In this document: one piece after another, positions 1 to 64,000 of the stretch
How the letters are laid out: the number at the start of each line of letters is the position of its first letter
Numbering within the stretch: position 1 is the stretch's first letter
NCBI GenBank assembly: GCA_014859465.1
Contig: JACUUF010000003.1
Coordinates: 1 to 64,000 of the forward strand
Direction: 5' to 3'
DNA: 64,000 nucleotides
Origin: Methyloprofundus sp.
GTDB lineage: Bacteria > Pseudomonadota > Gammaproteobacteria > Methylococcales > Methylomonadaceae
The notes under the pieces: model-generated
Database searches by the model: none
What the model saw: the letters and a program-made list of their open reading frames with translations, nothing else
What the model was told of the DNA's origin: nothing
Translations under genes and position numbers: made by a program

Positions 1-10
1 CAATCAGCCC

Positions 11-2377
11 TTAGAACTCATCCCATTCATCATCTGAACTCGTTGCAACAAAGGCTTTACTAGATGTGGAGTGTAGTTTGCTGTGTGCTTGTGGCTTGCT
101 CGATGCGTGTTCTACTGGTCGTGCCGAAACAGGAGCTGAGCTTAAGCTAGGCGCTACATTATAAGCATTGGCAGACGAATTATTTGAGCTAAAGAATTGC
201 AATAAATTAATCATATTAGTCGATTGATCACTCATGGAGACACTCGCCGCAGACGCTTCTTCAGCTAAAGCTGCATTCTGCTGAGTAATCTCGTCCATTT
301 GTGAAACTGCTTGGTTAACTTGTTCAATACCTTGAGATTGCTCAATACTTGCAGCAGCAATTTCAGAAATAATATCACCGACTTTTTTTACGCCACCAAC
401 AATTTCATTCAACGCGACCCCCGTTTCATTAACAAACTCAGTTCCTGAACGCACTCTTTGTATGCTGGTTTGAATCAGTTCTTTACTTTCACGCGCCGCC
501 GTGGCACTACGCTGTGCTAGATTACGTACCTCAGTAGCAACCACAGAGAAACCACGACCTTGCTCACCGGCTCTTGCTGCTTCTACTGAAGCATTTAAGG
601 CGAGTAAATTAGTTTGGAAAGCAATTTCATCAATGACACCAATAATTTCAGCAATTTTATTACTACTTTCATTAATTTCAGCCATCGCATTGACCGCTGA
701 TGTCACAACCGTACCGCCTTTTTCAGCTAAAATTCTAGCGCTGCTAGCCACTTGGTTGGCTTGCTGTGCATTGTCTGCATTATTTTTAACGGTACTCGTT
801 AACTCTTCCATGCTGGATGCGGTTTCTTCTAAGCTCGAAGCTTGCGTTTCTACACGTTCAGATAAATTATTGTTTCCGCTGGCTATTTCTTGTGAAGCGT
901 TATTAATAAGGTCCGCTGACTGTCTTATTTGATCGATTATTGAAGATAATTTGTCTATCGTAGCGTTTATATTGTTTTTACACTCGCCATAGACGCCTTC
1001 ATAGTCTTCAGTTATCTTACTCGACAAGTCCCCAGAAGCTAGACACTGCATAGCATTATTAATATCAGCAAACGCACCATCAATACCATCAGTTAGCTCA
1101 TTGATTCCTTGGCTTAGTTTCTCAAAGAAACCTTCTTTATCTGCCATTTCAATTCGACCCGATAAATTACCCGCTTTAACCCCTTCAACTAAATTTTCAA
1201 TTTCTTTTTCAATCTTAACTTCAAGTGTTCTATCCAACCATTCAACGACCGTTCCTATTCGGCTTCCGCTCGCATCTAAAACAGGGTTGGCAACAAAATT
1301 CATATGCCGTGAACCAATCACTAATTCCGATTTCATGGTGTCTTGTAAATTAGCTATCATGCCTCGTTGATGCGCAGGGTTTTTATGAAACTGATCAATA
1401 TTAGCCCCTAAAAGCTTATCTGCATCAAAATTAGGTAATTGCTGCTGTATGTCTTTCTCGGCATTTTTGAACATACTTTTCACAGTATCATTCATATAAA
1501 TGATTTCCAGATTAGTATTAGCGACCATGACACAAGAACTGACATTATCTAATGCTTGTTTAATACGCAATGCCTCTGATCCTACTTGCTTCGAGTAAGC
1601 CAGATCAGCATTTAGTTTAACTTGCATAGAATATAAAGCGCGCAAGAAATCACCCACCTGATCATTTCTATCCAAATCAATAGCATTTCTAAACTGCTCA
1701 TCACTCAGCTTGACAAAAACATCGTTTGCTGACGATAAAGTTATTAGCAAATCGCGTATAACGCTATAAATAATAGCCGTTGCTGCGGTTGATAATAATG
1801 CTAGCACAACTAATTGCGGCATGAGTTCTGCGTCAATAAGTTGCTTTGCTAAATAAGCATTTGGCAATAAAAAAGCGACAACTGCAAGCGTGGCTTGTAC
1901 ATTAACCGACAATTCTTTAGCTGCTTTAATGGCTTTTGCTAGGCCAGTTTGCCTAATGGTCGTCGCTCTGGTTGCATTTAACTGCTCATATAATTTTTCC
2001 GCACTATTCACCTGTTCCCGAGTCGGCGCATAACGAACCGAAAGGTACTCTGTCACAGATCCATTCTTAAATACCGGCGTTACATTTGCCTCAACCCAGT
2101 AATAATCACCTGCTTTAGTGCGATTTTTAACGGGAGCAGTCCATGGCCTTCCTTGTTTTACAGTTTCCCATAAATCTTGAAAAGCAACGGCCGGCATATC
2201 AGGGTGTCGCACCATATTATGGTTTTTACCGACTAATTCATCATAAGAGAAACCACTGATTTCGACAAACGCATCATTAGCATAAGTAATAATTCCTTTT
2301 AAATTAGTGCGCGTGACTAAAATAGTCCCTTCTTTCATCATGACTTCATTATCAGTCACTGGCATGTTGACTTTCAT
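11..2377 (-). CDS. Methyl-accepting chemotaxis receptor with Aer-type PAS domain
   Basis: This 788-residue receptor feeds the adjacent CheA/CheW. The N-terminus (about 20-115) is an Aer-like PAS domain with the RHPDMP motif typical of redox-sensing Aer receptors. Two hydrophobic segments follow (about 160-180 and 187-207) with almost no periplasmic loop, so sensing is probably cytoplasmic. A second PAS-like segment lies around 270-390, then HAMP-like helices, then the conserved signalling tip FQTNLLALNASVEAARAG near 580-610. The protein ends in DEWDEF, which fits the xWxxF pentapeptide that tethers CheR/CheB. It is the last gene of the cheY-cheA-cheW-mcp series visible here; the operon may continue beyond the window. 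The ligand is unknown; redox or energy sensing is inferred from the PAS type. Confidence 0.93.
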   Translation of the reverse strand: MKVNMPVTDNEVMMKEGTILVTRTNLKGIITYANDAFVEISGFSYDELVGKNHNMVRHPDMPAVAFQDLWETVKQGRPWTAPVKNRTKAGDYYWVEANVTPVFKNGSVTEYLSVRYAPTREQVNSAEKLYEQLNATRATTIRQTGLAKAIKAAKELSVNVQATLAVVAFLLPNAYLAKQLIDAELMPQLVVLALLSTAATAIIYSVIRDLLITLSSANDVFVKLSDEQFRNAIDLDRNDQVGDFLRALYSMQVKLNADLAYSKQVGSEALRIKQALDNVSSCVMVANTNLEIIYMNDTVKSMFKNAEKDIQQQLPNFDADKLLGANIDQFHKNPAHQRGMIANLQDTMKSELVIGSRHMNFVANPVLDASGSRIGTVVEWLDRTLEVKIEKEIENLVEGVKAGNLSGRIEMADKEGFFEKLSQGINELTDGIDGAFADINNAMQCLASGDLSSKITEDYEGVYGECKNNINATIDKLSSIIDQIRQSADLINNASQEIASGNNNLSERVETQASSLEETASSMEELTSTVKNNADNAQQANQVASSARILAEKGGTVVTSAVNAMAEINESSNKIAEIIGVIDEIAFQTNLLALNASVEAARAGEQGRGFSVVATEVRNLAQRSATAARESKELIQTSIQRVRSGTEFVNETGVALNEIVGGVKKVGDIISEIAAASIEQSQGIEQVNQAVSQMDEITQQNAALAEEASAASVSMSDQSTNMINLLQFFSSNNSSANAYNVAPSLSSAPVSARPVEHASSKPQAHSKLHSTSSKAFVATSSDDEWDEF

Positions 2378-2419
2378 TATGTATTCTCCTCACAAATCAA
2401 CTTTGTTAATTTAAGCAGT

Positions 2420-2938
2420 TCAATTTTCATCATCATCCTCTTCAGCATCATCCACGCCATCTAATTTCAGTAATTTTTTAACATCAAGGAGTATCAGCAT
2501 TCGTTCATCAACCAATGCTAGCCCATTAATAAATTCGGTACTGACTTTTGTGCCAAAGTCAGGCGCCCTTTGAATTGATTGTGCGTCAATGTTATTAACA
2601 TCGGAAACAGAATCAACGACGAGCCCCATAGTACGACTTCTACCTTGCAACGTTGTTTGTAAAACCACAACAACGGTTAAGTTAGTATATTCAGAGTGTT
2701 CAAGGTTAAATCTTTCACGTAAATCAATAATTGGGACGATTGCTCCGCGTAAATTCACCACACCTTTTTCATAACTGGGTACATTAGGTATTTTAGAAAC
2801 AGGTTCCCAACTACGTATTTCCTGAACACTTAATATATCAACCCCATATTCTTCTTCACCCAAAGTAAAACTTAAGAACTGCATAGAGTTGCCAAGCTTA
2901 GTCCCTTTTTCTTCTTGTGTATCAGTTGCTTGAGTCAT
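2420..2938 (-). CDS. cheW: Chemotaxis coupling protein CheW
   Basis: A 172-residue CheW adaptor that links chemoreceptors to the CheA kinase. A single CheW-like SH3-type domain covers about residues 20-160, with the typical SVQEIRSWEP stretch near the start and VVNLRGAIVPIIDLR in the middle. The C-terminus is a short acidic tail. It starts 12 nt after cheA ends and is followed after about 40 nt by the receptor gene, so the three genes are probably cotranscribed. Length and motifs are normal for the family. Confidence 0.95.
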   Translation of the reverse strand: MTQATDTQEEKGTKLGNSMQFLSFTLGEEEYGVDILSVQEIRSWEPVSKIPNVPSYEKGVVNLRGAIVPIIDLRERFNLEHSEYTNLTVVVVLQTTLQGRSRTMGLVVDSVSDVNNIDAQSIQRAPDFGTKVSTEFINGLALVDERMLILLDVKKLLKLDGVDDAEEDDDEN

Positions 2939-2950
2939 AACTATTCCGTA

Positions 2951-5029
2951 CTACTGATTTGATAAACGCACTAAACCAGGAATATCTAAAATAAGTGCAA
3001 CCGAGCCATCACCCAGTATAGTTGCACTTGATACTCCCTCCACCCGTCGATAGTTTGCTTCGAGCGACTTAATCACAACTTGTTGTTGCCCTAATAAATC
3101 ATCAACAAATAAGCCGCATCGGACGCCTTGACCATCAACCACAACCAATAATCCTTCGTTTAATTTAGTCGCTTTAGCTGACTTAACATTAAAAACATGG
3201 TGCATTCGGACAATAGGCAAATACTCATCACGCAAGCGAAATGTCTCGCCTTTACCGGCAACACGGTTAACCATTTTATCGCTGATCTTAATTGACTCAA
3301 TAATAGATCCGAGCGGCACGATAAAAGTTTCATCACCTACAGCGATAGACTGGCCATCTAAAATAGCTAAAGTTAAAGGTAAATTAATGGATATTGTAGA
3401 ACCAAAACCGAGGTTGGATGTAATTTCAATATTTCCACCTAAAGATTGAATATTTCGACGTACAACATCCATACCCACGCCACGCCCAGAAACATCAGTT
3501 ACTTTTTCTGCCGTTGAGAATCCCGCCATAAAAATGAGTTCAAAGCATTGCTTATCAGTAAGCACGGCATCGGGATCTAAAAGGCCTTTTTCTATTGCTT
3601 TATGACGTAAAAAATCCTTATTGAGACCTTTGCCATCATCTTTTACTTCGATCACAATATTGCCACCGCGATGATAGGCTTCTAAAGTAATCGTACCCAT
3701 TTCAGGCTTACCTGCAGCCATTCGATCAGCGGGCATTTCAATACCATGATCTAAACTATTGCGCACTAGATGAACCAAAGGATCACTAATGAGTTCGACC
3801 ACCGTTTTATCTACTTCCGTATGTTCCCCAACTAACTTTAACTCAATTTTTTTATCTAACTTAGTGCTTAAATCATGTACTAGCCGTGGAAAACGGCTGA
3901 ATACAAAGCTAATCGGTAACATACGGATATTCATGACACTTGCTTGCAATTCACGCGTGTGCCGCTCCAACTGTACTAAGCCATTTTTTAGTTGATCGAT
4001 TTTCTCTGAGGTGAAATCTTCACCGACTAAACTCAGCATAGATTGAGTAATAACCAGCTCACCCACCATATTAATTAGCGTATCTATTTTTCCAGTATCG
4101 ACACGAATTGAAGAAGAGGCAGCAGAGGTAGATTTGGCTTTTTTTTCTTCGGCCTTGATCGGCTTAACGATAATGGGCGAATCATTCTTAGGCGCAGTGC
4201 TTTCCTGATTTTCCGTTAATGGGATAGCAGTTGGATTGGTTGATGTGGCTATATTAGACGACTCAGTGGGCGCAATATTGACCAACTCTTCAACTGAATT
4301 TAATGCTTGAATCGACAAATCACATTCATCTTCAACCCAGTCAAAAATATCATCGATCTCTTCTCTTGCAATATTCCCCTTAAGGATTAAAGTCCAAGAT
4401 AAATGACACTCTTCAGGATCTAGATCAAAGAGCGAAGGAACACCTTGTAAATCAACAATAACGTCTAAATCACCTAGTTCCGATAATTCCCGAAACATAC
4501 GCACCGGATCATTACCTGTTTTTAATAAATCGGTATGCGGGCAAAAAGAAATTTTCCATCCAATTTCACTAGAATCAGTAGAAATGGCCGTGACTTCATT
4601 AATAACAGCGTGCTCAGGAATATCGACAACGACGGCTGGTGACGCACTTAATTCAAGCTCCAAAGCTTTTTTATGCTCAGCAACACTGACTTCATCAATA
4701 TCATTTTCATCTTGTATAGCCGACAACATTTCACGCAAGCAATCAACCGAACCGAGTAAGACATCAACAGCGGATTGAGTGACTTGTCTGCGCCCATCAC
4801 GCATCTCATCCAAGAGCGTTTCCATGACATGGGTATAGTCCGATACAGCGCTAAAACCAAAGGTCCCGCTACCACCTTTTATTGAGTGAGCTGCTCTAAA
4901 AATTGTATTAATAGCCTCAGAATCAACATCTCCCATATCTAGGTTTAATAAACCCGACTCCATAATGTCCAAGCCTTCGAAACTTTCTTCGAAAAAAACT
5001 TGGTGAAACTGCGCCATATCAATAGACAT
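2951..5029 (-). CDS. cheA: Chemotaxis histidine kinase CheA
   Basis: A 692-residue CheA that autophosphorylates and passes phosphate to CheY. The N-terminal Hpt domain carries the phospho-acceptor His48 in AAHSIKGGSG. A variable linker (about 135-300, rich in Ser/Thr/Lys) stands where a P2 response-regulator-binding domain is expected. The dimerisation helices follow from about 305. The ATPase domain has N-box HLVRNSLDHG (near 425) and G-box VKDDGKGLN, and a CheW-like regulatory domain ends the protein. It lies between cheY (126-nt gap) and cheW (12-nt gap). All catalytic motifs appear intact. Confidence 0.96.
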   Translation of the reverse strand: MSIDMAQFHQVFFEESFEGLDIMESGLLNLDMGDVDSEAINTIFRAAHSIKGGSGTFGFSAVSDYTHVMETLLDEMRDGRRQVTQSAVDVLLGSVDCLREMLSAIQDENDIDEVSVAEHKKALELELSASPAVVVDIPEHAVINEVTAISTDSSEIGWKISFCPHTDLLKTGNDPVRMFRELSELGDLDVIVDLQGVPSLFDLDPEECHLSWTLILKGNIAREEIDDIFDWVEDECDLSIQALNSVEELVNIAPTESSNIATSTNPTAIPLTENQESTAPKNDSPIIVKPIKAEEKKAKSTSAASSSIRVDTGKIDTLINMVGELVITQSMLSLVGEDFTSEKIDQLKNGLVQLERHTRELQASVMNIRMLPISFVFSRFPRLVHDLSTKLDKKIELKLVGEHTEVDKTVVELISDPLVHLVRNSLDHGIEMPADRMAAGKPEMGTITLEAYHRGGNIVIEVKDDGKGLNKDFLRHKAIEKGLLDPDAVLTDKQCFELIFMAGFSTAEKVTDVSGRGVGMDVVRRNIQSLGGNIEITSNLGFGSTISINLPLTLAILDGQSIAVGDETFIVPLGSIIESIKISDKMVNRVAGKGETFRLRDEYLPIVRMHHVFNVKSAKATKLNEGLLVVVDGQGVRCGLFVDDLLGQQQVVIKSLEANYRRVEGVSSATILGDGSVALILDIPGLVRLSNQ

Positions 5030-5155
5030 TGAATAACCTGTATACTTTAAATTAAGTAAAATCCAGCTGATCTTGGGTTGTTTATATCCTTATAAAATCA
5101 ACATTTACCCATTAAGTTTTGGGGATTCAAAACCAAAACTTATCTTCTTTATCGA

Positions 5156-5518
5156 TTAACCTAGAACTTTCTTTATAGTTTTTAATAATTGATCCGGATT
5201 AAAAGGCTTAACAATCCAACCTGTTGCTCCAGCAGCTTTACCTTGTTGTTTTTTATCCATACCGGATTCTGTGGTCAACATTAACATAGGTACAAACTTG
5301 TAATTAGGTAAGGCTCTTAACTCTTTAATCAAGGTGATTCCATCCATATTTGGCATGTTCACATCGGTCACTACACAGTCAAACTTTTGTGTTTTTGCTT
5401 TATTAAGCGCATCAACGCCATCGACCGCCTCAATAACCGTGTAACCAGCGCCTTTTAAAGTAAAAGCAACCATTTGTCTCATTGACGCTGAATCATCAAC
5501 TGCTAGCACACTCGCCAT
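5156..5518 (-). CDS. cheY: Chemotaxis response regulator CheY
   Basis: A 120-residue single-domain receiver with no output domain. The acidic pocket DD (residues 8-9), phospho-acceptor Asp52 in TDVNMPNMDG, switch Thr in MLTTES and Lys in IVKPFNP are all present. It is the first gene of the chemotaxis operon. A candidate extended -10 (TGTATCAT on the minus strand, near 5566-5573) lies about 50 nt upstream of the ATG. A GGAG Shine-Dalgarno sequence precedes the start. Confidence 0.95.
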   Translation of the reverse strand: MASVLAVDDSASMRQMVAFTLKGAGYTVIEAVDGVDALNKAKTQKFDCVVTDVNMPNMDGITLIKELRALPNYKFVPMLMLTTESGMDKKQQGKAAGATGWIVKPFNPDQLLKTIKKVLG

Positions 5519-5609
5519 TTATTTCTCCAAAAATAAGGTTATAAGGTAATCTTTCAATCTCTGGAATGATACAGGAATTAGGGGAAAAAAAAGAAATTTT
5601 GTGATTATT

Positions 5610-5650
5610 GTGATATGAATCAAGTTTATTAATTTTAGTATAATTAAATA
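5610..5650 (+). promoter_or_regulatory. Candidate FNR-box promoter upstream of hoxH
   Basis: GTGATATGAATCAA at 5610-5623 matches the FNR/ANR consensus TTGAT-N4-ATCAA at 9 of 10 defined positions. A -10-like TAAATA at 5645-5650 predicts a start near 5657, putting the box centre about 40.5 nt upstream, the class II activation spacing. A TATAAT at 5639-5644 is an alternative -10. The implied leader to hoxH is about 250 nt. The same box lies near -57 relative to a possible cheY promoter on the other strand. The rest of 5519-5910 is AT-rich with no gene that I can see. Confidence 0.45.
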
Positions 5651-5848
5651 TTCCAATAAACAATACTTACCCTCTTAGGTAGCGAAAATTCTAAGGATTT
5701 ATAAAAAACCTAAACTACACTGGTGTTTAGCGACATCAGCATAGAATTCTTTAATAAAGAATAAATAGCGCACACAGTCTATTAAACCAACACTTATCTT
5801 AACTATCTGTTTCTAGCTATAGTCATGTAGAATATAACTAATTATTTA

Positions 5849-5875
5849 TTGTATGATTGTTCTCTTGGCATACAA
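5849..5875. repeat. Inverted repeat just upstream of hoxH
   Basis: A perfect 7-bp inverted repeat, TTGTATG (5849-5855) and CATACAA (5869-5875), separated by 13 nt. It ends 35 nt before the hoxH ATG. It could be an operator or a leader stem-loop; nothing in the sequence decides between these. Confidence 0.4.
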
Positions 5876-5910
5876 TTTAAGCCACTAAAAATGCTTTAAA
5901 GGACATCATT

Positions 5911-7410
5911 ATGTATGAAAATTTAGAGACAGCGAGCAACTCAAAAAATTTAAAACGAGTGGTCGTTGACCCTGTTTCCCGTGTTGAAGGTCATGGCAAA
6001 GTCACATTATTGCTGGATGAAAATAATAAAGTTCAACAAGCTCGCTTGCATATTGTTGAATTCCGTGGCTTTGAAAAATTCATTCAAGGCCGCCCTTATT
6101 GGGAACTGCCAGTTTTAGTGCAACGCTTATGCGGCATCTGCCCAGTGAGCCATCATTTAGCTGCGGCAAAAGCCATCGACCAACTCGTTGGTATTGACCC
6201 AGCTGAGCTACCTGTTTCTGCTGACAAACTGAGACGTTTATTGCATTTCGGTCAAGTTATGCAGTCCCACGCCTTACACTTTTTTCACTTATCCAGCCCT
6301 GATTTATTATTTGGCTTTGAAAGTGATATTAGCAAACGCAATATTATTGCTGTTTTAAATGACTTTCCTGAGGTCGGTTTACAAGGCGTCAAATTACGTA
6401 AATTTGGCCAAGAGGTCATTCGCATGGTTTCAGGCAAACGCATACATGGCACAGGTGCGATTGCTGGCGGCATGAATAAGGCACTTAACAAAGAAGAGCG
6501 CGATTACTTACTTGCTGATGTAGACCAAATGATTGCATGGGCAGCAGGCTCAGTTGCCTTAGTTAAAAAGATACATCGCTCTAATTTACCGTATTATGAT
6601 AACTTTGCCACCATCGCCACTAATTACCTAGGTCTAACTAAATCAGATGGTGCATTAGAGCTATATCATGGGGGTATACGTGCGAAAGATGCTAACGGTA
6701 AGACCCTTCTAGATCAGTTTGATTATTGCCATTACAACGATATTATCCATGAAGAAGTACGCTCTTGGACTTATATGAAATTTCCCTACCTTACCTCTAT
6801 AGGCAAAGAAGATGGCTGGTATCGCGTAGGACCTTTAGCCCGATTAAATATCTGTGACTACATTGATACGCCCCTAGCAGAAGCAGAACGCGTTGATTTT
6901 AAAAATCAAGGTGGCGCAATCATGGTGCACAGCACATTGGCCTTTCATTGGGCCCGCTTAATTGAGGTATTGCATTGCGCTGAAAGCATCAAAATTTTAC
7001 TCAATGATCCTGATATCATGGGCTCTGACCTAGTTGCACAAGGTGAAAAACGTTATTCAGGCGTTGGTGTGATCGAAGCACCACGCGGTACCTTATTCCA
7101 TCATTATGAAGTTGATGATGACGATATTGTCACTAAAGCTAATTTAATTGTTTCTACCACGAGCAATAATATGGCAATGAATGAATCAGTGCGCCAAGTG
7201 GCAGCTGAATATTTATCAGGGCAAGAGCTGACCGAACCGCTCTTAAATAATTTAGAAGTCGCTATACGCGCTTACGACCCTTGCTTATCCTGTGCAACTC
7301 ATGCTGTTGGCAAGATGCCGCTACAAGTGGAATTAATTGATGCAGAAGGTCAATGTATTGATAAAATAATGAAACAGAGTAATGGCCAAATCGTAAAACT
7401 AGAAAATTAG
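5911..7410 (+). CDS. hoxH: [NiFe]-hydrogenase large subunit, HoxH type, without partner genes
   Basis: A 499-residue catalytic large subunit of a group 3d NAD-linked [NiFe]-hydrogenase. The NiFe site cysteines are all present: RLCGIC (C74, C77) and DPCLSCATH (C458, C461, H464). A C-terminal extension of about 35 residues follows H464, as expected of a precursor cut by a HoxW-type protease after nickel insertion. AAAGGA lies 8 nt before the ATG. HoxH normally works with HoxY (small subunit) and the HoxFU diaphorase, but none of these, nor hyp or hoxW genes, is in the window: chemotaxis genes lie on one side and holB-pilZ on the other, on the opposite strand. It therefore looks monocistronic. 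Partners must be encoded elsewhere, or the gene is a relict with intact catalytic motifs. Confidence 0.92.
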   Translation: MYENLETASNSKNLKRVVVDPVSRVEGHGKVTLLLDENNKVQQARLHIVEFRGFEKFIQGRPYWELPVLVQRLCGICPVSHHLAAAKAIDQLVGIDPAELPVSADKLRRLLHFGQVMQSHALHFFHLSSPDLLFGFESDISKRNIIAVLNDFPEVGLQGVKLRKFGQEVIRMVSGKRIHGTGAIAGGMNKALNKEERDYLLADVDQMIAWAAGSVALVKKIHRSNLPYYDNFATIATNYLGLTKSDGALELYHGGIRAKDANGKTLLDQFDYCHYNDIIHEEVRSWTYMKFPYLTSIGKEDGWYRVGPLARLNICDYIDTPLAEAERVDFKNQGGAIMVHSTLAFHWARLIEVLHCAESIKILLNDPDIMGSDLVAQGEKRYSGVGVIEAPRGTLFHHYEVDDDDIVTKANLIVSTTSNNMAMNESVRQVAAEYLSGQELTEPLLNNLEVAIRAYDPCLSCATHAVGKMPLQVELIDAEGQCIDKIMKQSNGQIVKLEN

Positions 7411-7417
7411 CACTAAC

Positions 7418-7445
7418 AGCTCCCTCATTTTCTTATGAGGGAGCT
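7418..7445. terminator. Bidirectional terminator between hoxH and pilZ
   Basis: An 11-bp perfect stem (AGCTCCCTCAT with ATGAGGGAGCT) around a 6-nt loop, 7 nt after the hoxH stop and between two convergent genes. The flanks are only weakly T-rich on either strand, so it may serve both directions. Confidence 0.75.
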
Positions 7446-7464
7446 TAAATCGAATAAATTACAG

Positions 7465-7818
7465 CTAGACCGTATGCGTAGAACGATCTGAATCTAAAGT
7501 TCCCGCCAAATAAGTTTCAATTTTATTTCTAGCCTGGCCACCATCCTGATCACTAAATTGCACCCCTATTCCTGCTGTTCTGTAACCCTCAGCCCCTACT
7601 GGGGTAATCCAAATCACTTTACCGGCAATAGGCAAGCGTTCAGTTTCTTCCATCAAATTAAGCAACATAAAAACTTCTTGTCCCATCGTATAACTACGAT
7701 TAGTTGGAATAAATAATCCGCCATTGACAACAAAAGGCATATAAGCTGCGTAAAGTGCATTTTTTTCTTTAATAGATAAGGATAGAATCCCTTGTCGCGC
7801 TGCTGATAGTTCGGCCAT
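7465..7818 (-). CDS. pilZ: PilZ-domain protein
   Basis: A 117-residue single-domain PilZ protein. The ATG at 7818 (MAELSAARQG) is preferred over an upstream in-frame start that would extend further into holB. The sequence shows the family pattern GLFIPTNRSYTMGQEVFMLL and GIGVQFSD. The N-terminal RxxxR c-di-GMP-binding motif is not obvious, as in type IV pilus PilZ proteins that do not bind the nucleotide. The holB-pilZ order matches Pseudomonas, where PilZ is needed for pilus assembly; that role here is inference. Confidence 0.85.
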   Translation of the reverse strand: MAELSAARQGILSLSIKEKNALYAAYMPFVVNGGLFIPTNRSYTMGQEVFMLLNLMEETERLPIAGKVIWITPVGAEGYRTAGIGVQFSDQDGGQARNKIETYLAGTLDSDRSTHTV

Positions 7819-7820
7819 AA

Positions 7821-8804
7821 TTATTTCTTTATCACTGTTAGAGCCCAAGTAATCAAAATTTCTTCGAAAAGAAGCTGTTTATTCAGTTGTGTTTGAATTC
7901 TTTGCATATCGTTTAGTAATAAGCGATAAAATGCATATAAGCACTGCAAGTCTAACCGCTTCGATAAAACATTCAAGTGTTTTTCTAAGTCAGGATTACG
8001 CAGCAATGAACTTTCTACATTAAAATGACATCTAATAATATCTTCCGTCCAACTAATTAACCAAGGCAAAATTTGATTGGCAGGCAGTTTATACCATTTT
8101 TCAGCCAACTCTATCGGGCAAGCATTGGCTAAGGGAATTTTTTGCCACTCAGAAAAGCAGCTTTGTCGTTGCTCAAGCACATCACTTTGGGCATAATCCA
8201 AAGCCAACAATGGCGCTCCTTGAGCCAAATTCAATAACAACGCTTGGTGCTCAGTAACGCCTTGTTCTCGCAACCATATACCAACCTCTTCAAGCTTTGG
8301 CGGTAGCAGCAATAATTTCTGACAACGACTTATGATGGTCGCTGGCAGTACTTGCATTTTCTCTGCCAGCAAAATAAACATGGTGCGCTCTGGCGGCTCT
8401 TCCAAACACTTAAGAAAAGCATTGGCAGAATTGTTATTCATTTTTTCAGCAGGACTGATTAAAACCACACGAAACCCACTATACTGTGGTTTTAATCTTA
8501 ATTTAATAATTAAACTTCTAATTAAATCAACACCAATTGCCTTCCCCACTTCTTCCGGCTGCAACCAAATAAAGTCCGGATGTGTCTTAGCAAAAAATAA
8601 CTGACAGCTCTCACAGTGACCACAAAAAGCCTTAGCTTGTTTGTTGGCACACATTAAATATTGTGCAAAATACAGCGCCAACTGCTGCTTTCCTAAGCCT
8701 GCCAAGCCATTAATCAATAAGGCCTGCGGAATTCTCTGTTGCTCTACATAAGCAGACAAATGTTGCCAATATGAATTATGCCAAGGATACAGCTCGCTAG
8801 TCAT
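7821..8804 (-). CDS. holB: DNA polymerase III delta-prime subunit
   Basis: A 327-residue clamp-loader subunit with the AAA+ fold. It has a P-loop-like GLAGLGKQ near residue 35, a zinc module around CGHCESC, and the sensor/SRC-like ISRCQ segment near residue 155. It overlaps tmk by 8 nt and nearly touches pilZ. The tmk-holB pairing is conserved in gammaproteobacteria. Length is normal (E. coli 334). Confidence 0.94.
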   Translation of the reverse strand: MTSELYPWHNSYWQHLSAYVEQQRIPQALLINGLAGLGKQQLALYFAQYLMCANKQAKAFCGHCESCQLFFAKTHPDFIWLQPEEVGKAIGVDLIRSLIIKLRLKPQYSGFRVVLISPAEKMNNNSANAFLKCLEEPPERTMFILLAEKMQVLPATIISRCQKLLLLPPKLEEVGIWLREQGVTEHQALLLNLAQGAPLLALDYAQSDVLEQRQSCFSEWQKIPLANACPIELAEKWYKLPANQILPWLISWTEDIIRCHFNVESSLLRNPDLEKHLNVLSKRLDLQCLYAFYRLLLNDMQRIQTQLNKQLLFEEILITWALTVIKK

Positions 8805-9420
8805 GAATAAATTGAGTAATCAACCGATGAATTTGCGCTTGCACCTGCTCTAAATTTTGCGCTGCATCAACTACTTTGATACGTGCAGGTTGCTGATTAG
8901 CCAGGGCTAAATAAGCTGCCCTTACTTTTTCAAAAAAAGTAATTTGTTCCACTTCAAATCGATCTAATTTGCCACGTTGAGTGGCTCGATTCATACCTAC
9001 TTGCACGGGGGCATCTAACAATAAAGTTAAATCAGGTCGCAAGTCACCTTGAACAAAATTCTCCAGCCAATGAATTGCCGCAATATCCATTGCCCGACCT
9101 CCGCCTTGATAAGCATAGCTTGCATCAGTGAAACGGTCACATAGAACCCAAATGCCTTGCTCCAAAGCTGGTTTAATTACATATTTTATATGTTGTGCGC
9201 GGGCAGCAAAGATCATTAATAACTCGGCTTGCTCAGTTATTTGCTCTTGATTTTTATCCAACAATAATTGGCGCATAGCTTCTGCTAATGGCGTCCCACC
9301 CGGCTCACGCGTAAGCAGTACCGAAATATCATTTGCTTCCAATAAAGATTGAATATAGGCAATATTGGTTGTTTTCCCGACGCCCTCTCCACCTTCAAGA
9401 CTAATAAATCGCCCTAACAT
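8797..9420 (-). CDS. tmk: Thymidylate kinase
   Basis: A 207-residue kinase converting dTMP to dTDP. It shows the P-loop GGEGVGKTT near the N-terminus, the DRFTDASYAYQGGGR substrate motif, and the LID region ending in RGKLDRFE. Its ATG overlaps the mltG stop and its end overlaps holB, so translation is probably coupled. Confidence 0.96.
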   Translation of the reverse strand: MLGRFISLEGGEGVGKTTNIAYIQSLLEANDISVLLTREPGGTPLAEAMRQLLLDKNQEQITEQAELLMIFAARAQHIKYVIKPALEQGIWVLCDRFTDASYAYQGGGRAMDIAAIHWLENFVQGDLRPDLTLLLDAPVQVGMNRATQRGKLDRFEVEQITFFEKVRAAYLALANQQPARIKVVDAAQNLEQVQAQIHRLITQFIHD

Positions 9421-10418
9421 TATTTACGCTTCCTTTGAAAACTATTCACAGCTTTGTTATGCTCAGCCAAAGTGGCCGAAAAGATATGGCTGCCATCACC
9501 TTTAGCGACAAAATATAAATGACCATCATCCGTAGGATGTAGTACTGAGAACAGTGCGTACTCACCCGGCATGGCAATAGGTGTTGGTGGCAGGCCGTTA
9601 ATTCGATAGGTATTATAAGGTGTTAAAGCACTTAAATCTTTTTTGCGAATATTTCCTTGGTAACTTTCACCCATCCCATAAATAACAGTCGGATCAGTTT
9701 GTAAACGCATGCCTTTTTGTAATCTGCGCATAAAAACACCGGCGATAATTGGCTGCTCAGCTACCACTCCTGTTTCCTTTTCAACAATCGAAGCCAAGAT
9801 CAACGCCTCATAAGCTGACTTAATAGGCAAGTTATCCGCACGCTGCTCCCATAATAATGCCAATGTATTTTGCATTTTATTATAGGCTAACTTTAAAATA
9901 ACCAAATCACTGGTATGCTTTTCAAATTGATAAGTATCAGGAAAGAACAAACCTTCAGGGTGAGCATAGTCACTACCTAACGCTTGTAAAATTTGTAAAT
10001 CAGTCAACTCAGCTATTGTATGCGTAAGACTTTCATTTTCGGCAATTGCTTGGCGTATTTCTTTAAAATTCCAACCCTCAGGAAAGGTAATTTCATGTTG
10101 CCGTGTTTTACCTAAGCTCAGCAGAACTAAAAAATCTCTAGGCAATAGGCCAACCGATAATTCGTATTCCCCTGCTTTTAGTTGATTAATTAAGCCTTCT
10201 TGTTCGGCTAACACTCTAAACCAAAGCGCATCAAGTGAACGCCTTTGATAACCAAGCCCCTGAATAATAGCGGAAAAGGAACTGTTTTTTTCAACGTCAA
10301 TTATCTTAATATTTTCCGTAACAATAGGCCGAGCGACAAATGCTTGATAATCCATCAAACCCCAAGCTAAAACACCTGTTAAAACGAGAAAAAATACGCC
10401 GACAATACGCGCTAACAT
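9420..10418 (-). CDS. mltG: Endolytic murein transglycosylase MltG (YceG)
   Basis: A 332-residue inner-membrane lytic transglycosylase that cleaves nascent peptidoglycan and helps end glycan strands. An N-terminal membrane anchor (residues 1-22) precedes a LysM-like region and the YceG catalytic domain. The catalytic Glu is E213 in ASIVEKET, and the QTDPTVIYG motif follows. It overlaps pabC by 7 nt and abuts tmk, the usual gammaproteobacterial arrangement. Confidence 0.95.
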   Translation of the reverse strand: MLARIVGVFFLVLTGVLAWGLMDYQAFVARPIVTENIKIIDVEKNSSFSAIIQGLGYQRRSLDALWFRVLAEQEGLINQLKAGEYELSVGLLPRDFLVLLSLGKTRQHEITFPEGWNFKEIRQAIAENESLTHTIAELTDLQILQALGSDYAHPEGLFFPDTYQFEKHTSDLVILKLAYNKMQNTLALLWEQRADNLPIKSAYEALILASIVEKETGVVAEQPIIAGVFMRRLQKGMRLQTDPTVIYGMGESYQGNIRKKDLSALTPYNTYRINGLPPTPIAMPGEYALFSVLHPTDDGHLYFVAKGDGSHIFSATLAEHNKAVNSFQRKRK

Positions 10419-11242
10419 GCCGTACCTTGATCGCTTATTTTATATTCAGCTAAATAATGAATTATTTTTTGCGTCCAAGAGCCTAGCGCATAAGATTTGC
10501 CAGCTAACGATTTAATTGGCCAAATACCAATCACGGAATTTGTCACAAATAATTCATCAGCCAATAAAATAAAGTCCTGAGTCAATGAAGTAACTTTAAA
10601 AGGAATATTATTTATTTTGGCAATCTCTAAGATTATCTCTCGTAGCACGCCTTTTACGCCCGATAAAATAATCTCAGGCGTATATAGCACGCCATCTTTG
10701 ACCACAAACAAGTTAGTCATCGTGCCTTCTATCACATGCTCATTTAAATTAAGCATCAAACCTTCTTGAAATTCATCCTGCCATTCAGCACGCGCAAGCA
10801 CCTGCTCTAAACGATTATTGTGTTTAATTCCAGCAAGCACTGGGTTAAGCCCTAAACGAGAGGTACAAAAAAGCGCCTTAATGCCTTCATTTTTATAGTT
10901 CACAGGGTACTTAGGAAATGGGTATAAAAAAACTAAGCGAGTTGCCTGTATAGGTTCTGGCTGTCTGTATCCACGACCACCAGAACCTCTAGTAAGCATT
11001 AATTTAACAACGCCATGAACAACTGAATGGCAAATTTGATGAATTTCATCCAATAGAAGAGCTTCTTTTGGATAGGGAATGCGTAAAACTTGGCAGCCTA
11101 TTTTTAATCTCGCTAAATGCTGAGTTAAAAAAACAGGCTGACCTTGAACAATCTCTATAGTTTCAAACAGACCATCGCCATAATGTAAGCCACGATCTGT
11201 TATTTCTAGCGTATCTCGCTGTTCGCCATTGATTAAGATCAT
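10412..11242 (-). CDS. pabC: 4-amino-4-deoxychorismate lyase
   Basis: A 276-residue PLP enzyme of fold type IV that makes 4-aminobenzoate for folate from aminodeoxychorismate. The ATG at 11242 has AAGG 8 nt upstream and is preferred to a TTG two codons earlier. The N-terminal GLHYGDGLFETI, TRGSGGRGYR and AGIKHNNRLEQV segments match PabC. It lies 20 nt after fabF and overlaps mltG. Confidence 0.93.
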   Translation of the reverse strand: MILINGEQRDTLEITDRGLHYGDGLFETIEIVQGQPVFLTQHLARLKIGCQVLRIPYPKEALLLDEIHQICHSVVHGVVKLMLTRGSGGRGYRQPEPIQATRLVFLYPFPKYPVNYKNEGIKALFCTSRLGLNPVLAGIKHNNRLEQVLARAEWQDEFQEGLMLNLNEHVIEGTMTNLFVVKDGVLYTPEIILSGVKGVLREIILEIAKINNIPFKVTSLTQDFILLADELFVTNSVIGIWPIKSLAGKSYALGSWTQKIIHYLAEYKISDQGTAC

Positions 11243-11262
11243 TAGCAAACCTTAATCTGTAC

Positions 11263-12507
11263 TTATTCGTAACGTTTGAAAACTAAAGACCCGTTAGTAC
11301 CGCCAAAACCAAAAGAGTTAGACATGGCAATATCAATCTTCATCTCACGTGCTGTGTTTGGCACATAATCTAAATCACACGCTGGATCTGGATTTTCAAG
11401 ATTAATGGTCGGAGGGGCAATTTGGTTTTTAATGGTTAAAGCACTTAAAACAGCCTCAATACCACCCGCAGCACCTAGTAAATGGCCAATCATTGATTTA
11501 GTTGAGCTAACGGCAATTTTATAAGCATGCTCGCCTAGCGCTGCTTTCATTGCCTGAGTTTCACCTAAATCACCCGCTGGAGTGGAGGTTCCATGCGCAT
11601 TGATATAATCAATATCTATTGCATTTAGGCCTGCATCACGTATGGCATTTTTCATGCAACGCGCAGCGCCTTCACCAGCAGGGGAAGGCGTAGTCATATG
11701 ATACGCATCACCGCTCATACCATAACCAATCACTTCAGCGTAAATTTTTGCACCGCGCGCTTTAGCGTGCTCTAATTCTTCAAGAACCACAACACCCGCG
11801 CCATCACTCAATACAAAACCATCACGGTCAGTATCCCATGGACGACTCGCTGCTTGTGGGTCATTATTGCGACGAGATAAGGCTTTTGCTGAAGCAAATC
11901 CGCCCATAGCGGTTGGTGAACTTGTGCAGTGCTCGGCACCACCGGCAATCATGACATCTGCATCACCATATTGGATTTTTCGTGCCGCATCACCGATACA
12001 ATGCGTCCCCGTTGAGCAGGCCGTTACAATAGCAAAATTTGGACCTTTTAAACCATACTTAATGGACAGGTTACCAGAAATCATATTGATAATATTGCCT
12101 GGCACAAAAAAAGGTGAAATACGACGCGCTCCGCCCTTTTCAAAGATCATTCGGCACTCTTCTATGCCGGTAATTCCACCAATACCTGATCCGATGGCAA
12201 CACCAATTCTTTCCGCATTTTCTTCAGTAACTTCTATTCCCGAATCTTCAATTGCCTGACATCCCGCTGCAATCCCATAATGAATAAAACCATCCATACG
12301 TTTAGCATCTTTTTCAGGAATATAACGACTAATATCAAAATTTCTAATGACACCACCAAAAGTAGTTGCATGTCCAGAAATATCAAAAGAATCAATTTGG
12401 CTAATACCACTTTTGCCATTAATAATACCATCCCATGTTTCAGAGACTGTGTTAGCAAGAGGCGTAACTGCACCTAAACCCGTAATAACAACGCGACGTT
12501 TACTCAA
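11263..12507 (-). CDS. fabF: 3-oxoacyl-ACP synthase II (FabF)
   Basis: A 414-residue elongating ketosynthase for fatty acids. The start is a TTG at 12507 (SKRRVVITG follows), with AGG about 9 nt upstream; the open frame extends 25 codons further but that extension is hydrophobic, not family-like and reaches towards acpP. Catalytic Cys164 lies in TACSTGTHC, and the two catalytic His residues are in NAHGTST and [11 protein letters not shown]. It follows acpP as in E. coli. Confidence 0.96.
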
Positions 12508-12603
12508 TGGAAATACCTGAAGTAGAAATATAAATATAAAAGGGGCGAAATAGATATTAATGGGCAATGAATTATCACCCATTAAATAATGACAACTAAG
12601 GAA

Positions 12604-12834
12604 TTAGCTGTTAGCGTTCACGTAATCAACTGCTTGTTGAACAGTAGTAATTTTCTCAGCATCATCATCAGGAATTTCACATTCGAATTCTTCTTCTAAA
12701 GCCATTACTAATTCAACTGTATCCAGTGAGTCTGCGCCTAAATCATCAACAAATGATGCATCATTAGAAATATCTTCTTTAACACCCAATTGCTCAGCAA
12801 CAATCTTTTTTACGCGTTCTTCAATGTTACTCAT
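12604..12834 (-). CDS. acpP: Acyl carrier protein
   Basis: A 76-residue acidic carrier protein. Ser36 in GADSLDT is the 4'-phosphopantetheine attachment site. A strong Shine-Dalgarno sequence (AAGGA) sits about 9 nt before the ATG. It has its own promoter in the gap after fabG, fitting the need for far more ACP than enzyme. Confidence 0.98.
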
Positions 12835-12903
12835 ATTATTTTTTCCTTAATGGATGCCGATTTAAACTATGCAACATCACTAATTATTATTAATCTGGTT
12901 TCA

Positions 12904-12959
12904 CTTATAGTTAATTCTATAAGCGGGGCAATTATACTTTAAAATTATGAAAATGACAT
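12904..12959 (-). promoter_or_regulatory. acpP promoter with palindrome at the transcription start
   Basis: On the minus strand, ATGTCA (12959-12954) lies 17 nt from a perfect TATAAT (12936-12931), giving a predicted start near 12924. A perfect inverted repeat, CTTATAG-6 nt-CTATAAG (12923-12904), begins right at that start. It could be an operator for a fatty-acid regulator or a leader hairpin. The leader to acpP would be about 90 nt. Confidence 0.6.
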
Positions 12960-12963
12960 AATT

Positions 12964-13692
12964 TTAAGCCATAAACATACCGCCGTTGACGTGAAGTGTT
13001 TCACCGGTAATATAAGAAGCTCCTTCAGAAGCTAAAAATGCCACTGCATAAGCGATTTCTTTAGCATCACCTAAACGAGCTAATGGAATGCCGGATAATA
13101 GGGTCTGCTTAAGCCCATCAGAGAGTTCACGCGTCATATCCGTATCAATAAAACCTGGAGATACAGTATTGACAGTAATACCGCGCGAGCCGACTTCTTT
13201 AGCCATGGACTTAGTAAAGCCCATTAAGCCAGCTTTAGCTGTGGCATAATTTGTTTGTCCAGCATTTCCCGTAGAACCAACGACAGAGCCGATATTAATA
13301 ATACGTCCTGTTTTGGCTTTCATCATGCCACGCAGCACCGCTTTACTCATTCTAAACACGGACGTCAAATTGGTATTAATAATATCATCCCACTCTTCAT
13401 CTTTCATACGCATTAATAAGTTATCACGCGTAATACCCGCATTATTAACCAATACTGCCGGCGTACCGTACTCATCAGTAATTACTGTCATTACTTGAGT
13501 AATAGAATCAGCATCCGCGACATTTAATTTCATGCCTACACCGTTATCAGCTAAATACAATGAAATAGCACCTGCACCACTATCTGAAGTTGCTGTACCA
13601 ATAACAAAAAATCCATCCGCTACTAATTTTTCTGCAATCGCGCGACCGATACCACGGCTCGCACCAGTTACTAAAGCTACTTTTTTAGTCAT
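12964..13692 (-). CDS. fabG: 3-oxoacyl-ACP reductase FabG
   Basis: A 242-residue NADPH-dependent short-chain dehydrogenase of fatty acid synthesis. It shows the cofactor motif GASRGIGRA, the NNAG motif, and the catalytic triad Ser136, Tyr149, Lys153 (TNYATAK). The ATG at 13692 is chosen over a TTG two codons upstream. It overlaps the 3' end of fabD by 8 nt. Confidence 0.96.
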   Translation of the reverse strand: MTKKVALVTGASRGIGRAIAEKLVADGFFVIGTATSDSGAGAISLYLADNGVGMKLNVADADSITQVMTVITDEYGTPAVLVNNAGITRDNLLMRMKDEEWDDIINTNLTSVFRMSKAVLRGMMKAKTGRIINIGSVVGSTGNAGQTNYATAKAGLMGFTKSMAKEVGSRGITVNTVSPGFIDTDMTRELSDGLKQTLLSGIPLARLGDAKEIAYAVAFLASEGASYITGETLHVNGGMFMA

Positions 13693-14638
13693 TAGCAAAA
13701 TGCTCCAATAATTCAGTTAAAGTATTTGGATTGTAAACGGCAAAATGATCTGCGGCCTTTATAATACGCTTATTTAATCCCATCAAAACCTTACCCGGCC
13801 CCATTTCTACAAAAGTAGTTACACCTTGCTCAGTCATAGCATTAATCGTATCAACCCAACGCACCGGTTCGAATAACTGTTCCTGCAGAGCTTGGCGAAT
13901 ATCCTCAGCCGCTTTATGCACATTAACATCAACATTATGCAATAAAATAACATCAGGTTCGGAAAACTCGATCGTTTGTATTTTGTGGTATAGCTGCTCT
14001 GCTGCAGGGCGCATTAACGCACAATGTGACGGCACACTAACCGGCAATTTTAACGCGCGTTTAGCACCTAACTTTTTTGCTGCTGGCATTGCCCTATCAA
14101 TAGCAGCACTATGACCCGCAATGACCACCTGCCCAGGTGAATTAAAGTTCACTGCTGAACAAACCTCATCCTGCGCAGCGTCTGCACAAACTTGAACTAC
14201 TTGCTCATCTGTCAAGCCCAGAATAGCCGCCATTGCCCCCATACCTTCTGGAACAGCCTCTTGCATAAAGCGACCTCTAGCAGCAACCAAACTAATCGCA
14301 TCGGTAAAATCCAAAACCCCTGCGCACACCAAGGCAGTATATTCCCCCAGACTATGCCCCGCCATATAAGCCGGCCTTATCTCCGACTGCGCACACCAAA
14401 CTCGCCAAAGCGCAACACCTGCAGCCAGCATAGCGGGCTGGGTATTATGGGTCTGATTTAATTCTTCCTCTGGACCTTCATTAACCAACTGCCATAAATC
14501 AAAACCTAAGACTTCCGACGCTTGCGCAAAAGTTGCCTTTACTTCTGGATAAGCTTCAGCCATTTCAGATAACATAGCGACCGATTGCGAGCCTTGCCCT
14601 GGAAAAACAAAAGCTAACTGTTTATTTTGTTTACTCAT
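13685..14638 (-). CDS. fabD: Malonyl-CoA:ACP transacylase FabD
   Basis: A 317-residue transacylase loading malonate onto ACP. The oxyanion motif PGQGSQ and the nucleophile Ser96 in AGHSLGEYTA are present. The ATG at 14638 (MSKQNKQ) is preceded by AAGG; the open frame runs 18 codons further upstream into fabH and is not used. It sits between fabH and fabG as in E. coli. Confidence 0.96.
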   Translation of the reverse strand: MSKQNKQLAFVFPGQGSQSVAMLSEMAEAYPEVKATFAQASEVLGFDLWQLVNEGPEEELNQTHNTQPAMLAAGVALWRVWCAQSEIRPAYMAGHSLGEYTALVCAGVLDFTDAISLVAARGRFMQEAVPEGMGAMAAILGLTDEQVVQVCADAAQDEVCSAVNFNSPGQVVIAGHSAAIDRAMPAAKKLGAKRALKLPVSVPSHCALMRPAAEQLYHKIQTIEFSEPDVILLHNVDVNVHKAAEDIRQALQEQLFEPVRWVDTINAMTEQGVTTFVEMGPGKVLMGLNKRIIKAADHFAVYNPNTLTELLEHFAND

Positions 14639-14648
14639 AAAAAACCTT

Positions 14649-15611
14649 TTAATACTTAATAAGTGCAGAACCCCATGTAAAGCCTGCACCAAATGCCTCT
14701 AACAATACCACTTGACCACGCTGGATACGACCATCCCGCACTGCCTCATTAAATGCCAGCAATACCGACGCGGAAGAAGTGTTGCCTTGCTCTTCCAAGG
14801 TAACAACAACTTGATCCATAGACATTTTCAGCTTCTTTGCTGTGCCCGCAATAATACGTATATTTGCTTGATGTGGAACCAACCAATCTACATCCGTTTT
14901 TTGCATATTATTAGCCGCTAAAGTCTCATCAACAATACGCCCCAAAGTATTCACCGCGACTTTAAATACTTCATTACCTTTCATTGAAATATAACCGGCA
15001 GTATCTGACTTTCCTTGAGCTTGTGGATTGGGGCAGCTTAATAAATCTTCAAAACGCCCATCAGAATGTATGTGCGTAGATAACACACCCGCTTCATCTG
15101 AAGCCTGTAATAAAATTGCCCCCGCACCATCACCAAATAAAATGCAAGTACCGCGATCCGTCCAGTCGGTGATGCGAGAATTAATTTCTGTACCTACCAC
15201 TAAAACAGTCTTGGCTGCACCCGATTTAATATACTGATTGGCGATATCCAAACCAAAAATTGATCCTGAACATGCTGCTTGTATATCAAAAGCAACGCCA
15301 TTTTTGATACCCAACCGGTGCTGCAACATACATGCCGCACCAGGGTACACATTTTCTGGTGTACCTGTTGCAACAATAATCAAATCAATTTCATTGGGTG
15401 CAATGCTTGCCATCTCAATAGCCTGTCTAGCGGCGATTTCAGCCATGCTAGAAGTCGTTTCATCGGCCGCAGCGATGCGCCGATTTTTGATTCCAGTACG
15501 CTCAAAAATCCAACTATCAGTTGTATCTACAATTTTAGATATATCTTCATTAGATTTTATTTCAGCAGGTAAATAGCCGCCAGTACCAATTACTTTTGCA
15601 TAGCCTGTCAT
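14649..15611 (-). CDS. fabH: 3-oxoacyl-ACP synthase III (FabH)
   Basis: A 320-residue initiating ketosynthase joining acetyl-CoA and malonyl-ACP. Catalytic Cys114 is in AACSGS, with the His of VPHQANIRI and the Asn of GNTSSAS completing the triad. Its ATG immediately follows the plsX stop, so translation is probably coupled. Confidence 0.96.
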   Translation of the reverse strand: MTGYAKVIGTGGYLPAEIKSNEDISKIVDTTDSWIFERTGIKNRRIAAADETTSSMAEIAARQAIEMASIAPNEIDLIIVATGTPENVYPGAACMLQHRLGIKNGVAFDIQAACSGSIFGLDIANQYIKSGAAKTVLVVGTEINSRITDWTDRGTCILFGDGAGAILLQASDEAGVLSTHIHSDGRFEDLLSCPNPQAQGKSDTAGYISMKGNEVFKVAVNTLGRIVDETLAANNMQKTDVDWLVPHQANIRIIAGTAKKLKMSMDQVVVTLEEQGNTSSASVLLAFNEAVRDGRIQRGQVVLLEAFGAGFTWGSALIKY

Positions 15612-16634
15612 TTACTCTCTCCCACTTAAAGATTTCTCAACTTGCTCGCTGATTTTTTGAATAACATTTTTGTCCACTTCAACTTCAGCTACATGAATTG
15701 CCGTTTGAAAAGCCAAAGAATCAGCACCACCATGACTTTTAATTACTAAACCTTTCAAGCCTAAAAAGCTTGCTCCATTATGCAACCTAGGATCGATACG
15801 ATTTTTAATGGCTTTTAATACAGAATAAGAAAGCAGCGCAGCAAATTTTGTGAACAAATTCTTACCAAAAGATTCCTTCAATACAGAAGTAATCATTTTT
15901 GCAGCACCTTCAATTGATTTAAGTGCTATATTGCCAACAAAACCATCACAGACAATTAAATCAACCCTCTCATTACCGGCATTAAGCGAATTACCTTCGA
16001 CGTAACCAATATAATTTAATGATGAATTTTCCAACAGTTTAGCCGCTGCTTTGACTTGTTCATTACCTTTCGTTTCTTCTTCACCAATATTCAATAAACC
16101 AACTTTAGGATTAGAAATATTCTCTAAAGCCTTAACCACCTCAGCCCCCATAACGGCGAATTGAAATAGATTTTCAGCTGAGCTATCTACATTAGCACCC
16201 AAATCCAAAACATGAGTATGACCAAAAATAGAAGGCATAGAAGACATGATAGCCGGTCTATCGACACCCGGAATCATTTTTAAAACAAAGCGAGCTGTCG
16301 CCATTAATGCACCGGTATTTCCAGCACTGACACAGGCATCAGCTCGACCCTCACGCACTAAATTAATCGCCACACGCATGGATGAATCTTTTTTGTTTTT
16401 CAACGCCTTTGCAGGCGATTCATCCATAGTCACACACTGCGATGCATGCTGAATTGATAAGCGCCCTTCAAAGTCAAGCAAGGCCTGCGAAAGCAATGGC
16501 TGCAAAACCTGCTCATCACCCACCAAAATCAACTGCAATTTCGGATTACTACGCAAACACTCTAACGATGCTGGTACAGTAGTATCGGTGCCATGATCGC
16601 CACCCATCGCATCAATTGAAATTATTAAACTCAC
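15612..16634 (-). CDS. plsX: Phosphate acyltransferase PlsX
   Basis: A 340-residue enzyme converting acyl-ACP to acyl-phosphate for phospholipid synthesis. The GTG at 16634 (SLIISIDAMGGD follows) is chosen, with GGAG 11 nt upstream. A longer in-frame ATG at 16676 would place the upstream terminator's U-tract and its right arm inside the gene. Conserved segments include DAMGGDHG near the start, SAGNTGALM and CDGFVGNIALK. It directly precedes fabH. Confidence 0.93.
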   Translation of the reverse strand: MSLIISIDAMGGDHGTDTTVPASLECLRSNPKLQLILVGDEQVLQPLLSQALLDFEGRLSIQHASQCVTMDESPAKALKNKKDSSMRVAINLVREGRADACVSAGNTGALMATARFVLKMIPGVDRPAIMSSMPSIFGHTHVLDLGANVDSSAENLFQFAVMGAEVVKALENISNPKVGLLNIGEEETKGNEQVKAAAKLLENSSLNYIGYVEGNSLNAGNERVDLIVCDGFVGNIALKSIEGAAKMITSVLKESFGKNLFTKFAALLSYSVLKAIKNRIDPRLHNGASFLGLKGLVIKSHGGADSLAFQTAIHVAEVEVDKNVIQKISEQVEKSLSGRE

Positions 16635-16661
16635 GTGTACGAAAACTCCAGACGTTATTAT

Positions 16662-16689
16662 AAAAAAGCCGGACATAAAGCCCGGCTTT
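16662..16689 (-). terminator. Intrinsic terminator or attenuator between rpmF and plsX
   Basis: On the minus strand an 8-bp stem AAAGCCGG/CCGGCTTT is followed by six Ts. It lies about 50 nt after the rpmF stop and ends about 28 nt before the plsX GTG. Partial readthrough, or an undetected promoter, would be needed for plsX-fabH expression. Confidence 0.75.
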
Positions 16690-16740
16690 CAAAACTCATA
16701 AAACTAATATTGCACAAAAAAATCGTGCAAACCTTAGATT

Positions 16741-16920
16741 TTAATCTTCATCTTGCGCAACGATTTGACGACCTTTAAAGAAACCGTCTGGCGTAACATG
16801 ATGACGTAGATGTGTTTCACCTGTTGTTGGATCCTGTGACAATGTTTTTGCTGTCAATGAATCATGTGAACGACGCTGTCCACGTCTTGAACGAGTTACT
16901 TTGCTTTTTTGTACGGCCAT
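16741..16920 (-). CDS. rpmF: 50S ribosomal protein L32
   Basis: A 59-residue basic protein beginning [20 protein letters not shown] and containing [15 protein letters not shown], the family signature. The ATG overlaps the yceD stop (TAATG), which indicates translational coupling. No zinc-binding cysteines are present, so this is the Cys-free form. yceD-rpmF-plsX is a conserved gammaproteobacterial order. Confidence 0.96.
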
Positions 16921-17444
16921 TATTGGTCTCCAGTAAATTTTAATTTAGCTAAAACAGAAAAAGGGTTGTCAGATTGTTGTTTGATTTCTTCGGGCTCATC
17001 AATGAGTGGCTGGGTTGATGAATATTGAAGACAACTATGTTCATGTCTTGGGTAATCAGGTAAAGCAATAATTACCTCATCCTCAATAATGGCAGATAGG
17101 GGCATTTTTTGCTCTGAAACAACCATTGGCTCAAACCCTTCCTCTAAACGATCAGCCTGTTCAATTGTTTGTACCATACCAATCTTCACAGACTTATCCA
17201 CAATCCATGGCAGGGCATCCAAACAACTCTGGCATATCAAAGTTACATGCCCTTCAATACGTCCTTCAATAACAGGAACTTTACCTTCCTTATAAAACTG
17301 CAAGTCAACATTTAACTCACCTTCTTTATCAAAAAGAAAATCAGATAGGCGTGCCATTCTCTGCAAGCCTATTGGGCCCACCACATGACTGTGCCGCTCT
17401 GCAAACACAACAGGATCTATAATTTCAGGTAATTGATCTAACAT
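16920..17444 (-). CDS. yceD: YceD / DUF177 protein, 23S rRNA accumulation factor
   Basis: A 174-residue DUF177 protein, a family linked to 23S rRNA accumulation and ribosome assembly. The ATG at 17444 (MLDQLPEII) gives the usual length; a longer open frame upstream is antisense to yceF and is rejected. Only one of the usual cysteine pairs is clear (CQSCLDALP). The start lies only about 3-5 nt from the predicted transcription start and has no Shine-Dalgarno sequence, so the mRNA may be leaderless. Its stop overlaps rpmF. Confidence 0.9.
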
Positions 17445-17483
17445 ATCTGTGCAATAATATAGGCTTTTATCACTCCCTGTCAA
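17433..17483. promoter_or_regulatory. Overlapping divergent promoters of yceD and yceF
   Basis: Minus strand: TTGACA at 17483-17478, an 18-nt spacer, TATTAT at 17459-17454, predicted start near 17447. Plus strand: TTGATC at 17433-17438, a 16-nt spacer, TAATAT at 17455-17460, predicted start near 17467. The two -10 boxes share the same base pairs, so polymerase occupancy should be mutually exclusive. Confidence 0.6.
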
Positions 17484-17493
17484 TTCAATTCTA

Positions 17494-18081
17494 ATGAAAA
17501 ACCATAAGCTGGTCTTAGCTTCTAGCTCTGAGTACAGAAAAGCACTACTAGAAAAATTACACTTAAGCTTTATCTGCGCTGCCCCAAATATTGACGAAAC
17601 CGCCAAAGCAAATGAAACAGCACAAGAGCAAGCATTACGCTTAGCTAAACAAAAGGCCCATGCCCTGGCCAGCACATACCCAAAACATATTATTATTGCT
17701 TCCGATCAAATTGCCATGCGGGGCAGCATACAACTACACAAACCTGGCAACCAAAATAGTGCGACCAAGCAATTACAAGAATCTTCCGGTAACTGCGTAA
17801 AATTTTACACCAGCATTTGCGTACTAGACACAAGCACAATGATTTATAAAAGTGATATTGATATATGTTCAGTGTATTTTAAAAAACTAAGCACCCATGA
17901 AATAGAAAATTACGTACTTTTAGAGCAGCCCTATAACTGTGCAGGCAGTTTTAAATCAGAAGGTTTAGGCATTGCGCTATTTAAGCGCATTGAAGGTGAT
18001 GACCCAAATGCGCTTATTGGACTACCTTTAATTAAGCTAATAGGACTACTTGAATCATTTAACATCAATGTATTAGCATAG
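17494..18081 (+). CDS. yceF: Maf-family nucleotide pyrophosphatase, YceF type
   Basis: A 195-residue Maf protein; the YceF subgroup hydrolyses 7-methyl-GTP and is thought to remove modified nucleotides. Visible motifs are LASSSEYRKALLEKL at the N-terminus, the catalytic Asp in IIASDQIA, and CAGSFKSEGLGIALF near the end, all close to E. coli YceF. It is divergent from yceD as in E. coli. No clear Shine-Dalgarno sequence precedes the ATG. Confidence 0.93.
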   Translation: MKNHKLVLASSSEYRKALLEKLHLSFICAAPNIDETAKANETAQEQALRLAKQKAHALASTYPKHIIIASDQIAMRGSIQLHKPGNQNSATKQLQESSGNCVKFYTSICVLDTSTMIYKSDIDICSVYFKKLSTHEIENYVLLEQPYNCAGSFKSEGLGIALFKRIEGDDPNALIGLPLIKLIGLLESFNINVLA

Positions 18082-18160
18082 CAATACATGCATTACAGGT
18101 CTTTTTCTGGCTCCAATCAATTTCGCATGTGAATCATCGCAAAAACAGTTAATTTAGTGC

Positions 18161-19156
18161 TTACTGCAAAATTGTCTCTAACGTATAACCATCAACTTCT
18201 ATTATTTCTTTAAGACGCTTTAAACCATCCATTTGTATTTGGCGTACACGCTCACGCGTCACTCCCAATTCAGTAGCAACGACCTCAAGTGTTGCACTCT
18301 CATAGCCACACAAGCCATAACGCCGACAAATTACCTCGGCCTGTTTTTTTGATATTCTTGCCAGCCAAGTATTGATATTTACCTTAACCTCTTGTTCGTG
18401 CATTTGATCCAATAAAGAACTAGCATTTTCATCTGAGATAAAGTCAACAAAGGTTTTTTCGGAATCATAAACAGCAGGAGCATCGACTGATGTTACCCGC
18501 TCATTTAATTTAAGCATTTTCTGGACAACTTCAACGGGCTGTTCTAGAAATCTTGCAATATCTTCAGCTCTAGGTTCAGCCTCTAAAGTATGCGCTAAAT
18601 GCCGTTGAGCTTTCAAATAAACATTCATCTCTTTAACAACATGAATAGGCAATCGTATAGTTCGCGTTTGACTCATAATCGCCCGCTCAATGGTTTGTCG
18701 TATCCACCATGTTGCATAAGTAGAAAAACGAAATCCCAATTCAGGATCAAACTTCTCAACCGCTCGAATCAAGCCAAGATTACCTTCTTCAATTAAATCA
18801 AGTAAAGGTAAGCCACGATTCAAATAGCGACGTGCAATTTTCACAACTAAACGTAAATTACTTTCGATCATTATCTGTCGAGCACGCTCATCACCCAATA
18901 AAGACTGCTTACCATATATCTTTTCTTGATCTGCGGTTAAAAGCTGCGAGCGACTTAACTCTTTGAAATAAAACTGAGTCGCATCAAAAGATGAATCATT
19001 TTTACTATCAACCCCAGTCATTGAGGTTGATACATCGAGTAACTCATGAGTTACCTCAAGATCTAAACTGATACTTTCATCAACAATAAACGTATTATTT
19101 TCTTCAGCACCCATTAAGTCTTCCTTCACTATTAACTCCCACTTCTCGTCATTCAC
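18161..19156 (-). CDS. rpoS: Stationary-phase sigma factor RpoS
   Basis: A 331-residue group 2 sigma-70 factor. Regions 1.2-4.2 are readable: [47 protein letters not shown], and a C-terminal helix-turn-helix with [13 protein letters not shown]. The N-terminal extension is short and acidic, unlike RpoD. It lies directly after an NlpD-like gene, the classic nlpD-rpoS pairing. It should direct general stress or stationary-phase transcription. Confidence 0.95.
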
Positions 19157-19202
19157 TGTAATAAAGCATCGAACCTTAGTGTTCAGACACTTGTAATAAA
19201 GT

Positions 19203-19961
19203 TTATTTTGATAAATATATCATGGGATTAACCGGCTTTCCGTTCTTCCTGATTTCAAAGTGCAATGCAGGCTTACCATTCACACCTACCCCCATCTCAG
19301 CAATCAATTGTCCCTTCTTAACTTTTTGCCCTTCTTTGACTAGCAAGCGTCGATTATGCGCATAAGCACTCAAATACAAATAATTATGTTTTATAATCAG
19401 CAGCTTTCCATATCCAAGCAAACCACTACCACTATAAGCGACAACACCCGACTCAGCCGCCTTAATTTGCTGGCCAACATGCCCAGCAATATCAATTCCC
19501 TTACTATCAGTATCGTAAAAATTACGCACTACTTTTCCGGTTACTGGCCACTGCCAGTTTAACTTTAACACTTTTTTGTTACTCGTTGAAATATTTGTTC
19601 TTTTTGACTTTATATTTTTGCTATTTGCAGCCAAATCAGTCGAATTGCCCTTAGATAATTTTAACGTCTGCCCGACATATAACTGATAAGGCGAAGCTAT
19701 GTTATTCCATAGCGCAAGCTGCTTATAACCATGTCCCGACCTAAAACCAACAGAATATAAAGTATCACCCTTTTTTACCTTATAATATGAACTATTCGTC
19801 AAATCACGTTTTTTCGGTTGAATAGGCGCCTGAGATTGATAACCAGCACACCCACTCACAACAAAACTAAAAAAAAACAACAGAAACCATCGAATCAAGA
19901 GACACACAAGAGATTGATAACCAAATACTTTACCTCTAAAAAGGAGACTGTAGAACTGCAT
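19203..19961 (-). CDS. nlpD: NlpD-like lipoprotein with LysM and degenerate LytM domain
   Basis: A 252-residue envelope protein, likely an activator of a septal amidase. A hydrophobic signal ends in a lipobox-like VVSGC. A LysM domain follows ([13 protein letters not shown] onward, about residues 60-105), then an M23/LytM domain in the last 120 residues. The metal ligands appear lost: the motif that should read HxxxD is SKGID, and HLHFE is ALHFE. That is the pattern of non-catalytic NlpD/EnvC activators. It is upstream of rpoS. The start codon is uncertain within the hydrophobic N-terminus. Confidence 0.88.
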
Positions 19962-19968
19962 CGCCTAT

Positions 19969-20463
19969 CTATTTCTTTAACAAAATATCTTTCGCTTGAT
20001 TAATTTGCGCAGCAAGATAACTAGATCCTCCACGATCAGGGTGATTTTTTAAAATTAATTTTCGATGCGCCTCAATAATCTCTTGCCTTGTCGCTGACGC
20101 ATTAACACCTAAGACTTTATAAGCCTCGTCAACCGTCATCGTACTCTTATTAACCGGTTTTCCTTGAGCTTTACCTGAAAATCCGCCCTGATTATTACGC
20201 CACAAGACCCACAAACGCTGCAATTGAGGCGCATAGCGCAAAATCACAGGCATAAAACGCAATACAGATGCAACAGAAACACTTAACGCAGCCAAAACCC
20301 AACTCAAGCGCCCAGTCAGCGCCAAAATAATAAAGCATAAAGCCAAGCCCAGCCATGCACTTTTCTGTATATATTGCTTGCGCTCATGCGGTTGTTTTTT
20401 TAAAACCGCACTGATCCAGAAAAAAGCAGCAAGCACAATGACCAACAAATAGACTCTAATCAA
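19969..20463 (-). CDS. Membrane-anchored DnaJ-domain protein
   Basis: A 164-residue co-chaperone-like protein. The first half has hydrophobic segments (about 1-17, 33-50 and 54-72). A J domain occupies about residues 110-164, with the HPD motif in [10 protein letters not shown] that stimulates Hsp70 ATPase. The layout resembles Pam18/Tim14-like proteins rather than full DnaJ: it has no Gly/Phe or zinc domains. It ends 8 nt before nlpD begins. The client is unknown. Confidence 0.85.
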
Positions 20464-20538
20464 TGTTTTCCCTTATTTATTGACGATAACCCGGCTATTC
20501 TCTATTGCCTAATAAATAAACTCAACACAAGGTATCCC

Positions 20539-21036
20539 CTAAAACGGAATATCATCATCAAAATCCTCATAGGCCGCAGGTGGCGGAGCTTCTGGCATTG
20601 ATCTTGATTGACTAGTTGAGACAGAATTATTTTGCGCGCTGGCAGGAGAGCTATTTTGTACTGGCGCCTGTTGAGTAGGAGAATTGCCTAAGGGCGCTGT
20701 ACCACCAGTACGACTGCCTAACATTTGCATCTCTGAGGCGATAATTTCAGTGGTGTAGCGATCAACACCTTCTTTATCTTGCCATTTACGCGTCTGTAGG
20801 CGGCCTTCTACATACACTTGACTCCCTTTACGTAAATATTCGCCAACAACTTCAGCTAAACGATTATAAAAAACCACGCGGTGCCATTCTGTATTTTCTT
20901 TGCGCTCACCCGATTGCTTATCTTTCCAGCGAAAGGTAGTTGCCAAACTAATATTAGTGACAGCTCCACCCGTGGGCATATAGCGCACATCAGGATCGGC
21001 ACCTAAATTGCCTATCAAGGTTACTTTATTCAGCAT
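20539..21036 (-). CDS. ssb: Single-stranded DNA-binding protein
   Basis: A 165-residue SSB with an N-terminal OB fold ([20 protein letters not shown], then [13 protein letters not shown]), a Gln/Ser/Pro-rich linker, and the acidic tip DDDIPF that recruits replication and repair partners. I saw no LexA-like box in its upstream region. It is divergent from the sulfur gene pair. Confidence 0.97.
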
Positions 21037-21209
21037 TTGTTACTCCAAATGATTTAAAGACGTTATTAATGTTGTATCTTATTAGTTTACCACCATTTAA
21101 TTTAATTCTGCTTCTGCAATATAATCCCTAAGTAATTTTGCCTTGCAATTAAACACTATTATCGCTAACCTTTTAATTAGTATTTAATTATATTAGTGGA
21201 TAAATAATA

Positions 21210-21926
21210 ATGATTTTTAGACAAATTTTTGAACCGGACACTTGTACTTATACCTACCTTATTGCTTGCGAGACCAGCAAAAAAGCGATTTTAATCGATA
21301 CAGTTGCGACAGAACTCAAGCATTATAAAGAGCTGCTTGACCGTTTAAATCTCACTCTCATTTATACTTTGGAAACTCATGTGCACGCCGACCATGTGAC
21401 GGGGGCTAGTTTATTGCGCGATCAGCTGAACAGTAAAAGCATCGTTCATAGAGATGCAGGCGCAATCTGTGCTGATCTATTAGTTACAGACGCCGTTACG
21501 CTGCAAGTAGGCAGCATTGAAATTAAAGTGCTACATACACCGGGGCATACCAGCGGTTGCGTTAGTTATCTCATTGGTGACAGGGTGTTTACCGGTGATT
21601 CCTTACTTATTAATGGCTGTGGCCGTACTGATTTTCAACAAGGTGATACAGTTACTTTATTTAAAAGTGTTACCGAAAAATTATTTACCCTACCGGCGGA
21701 TACGTTAGTTTATCCGGGGCATGATTATAACGGCAAAAGAGTCTCTACTATCGCACAAGAAATAGCGTTAAATGCACGCTTGGGACAACAAAAAACTTGC
21801 GCTGAATTCACTGAAATTATGGCTAATTTAAACCTGCCCTACCCTAAATATATTGATGCCGCACTACCAGCGAACCAAGCTTGTGGTAAAACAGAATCAG
21901 CTCAAGAACCACTAAGACAAGGGTAA
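21210..21926 (+). CDS. ETHE1-like persulfide dioxygenase (metallo-beta-lactamase fold)
   Basis: A 238-residue MBL-fold protein of the ETHE1/Blh group, which oxidises glutathione persulfide to sulfite with one Fe(II). The metal motif THVHADH (H57, H59, D61, H62), the HTPGHTSGC segment, GDSLLINGCGRTDF and YPGHDY match that subgroup rather than glyoxalase II. It lies 7 nt upstream of a TauE exporter gene, which suggests coupled sulfite production and export. No regulator gene of the BigR/SqrR type is adjacent. Confidence 0.88.
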   Translation: MIFRQIFEPDTCTYTYLIACETSKKAILIDTVATELKHYKELLDRLNLTLIYTLETHVHADHVTGASLLRDQLNSKSIVHRDAGAICADLLVTDAVTLQVGSIEIKVLHTPGHTSGCVSYLIGDRVFTGDSLLINGCGRTDFQQGDTVTLFKSVTEKLFTLPADTLVYPGHDYNGKRVSTIAQEIALNARLGQQKTCAEFTEIMANLNLPYPKYIDAALPANQACGKTESAQEPLRQG

Positions 21927-21933
21927 TGAGATT

Positions 21934-22836
21934 ATGTTATTAGCTAGCGTCTTCGCTATTATTATCGGTTTTTTACTGGGATTACTAGGCGGTGGCGGCT
22001 CAATATTAACAGTACCTGTGCTGGTTTATTTAGCTGATATTTCTGCTAAAAGTGCCATTGCCACCTCGCTTATTGTCGTTGGCTGCACGAGCTTAATTGC
22101 CACTTATCAGCATGCGCGTAAAGGTTATGTTTGCTGGAAAACAGGCGCTATATTTGGCAGTGCAGGCATGTTTGGTGCTTTTCTAGGTGGGCGCTTAACA
22201 GCTTATATACCTGGCGCTTTATTATTGGTGCTATTAGGCATCATCATGTTGATCGCAGCTTTTTCTATGATATTGAAAGACAGTAAACAATCCGACGACA
22301 CTAGCAGCTGCTCAAGTGAAACGCCTATTTGCCCTCTGCAATTACCTGTACTGGCTATTTTATTTGACGGCTTCTTCTTAGGTATTGTTACTGGTTTGGT
22401 CGGTGTTGGCGGCGGATTTTTGCTCGTCCCTGCCTTAGCACATCTGGCTAAATTACCCATTCATGCCGCCATTGGCACCTCTTTATTTATTATTACCTTA
22501 CAAAGTACAGCGGCACTAGCAGGCCATGCAAATCATTTAGATATTGACCCGAGCGTAACTTTAACAATTACTTTTTTAGCTATTATCGGCAGCTTTGCAG
22601 GCGCGAGTGCATCAAACTATATTTCCGCAAATTATTTAAAACGTGGTTTTGGTTATTTTGTGCTGCTATTAGGTAGTTATTTAATTTACAAAGAAGTGAA
22701 TCAAACTATTGTGTTACAAGTACACACTTTGATTAAAGATAACCGTGAATTTATTATAGGCGCCTCTTCTGTGGTTGCTTTTATGCTGATTTATCGGTTG
22801 TGGGCTTGGCTACATACCAGAAGCAATAAAATTTAA
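21934..22836 (+). CDS. TauE/SafE family sulfite or sulfonate exporter
   Basis: A 300-residue membrane protein with about eight hydrophobic segments and two homologous halves, each with a Gly-rich motif (LLGLLGGGGSILTVPVL near the start; GLVGVGGGFLLVPAL near residue 155). A cytoplasmic loop carries a Ser/Cys-rich stretch. The adjacent persulfide dioxygenase makes sulfite the likely substrate; this is inferred from context. The 3' end overlaps the convergent cinA gene by 4 nt. Confidence 0.88.
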   Translation: MLLASVFAIIIGFLLGLLGGGGSILTVPVLVYLADISAKSAIATSLIVVGCTSLIATYQHARKGYVCWKTGAIFGSAGMFGAFLGGRLTAYIPGALLLVLLGIIMLIAAFSMILKDSKQSDDTSSCSSETPICPLQLPVLAILFDGFFLGIVTGLVGVGGGFLLVPALAHLAKLPIHAAIGTSLFIITLQSTAALAGHANHLDIDPSVTLTITFLAIIGSFAGASASNYISANYLKRGFGYFVLLLGSYLIYKEVNQTIVLQVHTLIKDNREFIIGASSVVAFMLIYRLWAWLHTRSNKI

Positions 22837-24074
22837 AGCATACGTTCCGATGAGTTTTTGTTTTGTAAATAACGCCTTAAAAGATCTAACGCTAACAAGG
22901 CACATTGATTTTGCTTGCGCTGTTGTGGACCACTTATATTAAATTCACTGCGCTGAATACCTTCTGGTGTTAACAATAAATTGTAGATAACAATAGCCTG
23001 ATGTTTGTTCTGAAATTGCTCAATACTGCCTTTATATAATTGCACTAGCACTAAATCCGCGCCTTCTTGCTGCTGGATCTTATCAGCAATACTTTCCGCG
23101 AGTTTAAAACTCGCATCAGGTTCAAATAAGATATTAAGTTTATTGCTTAACTGTTGCAGTGATTGACTAAAAGATGAAGTCAATAACCAAGAGTGACCAA
23201 TACATTTTGCAGCTATTAAACCTTGAGATGCCGTTTCCTGCACTGATAAAGTTAAACCTTGTTGCTGCATTAGCTGATCAATCACACTAACAAGGCCGCC
23301 TTGCCTCTCATTTAAGCCATCGACAGCAAAAACATAATCACCAATACAGAAAACAAGCTGCTGCACAATATTTTTAACTTGCCTCTGATCCGCGCCAGCG
23401 GGAAATAATAATTTGGTTTGCACCTCATCAGCGCCAGCACGAAAGCCTAGCTGAACGTTTTCCGGCAAAGACAAGGTATTAATTTTTTCCTGCAAATCAG
23501 ATTCACCTATACCAATAGAGCGCAAAGTGACCAGTTGATTGGCTTGTAATGCAAAGCGCTGCTTTAATCTAAAAGCAATTTGCTCAGCAAACATCGCCTT
23601 CATTTCAACGGGCACGCCCGGTAGAAACACAAACCAACAACGATTTTCTTGCAAAGCAAATCCAGGCGCTGTACCCCATTCATTATCAATGCGTTCTGCG
23701 CCCAAAGGGAAAAAGGCTTGCTTGCTGTTCGTATCAGCCATAGCCCGCTTACGAGCACTAAAGTAAGCACGTATTTGTTGCAATGCCACAAGATCTAAAG
23801 ACAAAGACCGATCAAAAGCCTGAGCAACCGCTTCGGCTGTTAAATCATCTGTCGTTGGTCCCAAACCTCCGGTACAAATACAACAATCCGTGCGTAATGA
23901 AATTTCCTTCAATAGCTTTTTTAAGTCAGATAAATTATCACCCACAACGGTATGGCGCTTGACGATAAACCCCATTTGCACCAGCTCTTGTGCCAACCAA
24001 GCGGCATTGCTATCGACTGTTTGTCCGGTGATAACTTCCTCGCCTTGAGAAAATATTTCTACGTGTGGCTGCAT
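22833..24074 (-). CDS. cinA: CinA family protein with degenerate amidohydrolase domain
   Basis: A 413-residue CinA. The N-terminal MoCF_biosynth domain is well kept (GEEVITGQTVDSNAAWL, then CTGGLGPTTDDLT). The C-terminal domain, which in PncC/CinA deamidates nicotinamide mononucleotide, lacks the expected ESxTGG serine motif: the equivalent stretch reads ETASQGLIAA, and the PGSS-like segment is replaced by SSFSQS. Loss of deamidase activity is therefore likely. The N-terminal ADP-ribose pyrophosphatase-type domain may still work. Confidence 0.85.
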   Translation of the reverse strand: MQPHVEIFSQGEEVITGQTVDSNAAWLAQELVQMGFIVKRHTVVGDNLSDLKKLLKEISLRTDCCICTGGLGPTTDDLTAEAVAQAFDRSLSLDLVALQQIRAYFSARKRAMADTNSKQAFFPLGAERIDNEWGTAPGFALQENRCWFVFLPGVPVEMKAMFAEQIAFRLKQRFALQANQLVTLRSIGIGESDLQEKINTLSLPENVQLGFRAGADEVQTKLLFPAGADQRQVKNIVQQLVFCIGDYVFAVDGLNERQGGLVSVIDQLMQQQGLTLSVQETASQGLIAAKCIGHSWLLTSSFSQSLQQLSNKLNILFEPDASFKLAESIADKIQQQEGADLVLVQLYKGSIEQFQNKHQAIVIYNLLLTPEGIQRSEFNISGPQQRKQNQCALLALDLLRRYLQNKNSSERML

Positions 24075-24143
24075 ATTGATAATTATGTGAATAATGTTGT
24101 TGCTTGCTTACAGGCAGACCGAAGCCCCCCACTATCGGACACC

Positions 24144-25112
24144 TCAGCGACTTATAAAATCGCCAAAAGCACGACTCCCCTCACCAGTAATAATTGTTTG
24201 CACAACAGAGAGTGTATGTGCATCAATCACTGAAACTGTGCCATCAAACCAATTAGCCACATAGACATGACGATCATCAGGGAGCGTGCTTATGCCCTCG
24301 GGCTTTTCACCGACGGCAATTTGCTTAATTTCGCGCAAGGTTTTTGTATCAATCACGGAAACGGTACTGTCATCTTGATTAGTAACAAATAATAACTTGC
24401 CATCCAATGCCAAAGCAGAAGCATAAGGCCGACCCCCCACTTTAATGCGCGCCAAACGCTTCAAATTAGAGCCTTCTGTACTCAAAACTGAAACATCATT
24501 ACTTTCTACATTGGCACTATAAAGTCGTTGCGCTGCCTTATCTAAACTAATGCCAAAAGGGTGTGCGCCTACTTTTATGGTATTTCTAATACTTAATTTT
24601 TCTAAATCAATTTGTGAGATCGAATCATCCATCCGATTCGCTACATATAACCAGCGATTATCAGAGCTAATAGCTAAGCCGGAAGGTGATTTCCCTACCG
24701 TCATTTTCTTTTCTAAATGTAAGTCAGTAGTATTAAATATGGATACGCTATTTTCATACCAATCTGCGACAAAAATACGTTGTCCATCAGAACTAACCGC
24801 AATCCCCACTGACGCACCACCCACTTTAATTCGGTTAATAACTTCCAGAGTATGACCGTCTAAAACAGTAAAGCCTGCACCCTCCGGTGTACTGATATAA
24901 ACTTGATGGTTGACATGATTAACGGCAACACCAACGGGCTTGCCTTTAACTGCTATTGATTTAATAACTGCGTTGGTTACTAAATCAATAACGGCTACAT
25001 TATTATCTAATTGATTAGTAATAAAGGCATAAGGCTGCGCTAGTAAATTAGAACTAAAAGAGCAACATAGAACGATAACGAACTGTAAACCAGTTTTGCA
25101 TTGATTATTCAC
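24144..25112 (-). CDS. Exported YVTN-family beta-propeller protein
   Basis: A 322-residue secreted protein: a signal peptide (about 1-25, ending LLAQPYA) then about seven repeats of some 42 residues, each with a VFVTNQ/LYVANR-like strand followed by SVSVID-like turns. This is the YVTN propeller pattern. The binding partner is not evident. Such proteins are common near methanol oxidation genes in methylotrophs, and the next gene upstream is MxaD-like, so a periplasmic role in methanol oxidation is a reasonable but unproven inference. Confidence 0.85.
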   Translation of the reverse strand: MNNQCKTGLQFVIVLCCSFSSNLLAQPYAFITNQLDNNVAVIDLVTNAVIKSIAVKGKPVGVAVNHVNHQVYISTPEGAGFTVLDGHTLEVINRIKVGGASVGIAVSSDGQRIFVADWYENSVSIFNTTDLHLEKKMTVGKSPSGLAISSDNRWLYVANRMDDSISQIDLEKLSIRNTIKVGAHPFGISLDKAAQRLYSANVESNDVSVLSTEGSNLKRLARIKVGGRPYASALALDGKLLFVTNQDDSTVSVIDTKTLREIKQIAVGEKPEGISTLPDDRHVYVANWFDGTVSVIDAHTLSVVQTIITGEGSRAFGDFISR

Positions 25113-25193
25113 GGAGAAACCATTGATAAAATATTGAGAGGGGGATATAAAGTTACTGAGTCAGGTGCTTCTAGCTCAATAAAACAAGATCAG

Positions 25194-25217
25194 TAGGGCG
25201 AACTTTAGTCCGCCCTA
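25194..25217. repeat. REP-like palindrome TAGGGCG...CGCCCTA
   Basis: An 11-bp arm palindrome with one mismatch and a tiny central gap, immediately after the mxaD-like stop. There is no U-tract on either strand, so it is more like an extragenic palindromic repeat than a terminator. Related arms occur near 33947, 54243 and 55089. Confidence 0.6.
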
Positions 25218-25223
25218 TAAAAA

Positions 25224-25820
25224 CTATCTTTTCATTTCAAATTTAATAGCTGTAGATAATGCGTTAGGTTCAAATGTTTGCAATAAACTTGTTAAACCTG
25301 TTTTTAATACCTGAGTGACCGCTTCATCAGCAGTTTCTTCATTTAACTCTACCGGTGGATTATTATTCATATAACCACGGTAATAAGTCGCTACCCAAGT
25401 AACCACGGCACTGTCACCTTTTTTCTTAACCGTAATAACACCTTGGTAATTATCAACGGGAAGTACTGGCACATCTTCATTTTGCCCCGAATGCTCGATT
25501 GTTTTTACAACACTCATGTCTGTAATTTTGTATTTGTATGACATTTTTGTCTCATCATAGCTTTTTAATTCTTCCGTAATAGTACCTCCATCAACAGCCA
25601 ATTCACGTATTGCACCTGCTTCATTACCACCCGTTGCTTTGGTCACGTTAATACCTGGATGCCATGCCATGTCATCAAAATTTTTGATAACTTCCCAAAC
25701 TTTTTCAGCAGGCGCTTGAATATCAACTGTTGCTGTCATTTTTCCTCTGACAGGCCCATGTGCATAAGAAACAGCACTGAATAAAAACAAGAACAACGCA
25801 AGAAAAGATATTTTTTTCAT
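25224..25820 (-). CDS. mxaD: MxaD-like exported SRPBCC protein
   Basis: A 198-residue protein with a clear signal peptide (residues 1-20, ending SYAHG) and a START/SRPBCC ligand-binding fold (TVDIQAPAEKVWEVIKNFDD, then YRGYMNNNPP near residue 145). It resembles MxaD, a periplasmic protein that promotes electron transfer from methanol dehydrogenase to cytochrome cL. No mxaF or xoxF gene is in the window, so it is detached from the dehydrogenase cluster. Other SRPBCC functions cannot be ruled out. Confidence 0.8.
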   Translation of the reverse strand: MKKISFLALFLFLFSAVSYAHGPVRGKMTATVDIQAPAEKVWEVIKNFDDMAWHPGINVTKATGGNEAGAIRELAVDGGTITEELKSYDETKMSYKYKITDMSVVKTIEHSGQNEDVPVLPVDNYQGVITVKKKGDSAVVTWVATYYRGYMNNNPPVELNEETADEAVTQVLKTGLTSLLQTFEPNALSTAIKFEMKR

Positions 25821-25939
25821 ATTAACTTCCTAATTGATAGTAATGTAAAAACTAAAAAGTCTATTATAAGGTAATTTGATTAATGCTAAAATTAAAAAAA
25901 ATAGCTAGTCCGTTAGCCTCTTCATTTTAAAACACATTA

Positions 25940-26326
25940 ATGAGTGCACACAGCAAACAACTATTACAAGCAATTCATCAGCTCAATAAGCTCAACCTTA
26001 ATACTCGTTCACCTTTCCAAGCGCTCACTCAGCGCCTCATAGAACAACAAAAACACCCTAAAGATGAACAAATAACAGCGCTGATCAACGCTATTAACCT
26101 TAAATTTGCATTATCAGAAAAAGATTTACAAGCCTATCGTAAAAGCCCCCTAACTTATATGGGTAAAGCTACGGTCATTGGTATTAATAATGCTCACGGC
26201 CATACCTACCGGATTATTCGAGCAGAGCATTACCCAGAATTTTCTCTATTATGTAAAGGTCTTGATAAACTAGGACTCGTCATGTATCTCATTAAAGATG
26301 AATATTTAGATAGTATTTTTAGTTAA
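25940..26326 (+). CDS. Conserved-looking hypothetical protein, 128 residues
   Basis: I do not recognise this protein. It has no signal peptide or membrane segment. The first 90 residues are Gln/Lys/Leu-rich and predicted helical by eye; the last 55 contain a mixed segment (MGKATVIGINNAHGHTYRII) that looks beta-rich and ends in a hydrophobic patch (LGLVMYLIKDEYLDSIF). Codon use resembles the neighbours, supporting a real gene. It sits alone between divergent mxaD and codirectional mltD. The start codon lacks a strong Shine-Dalgarno sequence. Confidence 0.7.
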   Translation: MSAHSKQLLQAIHQLNKLNLNTRSPFQALTQRLIEQQKHPKDEQITALINAINLKFALSEKDLQAYRKSPLTYMGKATVIGINNAHGHTYRIIRAEHYPEFSLLCKGLDKLGLVMYLIKDEYLDSIFS

Positions 26327-26392
26327 AGACTTTTCTATAAACAAAGTAGAATAGAAAAATTTCTTTAATGAAAGCAGCCATTTTTATAGACT

Positions 26393-27979
26393 ATGAACAA
26401 ACTTAAGCGACACGCCATTATTTCAGGGACTTTTAGCTTACTACTTGCGAATGGCTGTAGCCTAAAATCTGATCACAGCGCGCACCTAGGCATTGAACCA
26501 GCTACGCTTAGCGCTTCGCCTGAACCCAAAAAGGTTCTACAATCGACTTTATTACTTGATCAAGACACATTAATTCCTGCCACTGCCGACCTTACTCAGC
26601 GCAAAGACTGCTGGCAATATCTGATTTCTCTTTTTTCTATTCCAGAAGAAGATAATGCCCGCATTGATCAAGCTATAGCTTGGTATTTAGCTCATCCTAA
26701 ATACATTCAAATCATTCAAACCCGTGCCGAGCCTTATTTATACGCGATTATCCAAGAAGTAGAAGCAAAAGGCTTACCTGGTGAATTTGCTTTACTACCT
26801 GCGGTCGAAAGCGGCTTTAGAGCTGATGCTTATTCACATGCGAATGCTGCTGGCTTATGGCAGTTTATTCCATCTACAGGTAAGCTTTACGGTTTAGAGC
26901 AAAACTGGTGGTATGACGGCCGCCGTGATGTTTATGCCTCAACTGAAGCGGCAACCAGTTACTTGCAAAATCTAGGCGAACTATTTGATCATGACTGGTT
27001 ACTCGCACTGGCCTCATATAATGCAGGTCAAGGCAATGTCAGTCGGGCAATTAAACGTAATCTTGCCCAAGATAAAGCGATCGATTTTTGGAGCTTAGAT
27101 CTTCCAAATGAAACTGAACGTTATGTACCCAAGTTATTAGCTTTAGCCAAGATTTTTGCTAATGCCGAGCATTATGGTGTCGAATTAAAAGAGCTGGACC
27201 ATAAACCCACTTTTTCTGCCGTCGATATCGGCTCACAACTCGACTTATCTTTAGCTGCCAAACTTTCCGACACATCATTAGATCAACTATTTCAATTAAA
27301 CCCTGGATATAACCATGCTTATACACCACCGCAAGGGCCACATCGGCTATTAATCCCCATTGATAAAGTCGAGAAGTTTGAACAAAATCTAGCCTCTCTA
27401 GCAGATCAAGATCGTGTTCAGTGGCAACGGCATAAAGTCATGCCAGGGGACAGTTTAAGTAGTATTGCATTCCGTTATAAAACACAGATTCAAGTAATTC
27501 AAGAAGTTAATCATTTACCTAACAATACAATTCGCGCGGGTTCTTACTTGCTCATTCCTTTAACGCAAAATCAAATAAGCAATCAATCCTTTATACAAAC
27601 AAGCCAAAGCCCTAGCAATAAGCAAACTACTTACACGGTAAAAGCGGGCGATAATTTATGGAGTATTGCGAGGAAACTAGAGGTGCATAGCCAAGATATT
27701 GCAAACTGGAATCAAATTAAGCTAAACCAACCATTAAAGCCAGGGCAAATACTCGCTATTAAAAGTAACAAAGTAACGAAAAAACACACGCAGAAAAATT
27801 TAGCACTTAAAGCCATTCGATACACAGTTCGTAGTGGTGACTCTTTATCGACTATCTCAGAAAAGTTCAATGTGCGCATTACTGATTTACGTAGATGGAA
27901 TAAAAAGAATTTAGGAAAATACTTAAAACCGGGGCAAACGCTACTGGTAGAGCTTGGCAACGCGCAACCATCGACTTAA
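26393..27979 (+). CDS. mltD: Membrane-bound lytic transglycosylase D with three LysM domains
   Basis: A 528-residue outer-membrane lipoprotein that cleaves peptidoglycan. Signal and lipobox end at Cys22 (LLANGC). The SLT domain covers about 115-230 with catalytic Glu139 in LPAVESGF and the AAGLWQFIPSTG motif. Three LysM domains follow (about 345-390, 412-457 and 475-520), each with a GDxLxxI core: GDSLSSIA, GDNLWSIA, GDSLSTIS. E. coli MltD has two LysM domains. Confidence 0.94.
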   Translation: MNKLKRHAIISGTFSLLLANGCSLKSDHSAHLGIEPATLSASPEPKKVLQSTLLLDQDTLIPATADLTQRKDCWQYLISLFSIPEEDNARIDQAIAWYLAHPKYIQIIQTRAEPYLYAIIQEVEAKGLPGEFALLPAVESGFRADAYSHANAAGLWQFIPSTGKLYGLEQNWWYDGRRDVYASTEAATSYLQNLGELFDHDWLLALASYNAGQGNVSRAIKRNLAQDKAIDFWSLDLPNETERYVPKLLALAKIFANAEHYGVELKELDHKPTFSAVDIGSQLDLSLAAKLSDTSLDQLFQLNPGYNHAYTPPQGPHRLLIPIDKVEKFEQNLASLADQDRVQWQRHKVMPGDSLSSIAFRYKTQIQVIQEVNHLPNNTIRAGSYLLIPLTQNQISNQSFIQTSQSPSNKQTTYTVKAGDNLWSIARKLEVHSQDIANWNQIKLNQPLKPGQILAIKSNKVTKKHTQKNLALKAIRYTVRSGDSLSTISEKFNVRITDLRRWNKKNLGKYLKPGQTLLVELGNAQPST

Positions 27980-28214
27980 GAGCGCCCCTTTTCACTGACT
28001 GATACTAAAGCAAACATCAAAAGATAAAAATTAAAGTAACAGTTTTTAGCTAAAATTCGTTGTATTCATAATGCCTTGAGTTTAAATTACAAAGTAAAAA
28101 CCAATTATTTTGTTAAAAAATTATTTGCTGCCACAGGACAAAGCTTTCAGTCAAAGTGATATGACTCAGCACTTTCTAAAACCACACAATTACACCCCCT
28201 ATTTTTCTGATTAT

Positions 28215-29597
28215 ATGGATATAAAACTGCACTTTATTGTCATCTTCGCACTCCTTATCCAAGCGTGTGCTATGCCGATAAACGAAATCCCCACACCGAC
28301 AACACTGCCAGAAACATTTTCACAGTCGGGCGAACTAGAGCGCCAAGAACACTGGTGGCTAGCTTTTAATGACTTGCAACTTAACCAACTCATCGACTTA
28401 GCGCTGAGCAATAATTTCAGTCTTTTATCTGCTTACAATCGACTCGAACAAGCGCAAGCTGTTGCAAAAAAAACCAGTGCAGATTTAATTCCTAGTATCA
28501 GCGCTGCCTTTACAGGCCGCCAAAATTACAGTGATAATACAGACAATAGTCAGTTTAGTTTAGGGCTGAATGCCAGCTATGAGGTCGATTTATGGGGGCG
28601 TATACGCGCCAATAAAAACGCGTCTAATCTGGATGTTCGTATCGCCCAAGAAAACTTAAATACCGCAGCTATTTCTTTATCGGCTGAAGTCGCTATTGCT
28701 TGGTATCGTTTAATCGAGCAACGCAGCCAATTAGCCCTATTAAAACAACAAATCAAAACTAATGAAGATAACGTAGCCATCGTTACTGCACGTTTTGCCG
28801 GCGGTCAAGCCACTGCTGCGGATGTTTTTCAGCAAAGACAGACATTACAAGCCAGAATCGGTGACCAAACTAATGTCATTGCGACCATTAAAACGCTAGA
28901 GTATCAACTTGCCATTCTGACAGGAAAAACACCTAGAATGCTGGTTTTACCTGAACAAGCTCAGCTACCCGATTTACCTGTACAACCACAAACGGGTCTA
29001 CCCAGCGAACTTATACAACGACGTCCTGACTTACGAACTGCGTATTTTAATGTGCAGGCCGCAGACCAACGTACCGCAGCAGCCATTGCCGATCGTTTTC
29101 CTAAGCTCAGTTTATCCGCGAATATTGATACCACCGCGCCCAATTTACAATCCCTATTTAATAACTGGATTGCGACGCTAGCAGGCAACTTAATCTTACC
29201 CATTATTGATGGCGGAAGACGTGTAGCTGAAGTCGATAGAAATCGAGCGGTTGCCGCAGAAGCCTTAAACAATTACGCAACAGCACTACAGCAAGCTATA
29301 CAAGAAATCGAAGACGCGTTAATTCAAGAACAGCAGCAGCAGCAATTAATTATCAGCTTAGATAAACAGCATCAACTATCTGAACAAGCCACACTACAAA
29401 TTCGACTGCGCTATATGTATGGAGCAATAGACTTTTTACGTGTTTTAACCATACAAATAACTCAACAATCTTTAGAACGCAGTCAAATTTTAGCCAAGCG
29501 CCAATTGCTAGAATACCGCATACAACTCTATCGCGCACTTGCCGGTAGCTGGAAATCCAATACACTGGACATCAACAAGGAAAACACCGATGCTTAA
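28215..29597 (+). CDS. RND efflux outer-membrane lipoprotein (OprM/NodT family)
   Basis: A 460-residue TolC-like channel. The ATG at 28215 gives a signal peptide with lipobox LLIQAC (Cys18); the open frame reaches 35 codons further upstream but that part is not signal-like. No Shine-Dalgarno sequence precedes this ATG, so the start is moderately certain. Two OEP repeats are visible, with LIQRRPDLRTAYFNVQAAD between them. Its stop overlaps the start of the adaptor gene by 8 nt, so the three efflux genes form an operon. Confidence 0.92.
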   Translation: MDIKLHFIVIFALLIQACAMPINEIPTPTTLPETFSQSGELERQEHWWLAFNDLQLNQLIDLALSNNFSLLSAYNRLEQAQAVAKKTSADLIPSISAAFTGRQNYSDNTDNSQFSLGLNASYEVDLWGRIRANKNASNLDVRIAQENLNTAAISLSAEVAIAWYRLIEQRSQLALLKQQIKTNEDNVAIVTARFAGGQATAADVFQQRQTLQARIGDQTNVIATIKTLEYQLAILTGKTPRMLVLPEQAQLPDLPVQPQTGLPSELIQRRPDLRTAYFNVQAADQRTAAAIADRFPKLSLSANIDTTAPNLQSLFNNWIATLAGNLILPIIDGGRRVAEVDRNRAVAAEALNNYATALQQAIQEIEDALIQEQQQQQLIISLDKQHQLSEQATLQIRLRYMYGAIDFLRVLTIQITQQSLERSQILAKRQLLEYRIQLYRALAGSWKSNTLDINKENTDA

Positions 29598-30777
29598 GCG
29601 TCTTTTATCATGGCTACCTACCCTGGTCATTTTAGCCATCACCATCAGCTTATCCTATTACTGGCTCACCAATAAGCCCAAAGCAAAGCGTATTGATGCA
29701 AGTAAAGTTGCACCTTTAGTCGAGGTGTTTCAAGCCCAAGTTATTGATCATTCGATAACAGTGACCGCAATGGGTAATGTCATACCTGCGCAAAACGTCA
29801 ATTTAACCTCACGTATCAGCGGCTTAGTAACATCCGTCAGTCCACATTTCGTGCCTGGCGATTTTTTAAAAAAGGGCGAGCAAATTATTCAGCTTGATCC
29901 CACCGATTATGCATTATTGGTTAAACAGAAAGAAAACGAACTAGAAAAAGCTAAATTTAATTTAACTCTAGAACAAGGCCAACAAGCGATTGCACAGCGT
30001 GAATTCGCCCTATTAAACACCTCACTTGACGCGCAAAGTAAAAACCTGGTCTTACGCAAACCGCATCTCGCTCTAGCAAAAAGCGCTATCAAGGGAGCAG
30101 AAGCCGCGCTAACACAAGCCCGCTTAGATTTAAGTCGCACGCGCACCGTTTCACCTTTTAATGCCATCGTTTTAGAAACCAACGCCCATATCGGCTCTTG
30201 GGTTTCAACTTTTTCTACGGGAACTCCGCTAGTAAAATTAGCCGGAATTGATAGCTTTTGGGTGGTTGCCGCCCTACCCATTGACAAACTTAACAAAATA
30301 GATATTCCCAGCATTAATAGCACCGTTGGCTCTAAAGCAATCATCACTCATAGCGCTGCATGGGGAGCACAAGGTTCGCGCAATGGCACAGTTAAACGCT
30401 TAAAAGCAGAACTAGAAAATTCTGGACGTTTAGCTGAACTCATTATTGAAGTCAAAGACCCATTAAGCCAACAACCCGAAAACAAAGGCGCACCTGCTTT
30501 AATTTTAGGCTCTTTTGTGCGTGTAAAAATCACCGGTGACACGCTACACAATGTCATCGCTCTACCCGATGCTCTGATACATAACGGCATGCAAATCTGG
30601 TTACTCAGCGAACAAAACACCTTAGACATAAAAGCGATTACGCCCGTTTGGCAAAGCGACGAACACGTATTTATCGATGCCGAACAACTACCTAAAAATG
30701 CACGTATTATTAGTAGTAATTTAAGTACTCCCGTGCAAGGCATGAGCTTACGTACCAAGGCTAAAAATCATGAGTAA
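29590..30777 (+). CDS. RND efflux periplasmic adaptor (membrane fusion protein)
   Basis: A 395-residue adaptor with a single N-terminal membrane anchor (residues 1-25), lipoyl half-motifs (TAMGNVIPAQNVNLTSRISG and RTVSPFNAIVLE) around an alpha-helical hairpin (about 115-190), and beta-barrel domains. The ATG at 29590 has AAGG upstream and overlaps the channel gene. It should bridge the pump encoded next with the outer-membrane channel. Confidence 0.93.
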   Translation: MLKRLLSWLPTLVILAITISLSYYWLTNKPKAKRIDASKVAPLVEVFQAQVIDHSITVTAMGNVIPAQNVNLTSRISGLVTSVSPHFVPGDFLKKGEQIIQLDPTDYALLVKQKENELEKAKFNLTLEQGQQAIAQREFALLNTSLDAQSKNLVLRKPHLALAKSAIKGAEAALTQARLDLSRTRTVSPFNAIVLETNAHIGSWVSTFSTGTPLVKLAGIDSFWVVAALPIDKLNKIDIPSINSTVGSKAIITHSAAWGAQGSRNGTVKRLKAELENSGRLAELIIEVKDPLSQQPENKGAPALILGSFVRVKITGDTLHNVIALPDALIHNGMQIWLLSEQNTLDIKAITPVWQSDEHVFIDAEQLPKNARIISSNLSTPVQGMSLRTKAKNHE

Positions 30778-33700
30778 TCAAGGCATGGACATCACTAAAC
30801 ATAATACTGTCAGCTGGATGGCAACTCATCCGGTTGCCGCTAATTTAGTTATGCTTGCCTTTATACTCGGCGGTTTATTATTTTTAAATACCATGAAACA
30901 GGAAGTTTTTCCTGATTTTGTCAGCGATACCATCAGTATTAATATGGTTTACACCGGTGCTAGCCCCGAAGAAATTGAACGCGGCATTATCCTCGCTATT
31001 GAAGATGCGATCTCCGGCTTAGAAGGCATCGATGAAATTAGTTCATCTGCCCAAGAAGGTTATGCAACGATACTCATTGAGGTTATGGCAGGGGCTGATA
31101 TTAATTTATTAGCCCAAGATATACAGCGAGAAATTGACCGCATCACCACCTTTCCCGAAGATGCCGAAGAGCCCAAAGTCAATGTCATGGCCAGTAAGCG
31201 AACAACAGTTTCCCTAGTTTTGTATGGCGACGCTGAAGAAGCCGTATTACATGAACTCGCAGAAAACTTTCGTGAACAACTCTTGCAAGCTAGAAATATT
31301 ACCCAAATTGACCTCGAAGGGATTCGCCCCTTAGAAATCAGTATCGAAATTTCTCAAGACAATTTACAGCGCTATAACATTTCTATTGCTGATATTGCGC
31401 AAAGGATTCGCAATGCCAGCTTAGAACTCCCTGGGGGCAGCATCAAAAGTAGCGCTGGCGAAATTTTAATCCGCATGCAAGAGCGCAAAGATACCGGCCA
31501 ACAATTTGCACAATTACCGATTATTACCACACCCTCTGGCGGGATTGTGTTGCTCGGCGATATTGCCACCATTACCGATGGCTACGAAGATACCGATTAT
31601 TCCGCCAGTTACAATGGCGTTCCCGCGATCATGCTACAAGTTTATCGCGTCGGTGCTCAGACCCCGATAGGTATTTCTGATACCGTTAAAGAACAAATAG
31701 AACTCAGCAAAAACACATTGCCAGAAGGCATACATGCAGAAATTCGTTACGATGCCTCTGAAGCTTATGCACAACGCATGGATTTATTATTACGTAATAG
31801 CGCGATGGGCTTAACGCTGGTATTCATTACCCTCGCTTTATTCTTAGAATTACGCTTGGCGTTTTGGGTGATGACTGGCATTCCAATTGCCTTTCTTGGT
31901 TCTTTTCTAATCTTACCCGCGCTCGGCGTGTCATTAAATATGATCTCGCTATTCGCCTTTATTATCGCCTTAGGGATTGTCGTCGATGACGCCATTATCA
32001 TTGGCGAAAACGTCTATCATTATCGACAACAAGGCTATCCGGCGCTCACTGCCGCAGTCAAAGGTGCACAAGAAATGGCGGCCCCCGTCACCTTTAGTAT
32101 TTTGACCAATATAGCGACCTTTATGCCCTTGTTTTTTATGCCGGGCGAGATGGGGAAAATTTTCTTTATGATCCCCACCGTCGTTATTGTGGTCTTTTTA
32201 CTCTCACTGATCGAAAGTTTATTCGTTTTACCCCAGCATTTAGGGCATATAGGTGGCGAACTTAAATCCGGTTTTTTTCGCTGGCTACATGAACAACAAC
32301 AGCAGTTTAGCCACGCTTTTCGCCATTGGGTTGAACACCGCTATGGCGATTTTCTTGAGCTGACCCTGACTCATCGTTACCTGACTGTCATTATCGCGTT
32401 TTCAATCCTGGCAGCGACACTTGCCTTTGCGCTCAGCGGCCGTATGGGCATGTCCATGTTCCCCAAAACCGAATCTGATTACGCGCGCGCCACTTTAACC
32501 TTACCCTACGGTACACCCATAGAAAAAACTCAAGCTATTGTTGATCATATAGTCAAATCAGCGCGTATCAGCACGGATAAAATTGAACGCGGCGATCAAC
32601 TAATCCGTGGAATTTTTGCAGAAGTTGGTAAAAGCGGCAGTCATAAAGCGGTTATTCGCGCCTATTTAGCGCCTCCAGAAATCCGTAATGAAATCATGAG
32701 CACGGATGGCTTCACTGAACGCTGGCGTACCCAAACCGGCGAACTCATCGGTATAGAAAGTCTTATTTTTGAATCTGACTCTGGCGGCCCAGGATCAGGC
32801 TCAGGCATTACTATAGAATTAACCCATCGTGACATTGCTGTTTTAGAACAAGCCAGCATAAAAATGGCCGAAGCGCTCGCCGCCTATCCAATTGCCAAAG
32901 ATGTGACTAATGGCATGAGCCTCGGCAAACAGCAATTAGATTTTTCTTTACTGCCAGAAGGTGAAAGTCTCGGCTTAAGCCCACTCTCGGTCGCCCGTCA
33001 AGTACGTAATGCCTTTTACGGTTCCGAAGTTTTACGCCAACAACGCGGACGTAATGAAATAAAAGTCATGGTACGTTTGCCTGAAAGCGAACGGGCATCT
33101 GGACAAGATTTGCATGATTTCTTAATCTGGACAGATCAAGGTCGCGCCATTCCTTTACATGAAATTGTGCAAATAGATCGTGGCCGCGCCTTTACCGAAA
33201 TTAAACGCCGCGATGGCCGGCGTAATGTCCAAATCACCGCCAATGTCACGCCCAGAAGTCAGGCGGGAGACATTGTGAATGATTTAAAAGAAAGCACTCT
33301 GCCCGATTTAGTGCAGCAATTTCCCGGTTTACAATATAGTTTTCAAGGACGACAAGCCGATATGGCCGAAAGCATAGGCAGCTTAAAGCTCAGTTTCATC
33401 TTTGCCATACTCGTGATTTACGCCATGCTCGCCATTCCGTTTAAAAGCTATGCATTACCATTGATTGTCATTGTCAGTATTCCCTTTGGCATTATTGGTG
33501 CCATTTTCGGGCATTTACTCATGGGTTATAGTCTAAGCATCTTAAGCCTACTTGGGATCGTTGCTTTATCCGGTATTGTGGTCAATGATTCGCTGGTCTT
33601 AATTAGTCAAGCCGTTGATTTAGAACATCATCAACACTTAACAGCCAAAGAAATCATAAAAGCTGCCGCAACCCAACGTTTCCGCCCTATTATTTTAACC

Positions 33701-33919
33701 ACCTTAACCACGTTTGGTGGCTTAATGCCGATGATTTTAGAAACCTCACGACAAGCGCGCATGTTAATCCCGATGGCAATCTCCATTGGCTTTGGGATTC
33801 TCTTTGCTACACTTATTACTTTAGTGTTAATTCCCTCTTTGTACTTAGTCATTAACGACGGTAAAAACTGGTGGAATTCCAAACGAACTCGCGCGCCCGA
33901 GGCTTTACGAAAATCCTAA
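30770..33919 (+). CDS. RND efflux pump permease (AcrB/HAE-1 type)
   Basis: A 1049-residue inner-membrane proton antiporter with twelve predicted membrane segments in two halves and large periplasmic loops. The TM4 acidic pair that carries protons is present (GIVVDDAIIIGENV). The N-terminus has the MATHPVAANLVMLAF segment, and a short Gly/Ser-rich stretch (about 665-675) occurs in the second pore loop. It overlaps the adaptor gene by 8 nt. Substrate is unknown; no regulator gene is adjacent. Confidence 0.94.
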   Translation: MSNQGMDITKHNTVSWMATHPVAANLVMLAFILGGLLFLNTMKQEVFPDFVSDTISINMVYTGASPEEIERGIILAIEDAISGLEGIDEISSSAQEGYATILIEVMAGADINLLAQDIQREIDRITTFPEDAEEPKVNVMASKRTTVSLVLYGDAEEAVLHELAENFREQLLQARNITQIDLEGIRPLEISIEISQDNLQRYNISIADIAQRIRNASLELPGGSIKSSAGEILIRMQERKDTGQQFAQLPIITTPSGGIVLLGDIATITDGYEDTDYSASYNGVPAIMLQVYRVGAQTPIGISDTVKEQIELSKNTLPEGIHAEIRYDASEAYAQRMDLLLRNSAMGLTLVFITLALFLELRLAFWVMTGIPIAFLGSFLILPALGVSLNMISLFAFIIALGIVVDDAIIIGENVYHYRQQGYPALTAAVKGAQEMAAPVTFSILTNIATFMPLFFMPGEMGKIFFMIPTVVIVVFLLSLIESLFVLPQHLGHIGGELKSGFFRWLHEQQQQFSHAFRHWVEHRYGDFLELTLTHRYLTVIIAFSILAATLAFALSGRMGMSMFPKTESDYARATLTLPYGTPIEKTQAIVDHIVKSARISTDKIERGDQLIRGIFAEVGKSGSHKAVIRAYLAPPEIRNEIMSTDGFTERWRTQTGELIGIESLIFESDSGGPGSGSGITIELTHRDIAVLEQASIKMAEALAAYPIAKDVTNGMSLGKQQLDFSLLPEGESLGLSPLSVARQVRNAFYGSEVLRQQRGRNEIKVMVRLPESERASGQDLHDFLIWTDQGRAIPLHEIVQIDRGRAFTEIKRRDGRRNVQITANVTPRSQAGDIVNDLKESTLPDLVQQFPGLQYSFQGRQADMAESIGSLKLSFIFAILVIYAMLAIPFKSYALPLIVIVSIPFGIIGAIFGHLLMGYSLSILSLLGIVALSGIVVNDSLVLISQAVDLEHHQHLTAKEIIKAAATQRFRPIILTTLTTFGGLMPMILETSRQARMLIPMAISIGFGILFATLITLVLIPSLYLVINDGKNWWNSKRTRAPEALRKS

Positions 33920-33946
33920 TTGCACGCATAATGCTAAAAAATAAAT

Positions 33947-34003
33947 ACAGGGTGCCGCTTGCCCGCCTGTTGCATATTAGCGTGCTAAAGCCGCGCCCTA
34001 CAA
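33947..34003. repeat. REP-like extragenic palindrome
   Basis: Imperfect arms ACAGGGTGCCGC and GCTAAAGCCGCGCCCTAC flank a short spacer in the gap between the RND permease and trxB genes. The right arm is nearly identical to the one at 54311-54327. Confidence 0.5.
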
Positions 34004-34029
34004 AAAATTTCTAGAGAAAATTTGAATAA

Positions 34030-35034
<1,005 letters not shown>

Positions 35035-35040
35035 AGATCT

Positions 35041-35125
35041 GTAGCTCGGCTGAGCAGCACTACCGCTAAGCCGCCATTAATCACGCAATGAGTCGGGTTA
35101 CGAAAAAATCTAACCCGACCTACAC
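35041..35125. repeat. Extragenic hairpin element GTCGGGTTA...TAACCCGAC
   Basis: A perfect 9-bp stem (35092-35100 and 35111-35119) with a 10-nt loop, preceded by GTAGCTCGG, lies just after trxB. There is no U-tract, which argues against a simple terminator. Elements of the form GTAGGTCGGGTTA...TAACCCGAC are familiar as dispersed intergenic repeats in many bacteria. Confidence 0.5.
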
Positions 35126-35282
35126 CACCGAAGTTTAGAATAAAGAGAAAACCACACTTGATGATCTTGATAGATGAGTTTATTGAAATAAATGCCGACT
35201 CACTTGGTTACATCAAAAGGAAATGTGGCAATAACTAGGTATAATGCAACTATTTACTTAGTTATTTCGAGCGGATATTAGC

Positions 35283-35729
35283 ATGAACAATGAGATCAAT
35301 TACAAAAACAACCCACTCCATGGTGTTGGATTGGAGCATTTATTGCTTGAAATAGTGGATCATTATGGTTTTGAGATTCTCTTTGCCTATTTGAATATTA
35401 ATTGTTTTAAGACCAACCCAAGCATCGAGTCTAGTGTTAAGTTCCTAAAAAAAACCGATTGGGCACGTGAAAAAATTGAAGTTTTCTATTTATACGAATT
35501 TAAAAACTTACCTAGAGCGTCTTCCGAACAGTTTTCCTTGCCTCCTAGGGATAGAATCATTCCAGAAGGCCAATCCCGAGGTGAGCCAGCACAGTTAAGT
35601 TTAGAAGACGCTGAGCGGTTACGCGTAAAACGCGAAGCTAAATCAGCTGAACGCAATCAGGGGACAAAACATAGCTCCGATAAAGGTACTGATCCATGGG
35701 CAAATTGGAAAAACAAATCTAAACACTGA
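35283..35729 (+). CDS. VF530-family (DUF2132) DNA-binding protein with charged tail
   Basis: A 148-residue protein. Residues 8-78 match the VF530 family ([20 protein letters not shown], then [19 protein letters not shown] and [13 protein letters not shown]), a small helical fold proposed to bind DNA. The remaining 70 residues are a polar, charged tail rich in Arg, Lys, Glu and Ser, longer than in the minimal family member. Function is not established. A hairpin TCGCC-TGCT-GGCGA lies just downstream. Confidence 0.88.
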
Positions 35730-35874
35730 GATAAAAAAGAAAATACTTCGCCTGCTGGCGAGAGTTAATGTCCTTGCCTAGGAGTGGTTTCTACAGACAA
35801 TTGAAAACTGATTCTATCCGGTTTGTCTCTGAAAGAGATTGGCATTAGCCGGCTAAAGCCAAAATCTACAAAGC

Positions 35875-36081
35875 TATTTAACCTGAGTTCGGGATAATAG
35901 TTATTGATTTTAAAGGGGATTTTTATATTTCCATGATTTTCCTAGCCAAATCATGCAGATACCCCCTTAAAAGGCGACTTAAAAATCCAAGATTATTTGT
36001 ATTTTTAGACAAAAATACATAAATATAACTGTAACAACTAGATATTAAAGGGATTTTCTTATCCCGAACTCAGGTTATTTA
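35875..36081. mobile_element. MITE-like element with 17-bp terminal inverted repeats and 6-bp target duplication
   Basis: The element spans 35881-36075 (195 bp). Its ends are perfect inverted repeats, ACCTGAGTTCGGGATAA at 35881-35897 and TTATCCCGAACTCAGGT at 36059-36075. Both flanks carry TATTTA (35875-35880 and 36076-36081), a target-site duplication. No open frame of useful length lies inside. The right duplication contains the slyX stop codon. AC-ended repeats and a 6-bp duplication fit derivation from an IS982-like element, though that family call is inference. Outside it, 35730-35874 holds only the hairpin after the VF530 gene and a 12-bp palindrome TTAGCCGGCTAA (35845-35856). Confidence 0.8.
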
Positions 36082-36297
36082 ATAATGCGGCGGCCTTTCA
36101 TCAGCCGCCGACAATGCACCACCTGATTGTGCTGCCGTATCTGATAAATCCCTAACGCGCCCTAGCAATTGCTGGGTAAGACGCTCTAACGCATCAATCT
36201 GATTTTGTTGCTCACAAACAATATCATTTAATTGCGCGATGGTATCTTCCTGATAAGCAATTTTTATTTCTATACTGATAAATCGTTGTTCATTCAT
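36079..36297 (-). CDS. slyX: SlyX-family protein
   Basis: A 72-residue coiled-coil protein with the family pattern of an N-terminal heptad helix (IEIKIAYQEDTIAQLNDIV, then QNQIDALERLTQQLLGRV) and a polar C-terminus ending PPHY. The ATG at 36297 (MNEQRF) is chosen over an upstream extension into ppnP. The stop codon lies in the target duplication of the MITE-like element. Function is unknown in the family. Confidence 0.87.
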   Translation of the reverse strand: MNEQRFISIEIKIAYQEDTIAQLNDIVCEQQNQIDALERLTQQLLGRVRDLSDTAAQSGGALSAADERPPHY

Positions 36298-36302
36298 GGC
36301 TA

Positions 36303-36617
36303 TTATTTCAGATACGAACAACAATAATCCGTTGGCGTTTTAACTTTAAGATCAAACTTTGAGTTTGCTGGCACTTCAAAGGATTCGCCTGCTTTAATCG
36401 TCAGCCATTGATCATTGCCTGGTAATAAAATATCTAAATCACCTGCCATGATTTCCATAATTTCTTGCGCTTCTGTAGCAAAGCTATATTCACCCGGCAA
36501 CATCAAGCCCAGTGTTTTTGTGGATCCATCAGCAAACTGCACCGTGCGGCTGCTCACTTGACCAGCAAAATAAATATTCGCTTTTTTTACTACAGTAACG
36601 TTGTTAAATGTTGTCAT
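36303..36617 (-). CDS. ppnP: Pyrimidine/purine nucleoside phosphorylase PpnP
   Basis: A 104-residue cupin-fold protein of the YaiE/DUF1255 family, which phosphorolyses several nucleosides. The ATG at 36617 (MTTFNNVTV) has AGGAAA upstream; the longer open frame overlapping mazG is not used. Conserved stretches include LGLMLPGEYSFAT and FEVPANSKFDLKV. It lies between mazG and slyX. Confidence 0.92.
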   Translation of the reverse strand: MTTFNNVTVVKKANIYFAGQVSSRTVQFADGSTKTLGLMLPGEYSFATEAQEIMEIMAGDLDILLPGNDQWLTIKAGESFEVPANSKFDLKVKTPTDYCCSYLK

Positions 36618-36636
36618 TATTTCCTGTCTCTTTATT

Positions 36637-37443
36637 TTAAATAGGGTTGTTTTGTATTTTTTTAAATGCAATTTTTGCTTCATTCCATAAAGCATCTAAC
36701 TCCGATAATTGACATTGTTTAACTTCACGTCCTGATTGTGCTAGTTTCTGCTCAATATATTCAAAACGTTTAGTAAATTTCTGCGTGCTTTTTTTTAAGG
36801 CTTGCTCAGGATCTACCTTCATATGCCGCGCCAGATTAACCGCGACCAATAATAAATCCCCAATCTCTTCTTCGATATGAATTTGATCACCCGACTGCCA
36901 CGCCTCTTTGACTTCGTCTAATTCTTCTAATACTTTGGCATAAACAGGTTCAACTTCGGTCCAGTCAAAACCATGATTAGCCGCTCTATCTTGTATTTTC
37001 TTGCACTGTACTAATGCTGGTAAATTCTTAGCTACACCCGACAAAATGGTATGATTTTCAGCTTCTTTTTCTGCTCGTTCGGCCGCTTTTAAGGTTTCCC
37101 AAGCTTGCTTTTGTTCGGCTTCATTAGCATAGACCACATCAGAAAAAACATGTGGATGACGGCGAATTAATTTATCAGCTATACATTCAGCTACTTGCTC
37201 AAAATCAAACAAGCCTTGCTCTTGGGCTAGTTGCGAGTGAAACACGACCTGAAACAATAAATCCCCTAATTCACCTTGTAAATCCTGCATATCACCGCGC
37301 TCAATGGCATCAACAACTTCGTAGGCTTCTTCTAGCGTATAAGGAATAAGACTGGTGAAATCTTGTTTTCTATCCCATGCACAGCCAGATTCAGGATCTC
37401 TTAATTGCTGCATGACTTGTAATAGTCGCTGAGTATTTTTCAT
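36637..37443 (-). CDS. mazG: Nucleoside triphosphate pyrophosphohydrolase MazG
   Basis: A 268-residue two-domain MazG that hydrolyses NTPs and dNTPs to monophosphates. Both halves carry the EExxE-type metal sites: LEEAYEVVDAIE with ELGDLLFQVVFH in the first, and EELDEVKEA with EEIGDLLLVAVN in the second. The N-terminal LRDPESGCAWDRKQ segment is typical. It starts 6 nt after the AI-2E family transporter gene ends. Confidence 0.95.
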   Translation of the reverse strand: MKNTQRLLQVMQQLRDPESGCAWDRKQDFTSLIPYTLEEAYEVVDAIERGDMQDLQGELGDLLFQVVFHSQLAQEQGLFDFEQVAECIADKLIRRHPHVFSDVVYANEAEQKQAWETLKAAERAEKEAENHTILSGVAKNLPALVQCKKIQDRAANHGFDWTEVEPVYAKVLEELDEVKEAWQSGDQIHIEEEIGDLLLVAVNLARHMKVDPEQALKKSTQKFTKRFEYIEQKLAQSGREVKQCQLSELDALWNEAKIAFKKIQNNPI

Positions 37444-37448
37444 AGTGC

Positions 37449-38540
37449 TTACATATCAAAAGTATGCATTTTATCATCTAGGCGCGGCCAAGCTGAAGTG
37501 ACGGCTTTAACCAATGTTGCCAAAGGAATGGCAAAAAACACCCCCCAAAAGCCCCATAAGCCACCAAAAAATAAAATCGCGACAATAATAGCGACAGGGT
37601 GCAAATTAACCGCTTCAGAAAAAAGTAAAGGCACTAAAACCACGCCGTCAATGGCTTGAATGATTGAATAAGCAATAACAATATACATAAACTCATCGCC
37701 ACTCATGCCCCATTGAAAAAATGCCACTCCTAATACCGGAAAGGTCACTAAGGTTGCACCCACATAGGGAATAATAACGGATAAGCCCATAAACACCGAA
37801 AGCAACATCGCATAGTTTAGGCCTAATGCAGAAAAGGTCATATAACTAGCAAAACCCAAAATGATAACCTCAACAAATTTGCCGCGAATATAGTTACCTA
37901 ACTGCATATCCACTTCATTCCAGACATTAAGCGATAGCAGTCGATCTCTCGGCATAAATTGAGCAAACCAGGTCAATAAAATTTCTTTATCTTTCAGGCA
38001 AAATAAAATCAAAACAGGAACAAGGATTAGATAAACCAGAGCGCTAATAATGCCGACAACCGATGAGGCGGAAAGACTTAATAAATCCTGACCATAGTTT
38101 ATTGCCTCTTGCTGAATAGCAAGCATTAACTCTCGCAATTTATTTGCTGATATAAATTGCGGATAAGCTTCTGGGAGTTTTAAAATTTCAGCCTGTGAGC
38201 TCTTAATAATTTCAGGGGTGTGTTGTAATAATTGCTTTAATTGCTGATATACCATCGGCATCAAACCAAATAATAAATAACTAAACGCGCCCATAAAAGC
38301 CGAAAAGACAATCAATACAGACGGCAGGCGTTTTAATTTATACTCTAATTTTCTCACTAAACCCTCTAATAAATAGGCGAATACAATAGCGATAAAAACC
38401 GGCATTAATACATTCGACAATGAGGTAACTAACAGAAACCCAACGATTAGAATAATCGCTAAAGCAACGGCTTGTGAATTAGGCAAAATACGCTGTAAGC
38501 TATCTTTTAAGAACTGTAAGTTGGAAAAGTTACTCTGCAT
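37449..38540 (-). CDS. AI-2E family transporter (PerM-like permease)
   Basis: A 363-residue integral membrane protein with seven to eight hydrophobic segments. Family hallmarks are ALVYLILVPVLILFCLKDK in the middle and SVIIPYVGATLVTFPVL followed by VNLHPVAIIVAILFFGGLWG near the end. Substrate is unknown; members include an AI-2 exporter and Na+/H+ antiporters. It is between queD and mazG on the same strand. Confidence 0.9.
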   Translation of the reverse strand: MQSNFSNLQFLKDSLQRILPNSQAVALAIILIVGFLLVTSLSNVLMPVFIAIVFAYLLEGLVRKLEYKLKRLPSVLIVFSAFMGAFSYLLFGLMPMVYQQLKQLLQHTPEIIKSSQAEILKLPEAYPQFISANKLRELMLAIQQEAINYGQDLLSLSASSVVGIISALVYLILVPVLILFCLKDKEILLTWFAQFMPRDRLLSLNVWNEVDMQLGNYIRGKFVEVIILGFASYMTFSALGLNYAMLLSVFMGLSVIIPYVGATLVTFPVLGVAFFQWGMSGDEFMYIVIAYSIIQAIDGVVLVPLLFSEAVNLHPVAIIVAILFFGGLWGFWGVFFAIPLATLVKAVTSAWPRLDDKMHTFDM

Positions 38541-38561
38541 AGATTTATTATTGTTATTATT

Positions 38562-38915
38562 TTAAGGTCGATAAACCGCATTGGTTTTAGGTGTTTCACT
38601 GACACTCACTGAAACGACTTCAGGCCACATAGCTTTAGCATAATCATAAAGATATTTAGCAATGGCTTCTGCTGTAGTAAAGCCACTCAAAACATCATTT
38701 AAATGGCGATGATCTAAAGTATCATCAATAATTTTTTTAAAACCGCTCAGCTCATTGTAATCAACAACAAACCCCGTTGCATTTAACTCCTCAGCCGCCA
38801 AAGTCAGCTCGACCACATAATTATGGCCATGCAAACGACTACAAGGATGTCCTTCGGGTAAGCCCTCAATAATATGGCTAGCACTGAAACTAAATTGCTT
38901 AGAAATTGTATACAC
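38562..38915 (-). CDS. queD: 6-carboxy-5,6,7,8-tetrahydropterin synthase QueD
   Basis: A 117-residue enzyme for queuosine precursor synthesis. The zinc ligands are H14, H29 and H31, catalytic Cys25 lies in HPCSRLHGHN, and LDHRHLND carries the catalytic His. No other queuosine gene is adjacent. A terminator lies 25 nt upstream, so it probably has its own promoter in that short space or relies on readthrough. Confidence 0.94.
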   Translation of the reverse strand: MYTISKQFSFSASHIIEGLPEGHPCSRLHGHNYVVELTLAAEELNATGFVVDYNELSGFKKIIDDTLDHRHLNDVLSGFTTAEAIAKYLYDYAKAMWPEVVSVSVSETPKTNAVYRP

Positions 38916-38940
38916 GCTTTTTTCCGCTTAGGCTAAATAC

Positions 38941-38966
38941 AAAAAAATCCGATTCGCGAAATCGAA
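38941..38966 (-). terminator. Intrinsic terminator downstream of the V-ATPase/relic region
   Basis: On the minus strand TTCGATT and AATCGGA (7 pairs including one G-U) enclose a 5-nt loop, followed by seven Ts (38947-38941). It would end transcripts coming from the ATPase operon before queD. Confidence 0.65.
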
Positions 38967-38998
38967 CCAGATTCAAGTTTTCGCTATTTTAGCATGAT

Positions 38999-39250
38999 TT
39001 ATAGCCTTATCTCCCATAACAAAAAAATGCTAAGGAGAGGAATAGTCAGACGGATGTCTTTACCGATGATGTCGGCCAGCAGCTAGCGCGTCAGTTCAGG
39101 CTTGGCCGCCAGTAGCGCTGGAGTTTTAAGTCCGCGCATGTCCACGGCTGTATTTACAGGGGCGTTTTGCACCAACATCTGGGCAATCACTGATAATATG
39201 AAATAAACAAACGGCATGCTATCAGCTTGCAGATCCGCCTGCTCAAGGGC
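38999..39250 (-). pseudogene. Relic of an ankyrin-repeat-like gene
   Basis: On the minus strand one frame reads coding-like sequence between an upstream TGA (39253-39251) and TAA at 39001-38999, interrupted by a TAG (39085-39083). The readable part includes MLVQNAPVNTAVDMRGLKTP, then ALLAAKPELTR-stop-LLADIIGKD, matching the ankyrin spacing (asn/ala turn, then G-x-TP-ALxxAxxxxxxxLL). No start codon context is present. The patch looks more GC-rich than its surroundings. It occupies most of the 457-bp gap between queD and the V-ATPase operon; I see nothing else in the rest. Confidence 0.55.
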
Positions 39251-39372
39251 TCAACTTATGAATGGCTTAGGAATATATATGCAATAACGGCTTCATCTTG
39301 GCAGTGCAGGTTGCTTGTCTGCGCAAGGCGGACAAGCCGTCGTTGTTTTAAGTCGTGAGATTTTGTATTGCT

Positions 39373-41193
39373 TTAGCTCTTGTCTTGCATAACAGAAACT
39401 CTTAACGCTTCTATTTTGGCACTGTAATCTTTGTATTCATTTGAATCACTGGGGGAATAATTGAGATTTTTAAATAGGCCTGTCAGTTTGGTGAAATAAT
39501 CGCGGGCGGCATCTTTGTCAGTAAAGTGATAATGAGTATTCACTAACTTAACAATGGTATTTAAACTTTCCTGCTGTCTTTTCAGGGGAACGGCTAAATC
39601 AACTGGATCAAACGCATCTTGTTGTAAATAAACCATATCTAAAAACAAGGCCTGCTGGAAAATAATATAATCCTCATTAGTCACACCCTCCTCGCCTGTC
39701 ACTTGGATCATTTGTGATATTTCATCGCCTTTGCGTAACAACTTTAATAATTGCTGCACGTTGTCCACCCAGGATTGCGATAAATTTTCGGTAAACCAAG
39801 GCTGTAATTGTTTTAAATAACGCGACCATGATAATAAAGGGTCAACAGCGGGATAAAAACGTTTATAAGCGCGGTCTGCACTTAAACCTAAAAAGGTCTT
39901 TACTGTGCCTAGGGTTGATTGCGTTACGGGTTCTTCAAAGTTGCCGCCTGCGGGTGATACCGTACCGATCATAGTCAAAGTCCCTTCACTCTGATCAGCC
40001 GTTTTAATCACTCCGGCACGCTCATAAATGCCTTTAATGGCGGAATCTAAATAGGCGGGAAAGGCTTCTTCACCGGGGATTTCTTCTAATCTACCCGAGG
40101 TTTCACGCATGGCCTGTGCCCAGCGCGAGGTTGAATCGGCGATAATCAAAACATTCAAACCCATCTGGCGGTAGTACTCGCCTAGGGTAATGCCGGTATA
40201 AATTGAGGCTTCACGCGCAGCAACGGGCATAGACGAGGTATTGCAAATAATCACGGTGCGATCCATTAAGGTATCGCCTTTAGCATCTTTGAGCTTAGGG
40301 AATTCGGTAATGGTTTCTACCACTTCGCCAGCACGTTCGCCACAAGCGACCACAATCACGATATCGACATCGGAATTACGCGAAATTAAATTTTGTAATA
40401 CGGTTTTTCCGGCGCCAAAAGGCCCGGGAATACAGCCCATGCCTCCTTTAGCAATGGGAAAAAAACTATCAATAAGACGCAAATGGGTAACTAAAGGCTC
40501 GTGCGGGTAAATACGCTGGGCAATATTTTGCTTTAATAACATTTTTGGCAGGGCTTTACGTACTGGCCAACGCTGCTTTAAAGTGAGCGTTGTTTCTTTG
40601 CCTGATGCCAGTTTGATTTTAGCCACAGGCTCATCAACGGTAACACTGCCTTCTTGAATCCAAGTAACGACGACTTCTTCTTGAAGATCAAAAGGCACCA
40701 TGATTTTGTGCGTATACCCTCTTTCTGGCACCGTACCTATCACTGCACTAGCGCGTAATACTGCGCCCGTTTGCACAATGGGTGTAAAAGCCCATTTGGT
40801 ATTATTATCCAAAGCAGGAAAATCAACGCCTCTAGGCAGAAAATAACCAAATTCACTGGCTAATTTATCCAATGGATTTTGCAAGCCATCATAAACCTGA
40901 CCTAATAACCCCGGGCCTAGCTCAACAGAAAGCATTTCCGCGCTTTGCTCAACTAAATCGCCGACGGCAACGCCAGCAGTACTTTCATAAACCTGAGCAT
41001 CGGCTACCGAGCCATTAATACGCAAAATCTCGGCTTTTAAGCGCTCTTGGTATTTGGTGTCACTGCGTGTTGGTAAAATATATACGACTTCATTTTTAGT
41101 TAAAGGTTGTTTACTTCCCGGTAATGTCTCTATCGATACCAAGCTATCTTGGACGGAGACAACCTTTGCACTTGCGTTCGTTGTGTTATTCAT
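39373..41193 (-). CDS. atpA: V-type ATPase catalytic subunit A
   Basis: A 606-residue catalytic subunit of a bacterial V/A-type ATPase. The Walker A motif GPFGAGKT is at residues 257-264, with Walker B in NVLIIADSTSRWAQ and the A-subunit non-homologous insert around residues 120-200. It is last in the operon, downstream of the DUF2764 gene. In the common chlamydial-type order A is followed directly by B, whereas here B is at the far 5' end. Confidence 0.96.
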   Translation of the reverse strand: MNNTTNASAKVVSVQDSLVSIETLPGSKQPLTKNEVVYILPTRSDTKYQERLKAEILRINGSVADAQVYESTAGVAVGDLVEQSAEMLSVELGPGLLGQVYDGLQNPLDKLASEFGYFLPRGVDFPALDNNTKWAFTPIVQTGAVLRASAVIGTVPERGYTHKIMVPFDLQEEVVVTWIQEGSVTVDEPVAKIKLASGKETTLTLKQRWPVRKALPKMLLKQNIAQRIYPHEPLVTHLRLIDSFFPIAKGGMGCIPGPFGAGKTVLQNLISRNSDVDIVIVVACGERAGEVVETITEFPKLKDAKGDTLMDRTVIICNTSSMPVAAREASIYTGITLGEYYRQMGLNVLIIADSTSRWAQAMRETSGRLEEIPGEEAFPAYLDSAIKGIYERAGVIKTADQSEGTLTMIGTVSPAGGNFEEPVTQSTLGTVKTFLGLSADRAYKRFYPAVDPLLSWSRYLKQLQPWFTENLSQSWVDNVQQLLKLLRKGDEISQMIQVTGEEGVTNEDYIIFQQALFLDMVYLQQDAFDPVDLAVPLKRQQESLNTIVKLVNTHYHFTDKDAARDYFTKLTGLFKNLNYSPSDSNEYKDYSAKIEALRVSVMQDKS

Positions 41194-41217
41194 TTAACTT
41201 TCAAAACCTCTAATTAA

Positions 41218-41904
41218 TTAGGCTGTTTGTAAAAAATCACCTAAGCCATGATTGACTAATGCTTCAAATTGAAGCATGGCTGCTTGCTCATCACATTGGC
41301 TCCATCGATTGACTATATCCCAGCGCAATACATAAAGAACAACCGCTTCAAAATCAAAATAATGGGCTTGGCCTAACTGTGCATAATGCTGCCAGCTCAA
41401 ATTTAACAACAACTTTTCCAATTCAACACTTTCATTGGCGACAAATAAGGCTTGTGCTTTAGTGACCCAAGGAAAGCGATGGCTTAAACCAAAATCATCT
41501 AACTGCCAATTATTGCGAATCAGGGGCAGAACTTGACCATATCCCCAATGCTCATGTTTATCGGGTGGCGGGCGATTTAATTTGCGTCGTCTAATTGCGG
41601 TCACAATAATACGTAATTCTAAACGCCAGATAATAGCTTGTTGCAATAAGGGATTATGAATAGATTTGATAACACGCTTAGCTTCAATAGCAATCTCGGC
41701 ATCACTATTAAGGTCTTGCATTTTTGCCCAGTGTAAAATACTTTCTATGGCGGCTAATTGCTGACTGTCCTGCTCAGTTAATAATTTTAACTGGCGCTCT
41801 AAGCGCAAACGGGTTACTGGCTTATGTTTAAAACAATCCCACAAAGACATAGGATGCGGCGGCAAACTCGCCATTAACATCGTATAAGCCGTTTTTTGTT
41901 TCAC
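41218..41904 (-). CDS. DUF2764 protein of the V-ATPase operon (probable C-like subunit)
   Basis: A 228-residue soluble protein, mostly helical by composition, with no signal or membrane segment. It resembles the DUF2764 protein found between E and A in chlamydial and Bacteroidetes V-ATPase operons, including LPPHPMSLWDCF near the start and a conserved Trp/Tyr-rich C-terminal half (FDFEAVVLYVLRWDI). No subunit C gene is otherwise present, so it may fill that central connector role; this is inference. It overlaps atpE by 4 nt. Confidence 0.78.
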   Translation of the reverse strand: MKQKTAYTMLMASLPPHPMSLWDCFKHKPVTRLRLERQLKLLTEQDSQQLAAIESILHWAKMQDLNSDAEIAIEAKRVIKSIHNPLLQQAIIWRLELRIIVTAIRRRKLNRPPPDKHEHWGYGQVLPLIRNNWQLDDFGLSHRFPWVTKAQALFVANESVELEKLLLNLSWQHYAQLGQAHYFDFEAVVLYVLRWDIVNRWSQCDEQAAMLQFEALVNHGLGDFLQTA

Positions 41905-42590
41905 TTCACAATACCTTGTAAGAGCGTTCTAAATCTAGGCTGTAAATGCTCAAGCAATAGAGCGGAAATTGTTTCATCACTAAAATCAATGACCATGTCA
42001 TCATCCTGTAAACGTACCGATAACCCTTTGCTGACGTCCCCTGAAACCTCTATCGAAACGCCCTCACGCAGCATATCAGCCGCAATAGAGGCGGTATAAT
42101 GCGTTAAAGTACCGACCTTCATTTCTTCTGGGTTACTCTTTAATTCATCAACGCCGACTGCATTATTAGGCAAGAAAATACTAATATTCTCTTTGCTGTC
42201 TAAATCTAGCTGTTCACGCACTTTACCGGCTAGTTGCAAGATAAGACGCTCTAAAAAAGTATCTTGTGCCATTTTTTGCCCAACAACCCGTTTGACCTCT
42301 TTACTAAAGCTACCTAACAAGGTATCGCGTAGCTTTAATAAGGCGTCTCTGGTTGCCAGCTTTAAAGCATCTTCGCCTGCGGCACGTAACGCATCACTTT
42401 GCTTTTTTGCCTTATCTAACAATTGTTGTGCTTCTAATTCGGCCTCTTCAATAATCCATTCTGCGCGTTTCTGTGCGTCTAAAACAATGCTTTCCGCCCG
42501 CTCTTGTCCGGCGGCAACACCTTGATCACGTAAACGCTGGATTAAATTTTCTACACCCGATGAGGTGACTTCTGTATTTTGCTCACTCAT
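41901..42590 (-). CDS. atpE: V-type ATPase peripheral stalk subunit E
   Basis: A 229-residue subunit with a long N-terminal helix rich in Ala, Glu, Lys and Gln (about 10-90, typical right-handed coiled-coil stalk) and a globular C-terminal domain (from about 100). No separate subunit G/H gene is visible, as in other compact bacterial V-ATPases. It starts 12 nt after atpK ends, the junction that marks the rotated gene order. Confidence 0.85.
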   Translation of the reverse strand: MSEQNTEVTSSGVENLIQRLRDQGVAAGQERAESIVLDAQKRAEWIIEEAELEAQQLLDKAKKQSDALRAAGEDALKLATRDALLKLRDTLLGSFSKEVKRVVGQKMAQDTFLERLILQLAGKVREQLDLDSKENISIFLPNNAVGVDELKSNPEEMKVGTLTHYTASIAADMLREGVSIEVSGDVSKGLSVRLQDDDMVIDFSDETISALLLEHLQPRFRTLLQGIVK

Positions 42591-42602
42591 ACCTGATTAT
42601 CC

Positions 42603-43058
42603 TTATGCGACAGTCTGAGGAAGGTTGGCACTAATAACCAAAGCAAAAATAAAGGCAAATACCGCAAAACCTTCAACAATGGCAGCCGGAGCAATCGATA
42701 AACCAAAAATTTCAGGCTTTGATTTGGTTGCATGAATGGCTGATGCACAGCATTGACCTTGATAAATAGCACTCATCATTAAAGCTAACCCAGCCAACAC
42801 ACCAATAGCGAATAAGCCCGGCGCTACTTCAGCGGTGACGGGTCTATTTAAGGTAAACATAACCACAATACCGTAAATAACCTGAGACGAAGGCATAGCA
42901 GAGACCCCGACATAACGGCCATAACCACTCTCTGTATCCAGCATCGCGCCAATCGCTGCCTGTCCCGCTGTGGCACAACCAATAATACTGCCTATTGCAC
43001 CTAAAGCCATCGGTGCATATAAGCCTATCCAACCCAAAACAACAGTAAAATCACTCAT
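42603..43058 (-). CDS. atpK: V-type ATPase proteolipid subunit K
   Basis: A 151-residue rotor-ring subunit with four hydrophobic helices. The ion-carrying carboxylate is Glu129 in AAIVEGFAVFAF. Helix 2 has MPSSQ (S58, Q59) and helix 3 has AIYQGQ (Q100). These fit the Na+ ligands of Enterococcus NtpK (T64, Q65, Q110, E139), with Q100-E129 spaced 29 residues as Q110-E139 are. A Na+-translocating ring is therefore plausible. Its ATG overlaps the atpI stop. Confidence 0.93.
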   Translation of the reverse strand: MSDFTVVLGWIGLYAPMALGAIGSIIGCATAGQAAIGAMLDTESGYGRYVGVSAMPSSQVIYGIVVMFTLNRPVTAEVAPGLFAIGVLAGLALMMSAIYQGQCCASAIHATKSKPEIFGLSIAPAAIVEGFAVFAFIFALVISANLPQTVA

Positions 43059-44857
43059 TAATAACCCTCTTTTTTAGAAAATGCGTTAAACGGATAGCCC
43101 TCATCAGAGACACTCCAATTATAAAATTCAATGAAATTTAAACGTAAACCATGCACCACACCGCTCATAATGCCTAACATAATATTCAGCGTATGGCCGA
43201 TAAGCAAAATCAGAATACTGAATAATAAACCCATCCCTGGCATTGCGTGATAAACCTGCTCAGCGAGTTGATTAAAGGTAATGGCCAAAGATGCACTGGC
43301 CAAACCAAGCGCAAATAAACGCATATAACTTAAAACATCACCAAATATTTTGGTGATACTGGTTAAACTCTTGATTCCATCAAATAAACGCAAAAGTATA
43401 TCCAGTGGCTTCTGGATCTTACGTTCACCACTGAATAATAACAAACAGAATACTGCTGTTCCTAAAAGCCCGTAAGCCGTTTGTTCTAAAATAACTTGCT
43501 CACTAGATTGCGCCAACCACAAGACAAAGCCACCGACGACAAATAAAACCCAGCCTAAGGCTGCAAAGCGCTCTGTTTTATGTCTGAGTTGATAGGCTTG
43601 CACCAGGTTTGCCAAAGCAATATGCACGACACCGACACAAATAGAGAGACGCATCATCGCGTCAAAATCATTCATATCTAAGCTATGTAATTTGCCCAGT
43701 AATTGCTCAGGAGCTGGCTCAAAACCAAAATAACTACCCACCATCATTCCCCATAGGACAGAAAAAATCAAAGTAACTAGGAGTAACATCCTAAAACGTA
43801 ATCCTTGCGTTGTGCGTCCCATTTTCTGCCATTTAAGCGCTAAAACCGCCATAAACAAGGCGGCATAACCTGCATCAGAGAGGATCATGGCAAAAAATAA
43901 GGCAAAAGAAAAGAACACCACAATCGACGGATCCCAACTGTAATAATTGGGCGTTTGATAAAACTTAACCACCTCTTCGCCACCCGCGAAGGTGGTGGTG
44001 TTTTTTAATAAAGTCGGCGGCTGTTCTACGCCATCAGGCTCTTCAATTAACAAAGCCAAGCGATGAAACTGGGAAAAATTATCTATTCGTGGCAAATCAT
44101 CTGAGGCAATCCAACCTTGCACCACAAACACATCCGGCTCATCTCGCGTGAGTAAATGTGCGCCATCTAAAGCGGACTGATTTTCATAAGCCGCTAAATT
44201 AAGCATAATTAAAGACATCCAGCGTGTTAAATATTCACGTTTGGCATAAGCATCTTCTATTGCCAATTCAGTATCATCTAAATCTTTATGTAACTGCGAC
44301 AAAGATAAACTGCCGACATGCGTTCTAGGCACGGGCATATCTTTACTTGCGGGCTCATCTTTAGCTATAACGACCACATAGGCATCGGTATTGGTCTGAT
44401 TAACGATTTCCCACACAAGATCCGATTGACGCACAATTTTCATTAAGCGTTTCGGTACGATATAAAACCAAAGTTTATAGCTCTGTAATTGTCCCTCTTC
44501 AGCAAGTGAAAAATCCCCCCATAAGGCAACCTCTTTAATACGTTGCTGCAAAAATTCGCGTTGATCTAATAAATCAAGCAAATTATTTTTCAGGTGCATG
44601 ACCTCTTGAACAACGGCTGCAAATTCAAAACCTTGAGACTGAGTCACTTGGTGGCGTTTTTTAGGGCATTGCTGCAAATATTTTAGCGCTGTCAGTGCTT
44701 CTTCAATATTATGCACCGGTGCGTTATCAGATTTTTTTATCTCACCTGCTAATGGAATAAGATGCGTGCCACCTAGGCTTTGCAGCTTATCTAAAACCTT
44801 TGCTTTATCAGCAATTAACCCGCAGAGAGTTACTTTTTTAAGCGCTACAATAGCCAT
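43058..44857 (-). CDS. atpI: V-type ATPase subunit I (a-subunit homologue)
   Basis: A 599-residue subunit. The N-terminal cytoplasmic half has coiled-coil regions (about 70-115 and 190-230). The C-terminal half has about seven membrane helices, with FGDVLSYMRLFALGLAS carrying the conserved Arg of the half-channel, and GHTLNIMLGIMSGVVHGLRL near the end. It overlaps its neighbours atpD and atpK by a base or so, indicating tight coupling. Confidence 0.95.
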   Translation of the reverse strand: MAIVALKKVTLCGLIADKAKVLDKLQSLGGTHLIPLAGEIKKSDNAPVHNIEEALTALKYLQQCPKKRHQVTQSQGFEFAAVVQEVMHLKNNLLDLLDQREFLQQRIKEVALWGDFSLAEEGQLQSYKLWFYIVPKRLMKIVRQSDLVWEIVNQTNTDAYVVVIAKDEPASKDMPVPRTHVGSLSLSQLHKDLDDTELAIEDAYAKREYLTRWMSLIMLNLAAYENQSALDGAHLLTRDEPDVFVVQGWIASDDLPRIDNFSQFHRLALLIEEPDGVEQPPTLLKNTTTFAGGEEVVKFYQTPNYYSWDPSIVVFFSFALFFAMILSDAGYAALFMAVLALKWQKMGRTTQGLRFRMLLLVTLIFSVLWGMMVGSYFGFEPAPEQLLGKLHSLDMNDFDAMMRLSICVGVVHIALANLVQAYQLRHKTERFAALGWVLFVVGGFVLWLAQSSEQVILEQTAYGLLGTAVFCLLLFSGERKIQKPLDILLRLFDGIKSLTSITKIFGDVLSYMRLFALGLASASLAITFNQLAEQVYHAMPGMGLLFSILILLIGHTLNIMLGIMSGVVHGLRLNFIEFYNWSVSDEGYPFNAFSKKEGY

Positions 44858-45459
44858 TAACTTGCCTCTCTAAGACGTTTTTGTTTGGTACTTTTAGCAC
44901 GTACAACCCCAGCCGTATCCATATCAGAGAGATAGATACGAATTTTACGCATATCTTGCTGCGCTTGGGGGATGAGCACTTTATCGAATAAGTTAACCCG
45001 TTGCGTGACTTTTTTCAGTGCTTGGCCTAAGATTTCCACACGTTGCGTATCAATTTGCTGACGAATTTTTAACTCCATCATAACTTTTAACTGAACAACC
45101 AACTGATCCACCCAATGCGGTTCCGTAAAAAGTGAATAAGGCCGTACCTCAATAACCATTTTATCCAATATCGGCACATACACACCGACTATATTTTCTT
45201 CACCTATCTCAACTTGCGTTAATTTAACCAGATCCGTCATATGAATGCTTTTATCCGCTAGCATAGGTAACATAGCCGCAGTTTGCTGATAACATTGCGC
45301 TATGTCCAGCTCTGTCTGCTGTAAGCGTAATTGCGCTTTTTTACGTTCAGCCGCTAATTGTTGACGCTTCAAATCTAAAGACGGCAAAAACTTCTTATAA
45401 CGCTTTAATTGTGCGCCTATTTTACTTAAAGAGGACTTACTGTACGCTAACCTAGCCAT
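44857..45459 (-). CDS. atpD: V-type ATPase central-stalk subunit D
   Basis: A 200-residue protein with two long coiled-coil helices (about 10-75 and 130-180) of the D/gamma rotor type, and the conserved KSSLSKIGAQLKRYKKFLPS N-terminus. It overlaps the end of atpB by 8 nt and the start of atpI. No subunit F gene is seen. Confidence 0.92.
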   Translation of the reverse strand: MARLAYSKSSLSKIGAQLKRYKKFLPSLDLKRQQLAAERKKAQLRLQQTELDIAQCYQQTAAMLPMLADKSIHMTDLVKLTQVEIGEENIVGVYVPILDKMVIEVRPYSLFTEPHWVDQLVVQLKVMMELKIRQQIDTQRVEILGQALKKVTQRVNLFDKVLIPQAQQDMRKIRIYLSDMDTAGVVRAKSTKQKRLREAS

Positions 45460-46804
45460 TAGAATTCTTTATTGCAGGAAAATATTTATCGACTAAAACT
45501 TGCTTCATTAATAATTCACTTTCGTTAAAGCACTCAGCCAAAGTTTGCCAACATAAATCTAAAGCCTGTTCCAGAGGAATAGACACATCGAGACGCATAA
45601 ATCGTTCTCTAAATAGCCCCCCGAATTTTATTTGTTTTTCATCGAATAGGGACAAATCAAATGCCATCGCTTGTTTTTGTTCTGCTTCTACCGCACCGGA
45701 ATAAAAACGAATCATGGTATTCATAACTTGCGCATGATCTTCTCGGGTACTGCTACCAATGACATGCTGTTTTAACCTCGATAAAGAGCCGAAAGGATCG
45801 AGCATATGATCATGTAAATAAAACTGGCCTTCGGTAATATACCCGGTATTATCTGGCACAGCATGCGTAACGTCGCCACCTGGCATAGTCGTTACCGATA
45901 AAATAGTCACCGAACCAGCGCCATCGTAATCACAGGCTTTTTCATAACGTCGTGCCAATTGCGAGTATAAATCGCCCATATAACCTCGGTTTGCGGGAAC
46001 GCGCTCCATGGAAATACCGACCTCTTTCATGGCATCTGCGTAAGCTGTCATATCGGTTGCTAAAACCAAAACGCGCTTACTTTCTTCAACGGCAAAACGC
46101 TCAGCCACAGCCAAAGCCATATCTAACACCAATAATCGTTCCACAATGGGATCTGAGGCGAGATTACAAAACATAACCGTTCGTGCAAATACACCTGCGC
46201 CTTCAAATTGCGCCTGAAAATAATGAAAATCATCAAAGATCAAACCTAAACCGGCAAACACCACAATATCAGCATCGGCCTGAATACCAATACGCGCCAA
46301 GAACGCATTATAAGGCTCTCCAGAAACAGAAAAAATGGGGATTTTTTGACTCTCGACCAAACAATTGAACACATCAATCATGGGCACATTGGTACGAATC
46401 ATTTTAGAGGCAAGAATACGCTTTACGGGATTAACAGAAGGGCCATCGATAGCTATTTTTGGGTCATGCTCCAACTTAGATCCGCCATCCATCGGCTCGC
46501 CCATGCTATTAAATATTCGACCCAAAATATCCGCTGAATAAGTGACCTTCATGGCTGTCCCTAAAAAACGAATCGAGGCAGCATTAGACACACCTTGGGT
46601 ACCGGAAAATACTTGCAAAGCAATTTCATCTCGGTCAATTTTAATGACCTGAGCAACCGAAGTACTAAATTCATCTTCGACTATCGCCAAATCACCAAAC
46701 CGCGTTACCGCATTGGTGCTTGCTTCCTTATTAGCAACACTGACAGTAATAATATTGCCAACGATGGAAAGGATATTATGATGCCTGACCATTTGTTGAA
46801 TCAT
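45452..46804 (-). CDS. atpB: V-type ATPase regulatory subunit B
   Basis: A 450-residue non-catalytic nucleotide-binding subunit. It lacks a canonical P-loop (FSVSGEPYNAF replaces it), as expected for B, and keeps SVTTMPGGDVTHAVPDNTGY and the ITEGQFYLH motif. The ATG at 46804 has GGAG 6 nt upstream; a longer frame is not needed. It is the first gene of the operon. The 125-nt upstream gap contains a possible promoter (TTGCCG, 16 nt, TAATAT) on the minus strand. Confidence 0.95.
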   Translation of the reverse strand: MIQQMVRHHNILSIVGNIITVSVANKEASTNAVTRFGDLAIVEDEFSTSVAQVIKIDRDEIALQVFSGTQGVSNAASIRFLGTAMKVTYSADILGRIFNSMGEPMDGGSKLEHDPKIAIDGPSVNPVKRILASKMIRTNVPMIDVFNCLVESQKIPIFSVSGEPYNAFLARIGIQADADIVVFAGLGLIFDDFHYFQAQFEGAGVFARTVMFCNLASDPIVERLLVLDMALAVAERFAVEESKRVLVLATDMTAYADAMKEVGISMERVPANRGYMGDLYSQLARRYEKACDYDGAGSVTILSVTTMPGGDVTHAVPDNTGYITEGQFYLHDHMLDPFGSLSRLKQHVIGSSTREDHAQVMNTMIRFYSGAVEAEQKQAMAFDLSLFDEKQIKFGGLFRERFMRLDVSIPLEQALDLCWQTLAECFNESELLMKQVLVDKYFPAIKNSNG

Positions 46805-46929
46805 GCGGAACTCCAAAATTTTAATAATGATAAACAAGATAAATCATATTACCATGTAATCATATACCGGCAATATGACAAACTTACTCAAACAACACAA
46901 AAAGCGACCATAAATCGCAACAGCATCAT

Positions 46930-48066
46930 CTATATCTGTTTAAATAAATTAGCCAAAGCCAAATGATCCGATATTACCCCAGCAGAAATAACCTTATCCC
47001 TACCGCTATTTTTTGCCTTATACAGAGCCTCGTCAGCTTTATGAATTAAATCAGCACCTATTTCAGCCGAACTTAAAGCTGATCTCTTAGCTGGTTTATA
47101 AGTTGAACTACCAATAGAAATTGTTACAGAAACAACTTCATTTTGCGTTTCTATGACCAATGCTTTAATTTTTTTTCTGATTCTTTCAGCAATATCTAAT
47201 GCCATTGCCTCATCAATATTAACCAATAAAGCCACAAATTCCTCGCCACCATAACGCGCCAAGACATCATTACTACGTAATTGTTCACGTATCACATTAG
47301 CCACGGCAACTAAAACCTGATCTCCTGCTTGATGTCCGTAGGTATCATTGACTTGCTTAAAAAAATCCACATCCAAAAAGAAACAAGATAATGGCTCGGA
47401 ACTACGCTGCACACGGTCAATCTCTTCACCTAAGCGCTGTTCAAGAAAACGGCGGTTATTAACCCCCGTTAAAGTATCAATTAAACTTGTCCGTTTCATC
47501 ATTTCATAATTTAAATGATTTTCCAGACAAACACTAACAACAGAAGTCATATGCTCAATAAAGTCTGTCGCCATAGTGTCGGTAAAGCGTGCCGCCATTA
47601 AACTACCCATGCTTAATGCGCCCAAACATTGGCCACGACGCACCAATGGGATAATGGCCACACTCTCTGGCGGCTGGCTATTAACAGCAAAAAAGCGAGC
47701 ACACTTAGGACTTTTAAATTTGCCTAAATAAGGGCTATTCGAGCCACCGAAAGTGGCTTGCAAAGCTTCATTATCATCTAAAAAAATGAGTTGTGGATTT
47801 TCCTTTAATTCAAAACCATCTTCTTGTAAAAACTTTTTCAGCTCATCCTTTGCATCTATCAAGCAAAAACCAATATAATCGAGATCAAAAAAATCTTGGG
47901 CATTTAAAACATATTCGACCATTTCCGCTAAAGAATTAAGATCAAGTAAGCCCCTCTCAAACAGTTGAAAACGCCGCAGCGTGGTATTATTAGAGTGCAC
48001 ACGCTCTAACATGGCATCCAAATGACTCTGTAAGACCAGCAAATCGGTTGTTAAGTCTTCTTCCAA
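46930..48066 (-). CDS. Diguanylate cyclase with N-terminal GAF-like domain
   Basis: A 378-residue soluble protein making c-di-GMP. The first 185 residues resemble the DUF484/GAF group (LNSLAEMVEYVLNAQDFFDL, IIPLVRRGQCLGALSMGS). The GGDEF domain has an active GGEEF at 273-277 and an RSND inhibitory I-site at 264-267, exactly five residues before it. The apparent start is a TTG at 48066 without a clear Shine-Dalgarno sequence; an ATG 18 codons in is possible. It is upstream of the V-ATPase operon and divergent from ligA. Confidence 0.92.
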   Translation of the reverse strand: MEEDLTTDLLVLQSHLDAMLERVHSNNTTLRRFQLFERGLLDLNSLAEMVEYVLNAQDFFDLDYIGFCLIDAKDELKKFLQEDGFELKENPQLIFLDDNEALQATFGGSNSPYLGKFKSPKCARFFAVNSQPPESVAIIPLVRRGQCLGALSMGSLMAARFTDTMATDFIEHMTSVVSVCLENHLNYEMMKRTSLIDTLTGVNNRRFLEQRLGEEIDRVQRSSEPLSCFFLDVDFFKQVNDTYGHQAGDQVLVAVANVIREQLRSNDVLARYGGEEFVALLVNIDEAMALDIAERIRKKIKALVIETQNEVVSVTISIGSSTYKPAKRSALSSAEIGADLIHKADEALYKAKNSGRDKVISAGVISDHLALANLFKQI

Positions 48067-48118
48067 GATATTTTCTCAACAATTAAAAATCAATAGGCCT
48101 AAGGTTAGCAGTTTCTGA

Positions 48119-50306
<2,188 letters not shown>

Positions 50307-50423
50307 TTACCCCATAAGCTAAGCGGCTACTCTGAGAAAACACAACGCGGGTAAACTTTTACAGGATCTTTCTTTTGCAATATTGACCATACTTCTGCTA
50401 TTGCAAATCCTGAACAGCAACAC

Positions 50424-52568
50424 TTAAATACGCATAGCCGCTTTAACACAGCGCAGCACGCCATAATCATAAGCTTCACCTAAAGCCTCATAGACTGGCT
50501 TTAAACTATTGGCTTGCTCTTCGGGTAGGCTAAGTATTTCATCTTGAATACCCTGAATTTCTTGTTCGCTTAAATCTAATACATCGCTTAACTCAACCAC
50601 GCCTTGTTCAATAGCCTGTGCCAAATGCGCATAAATTGTTGTTGCTTTTAATGCCCGCTGAGCAGCAATTTTCTGCACAGAATAGCCCACTTTAAACAAG
50701 ATAATGGTCTCCTCAACAGTCTCACTCAATTCAGTATTATTATCTGGTGCACTAATAAATGCTTTAATAACACCAAGAAAATCATCTGCATATAAGTCCA
50801 ACTTACGCTCTCCGACACCTGAGATACTGGCAAACTGCTGGTGATTCAACGGCGCTCTTTCGACCATTTCAGTTAAGGTCGCATCATTAAAGATAACATA
50901 CGGCGGCACATCTTGAGCATCCGCTAATTCACGGCGCTTAGCACGCAAGGCTGTCCATAAAATATTATCACTATGCCTAGAAAAATCACCTCGACTGACT
51001 TTGGTTTTTTTACCTTTTTCGGGAGCCAAATCTTTACGCAATCGAATCGAAGCCTCACCGCGCAACACCGGGCGACAGCTACTATTTAGCTTTAACGCGC
51101 CATAACCTTCCAAATCAACATCAACTAAACCACGCACCACTAACTGGCGAAATACTGAACGCCACTGATTTTCAGGCACGTCTTTGCCAATGCCGAAGGT
51201 ACTTTGTTTATCATGAGCAAAGCTTTTGATGCGCTCATTATCTTTACCTAACAAGACATCAATTAAATAATTCACACCAAAGCGCTGTTCAGTACGATAA
51301 ATACAAGACAAAGCCTGTTGCGCTGCAAGCGTACCATCCCAAGTTTCGACTGGTTCTAGGCAGGTATCGCAATTACCACAAGGCTGTTCTTGGCTATCGC
51401 CAAAATAATTCAGCAAGACCTCTCGCCGACAACTGACTTGCTCACATAAACCGAGCATGGCATCTAGTTTATGTAACTCAACACGCTTATGTGTTTCATC
51501 GGTAGCAGCACCTTGCAACATTTGCCGCAAGGTAATAACATCTTGCAAACCATAAGCCATCCAGGCATTAGCAGGCAGACCATCACGCCCTGCTCGACCG
51601 GTTTCTTGATAATAGCCTTCAATACTCTTAGGTAGATCTAAATGCGCAACAAAACGCACATTAGGTTTATCTATACCCATACCAAAAGCGACGGTTGCAA
51701 CAATAATGACACTGTCATGCATTAAAAAATGATGCTGATTTTTTTTGCGTATCTCATGCGACAAGCCGGCATGATAAGGCAAGGCATCCAAACCTTTAGC
51801 TTGCAGCCACTCAGCGGTGGCTTCGACTTTTTTACGTGATAAACAGTAAACAATGCCGGCATCATTTTGATGTTCTGCTTTGATAAAAGTTAATAATTGC
51901 TGGCGGGCGTTTTGCTTGAGGACAATGCTGTAACGAATATTAGGGCGATCAAAGCCACTGATAAATAATTCTGCCTCTGCTAAATCTAAGCGGCTGATAA
52001 TCTCTTCACGCGTGCGCTGATCTGCGGTTGCAGTTAGCGCAATACGTGGGATACTAGGAAATCGCTCATGCAATAAAGACAATTGCAAATAATCGGCACG
52101 AAAATCATGCCCCCATTGCGATACACAATGCGCCTCATCTATGGCAAATAAACTAATATTTAAGCGGCTAAATAATTGTAATGTACGCTCCGAGGTTAAG
52201 CGCTCTGGGGCTACATATAATAAATCTAATTCACCACGGTGTAGCTGTTGCTCTATGCTTTGTACTTGATCATAGCTTAATGTGGAATTTAAAAAGGCCG
52301 CTTTTACACCCAGTTGATGCAAAGCATTGACCTGATCTTCCATTAAAGCAATTAAAGGTGAAATAACAATACCCACGCCTTCGCGCATTATCGCGGGAAT
52401 TTGATAGCATAATGACTTACCGCCGCCGGTAGGCATTAATACCACAGCACTTTTGCCTTGTATTAGTTGCTCAATAATTGCTGCCTGTTGACCACGAAAT
52501 TTTTCATAACCAAAAACAGCCTGCAAAACTTCTACTTCCGAGCTTCCTTTATAGTCTGATTGCTGCAC
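50424..52568 (-). CDS. recQ: ATP-dependent DNA helicase RecQ
   Basis: A 714-residue 3'-5' helicase. It shows Walker [12 protein letters not shown], the DEAH box in FAIDEAHC, motif [12 protein letters not shown], the RQC zinc site ([20 protein letters not shown] then CDTC), the winged helix, and a C-terminal HRDC domain with an extra helical tail of about 100 residues. It is divergent from gshA. Confidence 0.97.
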
Positions 52569-52654
52569 AATATTTATCCTTAGCCCTGAAACAGTTATAT
52601 AATAAGATTATTATAAATTAAGCATGCCCGCGTTTATCAGGATTTTTTAACATT

Positions 52655-54232
52655 TTGAATATAACAGCCACCAATCGTCTAAAGCTATTATTGGCGAACA
52701 AACAACAGTCGCTCTTAAAAAAAGGGCTTAAAGGCATAGAAAAAGAAAATCTACGCCTAAGCGAGCAAGGCTTTATCGCGCAAACGCCCCACCCCGAAAA
52801 ACTCGGTGCGGCACTGACTCATCCGTATATTACTACTGATTATTCTGAAGCTTTATTAGAATTCATTACCCCACCGTTTACCGACATTCATGAAACCTTA
52901 GGCTTTATGGAAAATATCCATCAATTTGTCTATGACAATCTGGATAATGAACATTTACTAGCCACCAGCATGCCTTGTGGTATTAATGGCGATCAAAGTA
53001 TTCCCATCGCAAGCTATGGCAAATCGAATATCGGTACGATGAAATATGTTTATCGTAAAGGCTTATCGCATCGGTACGGCAGAACCATGCAAGCCATTGC
53101 CGGCATTCATTTTAATTACTCTGTTCCCGAGGCGCTTTGGCCTGCATTACACCAACTAGAGCGCTCCGAACAAACACTGAGTGAATTCAAATCCTCGGGA
53201 TATTTTCATTTAATCCGTAATTTTCAGCGCCAAGGCTGGATTATTCTGTATTTGTTCGGCGCATCCCCCGCTATCTGTAAAAATTTCTTCAAAAGCCGCC
53301 CTGAATTGATGGCCCAGTTTGAAGAATTTGATAATGGCACCCTGTATCATCCTTATGCGACCTCATTACGCATGAGTGATATAGGCTATAAAAGCAATAA
53401 CCAGTCAAACCTCAATATTGATTACAACTCGCTCACCGGCTATGTTGATAGCCTATCTCATGCGATCAATACACCTTATCCAGAGTATGCAGCGATAGGA
53501 ATACAAGTAGCAGGAGAATATCAGCAACTGAACAGCAATATTCTGCAAATTGAAAATGAGTTTTACAGCACGGTACGCCCCAAACAAATTATTGAATCTT
53601 GTGAAAAGCCAACCTTAGCGCTCAAACGTCGCGGGGTTCGCTATGTAGAAATTCGCTCTCTGGATTTAGATTTATTTGATCCGATCGGCATTAATGCAAA
53701 TCGCGCGCGTTTTATTGAAGCTTTATTACTCAACTGCTTAATGCAGGACAGCCCAGAAATGAATCTTGCTGACTTTAAAATGCACAATGCTAATCAGCTA
53801 ACTGTTGCTAATGAAGGCCGTAAGCCAAATATTGAACTCATTAAAGAAGGCCAGCCAATTCGTTTGCAAGATTGGGCTAATGACATACTAGATAGCATGC
53901 AAGCCGTCTGCGACATCTTAGATGAAAACGAGCCGGAGAATTATTACAATCAGGCTCTTATAGAGCAACGTAAATTAATTGCCAACCCCGACCTAACACC
54001 TTCAGCACAGATTCTGAGTAAAATGCGAGAAGAAAACAAGCCGTTTGCGCGTTTTGCAGAAACCCTATCGCTACAACATGCGCAAAATTTTAGTGCGCAA
54101 AAACTCAATGCAGAGGATACAGACATATTCACACAAATGGCACTGGACTCACATGCCAAACAACAAGAAATTGAAGCAAATGACACACTGTCATTTGCTG
54201 ATTTTCTAAGTAAATATTTTTCGCAAAAGTAA
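52655..54232 (+). CDS. gshA: Glutamate-cysteine ligase
   Basis: A 525-residue enzyme for the first step of glutathione synthesis (type 1, gammaproteobacterial). The start is TTG at 52655 (NITATNRLKLL follows) with AGGA about 13 nt upstream. Family landmarks are KGIEKENLRL, TDYSEALLEFITPP and GRTMQAIAGIHFNYS. Glutathione supplies the persulfide dioxygenase substrate, linking it to the pair near 21.2 kb. No gshB is adjacent. Confidence 0.95.
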   Translation: MNITATNRLKLLLANKQQSLLKKGLKGIEKENLRLSEQGFIAQTPHPEKLGAALTHPYITTDYSEALLEFITPPFTDIHETLGFMENIHQFVYDNLDNEHLLATSMPCGINGDQSIPIASYGKSNIGTMKYVYRKGLSHRYGRTMQAIAGIHFNYSVPEALWPALHQLERSEQTLSEFKSSGYFHLIRNFQRQGWIILYLFGASPAICKNFFKSRPELMAQFEEFDNGTLYHPYATSLRMSDIGYKSNNQSNLNIDYNSLTGYVDSLSHAINTPYPEYAAIGIQVAGEYQQLNSNILQIENEFYSTVRPKQIIESCEKPTLALKRRGVRYVEIRSLDLDLFDPIGINANRARFIEALLLNCLMQDSPEMNLADFKMHNANQLTVANEGRKPNIELIKEGQPIRLQDWANDILDSMQAVCDILDENEPENYYNQALIEQRKLIANPDLTPSAQILSKMREENKPFARFAETLSLQHAQNFSAQKLNAEDTDIFTQMALDSHAKQQEIEANDTLSFADFLSKYFSQK

Positions 54233-54242
54233 ATATAAAACT

Positions 54243-54328
54243 TGTAGGGTTTGGTTTTACTCGCTCCCAAAAAGCGTGTGAAAACAAGAGAAATTCATAT
54301 AATTTGCGAGCTAAAGCCACGCCCTAGC
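54243..54328. repeat. REP-like imperfect palindrome after gshA
   Basis: Arms TGTAGGGTTTGGTTTTACTC and GCGAGCTAAAGCCACGCCCT pair imperfectly across a 40-nt spacer. The right arm shares GCTAAAGCC-RCGCCCTA with the element at 33947. Confidence 0.5.
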
Positions 54329-54380
54329 TCATGGTATTTAAAATACCTGCGTTACCACCCACTATAAAGAACAATCCCTC

Positions 54381-55088
54381 ATGACCAACATCGAACAAAT
54401 ACAAAACGAATTACAAGGTAAAAATCCACGCAAAGTTCTCAGACATGCGCTAGAAAATTATGATCAAGTCGCCATTTCATTTAGTGGTGCGGAAGATGTC
54501 GTGTTAATTGATATGGCTTTAAAAATTCGTCAAGATATTCAAATATTTTCTTTAGATACGGGGCGTTTACACCCAGAAACTTACCAGTTTATCGAACAAG
54601 TCAGAAAGCATTATAAAATTACTATTGAATTACTCAGCCCTGAACATACTCAACTAGAAGCCTTTGTTAAAGAAAAGGGTTTATTTAGCTTTTATCAAGA
54701 CGGGCATCAAGAATGCTGCGCTATTCGCAAAGTACAACCATTAAAACGTAAACTCGCGCAAGTTGATGCTTGGATTACCGGACAACGAAAAGATCAAAGT
54801 TTAGATACCCGGCAAAACATCCCAGAAATCCAAATTGACCCCGCTTTCTCAACAGCTGAGCAACCGTTAGTAAAGTTTAATCCTTTAGTGAATCAAACTT
54901 CTGCACAAATTTGGGATTATATAGAAGCCTACCAAGTCCCTTTTAATGCCCTACATCAACAAGGCTTTATTAGCATAGGTTGTGAGCCTTGTACTCGCGC
55001 CGTGCTGCCTAACCAACACGAACGCGCAGGGCGCTGGTGGTGGGAAGATGCCACCAAAAAGGAGTGTGGTTTGCATATAAAAAAATAA
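54381..55088 (+). CDS. cysH: Adenylyl-sulfate reductase, CysH type with [4Fe-4S] cysteines
   Basis: A 235-residue assimilatory sulfonucleotide reductase. The P-loop [10 protein letters not shown] and the cysteine pairs C112-C113 and C201-C204 (CCAIRK, GCEPC) bind a [4Fe-4S] cluster, the signature of enzymes using APS. Catalytic Cys229 lies in KKECGLH near the C-terminus. PAPS-specific enzymes of enterobacteria lack these pairs. Produces sulfite for cysteine synthesis. Confidence 0.94.
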
Positions 55089-55155
55089 GGGTCGGGCGGA
55101 CATCAATCCGCTAATGCACACATCTCTCAACACGCGGACCAAACTCCGCCCTACC
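55089..55155. repeat. REP-like palindrome between cysH and rbgA
   Basis: Arms GGGTCGGGCGGAC and GGACCAAACTCCGCCCTACC surround a 30-nt spacer. It belongs to the same loose family as the elements at 25194, 33947 and 54243. Confidence 0.5.
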
Positions 55156-55178
55156 CAGCTCACAACCGGACAAAACAC

Positions 55179-56105
55179 ATGCAAATTCAATGGTATCCAG
55201 GGCACATGCACAAAGCAGGCAAAGAAATAAAGGAAGCGTTGCCCGATATAGATTTATTAATCGAAGTACTGGATGCACGTATCCCCTTTAGCAGTGCCAA
55301 CCCCTTATTATCTGAATTACGTGCCGATAAACCGTGCATCAAAATACTCAATAAAGCTGATTTAGCCGATCCTATCAGAACCCAGGAATGGCAAGCATAC
55401 CTAGAACGTGAGCAAGGCGTAAAAACCTTAGCAACCACAGCGGTACACTCGGAAAACGTAGCGCAAATTATCGACCTCTGCCGTAAATTAATGCCGCACA
55501 AAGCAGCAAATACCAACGTCATACACGCTTTAATCATGGGCATTCCAAACGTGGGCAAATCAACCACGATTAATGCCCTAGCTGGTCGTACCATTGCTAA
55601 AACCGGCAATGAACCCGCAGTAACCAAAAGACAACAACGTATTGATTTACAAAATGGCATTATTCTCTGCGATACGCCGGGCATGCTATGGCCAAACTTA
55701 GAAAACCCTAATACTGGCTATCGCTTAGCAACCACAGGCGCGATTAAAGATACGGCGTTAAAGCATGACGATATAGCTTCATTTGCTGGTGAGTTTTTAT
55801 TACGCGATTATCCAGAAAGCTTACAACAACGCTACCAAATCGAAACACTGCCTGAAACGGATTATGAATTACTCCTGTTAATCGGCAAAAAACGCGGTTG
55901 CTTACGCGGCGGTGGCAATATTGACATCGACAAAGTCGCTAAAATCTTACTGACCGAATTAAGAGATGGGCTACTAGGTAGACTAACCCTGGAAACACCT
56001 GCCGACATGGAGCAAGAGCTCATCGAGCTGGTTGCCTTGCAAGAGAAAAGAGAAGCCAAAAAAGCTTTGCGAAAAAACAAATGGAAGGCACAAAGAGATA
56101 ATTGA
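55179..56105 (+). CDS. rbgA: Circularly permuted ribosome biogenesis GTPase (YlqF/RbgA family)
   Basis: A 308-residue GTPase of the YlqF/RbgA type that assists large ribosomal subunit assembly. The G motifs are permuted: NKAD (G4) precedes GIPNVGKST (G1), and DTPGML (G3) follows. The N-terminus WYPGHMHKAGKEI is diagnostic. The C-terminal basic helix (KREAKKALRKNKWKAQRDN) fits rRNA binding. Confidence 0.94.
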   Translation: MQIQWYPGHMHKAGKEIKEALPDIDLLIEVLDARIPFSSANPLLSELRADKPCIKILNKADLADPIRTQEWQAYLEREQGVKTLATTAVHSENVAQIIDLCRKLMPHKAANTNVIHALIMGIPNVGKSTTINALAGRTIAKTGNEPAVTKRQQRIDLQNGIILCDTPGMLWPNLENPNTGYRLATTGAIKDTALKHDDIASFAGEFLLRDYPESLQQRYQIETLPETDYELLLLIGKKRGCLRGGGNIDIDKVAKILLTELRDGLLGRLTLETPADMEQELIELVALQEKREAKKALRKNKWKAQRDN

Positions 56106-56208
56106 AGATGCCGTGCAACGGATAAGGGATGAATCAGACAAGCATTTTTATCCCTCTATGGTTGAAGCTTTTAATCAAGTAGCCGTCAATAAGAGAAACG
56201 CTTTCTGA
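56101..56208 (+). pseudogene. C-terminal relic of an HD-GYP domain gene
   Basis: A plus-strand frame just after rbgA reads IEDAVQRIRDESDKHFYPSM then VEAFNQVAVNKRNAF and a TGA. This resembles the last helix pair of HD-GYP c-di-GMP phosphodiesterases (RIxxESGxHFDPxMVxAF). No HD or GYP residues remain and there is no start, so the main part has been lost. Confidence 0.5.
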
Positions 56209-56231
56209 CTAGCACTTTTACTAACAAACGA

Positions 56232-58436
56232 TTAAAACTCCACTTTCCCCGTTTCAATATTATACATAGCACTAACAATATCGATGTCACCGGCTACTTG
56301 CATTGCCTTTAATAACGGGCTTCTTTGCTTGATTTGCTCAACCATAATTTCTACATTACGGTCAGCAACTTTATCTTCTAGACAGCTATCTACTAGACTA
56401 TTTTTGGCAAAGTCTCCTGTTTTGACTGCTTGAACAGCAGGCTGAATTTTATCCAGCAACCCAGTCAAATTACCCAACTCCACACCAGCACAAGCACCTT
56501 TAATAGCGCCACAATGGGTATGCCCCAAAACCACAACTAACTTAGAACCAGCGACCTTACACGCATATTCCATACTGCCCAAAATATCGTCATTAACCAC
56601 ATTACCCGCAACTCTAACACTGAAAATATCGCCCAAACCTTGATCAAAAACCAATTCAGCTGAAGTACGTGAATCAATACAGCTCAAGATAATAGCAATA
56701 GGAAACTGCCCTTCGACTGTTTCGTTAACCTGGGAGAGTAAATTTCGGGTATTTTTAATACTGTTGACAAAGCGGTTGTTACCCTCTTGCAATATTGCCA
56801 GGACAGCTGCGGGGGTTAATAACTGCTGCGACTCTTGACTCACCGGTAGAACATACTCAACGGGCTTTAAAAAGCCAAAGCCTCGTAGATTCTGAATGAC
56901 AAGATGAATACCTTTACGTGTGGCATCAACCTTGAAGTTTTGAATCACTTCGTAAACATCATAATCAATATATTTTGCATAAGTCGCATCAATAACGATA
57001 TTGGCATTTTTCGGTAACTCATTAAGCATATGTAGAATATTCGATTTATTTAAAAAAGAGACGTTTTCTGATAGGGTAATAATCGTTTTATTGTGCCCTT
57101 GTTGTTCATGCAAGTGAAAACCGACTTTTTTATTTTCCAGCAAAATAAAAAATAACGCACAGCCCATGCCAATACTAAGGCCGGTCAACATATCAGAAAA
57201 AATCAAACCAATAATTGTCGCTATAAAAGGGATGAAATGGTACCAACCGACTTGATACATGGTTTTAAACCATCTTGGATTGATCAACTTATAAGCGACT
57301 ACGAGAAAAATGGCAGCTAAACTTGCCAAAGGAATCTTATTGATTAAATTAGGCAGTAATAACACCGCAATGAATAAAAATAGGCCCTGCATAAAAGCCG
57401 ATACCTTAGTGCGACTACCCGCTTGCACATTCGCAGAACTACGTACAATTAATTGCGTCATAGGTAAGCCACCAAGTAATCCAGAGCAAATATTACCGAT
57501 CCCTTGTGCTCGTAATTCGCGATTGGTTGAAGTCACTCGCTTATAAGGATCCAGCTTATCCATAGCTTCAACACATAATAAAGTCTCCAAACTGGCAACA
57601 ATAGCAAGTATAAAGGCAACACGATAAACAGCAGGGTTATTAATTTGTGCAAAATCAGGCCATGTAAAAATTTGCCCCAAGTCAGAGACGGTTTCTGCAA
57701 CAGGCAATAACAGTAAATGCTTATCTATTAACGCCCATTGCGGATAGAATGTAATAAATGCTTGATTTAACAGCACTCCGACGAGAACGACAACAATTTC
57801 CCCGCGTAAATTTTTACTCAATCGGTACTGTTTAATCCACTGCGTTTCCCACAATAATAAAATCAACAAGCAGATTGAGCTGATAATAATAGCACCGGGC
57901 GCCATAAAATCGAGCATGTGTTGTAACTCAGTGAGGGTCGTATACTGATCGCTCTGAATAAATGACATATCCCCTTCAAAATCTCTGTCATAGCCTATGG
58001 CATGTGGGATCTGCTTAAGAAAAATAATAAGACCAATACCTGATAACATGCCGGCAATCACTGCAGAAGGAAAATAATAAGCAATAATCCCAGCTCTAAT
58101 ATTACCCAGTATAAATTGTAGAATACCCGCTAAAACGACCGTTAATAGAAAAGTATTAAAACCTAACTCCGAAATAGCACCGAAGACAATCACAGCCAGC
58201 CCCGCAGAAGGACCGGTAACACCCAATGCCGAACCACTGAAGCTAGTGACCACAAGGCCACCTACTACACCAGCAATCAACCCAGCATACAACGGGGCTC
58301 CTGAAGCTAAAGCAACGCCTAAACATAAAGGCAAAGCTAATAGAAAAACAACAAGACTGGCCGGCAAGTCATGCGCCAGGGTTTTTTTATAACTTAAAAT
58401 CGGGGCTTTCTTTGCAGAAAATAAATTTTTTAGCAT
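56232..58436 (-). CDS. SulP transporter fused to a beta-carbonic anhydrase
   Basis: A 734-residue fusion. Residues 10-430 form a SulP (SLC26-like) transporter with about 10-12 membrane helices (GVALASGAPLYAGLIAGVVG, VTGPSAGLAVIVF). A STAS-like domain follows (about 440-530), then a beta-carbonic anhydrase from about 555. Zinc ligands and partners are intact: C586-x-D588-x-R590 and H639-x-x-C642 (GHTHCG). A bicarbonate transporter coupled to CO2/bicarbonate conversion is the natural reading, although sulfate cannot be excluded. Confidence 0.92.
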   Translation of the reverse strand: MLKNLFSAKKAPILSYKKTLAHDLPASLVVFLLALPLCLGVALASGAPLYAGLIAGVVGGLVVTSFSGSALGVTGPSAGLAVIVFGAISELGFNTFLLTVVLAGILQFILGNIRAGIIAYYFPSAVIAGMLSGIGLIIFLKQIPHAIGYDRDFEGDMSFIQSDQYTTLTELQHMLDFMAPGAIIISSICLLILLLWETQWIKQYRLSKNLRGEIVVVLVGVLLNQAFITFYPQWALIDKHLLLLPVAETVSDLGQIFTWPDFAQINNPAVYRVAFILAIVASLETLLCVEAMDKLDPYKRVTSTNRELRAQGIGNICSGLLGGLPMTQLIVRSSANVQAGSRTKVSAFMQGLFLFIAVLLLPNLINKIPLASLAAIFLVVAYKLINPRWFKTMYQVGWYHFIPFIATIIGLIFSDMLTGLSIGMGCALFFILLENKKVGFHLHEQQGHNKTIITLSENVSFLNKSNILHMLNELPKNANIVIDATYAKYIDYDVYEVIQNFKVDATRKGIHLVIQNLRGFGFLKPVEYVLPVSQESQQLLTPAAVLAILQEGNNRFVNSIKNTRNLLSQVNETVEGQFPIAIILSCIDSRTSAELVFDQGLGDIFSVRVAGNVVNDDILGSMEYACKVAGSKLVVVLGHTHCGAIKGACAGVELGNLTGLLDKIQPAVQAVKTGDFAKNSLVDSCLEDKVADRNVEIMVEQIKQRSPLLKAMQVAGDIDIVSAMYNIETGKVEF

Positions 58437-58462
58437 GTTTATCTCGTTAAGTCGTTTTAGGT

Positions 58463-61138
58463 TTATTCATCTAAGGCAATTTCTGGACGCCATGCTAACC
58501 ATTCGGGTTCATAGTCCTCATGCAAATCAAAGACTTGCCCAGCCTGAACATGAGTAGCCATTATTTCTTCCGCTTCTGGTGTGGCGAAAGCGATACCACC
58601 GGTAACAATACTTTCCACTGACTCAGTACGCACTTCTGCGCCACTAATCCAACCAAAATCAATGTTGACCCCACTAGCATTCCAAAACTTAGTATTGTTT
58701 TTTATTAACGGTGCATATTGAGGCGCAATATAAATATCAATTAAAACCTGCGTAGCATTACTGGATAATCGAAAGCCTCTCACTTCACCGACATTCATTT
58801 GTCGATAAGCAACACTGTTACCCACTTTAATTGAACCTAAACGTGGCGTTTGCAAAACAAGATGTAAACCTTGTTTTATTTTCGCTTGATTAAGTTTTGC
58901 GACAAATTCTGTTTGTTTAGCACCCTTACCTGGCTCTATGTCCAAATAGCTGCCTTTAATTAAGGTATCTAGGTTTTTATTTTTAAATAAACCTAATTGC
59001 GCTGAAACTAACCAAAATTTCGTCCCTGCCCTTGCAAATTGAATCGCTGAGCCGAATAATTTGGCATTAGCAATAATCGCTTGATTATCTTCTGCTAATT
59101 TAACTGAGCTTATCTCTCCAACCGGAATACCCAGGTACTTAATAGCCGTGCCTGCACTAATACCATTCGCTAAAGAAAATTTTATTTTAATTTCCTCAGC
59201 TAATTGCAAAGCGCTTTGTTCATCTGGATAAAGATGATAAATTTTATTAGCTTTTTCTTTTATAGTGACTGTGTTTTCAAGCGTAGGATTAGCAAAACTA
59301 ATACCACCATTCAACAACGCACTAAGCGATGTCATATTCACATCAACTCCCGCTAAACCTGCTTTAACTTTCAAGCCACTATTACGCCAAAACTGACTAG
59401 AATCGGTGAGTAAATGCCGATATTTATTACGTATGGCAACACTCATAATAATGCTGTCATTGTCTTCACTCAAACGGTAGAAAACTAGCTTACCTACGGA
59501 GATTTTCTTAAAATAAACTTGCGAGCCAATGGCTAAAGAACCTAAATCATCCGTGCTAATCTGAATAATAGTTTCATCTTTTGCTGGCTTATAAGGTGTT
59601 AGTCCGGAGCCTGTGGCCGCAGCATAACTAGGATATAAATCATAAAGTGCATGATTTTTAATTTTTTTAGTACTTAATTCGGGGGTTATAAATTCAATAC
59701 CACCATTCAACACCGTCCCCATGGTTCCAGTTTGAATGTCCATACCTGCCGTACCTATACTCACTTGCACACCACTGGCATTCCAGAAACGTGAACTAGG
59801 CGCGACTAAATGGGCATAGCGTTCGGTAATGTAAATATCAATTAAGACACTTTCGCCTTTTTTATCGAGTTTAAAATCATGCACTTGACCTACTTGTATT
59901 TTTTTATAAAGAACAGGGCTGCCATATTCAATAGAACCTAAAGAATCTGCTTTTAAAATCAGATGTATGCCTTTATCACCAATAGACATTAAAGGGGGTT
60001 TATTAAGAGCAATAAACTCTCTCACACTTAGCCCCTCACCTACCTGCATTTTGATATGATTTCCTTGTAATAAGGATTTCAAACCCGAAAAATCAGTGAG
60101 TGAAAGTTTCGGTTTATCTAGCCAAAATTTTGTACCTGCTTTTAATAATTGTTCGGCACGTGGATCAAACATCACGTCTGCAATAACACTTTTACCTGTC
60201 TTTTTATAACTTAATTTCTTAACAATACCGATTTTAAAAGCATCATACTGAACTTCGGTGACACCCGCTTGTAAACCAATGGCCGATTCAAAACTAATTT
60301 CAACCAAAATACCGACCTTAGCACTGTCAAAATCACCATGTAATTTAAATTGCGTGGCGCTATCAGCAGTATCAACACTTTCAGTATCTGGTGTGAAAAA
60401 CGCAATCCCCCCTGCAATCAATGCAGCTAATGATTCTGTCTGCATAGAAAAGCCGCTTAACCCGGCTTTTATTGACAAACCACTGGCATTCCAAAATCGT
60501 GATGATTTTTTTACCAAATAAGCGTAACGCGCTTCAATAAGCGCTTTAATAATGACACCATTTTGTGCTTCGGCCAATTCATAATCCAACACTTCACCCA
60601 CAGGAATTTGACGAAAATAGATTTTCGAGCCTCGCGCAATGGAACCTAAACTATCGGCCAAAATATCAATAGTCAAACCTAACTTATGCTCCTCTATAAT
60701 CGGCGGCTTATCTAAAGCAATAAACTCTCTTTGCTGCTCTCCTTCCCCTGGATTCATGCGTATATAATTTCCAGAAACAATGGTATCTAGGCCAGTAATT
60801 TCAGTCATAGAAACTTTGGGCTTAACCAACCAAAATCCCGTCGTTTTTCTAAGGCTTTCGCTGGCCGCACGCTGAATTTCAGCCAACACTTTAACTTGCT
60901 GCAAATTGGCACTAATATCTACTTTTTTGACCACACCTATGCGCACACCTTTATATATAATAGGCGTTTTTCCTTCGCGAATTCCTTCAGCATCATCAAA
61001 TACGATAGAAATTTCAATACCTTTTTCATTCATGCTTTGATAAATGGTCCAGCCGCCCATTAGAGCAGCGACTAAAGGCAATAACCAAATACCCGATAAC
61101 CAGTGTTTTTTTGTCATAACGGGCTTAGTTAGGCTCAT
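58463..61138 (-). CDS. LetB/PqiB-type MCE protein with seven MCE domains
   Basis: An 891-residue periplasmic-spanning protein with one N-terminal membrane helix (about 13-30). Seven MCE/MlaD repeats can be counted by the recurring core G-x-x-V-x-Y-x-x-x-x-V-G-x-V, near residues 40, 160, 285, 395, 530, 655 and 765. E. coli LetB (YebT, 877 residues) also has seven. They stack into a tunnel for lipid movement between membranes. It overlaps the LetA-like gene by 14 nt. Confidence 0.92.
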   Translation of the reverse strand: MSLTKPVMTKKHWLSGIWLLPLVAALMGGWTIYQSMNEKGIEISIVFDDAEGIREGKTPIIYKGVRIGVVKKVDISANLQQVKVLAEIQRAASESLRKTTGFWLVKPKVSMTEITGLDTIVSGNYIRMNPGEGEQQREFIALDKPPIIEEHKLGLTIDILADSLGSIARGSKIYFRQIPVGEVLDYELAEAQNGVIIKALIEARYAYLVKKSSRFWNASGLSIKAGLSGFSMQTESLAALIAGGIAFFTPDTESVDTADSATQFKLHGDFDSAKVGILVEISFESAIGLQAGVTEVQYDAFKIGIVKKLSYKKTGKSVIADVMFDPRAEQLLKAGTKFWLDKPKLSLTDFSGLKSLLQGNHIKMQVGEGLSVREFIALNKPPLMSIGDKGIHLILKADSLGSIEYGSPVLYKKIQVGQVHDFKLDKKGESVLIDIYITERYAHLVAPSSRFWNASGVQVSIGTAGMDIQTGTMGTVLNGGIEFITPELSTKKIKNHALYDLYPSYAAATGSGLTPYKPAKDETIIQISTDDLGSLAIGSQVYFKKISVGKLVFYRLSEDNDSIIMSVAIRNKYRHLLTDSSQFWRNSGLKVKAGLAGVDVNMTSLSALLNGGISFANPTLENTVTIKEKANKIYHLYPDEQSALQLAEEIKIKFSLANGISAGTAIKYLGIPVGEISSVKLAEDNQAIIANAKLFGSAIQFARAGTKFWLVSAQLGLFKNKNLDTLIKGSYLDIEPGKGAKQTEFVAKLNQAKIKQGLHLVLQTPRLGSIKVGNSVAYRQMNVGEVRGFRLSSNATQVLIDIYIAPQYAPLIKNNTKFWNASGVNIDFGWISGAEVRTESVESIVTGGIAFATPEAEEIMATHVQAGQVFDLHEDYEPEWLAWRPEIALDE

Positions 61139-61748
61139 TTATATCATCCCAAATTAATCTTGAATCAAAACGCATAGCCGCCAACATGGTTAAGATAATC
61201 ACTATGGTAAATAATAATCCCGCCGGCTCTATATCCACTGAGGCTATTTTATTAAATTTAACAACACCTAATAAAATGCTAATGACAAAAACATCCAACA
61301 TAGACCAGCGGCCAACAAATTCGATCATGCGATACATTTGCATTCTTATATCAGTGTTCATAGTCCATTTAAATTGCGTTGCCAGTAATATCATCGCTAA
61401 GGCAAGCATTTTTAATGCTGGCACCAAAATACTCGCGATAAAAACAATGACCGCAATCGGCGCCATGCCGATATTTGCTAAATTAATAATGCCAGACATA
61501 ATGGTATCTGTACGAATTACCCCACCCTTGGTTAAAGTCATAATAGGCAAGACATTAGCAGGAATATAAAGAATAAAACCACTAATTAACAGCGCCCAAC
61601 TTTGGCTTAGGCTATTTGGAATTCTAGGATAGACCTTACTCTGACAACGCGGGCACTGAATCACGTGCTGTGGTTTTTTAGGTAATACTTTATGGCACTG
61701 CCGACAACATAAAAAACCTTGTTTCAAGGCAGAATAAGACTTATTCAC
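61125..61748 (-). CDS. PqiA/LetA-type membrane protein, second half
   Basis: About 207 residues, with a zinc ribbon at the N-terminus (CRQCHK...CPRC) and four membrane helices. A GTG at 61748 (MNKSYSALKQG) overlaps the preceding stop; a TTG four codons upstream is possible. E. coli LetA is a single protein with two such halves; here they are separate genes. It partners the seven-MCE protein encoded next. Confidence 0.88.
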   Translation of the reverse strand: MNKSYSALKQGFLCCRQCHKVLPKKPQHVIQCPRCQSKVYPRIPNSLSQSWALLISGFILYIPANVLPIMTLTKGGVIRTDTIMSGIINLANIGMAPIAVIVFIASILVPALKMLALAMILLATQFKWTMNTDIRMQMYRMIEFVGRWSMLDVFVISILLGVVKFNKIASVDIEPAGLLFTIVIILTMLAAMRFDSRLIWDDINEPN

Positions 61749-62376
61749 CGTGTTTCTCAATTAAAGTCCAAACTAGTTTTTTATTTAATAACTGGGTTTG
61801 TAGTGCGCTAATTATTAACAAAGCGATAAAAGCATATAAACCCAAACCTGCCTCTAGCTCCGCATCATCACGCAATTTAATAGCAGCAACGATAATACTC
61901 AGCATAAAAATATCCAACATTCCCCAAGCACTTAAATAGCCATACCATTTAAAACAGGGCGCTAAATAATCACTTTTGACTTGATAATAAAAACGCGTGG
62001 TAATGAATATAATCAATATCATTTGCACTAAAGGTACGAGCATTAAGGAAAAAAACACAACTAAACCAACCCCCCAGTTGCCGGTACTAAACAGTGTTTG
62101 TACGCAGACTAAAATGGACAATGCTTCAGTATGACCGACCATCGTGAACTGTAACACGGGCAATAACATGGCAGGAAAATAAACCATTAATCCAGCAAAG
62201 ACACAAAAGAAATTGTTTCTAATGGACAAGCGCGTTGGGTGCTCTATGATATGCCGACATCTTGGACAATGACTTACATAGCCTTCTTTCACCTGTACCT
62301 TAGCCATTAGTAAATCACAATCGGGGCATACATCTATGTGTTCAGCATTATCGATATTTAATGTTGACCGCATCAT
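61741..62376 (-). CDS. PqiA/LetA-type membrane protein, first half
   Basis: About 211 residues, with a zinc ribbon (CPDCDLL...CPRCRH) then four membrane helices. ATG codons at 62376 and 62373 are both possible starts; they lie inside the dnaE 3' end, which this gene overlaps. It is followed by its paralogue and the MCE gene, so the order letA1-letA2-letB forms one transcription unit. Confidence 0.88.
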   Translation of the reverse strand: MMRSTLNIDNAEHIDVCPDCDLLMAKVQVKEGYVSHCPRCRHIIEHPTRLSIRNNFFCVFAGLMVYFPAMLLPVLQFTMVGHTEALSILVCVQTLFSTGNWGVGLVVFFSLMLVPLVQMILIIFITTRFYYQVKSDYLAPCFKWYGYLSAWGMLDIFMLSIIVAAIKLRDDAELEAGLGLYAFIALLIISALQTQLLNKKLVWTLIEKHGE

Positions 62377-64000
62377 CTCTACCAATTAATCGCTGAAGCC
62401 GGATGATAAGCTCATCAGTTGGATGTATGCGCCACGCATCACCTAACTGGACGCTCGCTTTAGCACTTGGCCCTATATAATTAGCGACAACCATGCATTG
62501 ACCGCCACTAAAAGGCTGTATTATTTCCTGTAATTTATGCAAAAAATCATGTCCCTGTACCGCTGAGTGCACACTATCCCAGTCCAACACTAAGCAACGT
62601 GCGAAATTTTCTCGCGCTTGCTCGATACTTAATAGCTTGTCAGCGGTAATACTGAGCATGCCTGAATAACCATCCATACGCGCCGAGCCTTCTACAATTA
62701 AAACCTCGTCACCTTTTAATAAATCTTTATACGTTTCAAAGGTTTCACTATAAATTGCGACATCAACTCGGGCGCTTTTATCATCCAAAGTAGCAAAGCC
62801 CATAGTTCGACCTTTACGATCTTGACGCGTACGCATACCGATTAATAAGCCGGCCAAACGTGTATCTGATTTACCACGCGAACCTTCAACGCTGGTTAAA
62901 ATTTGCGCAATACTACCATGGGTTATGTTTTGTAATTCAGCTCTATATTCATCAATCGGATGACCAGTTAAAAATAGACCTAAAGCTAATTTTTCAAAAG
63001 CTAAGCGCTCTTTTTCAGGCCATGGGGGAACACTAGCCGCATAATCGTTAACTTCATCCTCACTAGTTTCTGCATTAACAGCTAAACCAAATAAATCATT
63101 TTGTCCAACTTCAGCCATTTTCACATGACGTTCTGCTACTTTTATCGCCGTAGGTAATTCAGCCATATGACTAGCACGATTTTCACTAAAAATATCAAAT
63201 GCTCCAGCACGAATTAAAGCCTCAAATACTCGCTTATTCACCTTACGCAAATCCACGCGTTTACATAAATCATATAAACCTTTAAAGGGACCATTTTCTT
63301 TACGTTCGCGCAATAAATCCTCAATTGCTGCCTCACCTACGCCTTTAATTGCGCCAATTCCATACACAATTTCCCCTTGTGCATTGACCGTAAATTGCAA
63401 ATTAGAGACATTAATATTGGGTGGACAAACAGCGATTTTCATATCCTGACATTCAGCTATCAAGATCACCACTTTATCGGTATTATCCATATCAGCGGAT
63501 AATACCGCAGCCATAAAAGCGGCAGGATAATGCGCTTTTAACCAAGCGGTTTGATAAGCCACCAAGGCATAAGCCGCCGAATGTGATTTATTAAAACCAT
63601 AGCCCGCAAATTTTTCCATCAAATCGAAAACATAAGTGGCTATACTTTCTTCAATGCCGGCCGCTACAGCGCCTTCAGTAAAAATAGCCCGTTGCTGAGC
63701 CATTTCTTCTGCTTTTTTCTTACCCATGGCACGGCGTAATAAGTCCGCGCCACCTAAACTATAACCCCCCATTTCCCGCGCAATTTGCATTACTTGTTCT
63801 TGATACAGAATAACGCCATTGGTAGGCTGGAGAATAGGCTCTAAAACCGGGTGCGCATACTCTGCCTTCGCGCCATGTTTTACATTAATATAGTCATCAA
63901 CCATACCTGATTCTAGCGGCCCTGGTCTAAATAAAGCCACTAAAGCAATAATGTCATCAAAGCAGTCCGGCTTTAGCTTTTTAATCAATTCCTTCATACC
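62348..64000 (-). CDS. dnaE: DNA polymerase III alpha subunit (partial, 3' end of gene)
   Basis: The last 550 or so residues of the replicative polymerase; the 5' part lies outside the window. Visible features are FRPGPLESGMVDDY of the palm/fingers, GYSLGGADLLRRAMGKKK, YGFNKSHSAAYALVAYQTAW and a C-terminal OB-fold and tau-binding region. The internal Met near 63997 is not the start. Its stop overlaps the downstream letA-like gene. Confidence 0.95.
   Translation of the reverse strand, partial: GMKELIKKLKPDCFDDIIALVALFRPGPLESGMVDDYINVKHGAKAEYAHPVLEPILQPTNGVILYQEQVMQIAREMGGYSLGGADLLRRAMGKKKAEEMAQQRAIFTEGAVAAGIEESIATYVFDLMEKFAGYGFNKSHSAAYALVAYQTAWLKAHYPAAFMAAVLSADMDNTDKVVILIAECQDMKIAVCPPNINVSNLQFTVNAQGEIVYGIGAIKGVGEAAIEDLLRERKENGPFKGLYDLCKRVDLRKVNKRVFEALIRAGAFDIFSENRASHMAELPTAIKVAERHVKMAEVGQNDLFGLAVNAETSEDEVNDYAASVPPWPEKERLAFEKLALGLFLTGHPIDEYRAELQNITHGSIAQILTSVEGSRGKSDTRLAGLLIGMRTRQDRKGRTMGFATLDDKSARVDVAIYSETFETYKDLLKGDEVLIVEGSARMDGYSGMLSITADKLLSIEQARENFARCLVLDWDSVHSAVQGHDFLHKLQEIIQPFSGGQCMVVANYIGPSAKASVQLGDAWRIHPTDELIIRLQRLIGRDDAVNIKYR

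Follow-up and report, generated by a model that had tools for sequence, protein, structure and literature searches.

A block-swapped DUF2764-type V-ATPase operon in Methyloprofundus, probably derived from a single ancient exchange and spread horizontally

The V-type ATPase operon of Methyloprofundus sp. carries its genes in the order B-D-I-K-E-X-A, where X is the DUF2764 gene, and is a complete seven-gene bacterial V/A-ATPase of the DUF2764 type. It lies in a window of 64,000 nucleotides, the whole stretch of DNA that was analysed. The rotated order is old, occurs in many unrelated bacteria and is no local peculiarity. On the combined evidence it is probable that the operon encodes a block-swapped DUF2764-type pump that arose by a single ancient swap and spread horizontally, that X is the counterpart of rotor subunit C/d, and that the enzyme serves as an accessory ATP-driven pump, with Na+ the likelier ion. 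The B-first, A-last order labels one clade in all trees made, a clade that has reached six or more phyla as judged from record titles, and the horizontal history of the pump can be traced from gene order.

Operon layout and subunit assignments

The operon occupies the minus strand of the window from 46804 to 39373 as seven same-strand ORFs of the ORF list (Table 1), as the preliminary description had it. The ORF list starts B at a TTG at 46837; an ATG is visible in the sequence at 46804. Pfam and NCBIfam matches identify A, B, D, I and K. For E, the only naming matches are to NCBIfam V-type E models (PRK01558, 83.6 bits, cut-off 241). The DUF2764 gene lies between E and A. Profiles iterated from the E and X of the window recover E and X of classical operons, some classical rows being already included in the profiles when these were matched, and rotated X aligns with Bacteroides-type DUF2764 in hhalign with a probability of 97 (E 8e-11). 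Because the iterated profiles match classical E and X and the hhalign probability is this high, the assignments of E and DUF2764 hold as judged by profile comparison, and the subunit names proposed earlier stand. F (PF01990) and the ordinary C (PF01992) had no match each in the genome of the window (99.38% complete, 418 contigs); among 14 control genomes, F was matched in 6 and AC39 in 7, Bacteroides ihuae being one of these 7.

Table 1. Features of the V-ATPase operon and its neighbours in the window
Feature	Coordinates	Strand	Basis
V-type ATPase subunit B, first gene, non-catalytic nucleotide-binding	45452..46804	-	NCBIfam PRK02118 1e-203, 677 bits, cut-off 431; Pfam ATP-synt_ab
Subunit D, central shaft	44857..45459	-	Pfam ATP-synt_D 1.4e-35; NCBIfam PRK02195 above cut-off
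Subunit I, membrane stator, ion half-channels	43058..44857	-	Pfam V_ATPase_I 1.7e-13, above cut-off
Subunit K, c-ring, two hairpins	42603..43058	-	NCBIfam PRK09621 1.6e-55, above cut-off; alignment to 2bl2; column count
K-E gap, 12 nt, junction of both blocks	42591..42602	-	Sequence
Subunit E, peripheral stalk	41901..42590	-	NCBIfam PRK01558 1.4e-23, below cut-off; position; same profile finds classical E
X, DUF2764, likely rotor subunit C/d counterpart	41218..41904	-	Pfam DUF2764 (PF10962) 8.9e-11, 42.4 bits, cut-off 24.1
Subunit A, catalytic, last gene	39373..41193	-	NCBIfam PRK04192 7.2e-226, 751 bits, cut-off 470
Upstream neighbour, DUF484-GGDEF diguanylate cyclase, outside enzyme	46930..48066	-	Pfam
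Downstream neighbour, 6-pyruvoyl-tetrahydropterin-synthase family, outside enzyme	38562..38915	-	Pfam

The classical order E-X-A-B-D-I-K, which we take to be that of Chlamydia, was read in records of Parabacteroides, Bacteroides and Phocaeicola and in a gammaproteobacterial genome (G481). The window operon does not have this Chlamydia/Bacteroides-type order; compared with these four its two blocks are swapped, and the rotation noted earlier is confirmed. Enumeration of single block moves for seven genes gives 56 distinct cases, 6 of which are rotations. Although the pattern is not trivial, one exchange of the adjacent blocks EXA and BDIK suffices to give it. Because a rotation is a swap of two adjacent blocks, neither tandem duplication with complementary deletion nor circular excision and reinsertion is required, although the preliminary description had proposed one or the other. 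It had also called the K-E junction new; the length of 12 nt is correct, but the neighbourhood is not new, since operons of the order I-K-E-C-F-A-B-D have K next to E as well. These Enterococcus-type operons (Enterococcus gallinarum, Peptoclostridium, Pusillibacter) share the cyclic order I-K-E-C-A-B-D with the window but differ in having the ordinary C and F and another starting gene, and they lie far off in the A and B trees. Rotation does not describe all V-ATPase orders, as Streptomyces fungicidicus has C before I-K, which is no rotation. Weak C matches were seen before I in two further genomes, G266 and G479 (28 and 23 bits).

A special control of A:B stoichiometry had been expected with A in last place. 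The Shine-Dalgarno matches of A and B are of similar strength (-6.5 and -5.9 kcal/mol), and this predicted ribosome-binding strength gives no sign of such control. Promoter-like sites are fewer than in shuffles (8 vs 20.6) and terminator-like sites are more (18 vs 9.2).

Distribution of the rotated order

In the same family, 42 of 51 loci are complete and all 42 are rotated, while the other 9 are split or cut. A scan with the B subunit gave named loci of which 66 of 80 have the complete rotated order and 14 are partial, these being the best 80 of 572 confirmed, found by B similarity to a query headed by the B of one genome (G529); given this sampling, the edge of the clade lies outside the sample, and order and tree position are not independently sampled. 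A stands directly before B in none of 131 loci (80 named and 51 same-family, two sets that overlap in several same-family genomes). By the record titles of the best 80 of 572, rotated holders outside the family belong to Gemmatimonadota, Planctomycetota, Desulfobacterota, Myxococcota, Cyanobacteriota and other Pseudomonadota. Plasmids also carry the rotated operon, complete in Qingshengfaniella and with X in two pieces in Tateyamaria. The laboratory methanotroph Methylotuvimicrobium buryatense 5G (locus L131) is another carrier of the enzyme. The synteny comparison suggested earlier returned an order that is shared across the Methylomonadaceae loci and is widespread in unrelated phyla, and so not local. 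The preliminary description had set an ancestral and widespread order against its own reading; widespread it is, in 66 of the best 80 named loci and six phyla.

A viral-contig scan with a Parabacteroides B gave no further classical operons, and a search for them in the taxonomic order of G481 found G481 alone (1 of 53 genomes). In the taxonomic order of G266 (4 genomes), besides the B of G266 itself, only B that scores as archaeal-type was found. The rotated operon is broken at several places in relatives, at E|X in G002 and at X|A in G017; in the Escarpia endosymbiont (L120) A and X share a contig, with A some 6.4 kb further on, and an extra gene is inserted between B and D in G089. K|E as the sole weak point of the operon is ruled out by breaks elsewhere.

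Phylogeny and origin of the exchange

Rotated rows make up one side of one branch in joint trees of A and B (71 rows, SH-aLRT 100; 32 rows, bootstrap 100 and SH-aLRT 100), the small tree having five classical rows only, one of which (G266) is not a full classical operon. Congruence of the A and B trees, which had been proposed as a check, was found, as the separate trees return the same rotated clade with a support of 99 for A alone and 99 for B alone. Given this single rotated clade for both subunits, one ancient block exchange followed by horizontal spread is the best fit. A single swap of the blocks E-X-A and B-D-I-K would have taken place in the common ancestor of a large clade of these enzymes. 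Horizontal transfer between phyla would then have spread the operon of seven genes, plasmid copies included, presumably as one unit. Two separate rotated lineages occur inside the one family. The second adjoins Rhodopirellula (100/100) and accounts for 13 of the 49 loci of the family in which A could be read; one genome (G094) carries both. The accessible text of PMC6119699 describes the V-type operon of the methanotroph KS41 as most similar to Planctomycetes and proposes lateral transfer, without stating a gene order. The enzyme is of the same kind and its host is likewise a methanotroph; however, it probably belongs to the second, Rhodopirellula-like lineage, whereas the window operon belongs to the other.

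The earlier reading, that the operon was circularly permuted recently in this genome or genus, either through tandem duplication and complementary deletion or through excision and reinsertion of a circle, is most improbable. Such tandem duplications may arise, as the assembly of one same-family genome (G090) has a tandem duplication of 3347 bp (99.9%) that covers B-D-I' before a complete rotated operon. Against this reading, the rotated order is common to the family and six named phyla and forms a single deep clade, and no long repeat was found at 36-50 kb of the window, where a search for flanking repeats as a scar gave one palindrome and a 21-nt match in two copies but nothing more. A recent local rearrangement is ruled out by the occurrence of the order across the family and across phyla. 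It is also very unlikely that the operon is a chimera of E-X-A and B-D-I-K from two different operons. The blocks are separable, with E-X-A about 82 kb from B-D-I-K in a genome of the same genus (G086), and other relatives break at E|X or X|A. However, the two subunits for which trees were made come from different blocks, A from block 2 and B from block 1, and their separate trees agree in the rotated clade and in several subgroups.

The direction of the exchange is a separate matter. The AU test does not reject the classical operons as a single clade (p 0.389), and by this test either order may be the older. That result is in keeping with a rotated order that is older than E-X-A-B-D-I-K, or with both orders coming from a doubled tandem array I-K-E-X-A-B-D by different losses; both bacterial orders also share D-I, and a single block move leads from I-K-E-C-F-A-B-D to either of them. 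We regard such an origin as somewhat unlikely, for the best trees nest the rotated clade in a classical grade, although long branches meet there; the classical operons hold together in 3% of bootstrap trees. A wider proposal, speculative and rather doubtful at present, is that the V-ATPase operons mostly share a circular neighbour order I-K-E-C-(F)-A-B-D that was cut differently, one early tandem duplication with different later losses giving both bacterial orders and the D-I junction, with DUF2764 as the missing C and only F and G absent. Placing DUF2764 as C/d would make the circular-order view of V-ATPase operons testable.

DUF2764 as a candidate rotor subunit

Sequence profiles and one of two fold comparisons strongly suggest that X is the rotor subunit C/d that joins the shaft D to the K ring. 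The AlphaFold2 model of the window X has a pLDDT of 92. In the structural comparison of this model the top eight rows are without exception V-ATPase d/C (Z 9.9-11.2), the next row having a Z of 5.8, and the model aligns with subunit C/d over 196-210 residues. The DUF2764 proteins of Bacteroides (4.4e-6; 26.7 bits, cut-off 29) and Phocaeicola (2.8e-5) match vATP-synt_AC39 (PF01992) over most of their length. With a subunit-C profile, 63 of 132 X are recovered at E <= 10 vs 22 of 1205 size-matched other ORFs, and the 12 best matches of the profile are all X. Among rotated X, 6 of 57 match PF01992 at E <= 1 (best 2.5e-4), the gathering score not being reached, and a direct PF01992 match is absent for the window X and for the DUF2764 proteins of Parabacteroides and G481. 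Comparison with subunit C by hhalign is weak, with a probability of 11 (E 0.0027) for rotated X and 45 (E 2.2e-4) for Bacteroides-type X. X also occupies the operon position that C has in I-K-E-C-F-A-B-D operons. X resembles subunit C/d (PF01992; 1v9m, 8eas_d) in the alignment of its model and in operon position, but is about 100 residues shorter and scores below gathering; at 228 residues the window X is also shorter than the Bacteroides-type proteins (280-292).

An unrelated helical protein in the place of C/d, such as one standing in for F or G, is quite unlikely. Middling Z values are frequent for helical proteins, neither X model had a Foldseek match at E <= 0.001, and for the second model, a replicate, no V-ATPase d/C chain was among the rows listed from a pool of 538 chains (best Z 6.4), a comparison that neither repeats nor contradicts that of the first model. 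However, every one of the eight rows with Z >= 8 is d/C, the next row being at 5.8, and the AC39 matches of Bacteroides and Phocaeicola, the enrichment of X by the subunit-C profile and the C position of X all speak for C/d. A PDB sequence search with 57 X gave nothing at E <= 10.

The accessible text of PMC2936114 reports C, F and G as absent from the clusters of Borrelia, chlamydiae and Kuenenia, which have A, B, D, E, I and K in common with the window. That of PMC10197588 describes DUF2764 as unknown; the operon concerned is required by B. fragilis in deoxycholate and shares A, B, D, E, I, K and DUF2764 with the window. If DUF2764 is C/d, it fills the gap stated in these texts; if it is the missing C, such enzymes keep a rotor connector and are without F and G only. 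In the titles, opening lines of abstracts and passages covered, from a literature set with few subscription papers, neither a tie of DUF2764 to subunit C nor the order B-D-I-K-E-X-A was found.

Coupling ion and role

The enzyme would consist of a rotor of D, X and K and a stator of A3B3, E and I, without F. The Na+ ligands of Enterococcus NtpK include Thr64, Gln110 and Glu139. The Leu61 carbonyl and Gln65 are Na+ ligands of NtpK as well (PMC2359735). In the alignment to 2bl2, S58, Q59, Y62, Q100 and E129 of the window K align with the Na+ site, and the positions aligned with the ligands hold M55, S58, Q59, Q100 and E129. Bacteroides K is likewise two-hairpin with Na+ ligands. Gln59 occurs in 102 of 125 rotated K rows, near-duplicates included; because 23 of the 125 are without it, Na+ use does not appear uniform among rotated operons. 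The genome of the window also has F-type synthase alpha, beta and gamma, and for this reason the window enzyme is likely an accessory ATP-driven Na+ pump; we infer both the pump direction and Na+, the likelier ion in its type. Protons are argued for in a methanotroph in the accessible text of PMC6119699, and ATP synthesis in B. fragilis in that of PMC10197588.

Function could not be read from conserved neighbours. At 57 non-redundant rotated loci, 972 ORFs of at least 120 aa within 6 kb, some antisense frames included, gave no cluster in more than 9 loci, and this approach was rejected. Among the neighbour clusters, by Pfam on one member each, are PPK2 in 6 loci and a carbamate-kinase-like family in 4.

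Organization of the Operon

Seven consecutive minus-strand genes spanning 46804-39373 encode a V-type ATPase in the order B-D-I-K-E-X-A, where X is a gene carrying DUF2764. Neighboring genes overlap by 1 to 8 nt, with the exception of a 12-nt gap between K and E and a 24-nt gap between X and A. No match to subunit F (PF01990) or to AC39-type subunit C (PF01992) was found in the genome of the window. F-type subunits are encoded in this genome too: the genes for alpha, gamma, and beta adjoin one another on contig C204. It also has a FliI. Shine-Dalgarno-type ribosome-binding matches are alike for A (-6.5 kcal/mol) and B (-5.9 kcal/mol), and to judge from these similar predictions there is no sign of the special A:B control that the preliminary description had expected from the last place of A. 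The match of subunit D is almost nil (-0.9 kcal/mol), and translation of D may depend on coupling to B.

Features of the V-type ATPase operon, its neighbors, other genes of the window, and the divided operon of a congeneric genome
Feature	Position	Strand	Remarks
Upstream neighbor			DUF484-GGDEF diguanylate cyclase
Subunit B	46804-45452	minus	first gene; named by Pfam/NCBIfam
Subunits D, I, K	between B and E	minus	named by Pfam/NCBIfam
Subunit E	between K and X	minus	NCBIfam V-type E models only, scores under their cut-offs
X	between E and A	minus	DUF2764
Subunit A	41193-39373	minus	last gene; named by Pfam/NCBIfam
Downstream neighbor			PTPS-family gene
Hydrogenase	5911-7407		nickel-dependent hydrogenase family protein (PF00374 1.2e-33, two stretches)
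Transporter	56235-58436		sulfate-permease family, fused with carbonic anhydrase domain
MlaD protein	58466-61138		seven MlaD-domain stretches
Operon halves in G086	L099 8833-13038 and L043 7496-10813

Gene Order

The classical order E-X-A-B-D-I-K occurs in Parabacteroides, Bacteroides, Phocaeicola, and the gammaproteobacterial genome G481. Annotation together with these records confirms that the operon of the window is rotated relative to it, as had been described, the blocks EXA and BDIK being exchanged. Every rotation of a linear operon is a swap of two adjacent blocks, and moving one block within seven genes can be done in 56 distinct ways, of which 6 yield a rotation. The K-E junction had also been regarded as new. 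Its 12-nt gap stands; its novelty does not, because operons of the order I-K-E-C-F-A-B-D exist in records of Enterococcus gallinarum, Peptoclostridium, and Pusillibacter, and K-E is therefore an old neighborhood. Rubrobacter radiotolerans shows this cycle opened at another point, D-hyp-I-K-E-C-F-A-B, with K annotated as "ATPase". That every V-ATPase order is a rotation is ruled out by Streptomyces fungicidicus, which has C before I-K.

Identity of X

Clusters without C, F, and G have been reported from Borrelia, chlamydiae, and Kuenenia (PMC2936114), and DUF2764 is called unknown in PMC10197588. ProAD surveys such enzymes without a C profile, and the B-D-I-K-E-X-A order is not described in the sections of it that were available (PMC11738941). 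The position of X, that of C, was the reason for testing it as C/d, the rotor subunit joining shaft D to the K ring. An AlphaFold2 model of X (57 rotated X) reached pLDDT 92 and pTM 0.86. Foldseek returned nothing for this model at E ≤ 0.001. Realignment of 998 of the best Foldseek chains gave ranks 1 to 8 to chains of V-ATPase d or Thermus C (Z 9.9-11.2, rmsd 3.8-4.6, 196-210 residues); Z fell to 5.8 at the next row. For a second model, of X from Rhodopirellula (pLDDT 92.8), the rows listed from a smaller pool included no d/C chain; the fold result was not repeated. Sequence evidence is in agreement with C/d. The hits of the Bacteroides and Phocaeicola DUF2764 proteins to PF01992 (4.4e-6 and 2.8e-5) fall just short of its cut-off and cover most of each protein. 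The DUF2764 proteins of Parabacteroides and G481 have no PF01992 match. Among the 57 rotated X, six give PF01992 hits when values up to E 1 are allowed, the strongest at 2.5e-4. A subunit C profile made from five C proteins, for which a PDB check gave Thermus C with 4.8e-34, found at E ≤ 10 63 of 132 X, which are related and partly duplicated, versus 22 of 1205 other size-matched ORFs; the 12 best matches were all X. X is very likely the C/d rotor subunit, not filed in PF01992, and this is a more useful result than the gene order.

Occurrence Within the Methylomonadaceae

Of 151 genomes sampled from the family, 51 have a DUF2764 match, that of the window counted. The other 50 yielded 51 loci, 42 of them complete and in the order B-D-I-K-E-X-A and 9 split or interrupted by contig ends. 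Here and for the named loci below, order was read by stop position; by start position three loci seemed out of order from over-long ORFs. A directly before B was seen in none of these 51 loci and in none of 80 loci from named genomes, two sets that share several genomes.

The operon is still being broken up in this family. In a genome of the same genus (G086), the blocks E-X-A and B-D-I-K share a strand but are about 82 kb apart, the split falling exactly between K and E. Directly after K there comes a pyridine nucleotide-disulphide oxidoreductase gene; downstream of A is a gene for a STAND-like ATPase. Other genomes have X-A separated from B-D-I-K-E (G002), A on a different contig (G017), or a LamG/DUF2341 gene inserted between B and D (G089). 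In G090 (L081 59-7141), B-D-I' is tandemly duplicated (3347 bp, 99.9% identical) ahead of a complete B-D-I-K-E-X-A; this could also be an assembly error.

Occurrence Outside the Family

The rotation had been taken for a local event, which is not borne out, the rotated order being family-wide and present in several phyla. Comparison across the family, other gammaproteobacteria, and named genomes showed it to be widespread in unrelated phyla; among the gammaproteobacteria, G481 is classical. The class sample (369 genomes) gave DUF2764 in five: the genome of the window, one more family member, G288 (rotated), G481, and G266, which has A-B-D on one contig and E-X on another, with no I or K found there. 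G266 (L111, L110/L093) carries V-type ATPases of two sorts: one archaeal-type, in a cluster whose last genes are A-B-D, and one DUF2764-type, whose genes are dispersed. In the phylum sample (398 genomes) DUF2764 was present in two, the genome of the window and G529 (rotated); in the sample from the class of G529 (289 genomes) a B profile found four, all rotated.

Named genomes were scanned using a B alignment headed by the B of G529, not that of the window; at least 572 loci were confirmed and the best 80 kept. Sixty-six of these are B-D-I-K-E-X-A, a few with A truncated at a contig end. Among the 14 partial loci, 13 end within 850 bases of a contig end, including one on a Magnetococcales contig (L179) with D and I on the strand opposite B and divergent from it, the only such layout in the 80. 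The fourteenth (L120) has A about 6.4 kb past X. In this endosymbiont of Escarpia spicata (L120, L214), X and A are on the same strand and contig. By record title, complete rotated loci belong to Pseudomonadota, Gemmatimonadota, Planctomycetota, Desulfobacterota, Myxococcota, and Cyanobacteriota, and Firestonebacteria has one rotated locus with A truncated. Many named loci are metagenome bins; the strains are of Cyanobium, Rhodopirellula, Ruegeria, Roseibium, Nitrincola, and Legionella massiliensis. B was also matched in 18 plasmid records. A Qingshengfaniella alkalisoli plasmid carries the whole rotated operon. That of Tateyamaria omphalii (L112) has a rotated operon in which both annotation and scoring show X in two pieces, adjacent or overlapping (13846-14537), and this copy may be frameshifted. 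The plasmid of Halomonas sp. KO116 (L113) carries B-D-I plus weaker matches to K and E; other genes come next, and neither X nor A was found nearby.

Phylogeny and Transfer

A joint A+B tree of 71 rows (57 rotated, 4 classical, and 10 archaeal-type; rows at least 85% alike were dropped from 130) placed the rotated rows on one side of a branch with SH-aLRT 100; most non-family rotated rows were found by B similarity, so order and tree position are not independent samples, the unbiased part being the class and phylum samples (369, 398, and 289 genomes). A slower 32-row tree gave this branch bootstrap 100 and SH-aLRT 100. A rotated operon might also be a chimera of two operons, and this is spoken against by the trees of A alone and B alone, both of which keep the rotated clade (support 99 each). 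In the 32-row tree the classical rows form a grade around the rotated rows and are a single piece in 3% of bootstrap trees. Either order may be the earlier one, because a single clade of classical rows is not rejected by the AU test (p 0.389) and long branches converge where classical and rotated rows join.

The rotated clade mixes phyla, and horizontal transfer is therefore needed. One lineage of the Methylomonadaceae adjoins Rhodopirellula (100/100, 32-row tree). The family has two rotated lineages: A was readable in 49 of the 51 loci, 13 of which are nearer to locus L049 than to the window. Genome G094 (L064, L079) has one rotated operon of each lineage, window-type and Rhodopirellula-like. 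The Planctomycetes-like V-type operon reported from methanotroph KS41 (PMC6119699) fits the second, Rhodopirellula-like lineage. The operon is a known kind of enzyme in a variant arrangement, marking one far-travelled clade.

Ion Specificity and Role

K aligns with Enterococcus NtpK, and K of the window keeps S58, Q59, Y62, Q100, and E129 at the positions of the Na+ site, part of whose naming follows PMC2359735. At position 59, the 125 rotated K rows (near-duplicates included) have 102 Gln, 11 Met, 6 Phe, 4 Ile, 1 Thr, and 1 Gly; judging from these residues, protons may be the ion used in some relatives, including Ruegeria. The acidic residue of K is in the second hairpin alone, the arrangement that V-type pumps keep. 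With this and the F-type synthase in the genome, the best reading, an inferred one, is an accessory pump for ATP-driven Na+ export. Protons have been argued for in KS41 (PMC6119699) and ATP synthesis has been suggested in B. fragilis (PMC10197588).

Polyphosphate kinase 2 genes lie near 6 of the 57 non-redundant rotated loci (L051, L049, L116, L178, L189, and L195), that of L051 (11605-12507) being confirmed by Pfam. Carbamate-kinase-like genes lie near four (one checked by Pfam), and in Tateyamaria the gene overlaps B. Small as these numbers are, such neighbors hint that the enzyme draws its fuel from stored phosphate or from fermentation.
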